Source: Antedon mediterranea (Eukaryota; Echinodermata; Crinoidea; Comatulida; Antedonidae). From it: a stretch of DNA of 64,000 bases. The notes under the pieces are model-generated. The model searched no databases. It had not been told where the DNA came from and was given only the letters and a program-made list of their open reading frames with translations. Location: positions 5,853,001-5,917,000 of the forward strand of contig NC_092670.1 in assembly GCF_964355755.1 (NCBI RefSeq). The letters run 5' to 3'. The position numbers were made by a program, and so were the translations under genes. This document shows, one piece after another, positions 1-64,000 of this stretch (within the stretch, counting starts at the first letter, position 1; every line of letters begins with the position of its first letter).

Positions 1-349
1 ATATATTTAAAAATTGTTATTCCCATCCTCTTCCCCATCCCTCAACTCTAATGTTATATAGGCCTACAAAACACAAATTGGGTTTGTTTAAATGAGTTCA
101 AATAACAAAATTGAACTCACTCAAGTTTCTCTTTCGGAAGTAGGCCTAATTCCCAGTGTGCCAATTTTAGTTGACTACATTAATCATCGTGTCTATTTAT
201 TCGTTTCTGAAAACGACAAATGTATTTATAGTCCTGCGGTACGTACATTTGAAATCGCCAGTTTTTTTACGCTGAAATTACTGTGTATTCGAGAACCATC
301 TGTGGTCACGACCTAGATGGTACGCTCGCTTCGCTCGCGTACCATCTAG
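1..349 (+). mobile_element. Helitron-like family A, copy A3 (3' part)
   Basis: The right end is the palindromic hairpin CTAGATGGTACGC...GCGTACCATCTAG at 313-349, followed by T. It is preceded by the family A subterminal word GAGAACCATCTGTG. The upstream sequence (CCCATCCTCTTCCCCATCCC, ACAAAACACAAATT) matches the 3' half of copies A2, A5 and A6. The 5' end is off the window. In this copy the hairpin loop is inverted relative to the other copies (CTCGCTTCGCTCGC instead of GAGCGAAGCGAGC). Confidence 0.75.
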
Positions 350-357
350 TATAATTG

Positions 358-470
358 ATTTATAATAAAAATAAAATAGGCCAAAGCAGAGAACCTTGAG
401 ATACGCCACAAAGAATAAGAAGAAAATCAGAAAGGGTGTGTTGATATAGTGTATTGCTTACGGTTTGCGG
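358..470 (-). mobile_element. Fragment of a LINE reverse transcriptase
   Basis: The minus strand reads LSDFLLILCGVSQGSLLWPI, matching the conserved CGVPQGS-x-LGPxLF block of non-LTR reverse transcriptases. Only about 35 residues are recognisable before a stop. The fragment abuts the Helitron-like hairpin end at 349. It is a short dead relic. Confidence 0.45.
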
Positions 471-664
471 GGTAGCCTTTGAATAAATTATAAACGAGGC
501 GGATTTTATAATTAAATAACATATAATAATGACATATCCTGGTGGTTGTGATATACAGTAGTTAAAAGTTGAATGTTTAGACAAGAAATAAAACAAGTTT
601 GTTTTATCAATTTAAATTATTGTAAAAAGATATTAAAATACACCAACCCGACCAAATGTTTTAC

Positions 665-9300
<8,636 letters not shown>

Positions 9301-9448
9301 TTTTAAACCATTTCTGCTACTTGATAGTTATAATTACAACAACGCAACGTATACAGAGATGTGTCGTTTACTAAACTAAAACTAGCAGTTGATACAGAGA
9401 CAATGTATCATGTACGGCTCATGATTGGCGGTTCATGTGTATACCTTT

Positions 9449-9461
9449 GTCTCCTAGCAAC
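9449..9461 (-). promoter_or_regulatory. X-box-like motif upstream of gene 0
   Basis: GTCTCC-T-AGCAAC, an imperfect pair of half sites of the RFX X-box. It lies 149 bp before the ATG. The equivalent positions in genes A (28609-28621) and B (56855-56867) carry better matches within otherwise diverged flanks. Confidence 0.4.
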
Positions 9462-9730
9462 AATACTTTCTTAAAACCAACCCTAATTTAGATGTACTGT
9501 ATTGGTAGACTATTATGAAAACGTATTATAGAAGTAACTATTTACAAGTCAACATTTTCAAGCGTTGTGTTCGACATTGAACGGTATCATACATTCATTA
9601 GGTGTGAACATGTATAGAACAAAATTGTGATTATTTTTCGCTTTTCTTCTAAACCATAGATTAATTATAAATCTTAAAGAAATCGTGTACATTCGTACAA
9701 AAATGAATGTTATAAAAAGACAAATGAGTA

Positions 9731-9779
9731 TGAACAGGGAAGAGTGTAATTAGTAGTAAGTAATTTAACTCTTCCCTGG
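9731..9779. repeat. Small hairpin, AGGGAAGAGT arms
   Basis: AGGGAAGAGT...ACTCTTCCCT forms an inverted repeat with a spacer of about 27 bases. A related, less perfect copy with a GAAGAGTTTAATTA start and AATTTAACTATTTCC end lies at about 14564-14610, so this may be a tiny MITE. Confidence 0.45.
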
Positions 9780-9924
9780 TATAAATCATATGCATGACGC
9801 TTTCACGTTTTTATGTTGTTAATATTATAATTCATACAAGATAGATTTAAACTAGGATGTAATATCATGTCATGAATAAAAATAAGATAAGATAATCTAA
9901 ATAAACTATAAGTTTATATAATTA

Positions 9925-11180
9925 CAAAGGAGGAAAGGTAGGCTACATAATTCTATTGTAATCTGTCACAAAGTCAATTACAGTATTAGTGTTTTTCTCT
10001 GTTTTAAAAAATGAATTCTGTTTAGATATCTAGAATCCATCGTATCTAGATACGATGGATTCTTTTAGAGTGTGTTTAGGTGTGGAAACTATAAGTGCTA
10101 TGGTGGTAGACACTAAACAGTTCAGACGTGTCTTTCATTTCCTGTTGCCTGGGTATCTCCTTTGGTGGTTACCATTTCTTTAAGAATTACTTTGTGCATG
10201 ATTTGATATTCACACTGACTGACACACTATCAGAGTAACATTATTGATTGTTATTGTAAAAGGGCTGCGCATGTATCGTTACATTCGTTAACATAAACAA
10301 TCCAATGTTTGTATGTAATTTCCTGATAGGTCTACAAAATGTGTTGTTCATGATTGCGATCAATACACAACTACATTTCAAAAATTAAAATGATTGATTT
10401 AAAAACAAAACTTGGCAACATCATAGAGTACTATCGATAGTTGTTATAATATAGTGGTAATGCATGATCAATTCCTGTGTATATTCAAATGCATCTCAGA
10501 AGTAGTCTACTGTTTGCATACGTTTGTTATACTGAATCAAACAATTTCCACATTCTAGTATGTAGAATATTAAAGACTATGAGACTACTGTTATTTTTAC
10601 CAATTCGGATTTAAAATGTACTGCAATCAAATACACAAACAAATAGATACTTAGAACTAGTTACTGCAAGTTTTTTTATTTTCTTTTATAAAAATTATTA
10701 TACACGATTATCATTTTCTAAAAGGTCATCTAATCAAAATAAATGTAAGCTTTTTTTTGTGTTATGTTAATAGTTATTTTATTATAATTAGGATTAAGTA
10801 ATCACATGAATACAAGAGATAAGATGCTTTAAAATAATAGGATAATAATATTATTAATTTAATAGGAGGACAGTTCATAAAATGTATTAAAATCTTAGTA
10901 ACAAAATCAATTACAGTAATATTCTTTGTTCTGCTTTTTCAAAAGTCCACACGTGCGTTTTATTTCCTGTTGCTTTGGTATCTTGGTTTTTGTAATCATC
11001 TCTATAAGATGTGATCATTGACGCGCTACAAGAGCAACATTATTGATCGTTATTGTAAAAAGGTTGTGCATGACGTAAACATAAACAATCCAATGTTTGT
11101 AAGTAATTTCCTGATAGGCCTACCTAGATGTTTTGTTTATGATTATGATCATAGGCCTACAAAATTACATTCCAACAAAA
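9925..11180. repeat. Diverged tandem duplication upstream of gene 0
   Basis: Segment 9925-10395 and segment 10855-11180 share blocks in the same order: GGAGGA, TCAATTACAGTA, TTTCCTGTTGC, the ACATTATTGAT-GTTATTGTAAAA block, ACATAAACAATCCAATGTTTGT and TTTCCTGATAGG. The unit is about 0.9 kb and has diverged by many small indels. It contains no coding sequence that I recognise and could be a duplicated regulatory block or an old transposon pair. Confidence 0.65.
10032..10063. repeat. Perfect 32-bp palindrome
   Basis: AGAATCCATCGTATCT is followed directly by its exact reverse complement, with no loop. It lies inside the first unit of the tandem duplication and is missing from the second. Confidence 0.95.
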
Positions 11181-11213
11181 TTAGATTGATTGATTGAAGC
11201 AAACGTCGTGTTA

Positions 11214-11322
11214 TCACACGTGTAACGCGACTCTACAGCTCACTATGTCGGTCGGTCAGTCGGTCGGTTGGTTGGTTGATCGATAAATACTAACTCAAAT
11301 TTGAGCACGCGACTGCAGCCTT
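11214..11322 (+). mobile_element. (TCGG)n element, copy 2
   Basis: Short form: ACGCGACTCTACAGCTCACT, then TCGGTCGGTCAG tetramers with TTGG variants, then ACTAACTCAAATTTGAGCAC and GCGACTGCAGCC. The usual ATGTATATGGCCTTG tail is disrupted. Confidence 0.65.
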
Positions 11323-12655
11323 TGATGATATATGTTTTATTGAAAAAGAAAACAGGCGTTGAGCTAACAAAAGTGTAACAAATAAGTGATTCAGTTTTGT
11401 TATAACAAACATAAGTGGATTCTTGTCATTCTTTAACAATTGTGAGTCACATGATATTAAAATAACTGCACTGTAGCACGCTTGACGGCATGTAGAATGG
11501 AGTACTACTATAATGTCATGGATCGAATCGCCCCGCCGATGTTGTGCTTCGCCGTCACAAAAAACAACATTCAATATGACACTCGATCAGAACATTTTCG
11601 GAATGAGATACGTAGTAATTTAGACTAAAAATATCGTTTGCATAATTTTGATTCAATAATGGCAACAACTTTACAAGACATAGAACGTTGAAAACAAAAA
11701 AACAGAATTAACATTGGCAATATTTATTTTTGTATAACATTTAATGGGCCCAGACATTTTGTAATATATTCAAAACCTCAAAATAGCCTAATAATAAGCA
11801 AAATAATAATAATAATAAGAATAATAACACTAATAATATTAATAATAATATAATATGTATATAATTTCTTATTTTGTAAATTTCTTAAATGCTAATTATG
11901 TATTCAGCCTATTTTCTGTATAAATGAATATATCTCTGTGTAGATTATCATTTTCATTATGTTCTTGTTTATGTTGAGGACCTCTAAACAAGCTTTGGAG
12001 CTTAAAATGGTTATCATCTGCTTTCCATATTGTACTTTTGTCATGTACACGTTGTTGAATTTCGTCTACTTTGTTGTAGATAGCAATGGATATTACAATT
12101 ACACTTAGGCTTACATCCACGACACCACTGACATCCTCAAGGTTTTTTTTTTATTAAACAAGCAAATCATTTTTGCAACAATATTAGACATATTTGTTTG
12201 TGTTTAAAACCACACTATACACACTAATAATAAAGTTTATCAAACGTTTATCACACTAGACCTAATGGCTCCGTACTGCCATGGCCAATTAAAATGGTAG
12301 AATTAAAACCATAATCAACATTACTTAATTACTGACTAATTACCTACTCCTGTATAAAATGTTTGTAGTCATTTTTTTATATAAAATGTATGACAGACCT
12401 AACTCCTAAACAATATGTTATTTTTTTGTTACAAATTTGGCATAAACGCCCCTATATGAAACTGCCTAGTATTAACTCAAAATAAATGTCCGTTATTGGT
12501 AAAATAGTAAATAAACATTGTAATGGTACATTCAATTGGTACATTATTTTTATCAATGCAGTGTCTGTTCTACCAACTTTCAGATGTTTTATCCTCCTTT
12601 TTTTTTTGAGTAAACACCCCTTTTATATACATTAATATCACCCTAACCCCTAAAT
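11323..12655. other. Spacer between genes 0 and A
   Basis: AT-rich with an (AAT)n-like stretch around 11795-11850. A minus-strand frame at 11890-12137 preceded by a possible acceptor (CTTGAG) encodes a hydrophobic VSLSVIVISIAIY stretch and a charged tail, but nothing supports it as an exon. Confidence 0.4.
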
Positions 12656-12659
12656 TCTG

Positions 12660-13065
12660 AAAGAATTGCATTGGTTGCCAGTTGAACAAAAGGTTAAGTT
12701 TAAAATTTTAGTTCAAGTTTATAATTGCGTAAATGGTCAAGCACCGGTTTACATGTGTGACTTAATTAGTAGGTACAATTGTCAAAGAGCAAGTCTAAGG
12801 TCAGAACCCGATCCGACTAAACTCAATGTTCCTCGTGTTCACCGATCATCTGGTGAACATTCATTTTTAAAGCTAGGCCCAGACGTTTGGAATAACCTTT
12901 CAAGCACAATTCGTGACTCATCTTTAATTATAATTTTCAAAAAACTCTTGAAAAAACCCCATCTTTTCCCGAAATAATTATGTTCACCAGATGATCGGTC
13001 ATTGTAAAGGGCTTTGATGCTTGTAAAGGCGCTATAAAAATTGAAATGTTAATGTTAAGGTTAAC
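12660..13065 (+). mobile_element. 5'-truncated LINE, C-terminal end of ORF
   Basis: An open frame of about 103 residues starts LHWLPVEQ-like (LKELHWLPVEQKVKFKI), continues YNCVNGQAPVYMCDLI and ends with PDVWNNL...FKKLLKKPHLF, the well-known C-terminal region downstream of CR1/L2-type reverse transcriptases. A 3' untranslated tail GGCGCTATAAAAATTGAAAT plus TGTTAATGTTAAGG repeats follows. It is a dead fragment just downstream of the gene A stop codon. Confidence 0.75.
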
Positions 13066-13201
13066 CCTAATCCATTCATATTTCTTTTATATTCCATAAT
13101 ACCTCTTTTTTTCATAAATTTTCTTATATTTTTCTATACTACACTTACAATAGAAGTTTTAAAAAGCAAAACTTTCAGAAATTGAAGATTTAAAGGCAAA
13201 T

Positions 13202-13284
13202 TCAGTCCCATGCATTCGTTGAAACTGGAGTTCCCGTTCTACTTCCCTTTAAGCTTGACGCAATAAATAAACCATTCAATGAGC
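13202..13284 (-). CDS. Gene A last exon: cytoplasmic C-terminus
   Basis: Acceptor TGTTTACAG, then SLNGLFIASSLKGSRTGTP and VSTNAWD followed by TGA at 13202-13204. Genes B (36203-36285) and C (61602-61675) end with matching exons (SLKGSRAGTPTSINAWN in B), which fixes the 3' end of the coding region. Confidence 0.8.
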
Positions 13285-16200
13285 CTGTAAACATAAAAGC
13301 AAATATAAAGATTTAATCTCGCGATACATCAGCTCCATTTGCATTTTGCACTCATTATACGACGTATGTGTTGGTATACTATACCAAAGAACACTAAAGA
13401 GTGAGGGCAAACTGTCCTATACGCATACGCATCCGTGCCACAACACGTACGGGATACGCTTCAATTTATACTTTTTTTTATTTAAGCAAAATCATTAGAG
13501 GGCTAAATGAGATAGGCATAACCTAGATTCATCGACTCATCTAGCCTAGACCGGGGCCTTGTGCCAGCATGTTTTACTTCTTTGTCTTTTCTTGAAACAT
13601 TTTTATACTAAAACCACGTTTAACATCTTAAACAACCCGTATCCCAAAAAAACGTGTGACGTAGTACACACATTTTACCCATACGTAATATGGATACGGA
13701 GGTTGCCCAAACTGCATATTTTTATTATCATAAAATATTGTTTGCCTACCAGAAGAAATGGCTTGTGATGCTGATTCATTAATATCATCTGATACAATGG
13801 TAGGACAAGGAGATGGAGTGATGGAAACAACGTTTCGTGTGTAGTTATTGACTTGCCTCGGTTGATGATGCCTTTTAACACAACAAAAACAATCATGAAA
13901 ATGTGTTGTTGTTATTCAAATGTGCACTACACGTACCTGAAACAATTCCTTGTGAAATTAAACATGACTCGGTTTTTGGTCTGCATCCAATCCCTTCTTA
14001 ATCCAATCATATCTTCTATAATACATATTTTAATTCACCTATTGTTGTATTTTTTTTTAATTAAGTGAAATGACCTGCCGCACATTTGTTTTAACATGGG
14101 TGAAGTTATTACAAAATTATTTGAAGTACATACCATTTGTATATTATCAGCACAAATACAAAGAAAACAAACACTGCAACGGAACATACTCCAATAACTA
14201 TGAATACAGTATAGGATGGTTCATCCTCACTAGGAGAAGTCTCTTTTTCAGAGTAAAGAGAAACATATGAGATTTTCATCTGAATAGCAGCCTCAATGCT
14301 CTCTTTTCCTTGTTCAATTGAAGATTTTACAGCTTGAGATGGAATGTTTTCTAAAACATAGATAATACAAATTACCAATCTTATCGACCGATTCACTTAT
14401 GTATATTCTTATTCGGAAATTTCAAATCGAATAATCTAAACCAATAATAATTCAAGTCAGACTTCATTTTACTCTCAGATAGGGTGCTAGCTAATGTACA
14501 TATACATGTGCTTTGTTGTTTCATTTTATGTCGTAACAACATCGTGTACATCTCGTCTGGGCAGTGAAGAGTTTAATTACACAATTACACAATTTAACTA
14601 TTTCCTGGTCTGGATATACCGGTAATCTAACATAATGTAAATACGCTCATTAAGTTTATTTTCTTGTAGTTAATAGATAACAATAATTCATTTGTTTCTG
14701 TATTGATCTTATTTTCAATTACTTTTTTTCAGATTTTTATGTTTTGTATTTAAACATGGGTTTCTCTGCATTTGTTGCAATACAAGAGTTAGCTGCTGCT
14801 TGAACCTATTGATGTGCTACACAACACAAAAGAGATTCTTAAGGTAGGCCTTAACCTTTAATATTGAACTGTAACATCATTTTTGGTACACAATTTTGGT
14901 TTGTGTTTTCCAAATAAATATTTTTATCATTTTAATCATATTACTATTAGCGACGGTGTGCTCCAAATATTTAATCATCTTCTTACCGTTGGCATGAGTA
15001 TTTCTTCGGGCAATATGTGTTTTATGTTGATTAGCATCCCTCCTGCGCCTTTCATCATTGTTTAGAGAACATGTTTCGGAATAATCTTTGTATTCAACCA
15101 ACAGAACGATATCAATGTTGTTATCAGTGTCCTCAGTATCTTTGATGAGCTTTACATTCTCAAGTTTTGTAATATTTGTGATTAACACATTTTTTCTAAT
15201 TTAATATTAAAGGATTATTAGTAGAAATAATGAAATATTTTAATCATAGCATCTTAAAATGAACATGTAAAGTATATACAATAATAAAACAACATTGTCC
15301 GGTTACAATCGTAAATAGGGAGTTTTCTATGTTGGCCTAAATATGAAGCTTTTTGAAACCATAGAACAGTATTGAATGAAAGAGATAATAAGGCTTATAA
15401 TAATAACTATGCATAGTTGTCTTTAAGTGTATAGATCGCAATGATTTTGTTTTTGCAAGATACTAAATTCAATAACAAAAATAAATCATTACTCACGAAT
15501 TTGTTTCTGTCCACGCACAGCAGAGATCAATATGTGTATAGCAGTATGTATTCACTGCTTTCGAAACACTGGAACGGAATATTTCCTTTTTGGTAGTCCA
15601 CTGTTTAAAAAATTAAGACAGGAATTGTAAACATAAAATATATTACTATGTTATAGTGTATTATTTATTGTAAACAATTTGCCTAAAATTATCAGTAAGT
15701 ATCAGGTTTTTTTTTAAATTACGTTTTATATTTTGTTTATCACATACGATCAAGGTATTCCGTTAGGTTAAAATGTAGTTTAAAACTTAATATTATTTGG
15801 TTTTTATTCATTTATTCACCTGTTGACCAATCAAAACAATTGAAACTTTGTGAGTGTCACCTGTAAGATACAAAGATAGATTTGGTTTAAGAGCGAGTTA
15901 TTTATATTTATAATTATATTAGACCTACTGATTTTTGTAAATTTGTTGTATACATTATACAGATATGTATATGTTGTATACATTAATATTATACTTACTA
16001 GAAGAAGTCGTTGATTGAATGTTTGTTTTAGTCACAGTGTCTGTATCTTTGTTGAACCGATTGGTATTTTGGTTTACATATGTACTTCCTGTTGGGGATG
16101 TTACATTATATGTAGTTACAACCTTTTCTTCCCTTTCTTCTGTCGTAAACTCATTATTTGAACCTTCATTTACTGTGGACTGTAAATCCGATATTCTTTC

Positions 16201-19200
16201 TAGTGTTGTAAGACCATTCGTACCGTCGTTTTGGTAAACAGTTTGATCATCTGTTTCCTTGGTATTCAAAGAATCGGTGAAATAGCTTTCAGTGTTTTTA
16301 GTATGTGTGTTCAAAATAGGAATGCTAGAGCTAGAGAAAACTTGGCCATTTAGTGGTGATGATGCATAGTCTTGTGTACCTTGTTTTGTAAACCATTCTG
16401 TCGGTCTATCTGTTGTTTCTATGCCAGTAGATGTATCTGTGTCATCTGTTGTCTGCGAGTGGTGCGAAGTGTCTTTGATTAAGTTCGAAGACGTGCTTTC
16501 ATATTCACTAACGGTTGATGTGGAGCGCATGGAAACTGACTTGGTTGCTTCACTACGTGGTACATTTACCTCTGGAATTGTAGTTTGAATAGACATGTCG
16601 TCATAATTCGTTGAAGTTTTGTAAGTTTGTGTAGAGGTTCCTTCCTTTTCCGGATTGGTAGTTTTGTCACTTCCATCATCAATAGTCGACCTTAAGGCTA
16701 TGTCGTCCAACATGTATGTTGGAGCCGGAGTTGTTGTTCTTTCAGTTTTTGTAATTGTAGTTTTCTCAGTTGTTTCCATATTTCCATGATAACTACTCGA
16801 TATAGAGGACATTTCATTTAACATATATATTGTAATCTGATCCGTTCGAACCGGGTCTGAAATTGTAGTTCGCCTAGTTGTTTCACGGTTTCCTTCATCA
16901 CTCCTGGGCGTAGAGTCATCCGGCATAACTATAGTAGGCATATTTGTTCCATCTGTTTCTGAAATTGAAGTTTGTTCAAAACTACTTGACCTCGAGGCTA
17001 TGCTAACTAACTTATTTAGTGTAGCTTGATCTGTTCCTCTTGTTTCTGCAATTGTAGTTTGCTCAGTTTGTTCACCTTTACTTGCATCACTATTCGAGCT
17101 TGATGACATTTCATCAGCAGTTGTAGCCGGAGTTGTTATTTCTGATTCTGTAGTTGTAAATTGTTGAATTGCAATACCTTTTTCATTATAGATACTTGAC
17201 ATTGAATCTATGTCATCTAAAATAGCAGTTGCAGTAACGTTAACTGTTGTTGTTGTTTCTGGAACTGTACCTGCCTTTGTTGTTTCTGGAACTGTACCTG
17301 CCGTTGTTGTTTCTGGAACTGTACCTGCCGTTGTTGTTTCTGGAACTGTACCTGCCGTTGTTGTTTTCCAGTTTTCTTCATCCGTATGAGAAGATATTGA
17401 TTCTGTTGCAATATTGGGATATTTGGATGTATCGACGGAAAACGCAGACGTAGTCTCCCCAGACGTTTGGACATTATCAGCAGGAAAACTAGGTTTATAA
17501 GACACGGGGATGCTGCTTTCATAGACTGTGGAAAACTGTTTGGTTTGAGATACAGAAGATGTTGGATGACTACCAGGCTTTTTATTATTACCCGTAAACA
17601 TAGGTGTAACGTTAGTATCTGTCATCTCAGTGATACTTAAAGCTGGTTGTGCTGAGGATTTGCTCTCTTCATTCGTTGGCATTGGTGTAGAAGTACTTAC
17701 AGCTTCGTTGAAATTTGCTGTGGACATCAATTTGTTCGACAATTCTGTCCGTTCAGTTATTCTTTCTGACACTTCAGTTATTGTTGTTTCTGGAATATAA
17801 ATAATGGTTAATGAAATTTGGTAGAGCTTGTCAATGTGAAAATAGCATTAAACAATGTTTAATGAAAACAATGCACAATACGCTGTGTTGTTGTGCTGGA
17901 TAACATTTACATTTCAAATACTGTTCTAGGCATGATTTTCTGAGTGATCACATCCAAAGACGTGATTTCATATTCACTAACGATTGATGCGAAGCACTTG
18001 GAAACTGACATAGTTGCTTTACTATGTGGTAGGCCTATGTTTAGTAGTGGAATTGTAGTTCGAATAGAAATACCGCCATAATTTGATGAAGTTTTGTAAG
18101 TTTGTGGAGAATTTGTAAAAGTAAAAGTTAAAAGTATAATTGTACTTTGTATTAGTTTTAAAAACAAATTATCTAAGCATACATACCATTTAAGGGTTCT
18201 GGAGAAACACATTCATATAAACTGGATTCATTTACAAAAGCACAAATTTCGCCATTTTCACATTTGCAAACATCAACGCTGAAATTAAACGTGACTGAAA
18301 ACCCACACTTGTCTTGCATATGTATCTCAAATATCGAATCAGGATTTGACATTGCAGGTGCCCAATTAAATTCTCCGGATGTAGAAATGGTTACATTAAC
18401 ATTTCCATATGTTTTGTTAAATGTTATCCCACAACCTTCTGGATCCTGTATATCAAACGTAAATGTGATTGGTTCTTGATGGATAGCTGGGTATGGATTA
18501 GACGTGTAAATGATCGGTGCAGCATCATCTAAATTATTTGTTAAAATATAACAAGAAATCATTAGTATCATAATCACAATTGTATACTAGTTGTTAATAC
18601 GTAAACGTGAGAGATTAGAAGATATAAAGTGAGTTTTTCTAACCTTTGCGAGGTAACCAGCTGTCGACAGAGTCCTCTGGTAAACATTGTTGACAGCAAT
18701 CTTCTGTATTTACATCAAATGCAGCATAGCAGTGACCGTCGATATTGCATGAGTTATTCTGAAAGAAATCACAAACTGCCATGTTTATTTTTAAAGTAAT
18801 TTTATTACCATATTATAACAAGTTTTTAATATTTTTATTATTTAAAGTTTTTTTTTATTTTCTGGAATCAATTTCTTCAAATTCACTTAGAGCATAAGGC
18901 ATCGTAATTAGGTCTTGCCTCATCAAAAAACTACTTTAGACTTTTACATAAATTTTTATAATAAAAGTCAACAACCTTTAAATAACATTCTCCTTCTGAT
19001 GCATTGCATACTTGGCAGACAGAATCGTATATAATCAATATTGCCATTTCTTCACTTTTCAATTCACCATCATTACTAATTGATATCAGATAACCACTCG
19101 CTACAACACCTTCTCCTGGTGAACCTGGTTGAACTGCAGGTTCCGGTAAGGCACATTTTACTTCTTGATCAGTTCTGAATATTCCTGATACAATGGAAGT

Positions 19201-22200
19201 TTCTTGAAGCAGTGTTACGCCAATGTCACTCACCTACATGGTTAGAAACAAAATCACAATACATATTTGTAGGCCTACGATAAACTTAGATTATATAATT
19301 CTTAGATTATTTATACATTGTTTACGGCGTGAAACTTACATTGATGTGTTGGATGTGACAAGTAATATTTCCTCTTTCATCAAAATTTTCTCCATACACT
19401 TTAGCTGATCTACAAGGTCTGCTACGAATATCACAGAGACCATCGCCAAGAACAGCAAATACTAAGGGTGGTTCAGCGAGTGAGATGGAGCAATCGCTTC
19501 CGCCAAAACCTTCGATACAGACACACGTCCCGTTTATACATTCACCCTTATCGCTACACTCATTCACACATAGCTGTCCTAACAGTTCAGTTGGTGGTAC
19601 AAGAGTTCCATTCTCTGATACTTCCCAGTATTGTGGATTTGTGGTTAGTTCTAACTGGCATCTATCTTGAAGTTCTGTCACCGTTTGTTTAGCAATAGAC
19701 TCATCATCTGCTACCTAAATAAATAATACGCATTGTAGGTCAGCAACCACAATGGAACACACAAAATACGTCACACCTGAATGTATTCTTGCTATTTGAT
19801 TGGTTACTTACACATCACGTGTCATTTTGAATTAGTGAAAAGTGATGATTTAACGCACTATTATGCAGATCAGATGTATGTACGATGGATTAATTGAATA
19901 AAAGTAGGTTTGTTATAAAAAAAAATGAATGTTTTGTGTTCGCCTCGTTAAAAATAGAGCAGTCAATTTTTCAACTCATGAAATATTCTCACCATATCCA
20001 AATTATAAATATTCTGTATCTCTATAATAGATTTATGTACATAAAACATTTTTAGAAATTATCTAAATAAGTATAATCATTATCTATAGACACGAGAAAT
20101 ATCATTACCATAATGTCAACAATGCAACCTTCAATGATGTCATCAATAGTGATCGATCCATTATTGATTGCATCTAAACAAACTTCATAAGTAGTCGAGT
20201 TCAGCAGTGTTTCTGTACAAATTTTTGTTGTATACTCTTCAGTTAATCCATTTGGAGTTGGGAATTCTGGAACCTGGTGAACATTTTAGACGAAAATAAA
20301 TTTAATCAGTGTTTAATTGTGCGGACACTAAAAGTTACAAGAAGATACAATTACGAGAGTAAAGATATTTGTTCTATATATAAGTTCTATACATGAAGAT
20401 TTAAAAGAGTTGCTTCTTCGGAAGCAGTTTAATAGTTACGAGAAACTTAAAAACTTGTATTTATTTGTTAAATTATAAATAACAGTTAGTATTACCTGTG
20501 GCTCAAAATCAGGATCGCCGTTGAAGGGAGTAAATTCGTAATTTCCTGCTTGGTCATCAAGATCATTCACCTCTACTTCTCTCTTCCTCCTTCTTACTCC
20601 GTTAGTCTCCTCGTCATCATCACTACCACAGCCTAGATTATTGTTGTTGGCGTTAAGTCCATTGCAGTGGTCACATTTAATATTTCCTTCTTCACATGAA
20701 CAATATCTTTTAATCTCATATGGGTTGTCCACGTTAAGAGCTCCCAGGAATATATTTTCATTGTTTTTTACCCTATTATTTAAAACATACACATTTAAAA
20801 TAATATATTATTTTCCTGTAAAAAAAAGACTGGAAACAAAATATGTATTAATTTAGAAATCGAAATAATAAGAGTTTAGTCTTACCTCCAACTATTATAG
20901 AATTTTCTTGGATTAACTGTATTGTAATAAGCTGGCTCGCAGTCTTCTGGTTTTACACATTTGTAATCAGGATCACCAGCATTTCCATACGAACCATACT
21001 GACCATCATTGTGTAGTTTGTTATCAAAGTTTCCGCACAACCCTTTAATATTCTCGAAATCATCCCATGAACCCGTCATAAATACACTCACATAATGACT
21101 CCAAAATAGTGTTATTGTTATGTAGGACCCTGTCGGTAGGTTAATCTAGTGAACAAAATATTTTGTTTTGGTTTTTTTTAATTTAGTATTCCCTATAGAT
21201 ATTGTCCTATTTTGCTCTTTACGTATTTTAATGTTAAAGGGTTAGAAACCATTTTGACTGTGATTTCTTTTCAAAATTAAAATGATGAATAAACTGATAA
21301 TTAGTTTTTTCGATAATAATTTTATATAGCCCTACACTTTTAATTGATAAATATCGAGAATAAATGAAGGATCTATATTATTTAGTTCTCTTATAAATTA
21401 CTTGATATCCAATTTACCTTAAATTGTCTATTTTTGTATTCAAGAGATGTGCCGGGAGTTCTTTCACCATCTTTTAATATTTCAGCTGTTGTCACTTTCG
21501 CATTAGTAGGAGTCCGCACCTCTTTTACCACTCCGTCGTGTGTAGCTTTAAATGTTGTGTAAGTGTTACCGGCACCATTGCATCGATCAACGATTAAGTG
21601 GGTGTGGCCAACTTGAACGGCAACTCCACATGTGCACGTTACGCTGTAACACTTGGCTAATCGAGTCTGAATCTATGAGATATAATTAGTTTACGAGCTT
21701 AGACTACCATTATTGCTGTTTTGTTAATTTCTGATTTACAATCTCGTCGAGGACTCAGTAATGTGTTTTTTTTTGGTGTGAATTTACCTTAATAGGCAGA
21801 GTAGTGTGCTCGTAGAATATGAAATCTCCAGTCCCGTAAATGTGATAATACCTGGTAATAAGGTAAAACAATTAATTAACAACTCCGGAGATTGTAATGA
21901 TTAATGATGATGGATGGATTTTAAATTGTTCACTACCGATGTTTTAATAAAATATCCACACTTTAAATATAAACATGGTTGTGAAACATACAGTAGACGT
22001 ATTTTTCTCAATATAAAAATACGCTATTCATTGAGATACTGCTAAAACAAATGTTAAAACAATAAAAATATACCATATAAAATTAAAAAAACAATAACTT
22101 ACCACCCATCAAAAGTACGGTAATGCGGATCACCACTTCCAGAACAACTTTTAACATTCACACCATTTGCAATTATCTTTATCAAAAATGAAATAAAACT

Positions 22201-25200
22201 TATTGTTTTATTCTGTCGTAAGTTACTCGCAATTTAAGTTTTTGTAGACATTATAGTGAACTTTATCTTATTTTAAAATATTATTAAGTTTCGTTCCATG
22301 CAGTTTATAATTAGAAGTTTCCATCAAAGAAAAATGTACAGTACGCATAAATATTAAAATTTAAATAATGCAATATAAACTATTAGTATATTATGACGAC
22401 TACAATGTTTTCGATTGATTAAAATTAACTTTGTTGTTTAATAACCCAATATATTTGTATAGAAAGAGGTGATACTCACTTTGAAAGTGGGCAAACTAGT
22501 TTGTCTTGACTTCCATATTCTACTAAGGGTCGTATCAAACGTCGCATCTCCCTTAAACCTTATATAATTTGCTTTGTTTGCATATTTGAACCACGTCTTA
22601 GCTGCTATTATATTAAACGTTGCTGGAGAAACGTTTGTAAAACGTTTTTTACAAGAATTATCCGAGTACGCATAATTGCCATCAATATCGACATCTATGT
22701 TAAATGCTATTTCTTTGATATACGAACAGAGTGATTGAGAATGACAAACAAGCGGTATGGTTGATGTAATATTAAATTCGATCCCACTATTTGCTCCGAT
22801 ATCAAATTCAATGGTGTTGTTTGGTTCGACCTTATCAATTACAAAAAAACACAAATATTTAAAATAATAATTGTTACAATTCTTCCAATTTAAGAAGTTT
22901 TTGTAACTATGAAGAAATATTCTTGTTCAGAATTGTACTTAAAAAGTTTTAAAACTATTTGAATCACCCGGGAAAGAGGTTGGGGTTCGATGGAGTAATG
23001 AAGTAGAAACACTATTGGAATTGTACTGAGAAGGTGAGGGTGATTGTGTGTTGGGTGTAATGGGATACCATCATAACTGGAATTTGAACTAAGATGGTTT
23101 TAAACTACTGGTCATCTGGGACTGGGGCGGATTTCTTTAAGTAACTTGAAAAAAAATTAAATAACCTCAGATATGTGTGTGTCCAAGATCTTATTCAGCT
23201 ATATCCGAGGTCTAAGTTTACTATTAAATGTTAAATTGATTTCAGAAATATGAAACAATATAAAAACACACGTAAAAAAATAAACAACAATAATTATAAA
23301 ATGTCTATGATTTACTCACTGTCAAGCCTGCATAGAATGTGTTACTTCTTACACGAGGTGAAAACACATCTTGTTCCTTGAACTTAAGACTAACTTCACA
23401 TTGCACCTAATTAACAACAGTCATTAATTAGGAAATTAAAAAATAGGTACTACAAATAAATGTCAATGTTTCTATTCTTCCCTAAAAGTTTATTTTTATT
23501 TGGACTCCGACCCATTTCACATAACAAAGTATGTATTATTTTCGGACCTACGGGTTTGATTATCTTGATAAGTTGTACAAACTTTGATTTGTTTAAAAGG
23601 ATATTTTTATTTGTTTATATAAACATTTCAATCAGACATATTTCCTAATCATAGATTAGACTAAATAACAATACCATATATGAATGAATGAAATTATATT
23701 TATATATATAAACTATATAAAAGCCTCGTGTTTCTGTAATTTATATATCACATTGTTATTCTGATAATTTACATAATTACAAAATAGCAGTCGTATGTTG
23801 TTACAACTATATTCATGCTATTAAATAACATTGTTTTCAACATTGATTTATTAGATGATCATTTAGAATAAAATTATCACCTATTTAATTGTTATTGTAT
23901 GAAATCTGTATTATTATTCTTCTTCTTCTTCTTTTTTTTTCTGTACACAATTATCTCAAAAAGTCAATGATCACAACAATTCCACAATATCTTTCAAACA
24001 ATTTAACTAAAAAGCTTTTCAGCTTGATCACTCATCCTTGACGTCATTTATACGCCATTTTGTAAAATCACATTATCAATCATATCTCTATAACTCGTCA
24101 TAAAAATAATATCAATAAAATTCACTACACGTAAGCTTCAGGTGAAGGGTAAAAATATTAGCAGTAAAAACGCACGCATATATAGGATCATGCGCGTACA
24201 ATTGCGCGTTAAAAATTTAAAAAGCTGAACATTATGTTTTGATCAATTTAGAGCATGAATTATAAAATTGACAAAATGCGCACAATGATTGCACAAAAGT
24301 GCTGAAAATTGTAAAAAATAATTGTTTTAAAATGAAAATATTTCTTCAGAATGCACGATGACCCCCATTTTTTTTAATTTATTCTGGAAGCCATTGAGTT
24401 GTAGATTCATGTACACATTTGACGTACACAATGTTGTGACGTCATCACATGGCCACTTCAATTTAAAATTTTGTTTTTTTTATCATTCTTCATATAATTA
24501 TTATCACATTCAATGGAACGCATCTTGCCCGATTTTCCATAAAATTTTGATATGTGCTTGCTCAATTAATTATCTTTCTCATGATTTCCACTATTTTCAT
24601 CATTACGCCTAAAAACCGTGGCGTGTAATTTCACCTTCAACATATATGAATATCTTACAGCTCTTCAGAATTAAAAGTGACCTTGATGTTTATAGTTTAT
24701 TATGAAAGCTGATGAAATGTAGTTATGAATTCATATAGGCCTACAAAATTAAGCCTATCGGACGTTGTGACGTTATCATATGGCCAGTTGAAGTTGAAAA
24801 GTAGTTTTTTAATCTCTTTCATCAAAGTTATACATTAATTTCAAAGAGGACGCAAATTGTCTTCCAAGTCTTATATTTATTTAATCAATTCATTATCTTC
24901 TATTAACTTGATAATAGATTTGTTTACTGAAATTTCAATTTCTAGCATAAAACGCTACTATAAACTTGCTACTGAAAACCGGTTGAACAGCTCGAGTACA
25001 GCATCAATGTTGAAAACAGACCGATGTTCTTAAAAAAATACTATTTTGATAGATTTAATATACATTTATACAAATGTACATTCCAAATTATTTGGTTTAA
25101 CCTCGGAGGTATACCTCAATGTTTAACACAAGTAGGTAAATTTATGGGCCCTTGGAGAATAAACATAAATAGTATTGCAATGCTATACAATACTGTAAAT

Positions 25201-25982
25201 AGGTCGCAAATCGCAAATTTCTTATTGTGAATGTTGGTACTGTTAAATATAATATAAACAAATATACAAATAAACTTTATTACTGTGAGTGTGGGTAGCC
25301 CCTACTGTTAAGATTATAAACATATAATATACAAATAAACTTTATTACTGACAGTTGCTTCTCAACGTTTGTATTAATTAATAATTACAAAATATATAAA
25401 CGTTGTAGTGGTATATCGTACCATTGTATTATATTGTACTTTTCAATCAATTTTTTTTTTCTTATCAATCAAAAATTTGGACTCATTTTGTGACAAGTTT
25501 CCCTTTCGGAAGTAATTCCCAGCGTGCTAATTTTGGTTGACTACATAAATCATTGTGTCTATTTCGTTTCTGTAAACGACAATGTATTCGATAACCATCT
25601 GTGGGCACGACCTAGTCTCTAATAATTAGTTACATTTCCTATGGCTCAAGTTTACAAGAAAACCATAAATGTACACATAATACAGCGTGGAGCTTAAGCG
25701 AGTGAAGCAACTTAATATATACTTACGTATGACCCGAGTTTGCTGTTGAGGATACACTGATGAGGTTCGCCGCCACCTGCGCACTTTTTCGGGTCTAAAG
25801 CATCTACGTCATATTCATCACTAATTTTATGTTGATTCTTTTGTTCGTAAACCATTGTTTCGTTGATAAACCATCGCACATTGAAATCTGTATCATTGAA
25901 ACTTTCCGTGGTGTTTATGTTGCAGACTGCCGATATTCCCATTATATTTCCTCAGCTTCAAATATCAGAACTGGCTCTTCGT
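13202..25982 (-). CDS. Gene A: VWDE-like transmembrane mucin, 5'-damaged paralogue of gene B
   Basis: Predicted exons in transcription order: 25727-25982 (damaged), 23320-23406, 22480-22830, 22103-22176, 21788-21851, 21418-21672, 20886-21145, 20496-20772, 20109-20273, 19340-19714, 18976-19233, 18644-18758, 18187-18528, 15999-17789, 15820-15860, 15497-15600, 14987-15195, 14134-14350, 13750-13871, 13202-13284. Each matches a gene B exon in order, phase and usually length. From 23406 to the stop all exons are open. Upstream, exons for the propeller and D8C domain are missing and the exon at 25727 carries a 5-base insertion with a stop codon. The gene is either a recent pseudogene or a shortened gene using another start, such as the ATG made by that insertion (MGISAVC). 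If expressed that way it would lack a signal peptide. Confidence 0.75.
13750..13871 (-). CDS. Gene A cytoplasmic Ser/Pro exon
   Basis: A 122-bp exon encodes HHQPRQVNNYTRNVVSITPS followed by PCPTIVSDD and ends SQAISSG, between acceptor GTTAAAAG and donor GTAGGC. Genes B (37908-38026) and C (62525-62631) have the same exon with LHRPN...SSPSPT. It is a Ser/Thr-Pro-rich intracellular tail with no recognised domain. Confidence 0.75.
14134..14350 (-). CDS. Gene A transmembrane exon
   Basis: The exon encodes a charged juxtamembrane segment (KSSIEQGKESIEAAIQM) and a single hydrophobic helix VFIVIGVCSVAVFVFFVFVL followed by IIYKW. The SIEAAIQM block is invariant in genes B and C. The orientation predicted from the exon order is N-terminus outside. 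Confidence 0.85.
14987..15860 (-). CDS. Gene A membrane-proximal extracellular exons
   Basis: Three small exons: 15820-15860 (DTHKVSIVLIGQQ), 15497-15600 (WTTKKEIFRSSVSKAVNTYC then CCAWTETNS) and 14987-15195 (ITKLENVKL, NNIDIVLLVEYKDYS, ERRRRDANQ). Arrangement and length recall a SEA-like fold between the mucin stalk and the membrane, but the classical GSVVV cleavage motif is not seen. The ERRRRD site is basic enough for furin-type cleavage; gene B has ERQKRD at the same place. Confidence 0.7.
15999..17789 (-). CDS. Gene A mucin exon
   Basis: A single uninterrupted exon of 597 codons rich in Ser and Thr with Pro, bounded by TTCCAG and GTAAGT. It has no cysteines and many T-T-I-x-E-T motifs, the signature of an extended, O-glycosylated stalk. 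Four perfect or near-perfect copies of a 27-bp unit (GTVPETTTA) lie at about 17254-17361. The gene B exon at 40378-41889 is the paralogue but expanded in a different place. Confidence 0.85.
17925..18120 (-). pseudogene. Relic duplicate of part of the gene A mucin exon
   Basis: The minus-strand frame reads PQTYKTSSNYGGISIRTTIP and continues ATMSVSK...VSEYEITS, closely matching the mucin exon at about 16480-16640 (TYKTSTNYDDMSIQTTIP). It lies in the intron upstream of the mucin exon and lacks a convincing acceptor, so it looks like a local partial duplication. It could still be an alternative exon. Confidence 0.6.
18187..18758 (-). CDS. Gene A cadherin-like and Cys-rich exons
   Basis: Exon 18644-18758 encodes NNSCNIDGHCYAAFDVNTED followed by CCQQC and SWLPRK. 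Exon 18187-18528 encodes a beta-rich segment with P-I-I-Y, SGEFNWAP and a DKCGFSVTFNFSVDVC strand, closing with the half-EGF CKCENGEICAF. This recalls dystroglycan/cadherin-type repeats, but the assignment rests on pattern only. Both exons are 115 and 342 bp in genes A and B alike. Confidence 0.75.
18976..19233 (-). CDS. Gene A IPT-like exon
   Basis: Encodes VSDIGVTLLQETSIVSGIFR, then EVKCALPEP, GYLISISNDG and CQVCNASEGECYLK. The DxEVKCxLP pattern and the preceding exon with VYGENF recall IPT/TIG folds of receptors. The donor is a weak GTTGTT, kept because gene B has the same junction (42978-43238) and the frame continues. Confidence 0.7.
19340..19714 (-). CDS. Gene A EGF-like exon
   Basis: A 375-bp exon, same length in gene B. 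It holds ELQDRCQLELTTNPQYWEVS, the EGF-like block CVNECSDKGECINGTCVCIE then GFGGSDC, and the AEPPLVFAVLG...RPCRSAKVYG segment. Cysteine spacing C-x3-C-x5-C-x4-C-x1-C-x8-C is that of an EGF module. Confidence 0.85.
20109..20772 (-). CDS. Gene A post-VWD exons with furin-type site
   Basis: Exon 20496-20772 encodes YCSCEEGNIKCDHCNGL, an acidic GSDDDEETNG stretch and RRRKREVEVNDLDDQAG. RRRKR-E is a strong furin-type site, placed after an acidic loop. Exon 20109-20273 encodes VPEFPTPNGLTEEYTTKICT and a Cys-containing helix-like segment ending IEGCIVDIM. Gene B has the same pair (44302-44578, 43911-44075). Confidence 0.8.
20886..22176 (-). CDS. Gene A VWD domain exons
   Basis: Four exons: 22103-22176 (CSGSGDPHYRTFDGW), 21788-21851 (YYHIYGTGDFIFYEHTTLP), 21418-21672 (TCTCGVAVQVG...VKEVRTP) and 20886-21145 (GSYITITLFWSHYVSVFM, GLCGNFDNKLHNDG). 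The GDPHxxTFDG start and the GLCGNFD element are diagnostic of a von Willebrand factor type D domain. Phases match across every junction. The intron 21146-21417 is the empty counterpart of the Helitron-filled intron in gene B. Confidence 0.9.
22480..23406 (-). CDS. Gene A VWDE-like N-terminal segment exons
   Basis: Exon 23320-23406 encodes VQCEVSLKFKEQDVFSPRVR and SNTFYAGLT; exon 22480-22830 encodes VEPNNTIEFDIGANSGIEFN and ends TFDTTLSRIWKSRQTS. In the VWDE family such beta-rich sequence lies between the D8C-type and VWD domains. Gene B counterparts are 50389-50475 and 49675-50031; the second is 6 bp longer in B, in frame. Confidence 0.75.
23407..24969. other. Long AT-rich intron of gene A
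   Basis: No conserved coding exon seen. It includes a TTC-rich stretch near 23918 and a segment with CACGCATATATAGGATCATG and GCGCGTACAATTGCGCGTTA (about 24170-24215), similar in style to the inner part of the long (TCGG)n elements but too diverged to assign. Confidence 0.4.
24970..25615 (+). mobile_element. Helitron-like family A, copy A4 (truncated)
   Basis: Starts at CTGAAAACCGGTTGAACAGC, lacking the 5' third, and ends at GGGCACGACCTAG without the terminal hairpin. It lies in the gene A intron between 23406 and 25727. The sequence between its end and 25727 includes a diverged AGCTTAAGCGAGTGAAG word, perhaps a remnant of a hairpin loop. Confidence 0.6.
25727..25982 (-). pseudogene. Gene A exon with 5-base insertion and stop
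   Basis: Compared with gene B exon 51077-51408, the sequence GAGGAAATA-GGAATATCG has gained TAATG, giving GAGGAAATATAATGGGAATA. The original frame therefore reads Glu-Glu-Ile-stop. The same insertion makes an ATG in the downstream frame (MGISAVCNINTTESFN), so the rest of the exon could still be translated. The upstream part of the exon also has a 17-base deletion relative to B. Confidence 0.75.
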
Positions 25983-26349
25983 TAAACGTTGGAAAATTAT
26001 CTAATAAATGGCATTGTTTGATTGTTAAAATAACTGAATATCAAAGCTTTATTATTGCTAGAGTTAGTTATAATAATTTGATAATAACATAGTTTACAAT
26101 TTGTTTTCATGTATTCCTAAGATTTTGTTTGTAAATCATTTCAATACGTAAATTTGTATGTACGAGGCAAAATTAGCTTATTAACGTGTCATTTTTGTTT
26201 GCCTGCAATTATGATTTATAATCTACTCTGCGTATAATAAATAAGGCAAATTAGATTATACAAATCTTAACATTCAAAATGGCACACTTAGGTCTATACA
26301 CTTTTTAAAGAATGTTTATACAACGGAGATAATTAAAAGTGAAATTTAC

Positions 26350-26428
26350 CATCGCATGGTTTTATTATACAGTAAGGCAGTAGACACATACATTTGGTCA
26401 TTTTCTGCGTGACTATACAGAAGCACAT
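26350..26428 (-). pseudogene. Gene A counterpart of the PCDG exon
   Basis: The sequence before the donor GTAAAT reads LLPYCIIKPCDG in the frame that continues gene B's DSLLPCDG...FPPCDG exon (51690-51749). No acceptor is visible at the matching place. The frame is open upstream to an ATG at 26399-26401 or 26426-26428 (MCFCIVTQKMTKCMCLL), so a new first exon is conceivable, but a relic is the simpler reading. Confidence 0.45.
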
Positions 26429-26577
26429 GTTGTAAATTGTTATTTATCAAAGCATCGCGGAATACAGGTAATTCAAATACTTTTAATTTGCATATGTCAC
26501 CTTCACGATTATGTAATAGGTCATAAACCAATGCTAATCTAAAAAGTATAATTTAGCCATAATTAACATTTTGATAA

Positions 26578-27794
26578 CTAGAGGGTGAGCTCGCTTCGCT
26601 CGCTCCCCCTCTAGGAAGTGTAGACGATGGTTCTCGGAATGATAATGTTCTCCTTATACGTTTTCTATCGGTTACCATTATTGAAAATGCTTGACATTCG
26701 TAAAACTAAACTACTTTGTTTCACAGTGTTTTAGATGATTAATAACATTTTAAAGTATAGTTTTTATTGTTTGGTAGGGCCCTTTGGGGAGGTGGAGGTC
26801 ATTTGAGGGAGATGCTTATTATTAGGATATATGTTTAATTTTTCAGTTTTAATAATATGGTAACATTTATAATCAAATGAAATCCTCTAATAGATATGAA
26901 AAGTGGTAAAAAAGAATAACAAATGCTTGGTAAATTGTAGATAACAGTGCGGTGAATTCTACTACAAATAGTATAATTGTGTTATTATAAATATGTGGAT
27001 GGACGTTTATTAGATAGTTGGGTTTGGGGGTGGGGTGGGGTGGTTATTATTCTAAGTGATGTTTTATTGGAGAGGCGTTTATTCAAATGAATACCATCCT
27101 AATAATTATTAATACATTATTTAATTTAATCATCTTTTGAAACTAACTGCCGTGACAGAGTGGGCCCAAGAAAGAAGACATTACGGCTTGCAACATGGAC
27201 AGACATCTCGGTCCTAACGAGACACAGGAAGATAGCCTTACAGTTATTCCTGCAGTATAATTTCTATTATTTAACTACTGTACCTTCACACACGCGCGGT
27301 ATGTTTTAAAATAAACAAAAAACTGAAATGGCTATGACTAATGGCCAACTTAAGCTCCAGTCCTACTATTTGAATTTTTTTCGTCTTCCAAAGGAACACT
27401 GTATTGATTGATGGAAAGTGCCTGTTTCCAGTCACCTTTAGGGTCAAATCTATTATTTTAACTGCTCCCTTGTGTATAAAAGAGAGAAAATATTTGAAAC
27501 CAGGTTGTTGCAAGGTGAACTTATCTTAAACCCGGAAATTACTTTGACCGGGAAGAATTGAAATTGAGATGAAAATCTGATGTTGAAATCATAAATTTTG
27601 TTAAAAAACTCTTTATAATATCTTCCTAAGATAGAAATATGGAACAATGGCGTCGATGTGAACACTAATGTTATCAAATCTACGTTTCGCGGTACATCTC
27701 AGATAGATAAGGTAGGTATCCAATGCGGAGATTAGTACCGAAGTTTTTGCATTGTGCTCGCCTATGTCAGAATTAACCATAATTTATATATAGA
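26578..27794 (-). mobile_element. Helitron-like family B, copy B1
   Basis: On the minus strand it starts TCTATATATAAATTATGG at 27794 and ends with the hairpin CTAGAGGGGGAGC...GCTCACCCTCTAG at 26578, followed by T. Copy B2 (45920-47239) is almost identical. It stands where the D8C and propeller exons of gene A should be. No coding capacity is seen. Confidence 0.75.
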
Positions 27795-28428
27795 TGATGA
27801 TGTATCCAAATCCAATCAAAAACTTTTTCAAGTACAAATTTTCAAAACAAAAGAGGAAAATCAATATTACCAATAAACTTATTCGGATACACTGTTTTAG
27901 GTATCGGTAGAACTGTATAATTGTATACCAAAGTAGGAATCAAATAAACGTTCTAAAACATGAGTAACGCAGTTTGTAAGTGTACACAAGTATATCTCGT
28001 GTTGATCTGCATATAACTGTAGCTAAGTAACGTAGTCATAATAATATTGTTATTGTTTGCTTATATTTGGAAATTCCCATCCTTGTAATTAAACCGTGGT
28101 ATTGATAACAATATCCTTTTTGATATACCCTGTTTAGTGTGGACATACCTGTGGTCACACAGGTGTGTGTATGTGGGTGAACTAGCGACAAATGAAAGAA
28201 TAATGCTTATGAAATGACATTGTCGTTTACTGGTAAATGTATTAATATACTGTATAGTGCTGTAAATATTTTATACAGTAGTAGTAATTGCCCCTTCAAT
28301 TATTTTTTAAAAACAACAAAAAAAGGAAAACAATTAAATAAATGAATAATTGGTTTCTGTACTTCCATGGTATTAAACTGGTCCTGTGTGTATTGCATTG
28401 CATGTTTGTTTTTGTTATGCATGTAAAA

Positions 28429-28489
28429 ATAAAGATTAATTAGAATCGTAAAAAAAAAAAGTAAACTGTAACAATCGAATGGAATTTAT
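28429..28489 (-). pseudogene. Gene A signal-peptide exon relic, ATG changed to ATA
   Basis: The flank TTGCAAAATAAATTCCATTC aligns with gene B's TCGCAAAATGAATTCCATTC at its start codon; the ATG at 56741-56743 in B corresponds to ATA at 28487-28489 here. The rest of the exon and its donor are not conserved. The upstream X-box-like motif remains. Confidence 0.6.
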
Positions 28490-28608
28490 TTTGCAACCAA
28501 CGCCTGTTGATTAAAAAATATAATGTAACGGATAATTGGTGTCGTTTATTGAGACCCGTTACTGTACTGTACCATAAACAATACGAATGTGAAAGTATAT
28601 TTGTTTAC

Positions 28609-28621
28609 GTTTCCTGGCAAC
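28609..28621 (-). promoter_or_regulatory. X-box-like motif in gene A 5' flank
   Basis: GTTTCC-T-GGCAAC, two inverted half sites with a one-base spacer, fits the RFX X-box pattern. It lies 120 bp upstream of the lost start codon, like the motifs of genes 0 and B. Confidence 0.5.
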
Positions 28622-30934
28622 GAACTTCCTCTTAAAATCATATCTATTTTTATAGTCGATAATCAGATAAGGGAAAGGTATATATTTCCAACTGTAAAGT
28701 TATAGGCCTATATAATAATGATAATTATAGAATACGCAATAGGACTTCTAACATAAGTGTATAGGCCTAAGAAACAAAATGTATATTTTATGTAGTTGAA
28801 AGCAAAATAGTAGGCCTACCTAATACAAGTAAAGACCGTCTATTTATCTGAATATAGTTTATCAAAATAATTAGCATGGAATATTCGGATACCGCTTGAA
28901 TAGTTTGAGTATAATTTTATAACAAAACATGTTATTAAAGAAAGACTTCAGGAGAAGCAATAATGATAGTAATACAGGTGGACATGGTTGTTAATGTTTA
29001 AGATTGATATGGTAAAAAAAACAAGTAAAGATAGGTTTGTGTTATGATACAGAGACCGTCCGTGTCAAACTCAACAATCACAGCAGACATGCCTACTATT
29101 ATTATTTTGCTTTTAAAGGGGGAAATTCCCTTTTCAGCCCCGTATATTTGTTATTTCCTGGTACCTCCATTAAACCTTTCTAGTTGTAATAAGATGCTAT
29201 TGAAATACTGTAAAACCTGTTTATTATCGGTGACACGCGAAATACTTTGATACACAATAGGTATACATAATAGCGTGTTGCGACAAACAACTATTTCCAG
29301 ATGGATGAGTATCATGTCTTCATGGTAGTAATAAATAGAGCGTTCACCTAGTTACCCGGCACCTGGTATAAAGGGTCTTTCACACCTGTTCCGGCACGGT
29401 TCCGGTCCGGCGAATCGAACATCAATGTTTCGTTTTCACGCGGCTATGCGCCAATCGATATGTGCGTAGCCGCGTGAAAACGAAACATTGGCGTTCGATT
29501 GGATTTTCCGGCGCCGGACCGGAACCGTGCCGGAACAGGTGTGAAAGACCCTTTAAGTTGTGAACATCCTATATATAAGAGGAGGGATACATCCTAAAGG
29601 CCAAATTTCTGCCCAAGAATTGAAAACACTGTTTTAGTAGCTCACCTTTAAATCTCCGATTAGAAAAAAGGATTAACGTCAGTATATTTCAATCTATTAA
29701 TAGTAACACTTAAACAATTGACGACGACATGGTGATGTTGGCACCCACAGCTTCTTATTTACAGACTCTCATGGGACAATCTTATGCGCATACAAACAAT
29801 ATTATTCTTTATAATACGAAAAAATATATGTGTATGTTGTTTTGTCCGAAGTTACAGAAGCTACGGGTAATGCTAAAAATGTTTTAAATGATATTGAATT
29901 AGAGTACTCTACATCTGTAGGCCTAACATATATTGGCCAGATAATGTGTAGTAATTTAAAAAAAAACAGCAGACGCCAATCTTTATGTATTTGAGCAAAT
30001 ACACTAAATTGTAGCACGTACATTTAGCAAATTATCTTCTGGTGCCTGCTTGCTGTTCAGCTCTTATTGCATGATTATTTACTTCTTCTTCTAATCACAC
30101 CCAAAGTGCACTTATTGGCATACGGGTACTTGCATGTTACAACCATGCTTTTCGATTGTTGTTAAGATTGCCTGAAGATTGCATGCACTGTTGGTGACAT
30201 ATTATTTGTTAGCAATGATGTTCCGTCTTCTGGGGAGTATCTAAAAAATCTGTCTTTTCATTTCATTACAGAGAATGTGCTAGCAAAAATGAAATTATTA
30301 TGGTATCACAATTTAAATTTAGGCTTTATTAGACAATGATGGATATCCTGAGATGATCAGATACCGTTTAATATTGCATATTTTCGTCTTTCTTTTCCTG
30401 TCTATTTTTTCTTTCGTTTATTTCTGAATTGCTAATAGAAACAAGTCAGTATAGACGTACAGTACAGCTACAAATTCTGCAACGTAACCCACGTTCTAGA
30501 TTCGTGGCTACTTCGTGGCTCGCGATCCTAGGAGAGGCATTGTTCTGCCACGCGTCTATTGTTATGTGTTACAAACAACATTGTTATCAATGAATCAAGG
30601 GGAACAATGATTGAAAATACACCAGATATTGTTATTTAGCCTAGCTAACAAGGCCCAGAGTCTAGCGATTAATGTTTTAAAAAAACGCACCCTACGCTTT
30701 TGAGTACCAATCTAGCATGCAGTATTATTAGATTAGGCCTACCGTATGAAACCTAGAAAATACTTCAGAATGTTGTCTTAAATGCAATAAAAAATATTAT
30801 ACGGGCACATTGTGAATTAATCAAATGAAACAACGTGTCGCTATGTTTTAAATTCGATGACTTATTATTAACAAAATAGGAATTAGGCCTACGGCATTCG
30901 TGTGGCCGGTGAACCTCAGTGAAGTGGGCTAACT
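28622..30934. other. 5' flank of gene A
   Basis: Blocks at 29090-29275 and 29555-29575 match the gene B 5' flank at about 57400-57560 and 58240-58262, for example ATTGAAATACTG, AAACCTGTTT.TTATCGGTGA, ACGCGAAA.ACTTTGA and GTTGTGAAC. Apart from the MITE, no genes or RNAs are seen. Confidence 0.5.
29371..29553. mobile_element. MITE with long terminal inverted repeats
   Basis: AAGGGTCTTTCACACCTGTT and its reverse complement form the ends, and the inverted match extends through CCGGCACGGTTCCGGTCCGG and on to AAACGAAACATTG, so nearly the whole 183 bp folds back. It is flanked by TA on both sides. It is markedly GC-rich compared with its surroundings. The superfamily is unclear. Confidence 0.75.
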
Positions 30935-30935
30935 T

Positions 30936-31765
30936 TTTAGTCGCGTGGAAGCGACTCTATAGTTCACTATGTCGGTCGGTCGGTCTGTCGGTCTGTCGGT
31001 CTGTCGTTCTGTCGGTCTGTCGGTCTGTCGGTCTGTCTGTCGGTCCGGTATCACTATGCGTTTTATCGCTTTCTGACCTTATCTTGATATCAGTTTAATC
31101 TAGCTAAGTCAATTTTTTACAGTATATTCCTTATGGCCAGGAATCGATGTGGTTATGTTTTCACGGTGCGCAATAAAAAATTACGCGGTCTACGCACGAT
31201 TTAACGAAATCACGTTTGTAATCATATCTTCATAACCATGAATCACAATTAAATAAAATTTGGTACTCATAAATTTCAGGGCATAAATCATCATATGGCA
31301 ATACAATTACGTGCGTAGCGTATGTAACGCATGCGTACGCGCGCTTAAAATTTTCAAAATTTATTTTCGATGAAATAAGAGTACGTTTCAGGCAATTTCA
31401 AGCGTTTACAACATTGCCATGAGTCACAAAGCCACAAAGTTACGCGCGCACGCGCATTAAAAATTTTAAAATGCGCCAAATTGATTTTTAATCATTTTTC
31501 TACGCGTTTCTTGTCATTTTGAGCATGTCAAAAATTCCCATACGCGCGCAAATTTTTACGCGCGTGGTGCGCACGTAGCGTTAAATACATACTTTTTTCG
31601 CGTGATTTATGTTTTTGCAGCCTTTTCTAATAATTTTACCATCTTTTAAACAATTTCTACCTAAAATTACGTCATACGTGCACGTCGAATTGGATAATTT
31701 GCGCACGTTTTTGATGAAAAAGTTTAAAAATTCGTCAAAATTATGCCTTTTTAGTCGCGCTTTTT
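30936..31765 (+). mobile_element. (TCGG)n element, long form
   Basis: Starts TTTTTAGTCGCGTGGAAGCG, carries a (TCGG/TCTG)n array, CCGGTATCACTATGCG, and then about 650 bp of CG-containing sequence (ACGCGGTCTACGCACG, GCGTAGCGTATGTAACGCAT) shared with the copies at 34400 and 37043. The right end is abnormal (TTTTTAGTCGCGC), directly followed by Helitron copy A5. Confidence 0.7.
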
Positions 31766-31767
31766 AT

Positions 31768-32466
31768 GAGCCCTCCATGGTTTAACACAAGTAGGTAAAT
31801 TTATGGGCTCTTTGAGAATAAACTTAAAACTGAGATTTAAGCATCGCAATACTTTGACAATATTTTAAATACTGTACGTAACAACCATTTTGGTCGCCAT
31901 TTGAATCGAAATTTTCTTGCTGTGAATGTGGTTACTGTTTATTGTATTAATTAGTAATTATAAAAAAGATAAACGTCGTAGTGGTGTACTTTACTATTTC
32001 AATCGACTATGACAGTGACAGTTTTAACAAAGTATTAAATCGGAAATGTTTTACTCTATTTAGTGGTATATTATTTATAGGCCTATAAAACATGAAAAAA
32101 TGTTACTGAATGGATAAAGAATATATTAAAAAATTGCTCCTCTTTGTACCTATCCTCATCCCCAACCCTAATGTTAGATACAAAACACAAATTGTGTTTG
32201 TTTAAATGAGTCAAAATAACAAATTTGGGCTCATTTTGTGACAAGTTTCTTTTCCAGAAGTAATTCCCAGGGTGCTAATTTTGGTTGACGACATAAATCA
32301 TTGTGTCTATTTATTCGTTTCTGTAAACGACGATATTGTAGTCCTGCGGTACATACATTTGAAATCGCCAATTTTTTTACGCTGAAATTACTATGTAGGG
32401 CCTATTCGAGAACCATCTGTGGGCACGACCTAGATGGTACGCGAGCGAAGCGAGCGTACCATCTAG
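31768..32466 (+). mobile_element. Helitron-like family A, copy A5 (5'-truncated)
   Basis: Begins within the family A interior (GGTTTAACACAAGTAGGTAA) and ends with a perfect hairpin CTAGATGGTACGC...GCGTACCATCTAG at 32430-32466 followed by T. Confidence 0.7.
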
Positions 32467-32721
32467 TTAATCAAGTTAAACATTAAAGTATCTACCTATA
32501 CCCGTTGCGGTTGTGTGATGGATTAAACTGAAGAGAACAAAGGCGAATGTCGCTTTTGTTTTAATGAGTCACATCCTACCGCTAGGATTTAATTGATAAT
32601 TTATTACGCTAAAGAGGGTGGGAGACATCCAAAACAATGCGACTATTATTAGTGAAAACATTTCTTCTGGTTTCAATAGTATATTGATATGTAGTTCCTT
32701 GATAGTAAACCAGTAATGTAA

Positions 32722-32837
32722 ACTTACGTTTGCAAGACAGTTTCGTCCAGTGGCTGTAAAGGAGACCAATCGGCGTCATAACGCATAGCAACTGAAGTCA
32801 AGCTGACAGCTAGACAAACTGTCTTGCAAACGTAAGT
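32722..32837. repeat. 22-bp perfect inverted repeat, 72-bp spacer
   Basis: ACTTACGTTTGCAAGACAGT continues TT at 32722-32743, and its exact reverse complement is at 32816-32837. No wider element boundaries are seen. Confidence 0.85.
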
Positions 32838-33670
32838 AACCTCCTCCACAAAGGGGAAATTGGTTCCGATCATTTTAGCCCCTCACCGGATGAAAGTCTC
32901 AATCCGTCCATTGTTCCCTCCAGCAGTGTTACCAACACACAACATAGTATTTTTTTTAATTTTATTAAAATAGATCAACATTACAACACTACAATTATTA
33001 CATTTTATTATTAGTATTAAATCCTGTATACTATTTTTACTTTCATATTATATGTAATTTCAGTTTCTTTTATTATTGCATCACTTTTTTTTCTTTTACT
33101 TTTAATTGAGTTACGCAAGAAGTGTAGTTACCAAATAAATTATTATTATTAGTATAATTTTCCTTACTGTTAATAATAATTGGTTGAAAATTAAAATTAT
33201 TTTTGTTCTAAAATCAGTTACCATCTCTTTTGTTTTTGAAGCATTAATTTGTAAATATAGCTACGTTGGGGAAATTCAACGAACCTGCTGTTTTCATTGC
33301 GATACTGTAAATCATTATCTAAAGACCTATGTTACTTTAGTATCGGTGGTAATTTAAGTTTCGACGTACAGTCGGTAGCCGGAAACTAACCATTTTAACA
33401 ATTTGCCTGTTAGGATACGAGGCTGAATCCATGATTTGTGCAGAGTGGCCAGAGTTTACACAGTCAATGTGAAAATATAATTTATGCAATTTAAAGAGTA
33501 TGTGCTATACGTGAGGGTTGAGTACGCAATGGGTCTAGCAATATTTCCGCGTATTGTTTTATTTAATTTTAATAAATTCATCACAACAGACGTAAGGGAA
33601 ACGAGTCTAAGATACGTCATCCTAGGTTGCTTAGCTATAGGTATTATAGACTAGAGTTTCCATAGATCTT
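32838..33670. other. Intergenic stretch between genes B and A
   Basis: AT-rich sequence with no coding exon, RNA or repeat boundary that I can recognise. Confidence 0.4.
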
Positions 33671-33674
33671 GGAT

Positions 33675-33812
33675 TTTTTAGTCGCGTGTACGCGACTCTA
33701 TTGTTCACTATGTCGGTCGGTCGGTCGGTAGGTCGGTCGGTCGGTAGGTCGGTCGGTCGGTCTGGTATCACTATGCGTTTTAGCACGCGACTTATGGCTG
33801 TTGGCCTTGTTT
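33675..33812 (+). mobile_element. (TCGG)n element, copy 4 (short form)
   Basis: TTAGTCGCGTGTACGCGACT, TTCACTATGTCGG, an array of TCGG with GTAGG variants, TATCACTATGCGTTTTAGCA, CGCGACTTATGGCTGTTGGC and CTTGTTTT. Both inverted ends are present. Confidence 0.75.
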
Positions 33813-34399
33813 TCATCCAATTTGTATCGCCAGACAAGTATCAACATGGTTGATTTGCGTTGTTTTTATCACGTATGAATTAAATTTTTTCTGCTCCCAG
33901 TCGGTGCACAAACTAGGAGAGAGAATGAAGTGCAAGAAAATGGTTAAACCATGGTGGAATTCCTCCATGGTTGAACTAAATCAGCAGATGCTATAATGTA
34001 AGTATAGGCTTATTTAAAAAGAACTGACACAGTGTATCGCAATGGTAATAAAACAACAATTCCACAGTGTATATTGTAATTTCTAGGTACATGATTTATT
34101 TTTGGCAAAACGATTCAAGAGAAAATGTAAAATGTGACACTTTGTTATTGGCAATATCAGAGTTGTAACACACTCCAGATAATACAGTAGCCAATTCATT
34201 TGTGGTAGCGACTATTTTAAATAAAAACAAATATTGCCGTATATGGTTTGGTATTGAATTTATTTTTGGATTGCATCAACATTATTGAAAATAAAGTAAT
34301 TCTGAATATGAAGATTTATTTTGTATATTATACTTAAACGTCAGGTAATGATTAGTAAATTTAAAAAAACAGGATTTTTCTATGTAATATTGATTGTTG

Positions 34400-35045
34400 A
34401 AACAAGGCCAACAGCCATTAAGTCGCGTGCTACAATGCATAGTGATACCGGACCGACAGACAAACAGACCGACAGACAGACAGACAGACCGACAGACAGA
34501 TTGACCGACCGACATAGTGAACTATACTGACCGAAATTACTGAACATGTTTAAAAATGTTGAAATGTTTAAAAACATTTATATTTTTTTAATTTACACGT
34601 GCGTAGCTTGTCACTTTTGACGTGCTCGTATAACGTAATTTCGAGTTGAAAAGTAAGTCAAGAAAACAGAAATCGGGCAAAAAGAGTGCGCAATAACATT
34701 TAACGCGCAGTGCGCGCGCAAAAATCTGCGCACTCATGGCAATTTTGTAAACGCTTAAAATTGCCTGAAACGTACTCTTATTTCATCGAAAATAAATTTT
34801 GAAAATTTTAGGCGCGCGTACGCATGCGTTACATGCGCTACGCACGTAATTGTATTGCCATATGATGATTTATGCCCTGAAATTTATGAGTACCAAATTT
34901 TATTTAATTGTGATTCATGGTTGTTAAGATATGATTACAAACGTGATTTCGTTAAATCGTGCGTATTTTTTTATTGCGCACCGTGAAATCATAACCACAT
35001 CGATTCCTGGCCATAAGGAATATTCTGTGAAAAATTGATTTAGCA
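34400..35045 (-). mobile_element. (TCGG)n element, long form, inverted
   Basis: Read on the minus strand it matches the copy at 37043-37842: the AACAAGGCC end, AGTCGCGTGC, TGATACCGGACCGACAGACA, then the inner part with GCGCAATAACATTTAACGCG and CATATGATGATTTATGCCC. The left part is lost. Confidence 0.7.
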
Positions 35046-35628
35046 AATGGTTGATTCAACTCTATTAAGGTGAAAATAACAACAACAAAAGACCAACATA
35101 ATAATATTCATTAAAATTGCTATATTAAAAAAATTAGTACCGTATGATACTTTCTTGAGCCCAGATTAATTAGTGTTTATTTTGGGTATTAAGAGAACAA
35201 TTTCGGTTGTGTGGTAGTGTCACCTGAATAGTGGAATACCTCTCCTTAAACTGTACATTTATTAAAGGAATCTTTTTACTTCAACGCTGTCCAAAAATAA
35301 GTTTATATTGTTTGATAAACAACATAAATGTTTAACAAAAAACAAAAAAAACCTTTACCATTTATTTTACAAACAGTTTTATTAAAACATAGCACTTATT
35401 ATAAAGTTGAATACTTTTTTCTTGGACGGAATACACTGTTCAAAAATTAACAATCAGTAATATTAATAATAACACTTTTTTATTGCAATTAACTCACTCA
35501 TTCACGCTCGACCTTCTATTTAACCTTTTCTTTACAATCTTAAAGCAATAGATATATATAATATTTTTTTTTAAATTTTGTATATACACTAAATCGTCGG
35601 ATAACTATTCATTTTAGAATTTAATTGT

Positions 35629-35959
35629 TTAAAGATGTATTGTTCCCCTGAAAAATTAAATATTTAAATTGTTTTTGTTGAATATGCCATTTTAATATCA
35701 TAATCAACTTTGACCAAAAATTAGATCGAAAAAAAATGTATTTACCTGAAAAACTGCAATTTAATGCAAAACATAGTCAAATTGGATTTTTGGTTGAATT
35801 TAACCATTTATTTTGTCATTTTACAAGGGAAAACATTATTTTTTTTCGGTTTTTTTCTAAGGAAGTGATTAACTTTAATAACACTACAAAATAACCTATT
35901 CAAAGTCCGATTTAATTAATCTTCATTTTTTATCTTTTTGGGGGACAATACATCTTTAA
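35629..35959 (+). mobile_element. MITE family D, complete copy
   Basis: Ends TTAAAGATGTATTGTTCCCC and GGGGGACAATACATCTTTAA form about 20-bp terminal inverted repeats with TTAA at the edges. The interior (GAATATGCCATTTTAAT, TTTGACCAAAAATTAGATC, TTTTTGGTTGAATTTAA) recurs at 38125-38432 and, in part, at 8396-8700 and 39955-40180. It has no coding capacity. Confidence 0.7.
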
Positions 35960-36202
35960 GTATTGTCCTATGTTACATTGATTTTTCAAAACAAATCTTT
36001 AAATTTTAGAAACCTAAAGTTAAGTTTGGTGGATTTCTTATAAAATTACGAAGAAGGGGTTCATTCTGCCTCACCTATGTCCAACAATAAGTTTGAATAC
36101 TTTTTCTGAATAGATATTAAACAAAATATTTAAACGTTTAATATCGTTACATTTAAATTCAAAAGTTAATAATAAAAACAGTTTTATTTTATCGCAATTA
36201 AT

Positions 36203-36285
36203 TCAGTTCCACGCATTTATGGAAGTAGGTGTTCCCGCTCGACTTCCTTTCAAGCTTGAGGCAATGAACATACCATCCAATGAGC
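36203..36285 (-). CDS. Gene B last exon: cytoplasmic C-terminus
   Basis: Acceptor TATTCACAG, then SSLDGMFIASSLKGSRAGTP and TSINAWN, stop TGA at 36203-36205. Length 83 bp as in gene A. Confidence 0.85.
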
Positions 36286-39200
36286 CTGTGAATACAAGAT
36301 ATTTCATCACAAGTTTATTTATTCATCCGTCGAATATCGATAAAATACAGATTACATTAGAAGAAGAAAAACAAAATATCAAGTACAGGGTCTACAGTTT
36401 GTAATGAACTTTTTGGTCATCCAACAACTTAATTACAACCTATATTCAAAACGTACTGCACATGTCCAATAAATATAGCACGTGTCAACATTAATTGTTA
36501 ATTTCTTATTATATTTATTTCCTCCAGAAAATACAATATATACAGCAAAATAAATAAATAAATATAAACACAATATATAAATATAAAAAAGCTTTAGTGA
36601 GGAGCTGATAGGAGGGAAGGAGGGCACGGAGGTCCTATACAATAAATGTTTGGAATCCACAAAGTACCCATCAGCAAACACAAAATTAATCAAATAACCA
36701 ACAATTGAACAATTCACTGTGATATTTTGGGTTTATAAATTAAAATTATTTAAAGGTTATATTAGGATATGTATAAGTATAGTTGTATAAGGAGTTGGAT
36801 AGCTGAGTGGTTAGGACTTACATACAGCTAGACCCGGGTTCAATTCCCGAGAACTCCCAGTCCACTCAGCTGTAAATGAGTACCTGGTTGAAAATACTAG
36901 GGAGAAAAAAGGCGGCGTGGAAAGGAACTACTGGCCACCCTACCACATAATGCCGAGGCTTAGTACAATCAGCTCCTAACAGCTCATTCCCCTACGTTCA
37001 GAGAACACGGGACTCACCTTTACCTTTATAAGTATATACCTATTTTTAGTCGCGTGGAAGCGACTCTATAGTTCACTATGTCGGTCGGTTGGTCGGTCTG
37101 TCTGTCTGTCTGTCGGTGGTCCGGTATCACTATGCGTTTTATCGCTTTCTGACCTTATCTTGATATCAGTTTAATCTAGCTAGGTCAATTTTTCACAGTA
37201 TATTCCTTATGGCCAGGAATCAATGTGGTTATGTTTTAACGGTGCGCAATAAAAAATTACGCGGTCTACGCACGATTTAACGAAATCACGTTTGTAATCA
37301 TATCTTCACAACCATGAATCAAAATTAAATAAAATTTGGTACTCATAAATTTCAGGGCATAAATCATCATATGGCAATACAATTACGTGCGTAGCGCATG
37401 TAACGCATGCGTATGCGCGCTTAAAATTTTCAAAATTTATTTTCGATGAAATAAGAGTACATTTCAGGCAATTTTAAGCGTTTACAAAATTGCCATGAGT
37501 GCGCATATTTTTGCGTGCGCACTGCGCGTTAAATGTTATTGCGCACTCTTTTTGCCCGATTTCTGTTTTCTTGACTTACTTTTCAACTCGAAATTACGTT
37601 ATACGAGCACGTCGAAAGTGACAGGCTACGCACGTGTAAATTAAAAAAATATAAATGTTTTTAAACATTTCAACATTTTTAAACATGTTCAGTAATTTCG
37701 GTCAGTATAGTTCACTATGTCGGTCGGTCGGTCTGTCTGTCTGTCGGTCTGTCGGTCTGTCTGTCGGTCTGTCTGTCGGTCTGTCTGTCGGTCCGGTATC
37801 ACTATGCATTGTAGCACGCGACTTAATGGCTGTTGGCCTTGTTAAATTAAGATTTAACATTTGTTTTAGGTTAATGTCCACCTCAAGCTCGATCCTGTTT
37901 TACTTACTAGATGAAATTGCGCTTGGTCCTGATACATCTGTTGATAAACTTGTAGGCGAAGGAGACGATGATGGTATGGAAACGATTTTACTACTCGTGT
38001 AGTTGCTTTTGTTTGGTCGATGAAGCCTAGTAACATAAATATTATTTCAAAATTCAATTTTAAATATACCTAATTAAATTTAAAAAAATTATTATTAGAA
38101 AAAAAATAATTATTAACAAAATTTCTGTTGAATATGCCATTTTAATGTCACATAATAGTTATCCACTTTGACCAAAAATTAGATCTGACCAAACTATATT
38201 TACCTGAAAAACAGTAATTTAAAGCAAAAAAATAGTCAAATTGGCTGCCAGCCAATGGATTTTTGGTTGAATTTAATCATTAATTTTGTCATTTTATAAG
38301 TAAAAACATTATTTTTTCCGCTTTTTTTTTCTACAGAAGTGATTAACTTGATTAAAATGACAAAATAATCTATTCAAAGATTTTATTAATCTTTATTTTT
38401 CATGTTTTTGGGGGACAATACATCTTTAAAGGAAAAGAGGTTGCCTGTTGACACGAATCCGTAACAATCAGTACGATCAGAGAAACCTAACATATAACGC
38501 TTTCCTTTTTAGTCGCCTGCAACGCGACTTTACATGTCGGTCGGTCGGTCGGTCGGTTGGTTGGTCGGTAAACACTAATTTGAGCACGCGACTGCAGCCA
38601 TGTATATGGCCTTGTTTTAAGGCATCTCGAAAACAAGAAGAACATTGCCTTTTTTTTAGAACGGTCGCTTATATACTAAAAGTGATTAATTAGAAAATAC
38701 ACACCATTTGTAAACTCCAAACGCAAATCCGAACAAAATGATCACTGTAAAACAACAAACTCCAATCAGTATGAATACAGTGTATGATTTATCATCAACA
38801 GGTTCTTTTTCTTCAGAATACAGGGAAACATCTATGATTTCCATTTGAATAGCAGCCTCAATGCTCTCTTTTTCTTGTTCAATTGCAGATTTTACAACTT
38901 CAGCGGAAATGTATTCTGAAACAAAATGTTGAACCATTTTAATTTTTAGTTATCCCGTTTAAAATGTATAAATATGATTTTATTTTCTCTATTTGAACTG
39001 ATTTATATATTGCCTAATAAAGTAGTTGGATGTGGTATCGCATATTGAAAAATTACCATTATAAAATATCTAGATTTGCTCTCCAGTATCATAAGAAGGT
39101 GGATGTTTTTAATATTTAATTCAATATCGTATATTCAATATTATTGCGATAAACAGTATTACTACTTTTTTTTAGATGAACATTATTATACTAATTTTTT

Positions 39201-42200
39201 ATTCTAAAATCTTACCATTAGCCACATTATTTCTTCGGGAAATTGAATGTTTTTTATTGTTAGTTGAATCCCTCTTTTGTCTTTCACCATTGTTTTGGAA
39301 ACATGTATTGGAATAATTTTTGTATCCAACAGACATAACGATGTCAATCTGGTTATTAGCAATCTTTTCATCAGTCAGCTTTATTTGTCCGATAGTTGTA
39401 ATATCTTCATTTAACGTATTTTTTCTGGTGACAGAAAATAAAATGTTTTTTTTTTATTGTGCAATTGTTGTAAATGTGTTTGTCATATTAGAGAAAATGG
39501 CTATCACATCATAATCATATAATTTATTTAATTTCATCATATATAGAAAAACCCCCCCAAAAAAAAACGCACACCGACAGAACAAATGTAAATCAATGAA
39601 ACAGGATTACCTAAATATTTATTAATAATATAGTGTACTTTAAACGTATTTCATATAACTTACGTATTGGTTTCAGTCCAATCGCAGCAACTAGCAGCAT
39701 TTATAAGGCAATATGTGTTCATAGCGTGCATAACGCTTATGCGAAATACTTCTTTCACTGTAGGAAGCCACTGTAAAGTTGTAATGCGGGACGAATTATT
39801 GTTTAAAACATAAGAATAGTATACTATTTTCTACAGTGTAAACGACTTATATTCAATATTATTTATACTAAAGAAATAAAAAAAGCAGATTCAATCTTGC
39901 AGAAATTACAGAATAAATAATTGATTTGGTATTCAAATTCCATCAAATATTATATGCATTGTCCCCCAAAACATAAAAATTAAGATAAATTGAAATCAGA
40001 ATTTTATTTTTATTTTATGATTTAACTTAACTAAAAAGACAAAATATTGTTTTTAACAAACTTGACAATTTTTTTATTTAAATTACAGTTTTTCAGGTAA
40101 ATATTTGTTTACATCAAATTGTTGGTCAAACTGAATAATAACTATTATGTGACATGTATGTAAATGGCATACTCAAGGAAAAGCCAACAGTATTTGTTTG
40201 TTTGCTTACCGGTACTTCATGACCTTTTAATGTCAATGATACGGCTTCATTATAATTATCGACTGTGTCTGTAAGATACGAAATTACAATTTAATTTTAA
40301 ACAAAGCATTTATTAATTTCTGAATAACTTAAGATTTTTACATATTGTTTGTTGATACATAAATACAGTATGCTTACTTGACAATTTTGTTAATTTAATC
40401 TCTGTTTCAGTCACTGGTTCAGTAAGGATATGCTCATTGGTGCGTGGCTCCTCAGAACTAATGTATGTCTGTGGTGTGGATTTAAATGAAGTCATATATT
40501 TTCCATTTTTTACTGATGTAACGTCATTAATAGTAGAACTTTGACTTATCTTAGTCACAAAATCTATATCGCTTCCTAATGTCGTCAAACCATGCAATTC
40601 AGTACGATCGTCTTGAAGGACTGTAGGTTCATCGTATGAGTTAGTGCGAACAGAATTGGTAGAATAGCCAGACGTGCTCTTAGTATGTGTAGTTAAAACA
40701 GGACTGCTAGAACTAGAGGGATTTGGTGATGATGTATAGTATTGTGTTCCCTGTGATGTTAACCTTTCTGTTGCCTTTGTTCCAGTAGATGCATCAGTAT
40801 TACCAACTGTTTTGAAATCATGTGACGCCATTACGTTCGAGGTCGTAATTTTAGATTTAGAGGTCATAACCGTCGATACAGTTGTTTCACGCTCTGGTAC
40901 GTTTACTTCTGTAACTGTAGTCTGTTTGGATGTGTCACCACCAATCGATCTTGAGGTTATAGACGGTTGTGTTGAAGTATCTTTTACTTGAATGGTAGTT
41001 TGTCTGGTTTGTTTACCTTTTCCCTCACCGCTAGTCGACGTTGCTATTATGTGCTGGGTTTGTGTTCCAGTAGATGCATCAGTATTACCAACTGTTTTGA
41101 AATCATGTGACGCCATTACGTTCGAGGTTGTAGTTTTAGATTTAGAGGTCATAACCGTCGATATAGTTGTTTCACGGTCTGGTACGTTTACTTCTGTAAC
41201 TGTAGTCTGTTTGGATGTGTCACCATCAATCTTTCTTGAGGTTATAGACGGTTGTGTAGAAGTATCTATTTCTTGAATGGTAGTTTGTCTGGTTTGTTTT
41301 CCATTTCCCTCATCACTAGTCGACGTGGCTATTGTGTCCTGAGTTTCTGTTTCTGAAATTGTAGGTTTCTCAGTTCCATCATTGCTACTCAAATCCATGA
41401 TATTCAACGTAGCTGGTGTATCCGTATTAGTACTTGTTTGTGAAAGTATCGTCTTCTCAATTGTTTTACCTTTATTATCATCAGTACTTGATATCGAGAC
41501 ATCCAACACATCTGTTGTGGCCAGAGTTGTTCTTTTTGTCTCTCGAATTGTAGTTTGTTGAGTTCCGTCACCGTTTTCATCATCACTATTCGTCGTTGTA
41601 TGTTTTGACAAATGAACAGCTGAGTTTGACACAGTAAAATCAGTTTGCAGAGTATCTGTCAAACTAGTACTTCTTTCATTTGTTGCTGTGTAAGTACTAT
41701 GCATTGTTCCTTTTTCCAAGAACGTTACGTCAGCATAAGTGCTCTCGGTGATACTCGATGATGAGGGCGGTGAAGATTCACTAACTATATGTGTTGGTGT
41801 ACTTACAGGGTCGTTCACATTGGCCGTTGACATAATGGTGTTCTCGGTTTTCAATGAAGTCAAGTGTGTTCCTTCAGTTATAGGTGTTTCTGGAAAACAA
41901 GGTAGACCTACAACATTTAAACAACAACAACATGGCTGAAAATCAATTTGTACACATCATTGACAAGTTGTAATTCATTTAAGATATTGTTGATGTAATG
42001 TAACACAAACAAACGTTATAAAGTATACTGTAGGTACAATTTGTCTTTAAGACTTTATTAATTACTTAAGTTAATAGTGGACAGTAACACTGCTGGAAAT
42101 ACTGGTACTTGCTGCTTAAATCAATCAATAGTGTAGTATGCTTGTTTAAATCAAACTGTGCAAAACATATAAATACTGTATACATACCCTCCGAAGTTTC

Positions 42201-45200
42201 AGAAGCAACACATTCATATAAACTGGATCCGTTTACAAAAGCACAAACATCACCATTTTCACATTTGCAAACATAAACGCTGAAATTAAACGTGGCTGAA
42301 AACCCACACTTGTCTTGCATATTTATCTCAAATATCGAATCAGGATTTGACATTGCAGGTGCCCAATTAAATTTTCCGGATGTAGAAATGGTTGCATTAA
42401 CATTTCCATAAGTTTTGTTAAATGTTATCCCACAGCCTTCTGGATCCTGTATATCAAACGTAAATGTGATTGGTTCTTGGTGGATAGCTGTGTATGGGTT
42501 GGACGTGTAAATTATCGGTGCAGCATCATCTAAATTATTTGTTAAAATATACCAAGACATCATAAGTATCATAATCACAATTGTATAGTTGTTATAAGTG
42601 AAAGAGATTAGACGATAAGTGAGTTGTTCTAACCTTTGCGAGGTAACCAGCTGTCGACAGAGTCCTCTGGTAAACATTGTTGACAGCAATCTTCTGTATT
42701 TACATCAAATGCAGCGTAGCAGTGACCATCGATATTGCAGGAGTTATTCTGAAAGACATCACAAACTGCCATGTTTATTTTAAAAGTAATTTAATTACCA
42801 TATTGTAACAAGTTTTTAATATTTTTATTATTTAAAGCTTTTTTTCTGGAATCAATTTCTTCAAATTTACTTAGAGCGTAAGGCATCGTAATTAGTTCTT
42901 GCCTCATCAAGAACCTACTTTGGACTTAAACTTTATTTTTGTTTTTTACATAAATTTTTATAATAAAAGTCAACAACCTTTAAATAACATTCTCCTTCTG
43001 ATGCATTGCATACTTGGCAGACAGAATCGTAAACAATCAATACTGCCATTTCTTCACTTTTCAATTCACCATCATTACTAATTGATATCAGATAACCACT
43101 CGCTACAACACCTTCTCCTCCTGGTGAACCTGGTTGAACTGCAGGTTCCGGTAAGGGACATTTTACTTCTTGATCAGTTCTGAATATTCCTGATACTATG
43201 GAAGTTTCTTGAAGCAGTGTTACGCCAATGCCACTCACCTACATTGTTAGAAACAAAAATCACAATACATATTTGTAGGCCGACTATAAACTTAGATTAT
43301 ATAATTCTTAGATTATTTATACATTGTTTACGGCGTGAAACTTACATTGATGTGTTGGATGTGACAAGTAATATTTCCTCTTTCATCAAAATTTTCTCCA
43401 TACACTTTAGCTGATCTACAAGGTCTGCTACGAATATCACAGAGACCATCGCCAAGAACAGCAAATACTAAAGGTGGTTCAGCGAGTGAGATGGAGCAAT
43501 CGCTTCCGCCAAAACCTTCGATACAGGCACACGTCCCGTTTATGCATTCACCCTTATCGCTACACTCATTCACACATAGCTGTCCTAACAGTTCAGTTGG
43601 TGGTACAAGAGTTCCATTCTCGGATACTTCCCAATATTGTGGATTTGTGGTTAGTTCTAACTCGCATCTGTCTTGAAGTTCCGTCACCGTTTGTTTAGCA
43701 ATAGACTCATCATCTGCTACCTAAATAAATAATAAATGTTTTATAACAAAAATGAATGTTATGTGTTCGCCTAGTTAAAAATAGAGCAGTCAATTTTTGA
43801 ACGCATGAAATATTCTCACCATATCTAAATCATAAACATTCAGTATCTATATAATAGATTTATGTACATAAAGCTTTTTTTTTCATTATCTAAATACGTA
43901 TAATCATTACCATAATGTCAACAATGCAACCTTCAATGATGTCATCAATAGTGATCGATCCATTATTGATTGCATCTAAACAAACTTCATAAGTAGTCGA
44001 GTTCAGCAATGTTTCTGTACAAATTTTTGTTGTATACTCTTCAGTTAATCCATTTGGAGTTGGGAATTCTGGAATCTGGTACGTGAACATTTTAGATGAA
44101 AATAAATTTAATTAGTGTGTAATTGTCTGGACACTAAAAGTTACAAGAAGATACAATTACGAGAGTAAATATATTTGTCTAAGTTATATACATAAAAATT
44201 TAAAAGAGTTGCTTTCCGATAGAACTCTTCTGAAGCAGTTAATAGTTACGAGAAACTTAACAACTTTATTTATTTGATCAATTATAAATTGTTAGTATTA
44301 CCTGGGGCTCAAAATCAGGATCGCCGTCGAATGGAGTAAATTCGTAATTTCCAGCCTGGTCATCAAGATCATTCACCTCCACTTCTCTCTTCCTCCTTCT
44401 TACTCCGTTAGTCTCCTCGTCATCATCACTACCACAGCCTAGATTATTGTTGTTGGCGTTAAGTCCATTACAGTGGTCACATTTAATATTTCCTTCTTCA
44501 CATGAACAATATCTTTGAATCACATATGGGTTGTCCACGTTAAGAGCTCCCAGGAATATATTTTCGTTGTTTTTAACCCTATTATTTAAAACATTTAAAT
44601 AATATATTATTTTCCTTTAAACAATGACATTACCAAATTGTGTTTAACTTTTAAACTATAGTTTACAAAGTCAATCTTGTTATACATTCAATGTATGCAA
44701 AGATGAACTACTAATATTTCAATTGATCGTGCTTATAGACGTGAAGAGTAGTTGAAAGAGTCGTGAGTTCCAACCCTTGTAGTACAGGTCAGGATTTAAA
44801 CCTGAGCCTTGGGGATTAGAGGTTAACGTTAACCATCACGCTACAGCCACTATGTTGGCAAGAAGGAAAAGAATGCAATATTAATTATTTTTAGTAGAAT
44901 TATTTTAGGCAAACAAACATGATAATGAAAAAGGTGCATCGCAAACATGTTTGAACTTGATACTCAGTGATGATGTGTTCTTTATCTACTATCATTAAAA
45001 GAGGATAGTTTTATCTGCCGTGTTACCTGTTTGTGTCAACAAAAGACTGGAAACAAAATATGTATTCATTTAGAAATTGAATATACTATAATGTAGTCTT
45101 ACCTCCAACTATTATAGAAGTTTTTTGGATCAACTGTATTGTAATAAGCTGGTTTGCAGTCTTCTGGTTTTACACATTTGTAATCAGGTACACTAGAATT

Positions 45201-48200
45201 TCCATACTGACCATCATTGTGTAGTTTGTTATCAAAGTTTCCGCACAACCCTTTAATATTCTCGAAATCATCCCATGAACCCGTCATAAATACACTCACG
45301 TAACGACTCCAAAATAACTTTATTGTTATGTAGGACCCTGTCGGTAGGTTAATCTAGTGAAAACAAATATTTTGTGAACAATTACTAATTTACTATTCCC
45401 TATAGATATTATCCTACGTATTTAACGTTAAGTGGTTAGGAACCATTTTGACTGTGATTTCTTTTCAAAATTAAAATGATGAATACAATGATAATTAGTT
45501 TTTTTCGAATTGTGTATAGCCCTACACTTTTTTATTGATAATTATCGAGAATAAATGAAGGATTTATATTGTTTAGTTCTCTTTTAACAACTTATCTATA
45601 TATAAATTTACGTAAGGGCAAAATTCGGTAAATCGCGCCTTACTTCTAGAATGTTTACTCGATGGTATATAAAGTTGGTTCGTACTTTCGGTACTGATTT
45701 TAACCACCTGATGTAACCGTGTTTACTAATTAAATTAAGTTAGATAATTAGTTATTGACGATTAAAACGAATTTATGTTCAACGATTTGCCCCAAATAGG
45801 GGTGTTTTCCGATCGTGGTATACACTGTCTAATGTATGTCCATCTTGAAAAATACCCGCAGACAATAATACGAGGATGCTTCGCATTTTCCTATCTCCTC
45901 CTACGATAATTGTTTTTAACTAGAGGGTGAGCTCGCTTCGCTCGCTCCCCCTCTAGGAAGTGTAGACGATGGTTCTCGGAATGATAATGTTCTGCTTATA
46001 CATTTTCTGTCGGTTACCATTATTGAAATTGCTTGACATTCGTAAAACTGAACTACTTTGTTTCACAGTGTTTTAGATGATTAATAACATTTTAAAGTAT
46101 AGTTTTTATTGTTTGGTAGGGCCCTTTGGGGAGGCGGAGGTCATTTGAGGGAGGTGCTTATTCGAGGGATATATGTTAAATTTTTTAGTTCTAATAATAT
46201 GGTAACATTTATAATCAAATGAAATCCTCTCATAGATATGAAAAGTGGTAAAAAAGAATAACAAATGCTTGGTAAATTGCAGATAACAGTGTGGTGAATT
46301 CTACTACAAATAGTATAATTGTGTTATTATAAATATGTGGATGGACGTTTATTAGATAGTTGGGTTGTGTGGGGGGGGGGGGGGTTATTATTCAAAGTGA
46401 TGTTTTATTGGAGAGGCGTTTATTCAAATGAATACCATCCTAATAATTATTAATACATTATTTAATTTAATCATCTTTTGAAACTAACTGCCGTGACAGA
46501 GTGGGCCCCAGAAAGAAGACATTACGGCTTGCAACATGGGCAGACATCTCGGTCCTAACGGGACACAGGAAGATAGCCTACAGTTATTCCTGCAAGCTTA
46601 CTCAATAAAACTCAGCTATCGGGATTTCACTCGAAAAATGTCTTATCAAATCTCCCTATGTAATTTTATAATACTATTCCCCACAATATATTCTGATTCT
46701 TTATGGCGTATATTTAATTTGATCTTTATTAATTTGCAGTATAATTCCTATTATTTAACTACTGTACCTTCACACACGTGTGGTATGTTTTAAAATAAAC
46801 AAAAAACGGAAATGGCTATGATTAATGGCCAATTTTTTTTTCGTCTTCCAAAGGGACACTGTATTTATTGATGGAAGTGCCTGTTTCCACTCACCTTTAG
46901 GGTCAAATCTATTATTTTAACTGCTCCCTTGTGTATAAAAGAGAGAAAATATTTGAAACTAAGGTGAACTTATCTTAAACCCGGAAATTACTTTGACCGG
47001 GAAGAATTGAAATTGAGAGGAAAATCCAATGTTGAAATCATAAATGTTGTTAAAAAACTCTTTATAATATCTTCCTAAGATATAAATATGGAACAATAGC
47101 GTCGGCGTGCACACTAATGTTATCAAATCTACGTTTCGCGGTACATCTCGGATAGATAAGGTAGATAAGGCGGAGATTTGTACCGAAGTTTTTGCATTGT
47201 GCTCGCCTATGTCATAATTAACCATAATTTATATATAGATGGCTGAAAACCGGTTGAACAGCTCGAGTACAGCATCATAATGTTGAAGACAGGCCGATTT
47301 TCTTTAAAAAATACTGTTTTGATAGATTTAATATACGTTTATACAAATGTATTGATTTGAAATGAATGGAACATTCCAATATCTGTTCCACAAGTGTCTA
47401 TTCCCTCAGGCGTCGTAAAGGCAAGTACTGTATACTCATAACAGAAATTCGATCCATTTTTTTTTTAAATATGTGCTGCAGAGGTTGGATCATGGAACTA
47501 TAATATATATATATATATATATATCTTATATTATAGTTCCATGGTTGGTATTTTTTTTTAACGGATAATGAGCTAGCGTTTTCAGTCGCCGTATATTATG
47601 TACACATCTTTATTATTGCAGTTAAACCACCCACATCATCACCTCACTGGCATGAGTAGCGTTGTAAAGCCAGTAGAGGATAGGCCTACGGTGCATCATA
47701 TGCCCTAAACGCAGAACAACTTTGGTGGGTAGGGTAGGAACCAACTTAAGTATGAATTGGCTCTAAGAAACAATTGAAAACCATTAGGCCTACTAATTAA
47801 GTTGAGTTCGATAATTTAATATTAATTGACGATTAAATCGAATTTATGATTTGCCCCTAATAGAAGTGGTTTTCACAAATTGTTCTACATTATATAAACA
47901 TATACACGTGGTAGTGATGTATCGTTACATGTACTGTACTATTTCAATCGACTAGGACGGTGATAGTTTCAACAAAGTATTACATCGCAATGTTTTACTG
48001 TGTTTAGTGGTATATTATTTGTAAAACATGAAAACAATTAATATTTCGTTACTACATGGATAAAGAATATATTTAAAAATTGTTCCTCTTTGCACCCATC
48101 CTCTTTCCCACCCCTCAACTCTATAATGTTACATACAAAACACAAATTAAGTTTGTTTAAATTTGACTTAAACAATTGGTCTCATTTTGTGACAAGTTTC

Positions 48201-51200
48201 TCTTTCGGAAATAATTCACAGGGTGCTAATTTTAGTTCAGTACATAAATCACAGTGTCTATTTATTTTGCGGTACGTACATTTGAAATCGCCAGTTTTTT
48301 AACGCTGAAATTATTATGTATTCGAGAACCATCTGTGGGCACGCGACCTAGATGGTACGCGAGCGAGGCGAGCGTACCATCTACCAACTTACCTTAAAGT
48401 GTCTATTTTTGTACTCAAGAGATGTCCCAGGTGTTCTTTCACCGTCTTTTAATATTTCAGCTGTTGTCACTTTCGTATTAGTAGGAGTCCGCACCTCTTT
48501 CACCACTCCGTCGTGTGTTGCTTTAAATATTGTGTAAGTGTTACCGGCATCATTGCATCGATCAACAATTAAGTGAGTATGGCCAACTTGAACGGCAACT
48601 CCACATGTGCAAGTTACGCCATTGCATGTAGACAATCGAGTCTGAACCTATGAGATATAATTTAGTTTACGAGCTTAGACTACCATTGTTGATGTTTTGT
48701 TAATTTATGATTTACAATCTTTAGTATCATTGTTTTGACGAGGACTCAGTCATGTGTTATTTGTGAATTTACCTTAATAGGCAGAGTAGTGTGCTCGTAG
48801 AATATGAAATCTCCAGTCCCGTAAATGTGGTAATACCTGGTAATAAGGTAAAACAATTAATTAAAAACTCCGGAGATTGTAATGATTAATAATGGATGAT
48901 GGATTTTCAAATTGTTCACCACCGATGTTTTAATAAAATGTCTACACTTTAAATATAAACGTGGTTGTGAAACATACAGTAGACGTGCTTTTCTCAATAT
49001 AACAATACGATATTCATTGATATACTGCTAAAACAAATACAAAACAATAAAAATAGACGATATAACATTTAAACAACAATAACTTACCATCCATCAAAAC
49101 TACGGTAATGTGGATCACCACTTCCAGAACAACTTTTAACATTCACACCATTTGCAATTATCTTTATCAAAAATGAAATAAAACTTTTTTATTCTGTCGT
49201 AAGTTACTCGCAATTTAAGTTTTTGTAGACATTATAGTGAACTTTATCTTATTAAAAATATTATTAGGTTTCGTTGCAGGCAGTTTGAAATTAGAAGTTT
49301 CCATCAAAGAAAAATGTACAGTACGCAAAAATACTAACAAATCAAAAAATACAATATAAACTAATTACATTTATTTTATTAATTTATAAACTTATTTTAC
49401 ATGGATGACATTTTCATTAAAATAATGTTCTTACAAATGGTCCATGATTTAAAAAATTCATGCATAATAATGAACAGTGATAAGTTACAAAAGTTACAAA
49501 AATGTTTTGTTTTGTTTTAGATTATAAAAAGACATACCAGTGCAATTACATTTATATTATGACGACTACGCTTTCTTGTTTCTTGTAAATTGAACATTTT
49601 TATTTTTCGATTTAATAATTAAATTGTATTGTTTAATAACCCAATGTATTTGTATAGAAAGAGGTAATACTCACTTTGAAAGTGGGCAAACTAGTTTGTC
49701 TTGACTTCCATATTCTACTAAGGATCGTATCAAACGTTAAATCTCCCTTAAACCTTATATAGTTTGCTTTGTTTGCATATTTGAACCACGTCTTAGCTGC
49801 TATTATATTAAACGTTGCTGGAGAAACGTTTGATAAACGTTTTTTACAAGACTTGTCCGAGTACGCATAATTGCCATCAATATCGACATCTATGTTCAAT
49901 TCTAGTTCTTGGTTTGCAAAAATCATACGGAAAAGTTGAGAATTAGGAACGATGGGTATGGTTGAAGAAATATTAAATTCTATTCCATTATTTGCACCAA
50001 TATCAAATTCAATGGTGTTGTTTGGTTCGACCTTAAAAACGATTGAAAATAAACACAAATATTTAAAATAATATTTAAAACAAATTCTTCCAATTTAAGT
50101 AGTACTTACGAAGATATAAAAACAAGTAACAAATTAAAACCAGTGACGATGATTGGATTGGGAGGGTTAAGCTTTTTGAATCACCCCCTCCCCCCAAACA
50201 GGTTGTGGGCTTACCGAAATTGTATTGTGAAGATTTTAAAAACTACCGGTACATTTAAAATGATTAAAGTTATAGTTCCCGTAAATATAGACTAATATTG
50301 CGTATTATAAAATAATATAACATTTAATTTAGAAATAAAAACAAACACCATATATTAATTATTGAATCTATGGTCTATAATTACTCACCGTTAAGCCTGC
50401 ATAGAATGTGTTACTTCTTACACGAGGTGAAAAGACATGTTGATCCGTGAATTTAAGACTCACCTCACATTGCACCTAACCAATAACAATGAATATCATT
50501 ATTTAAAAAAATAATAATACGGTATAATTAAAAACCAATATTAATGTTTCTATTATTTTTTTTAATCTTGTTTTAAATAAATTATGTAATATTTTATTTT
50601 AAAAACATGTTAATTATTAAAAACAATACCATATATGGAAAAAAAGAAATAATATTTATATATAAACTGTATAATATAATAATATATAAACTGGAATTGG
50701 TCCGGCGCCTTGTGAAAAATATCGCGATCGTGCTTTCACGTCGAGCACGAATTTAGTTATCCGGTGTCAAGCGAGGTTATTCATACTCACTGTTGGTGGT
50801 CAAAGTCAAAAGAAAAACAATCATATGATTTCAAGAAATAAATGGCTTCTTGATCCATCGCTCCGAATTTAAAGCCTGTATCAGGTACGGATTCGAATCG
50901 TACTAAATTGTCTACGATTTTTTTCTCAGGCCGCCGGACCGAATCCGGACGTGAAGTGAAAGCAGCTTTACTTACATTTTCCAGGAATCACGTTTACAAG
51001 ATAACCATAGGCTTACGTGTTCACTTACTAGAGGGTATGTCCTAAGCGAGCGAAGTATTGTAAATATAATACTTACGTATGACCCGAGTTTGCTGTTGAG
51101 GATACACTGATGAGGTTCGCCGCCTCCTGAGCACTTTTTTGGGTCTGAAGCATCTACGTCATATTCATCACTAATTTTATGTTGATTCTTTTGTTCGTAA

Positions 51201-54200
51201 GCCATTGTTTCGTTGATAAACCATCGCACATAGTAATCTATATCATTGAAACTTTCCGTGGTGTTTATGTTGCAAACTGCCGATATTCCTATTTCCTCAG
51301 CTTCAAATATCAGAACTGGCTCTTCGTTGAACGTTGGAAAATTATCTAATAAATTACATTGTATGATTGTTAAAGTACCTGAATTGTCATAATTTACTAA
51401 TGTCAAAGCTTTATTATTAATAGAGTTAGTTATAACAATTTGATTATAACATAGTTTACAATTTGTTTGTCATGTATTCATAAGATTTTGTTTGTAAATC
51501 CTTTGAAAAAAATTAATAGAGTAGTATGTAGGCCTACTACTGTATGTGAAATTATCTTATGAACGTGTGATGTAATTATTTTTTTATTCATAATCTACTC
51601 TGCGTATATTAGCCAATTAGGCAAATAATAGATCTATACACCTTTTTTCAGAATGCTTGTACAACGAAGATAATTATAATGAAACTTACCATCACATGGT
51701 GGAAAACCAGTTGATGAGGTCAAATTACCATCACATGGTAAAAGAGAATCTGAAAAAAAAAAATGATTAAACAAAAAATCTTCTAAAAGTAATAATACTA
51801 AAGTCTAACAGTTTGTTCTTAAGGTTGTTTTAGGTTATATTAAGGTTCTCACGTGACATTTTAGTACTATTTTTAGTCGCGTGCAATGCGACGCTACATG
51901 TCACTATGTCGGTCGGTCGGTTGGTCGGTAAACACTAACTTGAGCACGCAAATGTAGCCATGTATATGGCCTTGTTTTGAATCGAATTGATTGAACATAC
52001 ACAGTTTGTAATACTTACCTGTGCAGTACCCCATATAAGGTTCCGGAGTGTCAGTAAGGTAATGAACAAAATATTGACCATCTTCAGTTGGACAAGCTTT
52101 AATACAAATCGCCATTGAATAGGCACACACAGTTCCATTGAAATCTACACACCCAGTAACATTTTGGATTGGGTCTCCATTTTCTGGATATGTTCCTATA
52201 ACATTACAATATGAAACTATGAAAATAATTCACAGCACATCACACTCTTCTACCTCTTATACATATTACAGTCACATTCAATAAAGTTAAGTGTAAATCA
52301 GTTAACAAACCATTAATCCAAACTGGATATTTAGTTCCACATTTAAAATTTCCTGGTGGTGATGTTGGCATTCTAATATCGATCCTATCACCCTCATTTC
52401 TCAGATTGTACCAGCCATCTCTTATGTAGTTGTCAGATATAATGAAACCCGGTTGGGTGTCATGGTGGATGCTACGGTACCAATCTGTAAGTTCAAGCTC
52501 AGAATGGCATGGGTCACCCTCTGTTGCAAAACAGTCTTCATAAGCTATCACTTTAAAGTGAATGAACAATATCAATTATTAATGTTGTGTTAAGTTTGTG
52601 TTGTGACAAACAATAAATGGTATCACTCGGAAAAACAAAACCTTTCTATGTTTGAGATGCTGAATAGTAACAGATTTTATAACTTGAAAATACTTTTCTA
52701 ATTTGTTTTCATGTAGATGATGATTGTGAGTCCTTATCACATTATACTAATGTGGTAAAAGACAAACATTACATTTATTTCACAGCCGGTTCATCTTATT
52801 GAATTCAGTATTGTGAAGTTAACGTTAACTATCATAATACTGATTAATTGATGTATACATTTTCAAAAAAAATCTCTTTCACCATTTTACAATTTATTTT
52901 GTTTGTAATTTTTACAAAATTTACCATTTTCTGTCGTTGTGAGACTAGTCTCTGTTTGTACTTCCGTTGTTGAATCTGAAAAAACAGATTTATTTTAGGA
53001 CTTAGGCTATACCTATTTGAATGTAAATACTTTCACTTTTATTATTATTACGAAAACTGTCTTTTTATTCAAGAAAAGGTTTATTGACTTTGCCTAACAT
53101 TATTGAGTGTTATTATAAATATCTCAAAACCAATAAAAACCATTTAGAGGAAAATATTAGATGAAGTGTAGATGAAAAATGTTGGTTCAATAAAATAGGC
53201 TTGTAATACTTTTAGTTATATAATCGTAAAAGATGTAATGCTTTAGAGACATTTTACTATATCTATACTTTGTTTGAAGGTTTGCATGGCGAAATCAAAT
53301 GTTGATATAAAGTTTGCGGTACACCACGTGTATTAGTTCTGATAAGAACAGTTGAGTATCTCGACGTTTCGATCAATATGCTTTGATCGTCCTCAGGACC
53401 AACCAACCGACAGACCGATCGACCAACCGACCGACATAGTAAGCTGTAGAGTCGCATTGCACGCGACTAAAAATAGTACTAGAATGTCCCCGACTCAACA
53501 GTTCTTTTCAGAACTAATACACGTGGTGTACCGCAAAATATATATCAACATAATATCTATACTGCTAAGATGTTTTGCATTCTTTAAAACCCTTCAAGAC
53601 AAGATGTGTCTAACCTTAATATTTACCTGTAAATATAAGTAAGCCTCCTGGTTTATTAAGTCGACTATCACTACTTTGCATGGATGATATTCCAGTCTGT
53701 TTATCAACTCGATATATACCCGACGTCCAATCTGACCAGTACAGATAGTTTCCGTAAATCTCAATACCAAAAGGATACTTTCCGACTACATAAATGATCG
53801 TCCTTCTGCTGGTTCCATCAAGGTTAGATTCCTCGATTTGTCCAGTTCCTGCATCACACCAATACATCTTCCCCTCTTCAATAAAGAAGAGATGATAGAA
53901 AAGAAAGTTGTTTTAATGAGACCATATTTTTTCTTTTTTCATTGATACAAAATTTTAATGTCAAGTGAAATGTATTATTCTCAATTTAGATGAGAGGGTA
54001 GATGAGAGTATTTCTTGGGCATCATCTTTAATTAATGTTTCTGTGATGCATTTAAAAAGGCAAACAAGAGTAATGAGTGTGGATACTCCTCATTGTAAAT
54101 TTCTGTCTACATTATCAAACTAGTTTGACAAAACTGTCTATATATTGGTACATCACATTGTTTTGTTACAAAAGGTTTTATAGTGTAGACAGAGCTTAAG

Positions 54201-56743
54201 CTACAATCGTTCTTCTCTTAGTTTGTGATATTAATAAACCCACACTACTACTACTACCCGCTATCATGTGTACGATGTACTCAATAACTTAAATAGTTTA
54301 GCACTTTGTCAAACTGAAATAATAAACCAATCCAACTTACCAGAAACTGATAAAACCAGTCCGTTAGGATATATAAGTCCAGTCGTCACAAGGGCGGTTC
54401 TTGTACTCAAGTCATTTAGTTGTGCTCGCTCTATCATATATGTTCCCCAGTCAGTCCAGTACAAGTATCTAACAATATATAAATATGCAGTCGCGTTAAG
54501 GTCGATAAGGAACTGTACATCATTTCTTATTTTTATTTTTTTAATTTCAATTCGCCATCGACAGTGGGGAGCCCCGCCATTTACAGATTGGAATACATAC
54601 AAAAAAACAAGACAAAAGAAAATCTACAAGACCCAATTACAAACAACTCTTAATTTTGGATTTAAATAAAGATATGAAAGACGGCGAAAAAACGTTTCCT
54701 CACTCAAGAAATAGTAATGAAAAGATATTATTTTAAGGTAATATTTTTTACATACCCATTCTCTGTGTCTATCTTAATTGCACGTGGTTCCACTAATGCT
54801 GAGTCAAATAGAATGGTTCTGTCTGTTCCATCCAGATTTATTACTTCTATTCGGTCTTCTGCAGTGCTTGTCCAATAAAGTTTATTTCCATTTCCATCAA
54901 CAACTAAACCATCCACACCTGAAATAATGATAATGTTGTATAAATTTGTTTTTTTTTTCAATCTATCTTGCAATTCAATTGCTGTGTTTGGGCACCTCAT
55001 CAAAGTTTCTGGGTTTACTTACATTATAGTACAGACGATTAAGAGCGGATATGATTCGAATCTTCAAAATTAGTAATGGTCTTTACAGAATGCAGCAAGT
55101 TGTTGATTGTAGGTGATCATTTTTATAATTTTACTGAAACTCTATAGTTCACTATGTCGGTCGGTCTGTCGTTCTGTCGGTCTGCCTGTCGGTCCGGTAT
55201 CACTATGCGTTTTAGCACGCGACTTATGGCTGTTGTCCTTGTTTTTAAACATGCACGTACGTTAACATACGACCAGAGGTCATAAATACAAGTTGTAGAA
55301 AAATAAAAGTTTGGCCTAAGACTAGAAAGGTTTTCTTTAGTTGTACATACCATTTATGTAGTAAATGTAGTAAAAGAATCTGGTTAATGAATATTGAAAG
55401 ACTCTCACCTAATCTTTCACTTCTAACACCCACAGTCAAATATTATTATTACAGTTATCGTTTTAATTCAACAAACGTTTTTGTACCCGGATTCCTCCAA
55501 ACGTCTATAGAGTATTTATAGTCTTGTTCCAAAGAAAAAAAGAACGGCCATATAAACTGGTAGGCTTGTTAAGTATCAAGCAAGTAATCAGGGGGATACT
55601 TTGGATGTTCTTAACCAAAGCTCTAATCATACAATATTCATCTATAATAGAACCAACACTTTAATCTATTAAAACCCATTGAATCTTCTATTATGGATCA
55701 AATATATTCTAAACTTATTATTAAAAAGCTATCGTTGAATTTAAAATGAAAGAGTTGTACCAAGAAATATGTTTACTTTAATTTCTTTTCTCATAAATAT
55801 TTTTTTTAATGGCTCATCTAGCTTAAAATAAATTATGTATTGCCACAAAATAAATTATATTTATACTGTATTCTATCATTATTCATGAATTTTAAAAGTT
55901 GTTCTTACTTCCAGATTCAAAAGAAACTAAAACTGTGTGTTGGTTAGTAGCAATTGAATAAGATTCAATTGAAGACGTGGCTACGTCAGACCAATATAAT
56001 GTTGAGGTTGTGGCATCAAAATCCAAAGCCACTGGTCTAGTTAGTAGATCATTTTGGACAGCAATTGTAAAATTCAAAGCTGTGTTTCCGCTGACATCTA
56101 TATTTGAAATGTATATGCCCGGAAGACCAAGGTTGGTCACAAATATAATATCTTCTGTGAAATAATAATAATTTAAATCAAATATTAAACATTATAATAT
56201 GTCAAATGAAGTCGTTTTACATGAAATTGTTTAACCCACCAATTATATCCTTTGTCTGTGGCCATTGAAGTCAGTATTGTTTACCTTATTGTTTTATAAA
56301 ATGACATTCAGCATGACACAGAAATATTAATAATATTAATTCAAACAGAAGTACCATTAACTTTTTGTTCGGTAGGCGAAATTATTTTCGTGAATGTCTA
56401 TGCGTATCTTCATCTCCGTGTATGATTGTTATGGTACGCAAAAAAACGCATCAAATCTGATCCCATGAATGTTTGATGTGTGCAAAATAAAATCGCATAA
56501 TGAACGCACCGTCATAAAACGTGTGCCGCTGTTCTAAAAGCGTCTGTTCAAATAAAGTTATTATTATTATAATGGGAAATATGTTATACTAGTTATACAG
56601 ATCCATGTTATGAACATGAATGTATTTCCTTCTACTTACGTCTTAACATTATTTTTTTAAATAACTAAAATAAATACTGTACCGTTTGCATATACAGCAA
56701 TTGATAACATTCATGTAATCTTTAAAAACAGAATGGAATTCAT
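36203..56743 (-). CDS. Gene B: propeller-D8C-VWD-EGF-mucin transmembrane protein (VWDE-like)
   Basis: Predicted coding exons: 56683-56743, 55909-56154, 54756-54918, 54341-54468, 53626-53875, 52925-52975, 52311-52550, 52019-52195, 51690-51749, 51077-51408, 50389-50475, 49675-50031, 49088-49161, 48773-48836, 48393-48647, 45103-45353, 44302-44578, 43911-44075, 43346-43720, 42978-43238, 42634-42748, 42188-42529, 40378-41889, 40210-40268, 39664-39770, 39216-39423, 38705-38915, 37908-38026, 36203-36285. Phases agree at the junctions checked and every exon after the first is open. The product is about 2000 residues: an extracellular receptor or gel-forming-like protein on a mucin stalk with one transmembrane helix. 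D8C plus VWD plus EGF is the VWDE/uromodulin-like combination; the N-terminal propeller and the mucin-transmembrane end are additions. The signal-peptide exon contains an in-frame TGA (56711-56713), so function needs proof. Confidence 0.8.
36791..37030 (+). mobile_element. tRNA-derived SINE, about 240 bp
   Basis: The head GGAGTTGGATAGCTGAGTGG contains an A box (TAGCTGAGTGG) and the B box GGTTCAATTCC follows at the right distance; GGAGTT pairs with AACTCC at the end of the head. The body contains GGCGGCGTGGAAAGGAACTA and CTGGCCACCCTACCACATAA, a conserved-looking central block, and it ends in TTTACCTTTA repeats. ATAAGTATA on both sides looks like a target duplication. Gene C at about 62376 shows the unoccupied site. 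Confidence 0.75.
37043..37842 (+). mobile_element. (TCGG)n element, long form, complete
   Basis: An 800-bp copy with TTTTTAGTCGCGTGGAAGCG at the left and GCACGCGACTTAATGGCTGT then TGGCCTTGTT at the right, and two TCGG/TCTG arrays, one near each end (37078-37125 and 37718-37793). Each array is followed by CCGGTATCACTATGC. Gene C at about 62390-62410 has the empty site, so the insertion followed the duplication. Confidence 0.8.
37908..38026 (-). CDS. Gene B cytoplasmic Ser/Pro exon
   Basis: Encodes LHRPNKSNYTSSKIVSIPSS then SPSPTSLSTDVSG and ends AISS at a GTAAGT donor. Counterpart of 13750-13871 and 62525-62631. Ser-Pro motifs could be kinase targets, but no domain is recognised. Confidence 0.8.
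38125..38432 (+). mobile_element. MITE family D, right-end copy
   Basis: Shares the interior and the right terminal GGGGGACAATACATCTTTAA with 35629-35959 but lacks the left terminal repeat. It lies in the gene B intron between the cytoplasmic exon and the transmembrane exon. Confidence 0.6.
38504..38617 (+). mobile_element. (TCGG)n element, copy 7 (short form)
   Basis: TTTAGTCGCCTGCAACGCGA, five TCGG tetramers with TTGG variants, GTAAACACTAATTTGAGCAC, GCGACTGCAGCC and ATGTATATGGCCTTGTTTT. It is 114 bp and lies within a gene B intron. Confidence 0.75.
38705..38915 (-). CDS. Gene B transmembrane exon
   Basis: Juxtamembrane segment KSAIEQEKESIEAAIQMEII, acidic EEKEPVDDKS, and the helix VFILIGVCCFTVIILFGFAF ending GVYKW. 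Donor GTGTGT. Paralogous exons are 14134-14350 and 62845-63052. Confidence 0.9.
39216..40268 (-). CDS. Gene B membrane-proximal extracellular exons
   Basis: Exons 40210-40268 (DTVDNYNEAVSLTLKGHEVP), 39664-39770 (WLPTVKEVFRISVMHAMNTY then CCDWTETNT) and 39216-39423 (TTIGQIKLTDEKIANNQIDI, VGYKNYSNTC, ERQKRDSTNN). A basic RQKR-D site mirrors RRRR-D in gene A. Fold unknown; a SEA-like module is possible from position and size. Confidence 0.75.
39955..40190 (-). mobile_element. MITE family D, partial inverted copy
   Basis: GCATTGTCCCCCAAAACATA at the left is the reverse complement of the family D right end; CAGTTTTTCAGGTAAATA and AATGGCATACTC follow in inverted order. It lies in the gene B intron between 39770 and 40210. 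Confidence 0.55.
40378..41889 (-). CDS. Gene B mucin exon
   Basis: A 504-codon uninterrupted Ser/Thr-rich exon without cysteines, bounded by TTCCAG and GTAAGC. A 285-bp (95-codon) in-frame direct duplication lies at 40781-41065 and 41066-41350, with units such as TTVTEVNVP and NVMASHDFKTVGNTDASTG in both. The two units differ at only a few positions, so the duplication is young. Expected to form a rigid, O-glycosylated stalk. Confidence 0.85.
42188..42748 (-). CDS. Gene B cadherin-like and Cys-rich exons
   Basis: Exon 42634-42748 encodes NNSCNIDGHCYAAFDVNTED, CCQQC and SWLPRK; exon 42188-42529 encodes APIIYTSNPYTAIHQ, SGKFNWAP, DKCGFSATFNFSVYVC and the half-EGF CKCENGDVCAF. Both are the same length as in gene A and are very similar to it. 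Confidence 0.8.
42978..43238 (-). CDS. Gene B IPT-like exon
   Basis: Encodes SGIGVTLLQETSIVSGIFRT, EVKCPLPEP, GYLISISNDG and CQVCNASEGECYLK. It is 3 bp longer than in gene A (a Gly codon in SPGGEG). The weak GTTGTT donor is conserved. Confidence 0.75.
43346..43720 (-). CDS. Gene B EGF-like exon
   Basis: 375 bp, with CVNECSDKGECINGTCACIE then GFGGSDC and VFAVLGDGLCDIRSRPCRSA. It is almost identical to 19340-19714 (ORF offset exactly 24006 bp), suggesting recent duplication or gene conversion. Confidence 0.9.
43911..44578 (-). CDS. Gene B post-VWD exons with furin-type site
   Basis: Exon 44302-44578 encodes RYCSCEEGNIKCDHCNGL, GSDDDEETNG and RRRKREVEVNDLDDQAG; exon 43911-44075 encodes IPEFPTPNGLTEEYTTKICT and closes IEGCIVDIM. 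The RRRKR-E site is fully conserved with gene A, arguing that cleavage matters. Confidence 0.85.
44765..44855 (-). mobile_element. Degenerate tRNA-like SINE head
   Basis: On the minus strand TGGCTGTAGCGTGATGGTTA resembles an A box region and AGGTTTAAATCCTG a decayed B box (GGTTCAAATCC with C to T). No paired acceptor stem or tail was identified. It lies in an intron of gene B. Confidence 0.35.
45103..49161 (-). CDS. Gene B VWD domain exons
   Basis: Exons 49088-49161 (CSGSGDPHYRSFDGW), 48773-48836 (YYHIYGTGDFIFYEHTTLP), 48393-48647 (TCTCGVAVQVGHTHLIVDR) and 45103-45353 (VSVFMTGSWDDFENIKGLCG, NFDNKLHNDG). The GDPH and GLCGNFD motifs identify VWD. The 3-kb intron 45354-48392 holds a nested Helitron pair; the gene A counterpart is 272 bp. 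Confidence 0.9.
45920..47239 (-). mobile_element. Helitron-like family B, copy B2, nested in A6
   Basis: Minus-strand 5' end TCTATATATAAATTATGG at 47239 and 3' hairpin ending CTAG at 45920. Host sequence reads GTTTTTAA at one side and TGGCTGAAAACC at the other, against uninterrupted GTTTTTAATCGCTGAAAACC in copy A2, so it went precisely between A and T with no duplicated bases. A run of 13-14 G is at about 46370. Compared with B1 it has an extra segment of about 130 bp near 46600-46735. Confidence 0.8.
47498..47552. repeat. TA-rich palindrome
   Basis: CATGGAACTATAATATATAT and its complement TATATTATAGTTCCATG enclose a short (TA)n; it is inside Helitron copy A6 and absent from A1 and A2. Confidence 0.85.
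49675..51749 (-). CDS. Gene B exons between D8C and VWD
   Basis: Exons 51690-51749 (DSLLPCDGNLTSSTGFPPCD), 51077-51408 (ALTLVNYDNSGTLTIIQCNL, then PTFNEEPVLIFEAEEIGISA and YVRWFINETM), 50389-50475 (VQCEVSLKFTDQHVFSPRVR) and 49675-50031 (VEPNNTIEFDIGANNGIEFN). The acceptor ATAAAG at 51409 was chosen because it keeps phase 1 with the preceding exon; a second possible acceptor (TTATTAG) is nearer the DNFPTFN part. This beta-rich region corresponds to the N-terminal part of VWDE-type proteins. Confidence 0.7.
50695..50975. mobile_element. Possible GC-rich MITE
   Basis: GGTCCGGCGCC near the left and GGCCGCCGGACC near the right are in inverted orientation, and the outer words (GCTTTCACGTC, GTGAAGTGAAAGC) recall the 29371-29553 element. 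Missing from the corresponding gene A intron. Boundaries uncertain. Confidence 0.4.
51870..51977 (+). mobile_element. (TCGG)n element, copy 8 (short form)
   Basis: TTTTTAGTCGCGTGCAATGC, TCGGTCGGTCGGTTGGTCGG, AAACACTAACTTGAGCACGC and ATGTATATGGCCTTGTTTTG. In the gene B intron just after the second D8C exon. Confidence 0.75.
52019..52550 (-). CDS. Gene B D8C domain exons
   Basis: Exons 52311-52550 (EDCFATEGDPCHSELELTDW, then IDIRMPTSPPG, KCGTKYPVWING) and 52019-52195 (TYPENGDPIQNVTGCVDFNG, VCAYSMAICIKACPTEDGQY, GYCTG). Together they contain exactly eight cysteines, with the MPTSPP/CGTxxPxW block and the C-x2-A-Y-x...YFVHYL...YCT ending of D8C domains as in uromodulin and VWDE. The donor of the first exon is GTTTGT, weaker than the others. 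No counterpart is found in gene A. Confidence 0.85.
52925..52975 (-). CDS. Gene B Thr-rich linker exon
   Basis: 51 bp between TTTTTTCAG and GTAAAT, encoding DSTTEVQTETSLTTTEN. Joins in phase 1 to the propeller (IFTG) and to the D8C exon (VIAYEDC). Homologous to the gene 0 linker at 8288-8335. Confidence 0.75.
53299..53551. mobile_element. Composite inverted-repeat element with Penelope-like end and (CGAC)n remnant
   Basis: Arms GTTGATATAAAGTTTGCGGT...TTGAGT (53299-53355) and ACTCAACAGTTC...ATATCAAC (about 53490-53551) are inverted. Inside the left part, minus strand, lies CTGAGGACGATCAAAGCATA then TTGATCGAAACGTCGAG, a stem-loop often seen near the ends of Penelope-like retroelements. The stretch 53395-53472 is an inverted, cut (TCGG)n element ending AGTCGCATTGCACGCGACTA. 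Confidence 0.55.
53626..56154 (-). CDS. Gene B LRP-type YWTD beta-propeller exons
   Basis: Exons 55909-56154, 54756-54918, 54341-54468 and 53626-53875, about 262 residues in all, the size of one six-bladed LDLR class B propeller. Repeats: LYWSDVATSSIES, LYWTSTAEDRIEVINLDGT, LYWTDWGTYMIERAQLND, MYWCDAGTGQIEESNLDGT and LYWSDWTSGIYRVD, with linking YPNGLVLS and KYPFGIEIYG. The junction GLVLSVS-EGKMYWCD is restored exactly by splicing. Propellers of this type bind protein ligands in LDLR, LRP and nidogen. No EGF module follows, unlike in LRPs. No counterpart was found in gene A or gene 0. Confidence 0.9.
55128..55246 (+). mobile_element. (TCGG)n element, copy 10
   Basis: CTCTATAGTTCACTATGTCGG, a TCGG/TCTG array, CCGGTATCACTATGCGTTTT, AGCACGCGACTTATGGCTGT and CCTTGTTTTT. 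The leftmost AGTCGCG end is lost. In the propeller intron of gene B. Confidence 0.65.
56683..56743 (-). CDS. Gene B exon 1: signal-peptide exon with in-frame TGA
   Basis: Aligned codon by codon with gene 0 exon 1 (same 61 bp, same phase), it reads MNSILFLKIT, then TGA at 56711-56713, then MLSIAVYAN. The gene 0 codon at that place is TGG (Trp). A single TGG to TGA change would remove the signal peptide; starting at the next ATG leaves a leader of only about 9 residues. Sequencing error, a null allele or another first exon are all possible. The donor GTACAG is intact. Confidence 0.6.
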
Positions 56744-56854
56744 TTTGCGACCAAACGCCTGTTGATTAAGGAATATAATGTGACGGATGAACCCGTTTTC
56801 GTTCATTCAACTTTATGCACCATAGTTGTGAACGATTATTGACTGTTTATTTAT

Positions 56855-56867
56855 GTCGCCTGGCAAC
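56855..56867 (-). promoter_or_regulatory. X-box-like motif upstream of gene B
   Basis: GTCGCC-T-GGCAAC, two inverted half sites 112 bp before the ATG. Surrounding words (AACGAA.TTCCTCTTAAAA) are shared with the gene A flank, so this is the conserved proximal promoter block. Confidence 0.55.
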
Positions 56868-56994
56868 GAAATTCCTCTTAAAACCATGTCTAGTTATTTG
56901 TATAGATGGAAATAGAAAAAGGAAAAATATTATGAAGCAATATGTATACAAATAGAATAGAATAGTGCCGTACGATAACCAGAAGTTAGCCATA

Positions 56995-57107
56995 TTTAGT
57001 TGCGTGCAAACGCGACTCTACAGCTCACTATGTCGGTCGGTTGGTCGGTCGGTAAACGCTAACTCAAATTTGAGCACACGACTGCAGCCATGTATATGGC
57101 CTTGTTA
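56995..57107 (+). mobile_element. (TCGG)n element, copy 11 (short form)
   Basis: TTTAGTTGCGTGCAAACGCG, CTCACTATGTCGGTCGGTTG, AAACGCTAACTCAAATTTGA, GCACACGACTGCAGCC and ATGTATATGGCCTTGTTA. It lies upstream of gene B. Confidence 0.75.
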
Positions 57108-57399
57108 ATTTAAGACTGTATGACTACTAAAATTAAATAATTTGGCAAACTTAACGTATGTTTTTCAGAAATAAACATTGTAAATCTTAAAAGTAAAACG
57201 ACAATAAGAGATCAGCATTGGTGTTACTTTAACATTTTTAGATTGTTAATGAATAAAATATACAAAACAGCCAAATATAGGTTTGTAGAATGATAAACAA
57301 GCCGTCAACAAAAATATAAGAATGTTGTAAGTGTGCAAATACGATTTTAGCTTGTCCGTATCAATATATATCAAAGTAGGTATTCTTACTATTAATACT

Positions 57400-58262
57400 C
57401 TGTTTTTTTACGGGGATTTCCCTTTTCAGTCCAGTATGTTTGTTATTTTCTAGTACAGTACCTGCATTAACCCTTTCTAGTGATACAATTTACTATTGAA
57501 ATACTGCAAAACCTGTTTGTTATCGGTGAGACGCGAAACACTTTGACACACAATAGGTATTGTAATATAGATAATGGGAACTAGCGACAAACACAAACAA
57601 CCGGTGACTGGGTTACTTTTCACCATGGTAGTAGTAAATAAAGAAAACATTCCTACAGTCAGAGGAAAAATGAAAACAGTTGTCCTGCTTTCTGGGATTT
57701 TTATCAGATAATATATATTGTTTGACAACTCTTTTCATTTAACTGTCTACCCGAACCTGATTGTCATGACCAATTTATATAAATAGGTATCATTGTCGTC
57801 GTCAAAGCAAACTCTGATTAGAGTATGGCTTCTCTAAAAGTATTCTGAAACCACCTCCTGCCTGCTGTCATCCTACTTGCTTGCTCCATATAACACATCT
57901 GTTATAGATATAGATTATATAAAATCGGCCCAATAATTGTATTACTATTTGTGATATATTTTATTTGAAAAAGGTAGCCGATTCTCGGTAAATGTATTTT
58001 TTTCCGAAGTATTATAGGAATATTTGGTAGTACAACATCACGTGTGATTCACATGTATCTAGTAGTAACCTTACACTTAAACTAACCTTACATGATACAG
58101 GGACAACATGTGATACGAATGAGATGCTGTATTACCGAATAATCCTATGATACTTCGGAAATAGATAGTAATGTGGAGATACAGCACTGGGAATAGTTAT
58201 GAGATAACATTGTTTAGCTTCTTTATATTTCAGTTGATCCTCAGTTGTGAACGTCCTATAAA
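57400..58262. other. Gene B 5' flank with blocks shared with gene A
   Basis: Blocks such as TTCCCTTTTCAG, AAACCTGTTTGTTATCGGTG and GTTGTGAACGTCCTATA recur in the gene A flank at 29115-29575. No exon is evident. A remote enhancer or just residual duplicate sequence. Confidence 0.5.
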
Positions 58263-58459
58263 TTGAATGTAGTATTAATCGTATTGAACAAATGTATTGA
58301 CCAAAAATCGTTTCAGTGTTTGGTTACTATATGCGTAGTAAAGATAACAGAACCAGGAGACTGGGCTTCACGACCCCCGGATATTGTACGATTTAACAAA
58401 CTAAATTTCTATTAATGTATCAGTACGCTAATATATGAATACTAGTCTTTCAAAGCAAT

Positions 58460-59960
58460 GATATATATATATATATATATAAACTTTATTTAGACACGAG
58501 ACTGATGTGCAGTACAACTCGTTCAGTCAATATTGATAGTTTTTACACAAGTTCGTGATACTGTATTACAAAAAAAAATCAACACCATATAAATACGAGA
58601 GAAACAAAAAAAATTGAAATTGAAAAGAAACAAAATTACAGCAGAATCCCCTTCATCTGACACCTCTATTTAGAGTACACCATACCGGTACTTCCCGTGT
58701 AAACGGAAACCCTTATCGAAGTGTATAATTTATGGGGATTCTACTGTAATACATAATAAATCTTTTTGATTTCATTTACCTTAAAATAATAGTGATAAAA
58801 CACACATTTTACATAGTATTTAGCCATTTTAAAAGTTGGATGTACACCATCGTAGATTACCATACCATTATGTTTTACAATGCATTTTTCAGATACGTTT
58901 TAAACAACTTAACTGAATTTGGAAGGGTATCAACATTGAGACTATTCCATATAATTGCTCCACGATAAGACAGACTTCGTTTTTTAAAATCGGTTTTTGG
59001 CTTCGGGATGAATAGATGTGTATCACTGTGCCTTAGATTATAATTTTTTATCATTGAATGTAAATACATTATTTAGGTAAGGTTGGGCATTATCTGTCAA
59101 AACCTTATATATAACCATACAACATTCATATCTATCTTGATAAAATAAAGGAGACCAATTAATTTGTCTTAGTGCCTCACTACTATAGGTGTGTCCCATG
59201 TTAGACCACACACGATTCGAGCTGTTCTGTTTTGGATAGTTTGAAGTTCTTTTCATTAGAGTTTGACCAATATTTCCCCAAATTATGTTACAATAGCTCA
59301 AGTAAGGTATTACAATAGAGTTTGCAATATTTTTTAATATGTTTTGTGGAAAATAATAGCTACATCGTCTGAGCACACCCAATCCATTTAGAGCTTTACC
59401 TCGAATGTATTCAATCTGATTTTTCCATGATAAATGTTCGTCTATTATGATACCGAGATGTTTGCAATATCGAACGCGTGGTACAACATCGTTATCTATA
59501 TTAACTGATCTATTTTTTTCTTTGGTGGTTGCCAATCGGTTTGTCGATCCGATCAACATGAACTCGGATTTAGAGACATTTAGACTCAATTTATTATTTT
59601 TTTCTTCATTTATACTTTGGTATATTTCATTTTCATTTTTTGAAGAACAATAAATTATAGTATCGTCAGCATACATACTTATTTTACATTTGTTTGCAAC
59701 TTTTGATAGGTCATAGAGGAAAGCAAGTGGGCCCACGATTGACCCCTGAGCACTCCACATTGGATGTGTGTATAGTCAGACAATGTATTATTTACATTTG
59801 TGAATTGCTTTCGCTCAGACAGATAGCTCTCGAACCACTTTAAAACATATTTACTTAAACCATAAAGTCTCAATTTGCTTAATAGTATGTTATGGTTTAC
59901 CGTATCAAAGGCCTTTTTAAAATAAAGATACAAAGACTGGTCAGTGAAGAAAGAGAGCAA
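58460..59960 (-). mobile_element. 5'-truncated LINE with reverse transcriptase
   Basis: Minus-strand frames carry KKAFDTVNHNILLSKLRLYG, then the frame-shifted QGSIVGPLAFLYDLSKV, the catalytic YADDTIIYC, the HLGIIIDEHLSWKNQI block and the C-terminal NLRHSDTHLF...YRGAIIWNSL. At least two frameshifts break it and there is no endonuclease, so it is dead. The 3' end runs through AATAAAGTTTATATATATAT (58460-58497 on plus), as in CR1/L2-like elements ending in short repeats. It sits between genes C and B. Confidence 0.85.
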
Positions 59961-61601
59961 AACGATGAAAACATCTAGTGGTTGTTATTGATGAATCTTT
60001 TGTGGGATAAACAAATAAATAATGTTAAAAAAGTAAAGTATTGCCAGGCTTGTACTACTTCACTACTAAATCTTCAAATCTGGTTCCAAAACATGTATCT
60101 TGCTTAATGCATAAAAAGTCTCCACAGTTTAACTAGTGTAATATTGTGTGGGGCACATCAAATAAAATACTAATAAACTACAAATGCTACAAAACAGAGC
60201 AGCCAAAATTGTATTTTATAATTCCTAGGTACATCGATTCTCCGTTATTAATTATTGATAATAATTAATGAGCTCTAATGCATGTTCAGCTTTATGTAAA
60301 CAGTTTGAGAATTGTTGACATGTGATTGATTGCGTTCGGAAACTTCTTGTGCGGGACTGTCCTACCTCGCGTCAAAATTAGGAACACTGCCTTTTTTTAA
60401 TGGCCTAGCTTTCCGGCCTAGCATTCGTCAGTGATTTACGATGGATACATTGAATAAAAGTATATATGTATAAAACAAATAACATAATGTTTACGTTCAA
60501 CCAATACAGAAGAATGTAATGTAATGAAAAATGTTTCTTTTTTATTTTACGCTCAACCGATCAGCATAAATTTTTTCATATATTTTTTTAATATTTTTAA
60601 ATACCTGGAATGAACCATATATAATAATCGAATTATTGCAAAATTAAGACTTCGGTTTTTGCAGTTGGAAGTTGAAAAACAATAGATTCATATCATAAAT
60701 TGTGTTTTTTTTCCATATTATGTAAGTTTTATTTGTTTTTATACAAAAAAGTAAAAGAATCTTACTGACTTAACCGAATAAAGAATAAATGTTAAAAAAT
60801 AAATTAACTTAATTTAAAAAAAAAAGACCTCTACCAATTGTTTTTTTTTATTTAACAAAAACCTTTCACCAATTTCATTAAAATATAACTCTTAATATAA
60901 GGTTGAATACCTTTTCTGTTGGACGGAATACACATTTAATTATAACAGATCTTTAAACGATCACACACAGTTCACAGAGCACAAATATATATTTTATGTA
61001 ATTATTTTATAGCAATTATCTCAATATAAAAATTGTGATTTTTTAAAATTATATAAGTTTAATTTTGTCAGGTAACTATTTGTAATTAAAACATTTATTG
61101 GTTTTTTTTTAATCTTTAAATTCAGGAAACTTAAAGTTAAGCTTGTTTGATTTCTTATTTTATAGCATTTCGAAGAAGTCCTGTAGCATTGTACATATAC
61201 GGCGTCTTATAATAAACAATATTCATTTCAAACCAAGAGCTACCGTATCCTTTAACTATACAAACAAAAAATACCTCCGCCCGCTTTTTTTTATTTAACA
61301 CGTTAAGTATAATACTTCCCTTCCTTAATATTAGTGAACGACTATTTATTGTTCAAAAACAGTACATTTATACGTATAAAAAAAAACCTTCACCTGTTTC
61401 CAAAAAAGTATAACACTTATAATACGGTTGAATCATGGAGGTATAAATCTAATATAAATTATACCTCCCTGGTTGAATACTTGGAATACTTATCTTGGAC
61501 GGAATATAAAAGATATGTAAACGACACATACTGTTCAGAGTACAATGTTCGTTAAATCAAAAAGTTAATAATAAAAACTGCTTAATGTTATCGCAATTAA
61601 T
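59961..61601. other. Spacer between LINE and gene C
   Basis: AT-rich with no coding exon recognised. It contains a small inverted repeat, GGAGGTATAA...TTATACCTCC, at 61437-61467. Confidence 0.4.
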
Positions 61602-64000
61602 TCAGTTCCACGCATTTATAGAAGTAGGTGTTCCCGCTCGACTTCCTTTCAAGAACATCATATCATTCAATGAGCCTGTAAATACAAGATATTTCATCAT
61701 AAGTTTAATTTATTCATCCGTCGAATATCGATAAAATACAGATTATATTAGAAGAGTGAGAACAGGGTATACAGTTTGTAATGAAGTTGTTGGTCATCCA
61801 ACAACTTAATTACAAAAAAACTTTATACAGAAAAAAGGAAAAAACACTAAAAAGAAGTTAACTGAACGCATTGATAATGCTATACTCTACAAGAAAATAG
61901 TCATTGAGTTGTTTTTAGTCGCGTGGTACGCGACTCTACAGCTCACTATGTCGGTCGGTTGGTCGGTCGGCCGGTTGATTGGTAAACACTAACTTGAGCA
62001 CGCGACTGCAGCCATGTATATGGCCTTGTTTGTATGTAAAGTCAATGTATGAATGATCTCTCTCCTTGCCCAACCTACATTCAAAACGTACTGCAAAAGC
62101 CCATTAAATATAGCACGTGTCAAAATGAATTTTTTTTTATTCTCAAACAATTAATTAATTATTTATCTATTATTTACACAATAAACACAATGAGGAGCTG
62201 ATGGGAGGGAAGGAAGACATACCAAAAAGGGAACGGAGCTACTACATAATAAACGTTTGGAATCAACTAAGTACCTATCAGCAAACACAAAATCAATTAA
62301 ATAAGACTTTTGGGTTTCAAAAAATGTAAAAGTAGGCCTTTTATAAATTATAATTATTTAACGATTATATTAGGAAATTTATAAGTATATATCTATTTTA
62401 TCTAAATTAAGATTTAACATTTGTTTAAGGTTAATACTGTCCACCTCGATCCTTCTACGTTTTACAGTACCTAAATATTACATTGCATTACTTCTTTATT
62501 CTTGACTTGGAGTTTTTTACTTACCAGATGAAATTGCATTTGATGCATTTGTTGATATTGTAGGAGAAGGAGACGATGATATGGAAATGATTTTACTACT
62601 CATGTAGCTGTTTTGGTTTGGTCGATGAAGCCTTGTAACAAACAAAAATAATATAATATTATTTCAAACTTAAGTTTTAAATATAGCTAATTAAATAATA
62701 TGTTTTTAAATTTCTTAAAGGAAAACAAAGTTGATCACATTGACACGAATCCGTAACAATCAGTACAATCAGAGAAACCTAACATCTAAAGCATAAGCAC
62801 ATTGCATTTTATATACTAAAATTGTTTAAATAGTAAATACACACCATTTGTAAACTCCAAACGCAAATCCGAAAACAATAATCACCGTGAAACAACAAAC
62901 TCCAATAAGTATGAATACAGTATATGATTTACCAACAACAGGCTCTTTCTCAGAATACAGGGAAACATCTATGATTTCCATCTGAATAGCAGCCTCAATG
63001 CTCTCTTTTTCTTGTTCAATTGCAGATTTTACAACTTCAGCGGAAATGTATTCTGAAACAAAATGTGTAATGACTTATATATTGAATCAATGGAATCCAT
63101 CACATCACATTGAATGACTAAAATCAAATTCCGCTTGTTTACTCTCAAAAATGTGTTTTATAATACTCTTTACTTATTATTTAAACTTCCTCGCTGGAAT
63201 TCAGAATGTTTCTTTTCTTTCATTATTATTTTAAACAATACAAACAAGATTATATAACAATTATAGTCAATACGTAATATGTATGTATAATGAATATTAA
63301 TAACATATCTAAAGCAATAGTTTATTATAATCAGGTGAAGATTTTGCCATTGATAGTACAGTAGTAACGTCTCATTAATCTTAGCGCATTATAAGAGGGT
63401 TAGGGTTAGTTAGTTAACTTTCTATTGTTTAAGTTGAAATAAAAGACGTTGAATGAAAAAAAAAAACATTGTTATTAACAATGTTATTGCTTTATCGCTG
63501 ACGAAAGTTTAAATAAAACCCCGGAACTATCCCATTTATAATGAATAATTGTACAGTGATTTTATTTTCTCTTTTTACATTGCCTAATAAAGTAGTAGGA
63601 TGTGGTATCGCTTGTTGAACAAAGTACTAATAAATTATTAAATTGCACCCAATTCTCGGTACTAGATTTCTCTTGTACTATCATAGGACAAATATGGATG
63701 AAACAAACAATTGTGTTTAATTTTGTAGTTGCTTTTAATTCAATTTCATATATTGAGCATTATTGCGATACACAGTATTACTATATTGTGTAGATGAACA
63801 ATATTATACTAATTTTTGCTTCTAAAATCTTACCATTAGCCACAGTATTTCTACGAGAAATTGAATGTTTGTTATTGTTAGTTGAATCCCTCTTTTGTCT
63901 TTTACCATTGTTTTGGAAACATGTATTGGAATAATCTTTGTATCCAACAGACATAACGATGTCAATCTGGTTATTAGCAATCTTTTCATCAGTCAGCTTT
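61602..64000 (-). CDS. Gene C: third paralogue, 3' end only
   Basis: Exons 63834-64000 (membrane-proximal, continues past the window edge), 62845-63052 (transmembrane: KSAIEQEKESIEAAIQMEII and helix VFILIGVCCFTVIIVFGFAF), 62525-62631 (LHRPNQNSYMSSKIISISSS, SPSPTISTN) and 61602-61675 (last exon, SLNDMMFLKGSRAGTPTSIN then AWN and TGA). The last exon is 9 bp shorter than in A and B, an in-frame loss within FIASS. All four exons are open. It is closer to gene B than to gene A. The rest of the gene lies to the right. Confidence 0.85.
61913..62031 (+). mobile_element. (TCGG)n element, copy 12 (short form)
   Basis: TTTTTAGTCGCGTGGTACGC, CTCACTATGTCGGTCGGTTG, CGGCCGGTTGATTGG, AAACACTAACTTGAGCACGC, GACTGCAGCC and ATGTATATGGCCTTGTTT. 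It is in the last intron of gene C. Confidence 0.75.

Follow-up and report, generated by a model that had tools for sequence, protein, structure and literature searches.

VWDE proteins form a secreted class with VWD and EGF domains and are expressed in vertebrate blastemas (PMC9117669), and in GP2 and uromodulin the D8C (D10C) decoy module presents the glycan that is bound by the bacterial FimH (PMC8930769). In the skeleton proteome of the red coral, five YWTD domains are found in a single protein, and some matrix proteins contain HYR or vWD domains (PMC7853314). The crinoid locus described here was compared with these systems and, in addition, with the YWTD-repeat proteins LRP, LDLR and nidogen, with transmembrane mucins and with two hyalin-like HYR loci. 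The window, i.e. the whole stretch of 64,000 nucleotides that was analysed, corresponds to C1:5853001-5917000 of Antedon mediterranea (genome of 354 Mb in 18 contigs); beyond it, the sequence was read over C1:5823001-6047000 (224 kb), 6 kb left of the tandem array, 8 kb of C7 and the two further loci B (C1:6513001-6553000) and C (C1:6697001-6757000). Positions without contig prefix refer to the window, and all genes described in it lie on the minus strand; array copies are numbered c1 to c7 from left to right, the propeller-bearing gene being c2.

The predicted c2 product resembles VWDE in the succession of VWD and an EGF-like region, and its segments following the latter are presumably VWDE-like as well; it differs by its membrane anchor (one TM segment), its Ser/Thr stalk, its N-terminal D8C and, in c2 only, the YWTD propeller. 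With uromodulin and GP2 it shares the D8C decoy module including two matched N-glycosylation sequons, but this module is placed on a TM protein with VWD; a ZP module was not among the seven Pfam families listed for c2 (E 0.5). Compared by eye with the list in PMC8930769, 6 of 10 D10C cysteines of GP2 are matched in c2 and 3 of 5 disulfide pairs are complete; the four missing cysteines are both partners of the disulfides C2-C9 and C3-C6, which fits a loss of whole disulfides, and extra cysteines are present in c2. The YWTD repeats of the c2 propeller are of the kind known from LRP, LDLR and nidogen; beside the propeller, where linker and D8C come next, there was no Pfam match to LDLa (Ldl_recept_a) or EGF, and an NPxY motif was not seen by eye in the tail. 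The Ser/Thr stalk, the juxtamembrane segment with its basic site, the TM segment and the short tail are reminiscent of transmembrane mucins, although no SEA domain was detected in c2 by sequence. Loci B and C contain D8C and propeller exons of the c2 type, whereas in c2 the two come in the opposite order and HYR was not matched. Neither a propeller-D8C-VWD-TM protein nor an array of this kind was found in titles and abstract openings among the open-literature matches listed.

Gene model and domain assignment of copy 2

The predicted model of c2 comprises 29 exons from the ATG at 56710 to the stop codon at 36203 and encodes 2174 aa in a single frame; all 28 introns are GT-AG with consistent phases, and there are no internal stops. 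It was trimmed by hand, i.e. several short gene-finder exons that had been proposed for c2-c7 were removed as being unsupported in the other copies. The sequence-only reading of the window had likewise arrived at 29 exons, and the order it had given (propeller, D8C, VWD/EGF, Ser/Thr exon, TM and tail down to 36203) was recovered; its span of 36203-56743 held at the 3' end, but the homologous leader ATG at 56743 runs into an in-frame TGA after ten codons, and translation stays open only from the following ATG of this frame, at 56710, with nine residues (MLSIAVYAN) ahead of the splice site. Since the leader is damaged, the c2 product is uncertain: a restart leader of nine residues falls short of the usual length of a signal peptide, and the leader as read argues against normal secretion of what the assembled gene encodes.

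The order of the encoded parts is leader, YWTD propeller, linker, D8C, VWD, EGF-like region, further segments, Ser/Thr stalk, TM helix and tail. The leader exon E1 (56683..56743; donor ACG/GTACAG, phase 1) is conserved in c3-c7. The propeller is encoded by P1 (55909..56154; entry in phase 1), P2 (54756..54918) and P3 (54341..54468), all three assigned by Pfam, and by P4 (53627..53875; exit in phase 1); a Thr-rich linker exon of 51 nt or 17 residues (DSTTEVQTETSLTTTEN; 52925..52975; phase 1-1), related to linker exons of the neighbouring CUB-MAM-LDLa gene, separates it from D8C exons a (52311..52544) and b (52019..52195), both with PDB matches and conserved in the copies. All leader-propeller-linker-D8C junctions are in phase 1; the donors of E1 and D8C exon a are weak compared with the consensus, yet kept across the copies. 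Downstream follow a short Cys exon (51690..51749) and two exons (51378-51077 and 50475-50389; 50389..51378 overall) conserved in the copies, the latter pair taken by us to be Ig-like from its pattern, with no Pfam match in the c2 product at E 0.5; the exon X1 (49675..50031), also kept in the copies; and the four Pfam-assigned VWD exons (49161-49088, 48836-48773, 48647-48393 and 45353-45103; 45103..49161 overall). A Cys-rich exon with the furin-like site RRKR (44578-44302) and a further exon (44075-43911; 43911..44578 overall), an EGF-like exon of teneurin type (43346..43720; Pfam score under cut-off) and three C-terminal exons (43238-43014, 42748-42634 with Cys, and 42529-42188; 42188..43238 overall) are all conserved in the copies; judged by their patterns, which had no database match, the first of this trio is presumably IPT-like, the last cadherin-like and the whole VWDE-like. 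The stalk exon (40378..41889) encodes 504 aa with 38% Ser+Thr and contains a 285-nt repeat. The juxtamembrane exons S1-S3 (40268-40210, 39770-39664 and 39424-39216; 39216..40268 overall), conserved in the copies, contribute the second of the two furin-like sites, RQKR, shortly before the TM exon (38705..38915), which encodes the only TM segment of the product, a hydrophobic stretch near residue 2081; two tail exons conserved in the copies (38026-37908 and 36285-36203 including the stop; 36203..38026 overall) complete the gene.

Pfam was run on the c2 product without the 17-residue linker. The propeller was assigned to Ldl_recept_b (E 2.3e-24, 86 bits, three stretches) and was covered by SGL (E 7.9e-9), both above cut-off, with phmmer matches to LRP2, LRP4, LRP6, LDLR and nidogen; VWD reached E 2.2e-9 and 38.3 bits against a cut-off of 22.9. 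D8C_UMOD was listed below its 27-bit cut-off (22.9 bits, E 9.8e-5), and the D8C exons matched GP2 (E 8.1e-14 over 127 residues) and uromodulin (E 3.5e-13) in the PDB. Two teneurin-type EGF models (25 and 17.9 bits; best E 1.7e-5), both below their cut-offs, mark one EGF-like region, and one DUF was listed below cut-off. An assignment of S1-S3 as a SEA domain found no support in the databases: the pattern is similar, but Pfam gave no SEA match in the c2 product, and a PDB profile search returned four matches with E between 0.089 and 4.4, all of them to ATP-synthase subunit b.

Several repeats accompany these genes. The intron between the third and fourth VWD exons of c2 contains repeated sequence (45592-48383) with relatives at 3386-6549 and at 26575-27796, the latter in the 5' part of c1. 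A short repeat whose inverted ends are of the ACCATCTAG type, and which may be a small mobile element, is located at 289-352, 5061-5124, 6486-6549, 32406-32469 and 48324-48387, and a GGTC-rich minisatellite with conserved flank was found in introns and intergenic DNA (6577-6660, 38534-38617, 51894-51977, 61948-62031). Reverse-transcriptase fragments between c2 and c3 (59038-59984) are presumably derived from a LINE-like retrotransposon.

The tandem array and the distribution of the propeller

The seven copies of the array lie within C1:5.866-6.034 Mb, and three are located in the window or reach into it. The array is thus larger than three copies, the minimum proposed before, and the propeller architecture is not repeated along it: propeller exons were detected in one of the seven copies, c2, and in none of the six others (224 kb searched, E 0.01), so that the array is not a propeller-receptor family and a propeller common to all its members is ruled out. 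The nearest sister of c2 is c1 (13214..28676), which has a VWDE-type body and tail; its leader reads ATA at the position of the ATG, neither a D8C match nor a propeller was found in it, and its Ig-like exon match falls into two frames, an apparent frameshift, while its stalk and those juxtamembrane exons that were read are open. The 3' end of c3 was located at 61602..64000, the remainder lying beyond the window. The short copy c4 (C1:5946119-5950027; window coordinates 93119-97027) represents a short receptor form with leader, D8C, three Ser/Thr exons and TM.

A short element that reads as a leader exon is common to the upstream regions of c2-c7. In c3, c4, c5, c6 and c7, it is joined to D8C in frame via a phase-1 intron; in c2, this array leader exon lies upstream of the propeller, and the propeller is therefore situated in intron 1. 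The linker exon between propeller and D8C is 79% identical over 62 nt (E 5e-9, splice sites covered) to the linker exons of the CUB-MAM-LDLa gene. A scan for leaders gave no candidate between P4 and D8C of c2 and two upstream of P1, both within a retrotransposon frame; the control upstream of the c3 D8C yielded six candidates including the true leader, and the scan is accordingly a loose rather than a strict one. The upstream leader, the linker exon and the matching phases support the earlier proposal of a single predicted gene with unusual domain order within a tandem array.

Comparison of match coordinates for the 16 D8C matches of the genome placed a P1-type exon at most 20 kb upstream in one of them (c2) and, on the same strand, at most 20 kb downstream in four, with neither in 11; among nine EGF-exon matches, a propeller was nearby in c2 only. 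No propeller was found near three C7 relatives (150 of 288 candidates scored in one of the searches). Relatives of the propeller exons are numerous: at E 0.001, P1 gave 46 matches and P4 gave 68, down to other YWTD repeats as the weakest, and the closest to P4 is at C6:5187558 (76%). At loci B and C, two of the four D8C loci with downstream P1, the exons follow one another as D8C, HYR, propeller, HYR, with further HYR exons ahead of D8C at locus C; against the c2 layout, the related propeller is thus positioned downstream of D8C and among HYR exons (HYR identity was checked by Pfam on one stretch of B, and the gene borders at both loci are putative). Both loci carry HYR arrays of great length, together with D8C and propeller exons, and are perhaps hyalin-like giant genes. 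According to these comparisons, the propeller would be a private addition of c2, with gain as the simplest account. An ancestral propeller lost from all other copies is possible but less parsimonious, as c3-c7 and the C7 relatives are without it; c1 is uninformative in this respect because its 5' part is gone.

The neighbouring gene, shared ends and selection

The 5' part of the CUB-MAM-LDLa gene is located at 1..9300 (leader at 9300-9240, followed by linker, CUB and MAM-like exons), the remainder lying outside the window; the whole region comprises window positions 1-9300 and C1:5818647-5853000. Its leader-like exon is 81.5% identical over 65 nt to the c2 leader (E 1.4e-12), its body contains CUB, MAM and LDLa repeats (MAM 22 bits versus a Pfam cut-off of 26.4), and its 3' end shows a Ser/Thr exon, S1, S2, S3, TM (52-65% identity) and tail in the order of the array. 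We infer that leader, body and tail constitute one gene; a further leader-like fragment of 35 nt at C1:5845312-5845346 leaves room for one or two genes in the region. The TM exon has ten matches genome-wide, all within C1:5.63-6.01 Mb and on the minus strand: seven belong to c1-c7, the eighth (5819609-5819815) is situated at the 3' end of the CUB-MAM-LDLa gene, and the remaining two are at 5633883, with CUB relatives nearby, and at 5668843. Two C7 relatives, read in part and by eye, have TM segments of their own with different sequence, one of them after a long Thr-rich stretch. Since C7 relatives and array possess TM ends, such an end seems to be usual for the VWDE-like family, the array members differing in the head. 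With its similar leader and its homologous juxtamembrane, TM and tail exons, the neighbour suggests that heads seem to have been exchanged on a shared chassis of leader, juxtamembrane, TM and tail.

dN/dS values were obtained as pairwise averages by simple NG86 counts. The propeller of c2 is under purifying selection (dS 0.65 and dN/dS 0.28 versus B over 254 codons; dS 0.67 and dN/dS 0.25 versus C over 257 codons); the propellers of B and C have diverged little from each other (dS 0.026, dN 0.041). For the core exons, c2 differs from c3, c5, c6 and c7 by dS 0.63-0.77 at dN/dS 0.27-0.31 and from c1 by dS 0.14 at dN/dS 0.28; all 15 core-exon pairs gave dN/dS 0.27-0.42 without a sign of diversifying selection, although pairwise averages could hide single sites. 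Purifying selection was strongest in the EGF exon (dN 0.007-0.079 versus c2) and in the IPT-like exon (dN 0.021-0.036). Between c2 and c3, dS is uneven among exons (EGF 0.61, IPT-like 0.16, TM 0.22), which suggests gene conversion.

More tentatively, the entire region C1:5.63-6.03 Mb might be a germline head-swapping receptor locus, in which one leader and one stalk/juxtamembrane/TM/tail set would carry interchangeable phase-1 heads from other gene families and would be partly evened by gene conversion; the head cassettes would then be CUB-MAM-LDLa, D8C alone, D8C-VWD-EGF and propeller-linker-D8C-VWD-EGF.

Proposed receptor architecture and its meaning

The sequence-only reading had itself named the case that would speak against a single gene, namely transcripts that assign the propeller and the D8C-to-tail part to two genes; the propeller could then be a leftover, or the last part, of a different gene. 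Such a division has in its favour that the related propellers of loci B and C sit among HYR exons and that any gene finder can link phase-1 modules; HYR, on the other hand, gave no match with three queries within the 224 kb around c2, the scan attributed no leader of its own to the propeller, and comparison of the copies places the array leader upstream of it and the linker exon downstream, which makes two separate genes quite improbable. A recently inactivated c2, its architecture once expressed and its secreted product now blocked by the leader TGA, has its basis in the ten-codon leader frame, the short restart leader and the decay of the sister c1, which has neither start codon nor D8C and bears the apparent frameshift. 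Against this, the remaining 28 exons of c2 have open frames and can be spliced, and the low dN/dS between c1 and c2 was found at a small dS, and we regard inactivation as unlikely.

The preferred reading, to which we assign a probability of about 0.62, regards c2 as one chimeric gene that encodes a type I membrane protein and in which a propeller cassette has been placed, most simply by gain, into intron 1 of one member of a D8C-VWD-EGF array. By position, the cassette consists of the four propeller exons and the linker exon and is flanked on either side by a phase-1 intron; as its junctions with the leader and D8C exons are all of phase 1, it could be spliced in or skipped without change of frame. 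Against this reading count the damaged leader, the weak donors of E1 and D8C exon a, the placement of the related propeller at loci B and C and the lack of a sign of diversifying selection. Propeller and D8C would form the outer binding heads on a VWD/EGF body, carried by the Ser/Thr stalk, a juxtamembrane segment with furin-like site and the short tail; this anatomy is read from the sequence, and glycosylation, cleavage and signalling of the product would be expected from it. Judged by likeness, the array proteins are probably surface receptors or adhesion molecules of an epithelium whose binding heads are D8C and propeller; their most likely use would be the cell-surface binding of ligands or microbes, the mucosal defence suggested by the sequence-only reading may be one such use, and the exchange of heads on the shared chassis may provide neighbouring genes with different specificities.

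VWD, EGF, CUB and MAM are common modules of matrix and adhesion proteins. The array could thus also encode adhesion or matrix-anchoring proteins, comparable to a membrane-bound VWDE and with no role in defence, an account that is compatible with the same architecture and differs in function only. The purifying selection, strongest in the EGF and IPT-like exons, is in line with it, and a matrix role would also be suitable in view of the YWTD, HYR and vWD domains of the red coral matrix proteins. The D8C, however, resembles the GP2/UMOD module that is bound by FimH in vertebrates (PMC8930769), and tandem expansion and head exchange suit recognition without proving it; a purely adhesive role is therefore considered possible, but somewhat doubtful.

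The locus presents domain shuffling with its parts still adjacent: the acceptor intron, a linker exon related to exons of the next gene, cassette-free sisters and, at other places of the genome, related propellers. Since these parts still adjoin, the origin, the age and the selection of a new receptor architecture become directly testable, and a concrete binding assay follows from the resemblance between this D8C and the module by which uromodulin and GP2 are bound by FimH. If the chassis idea is true, the region would represent another route to the germline diversification of animal surface receptors.
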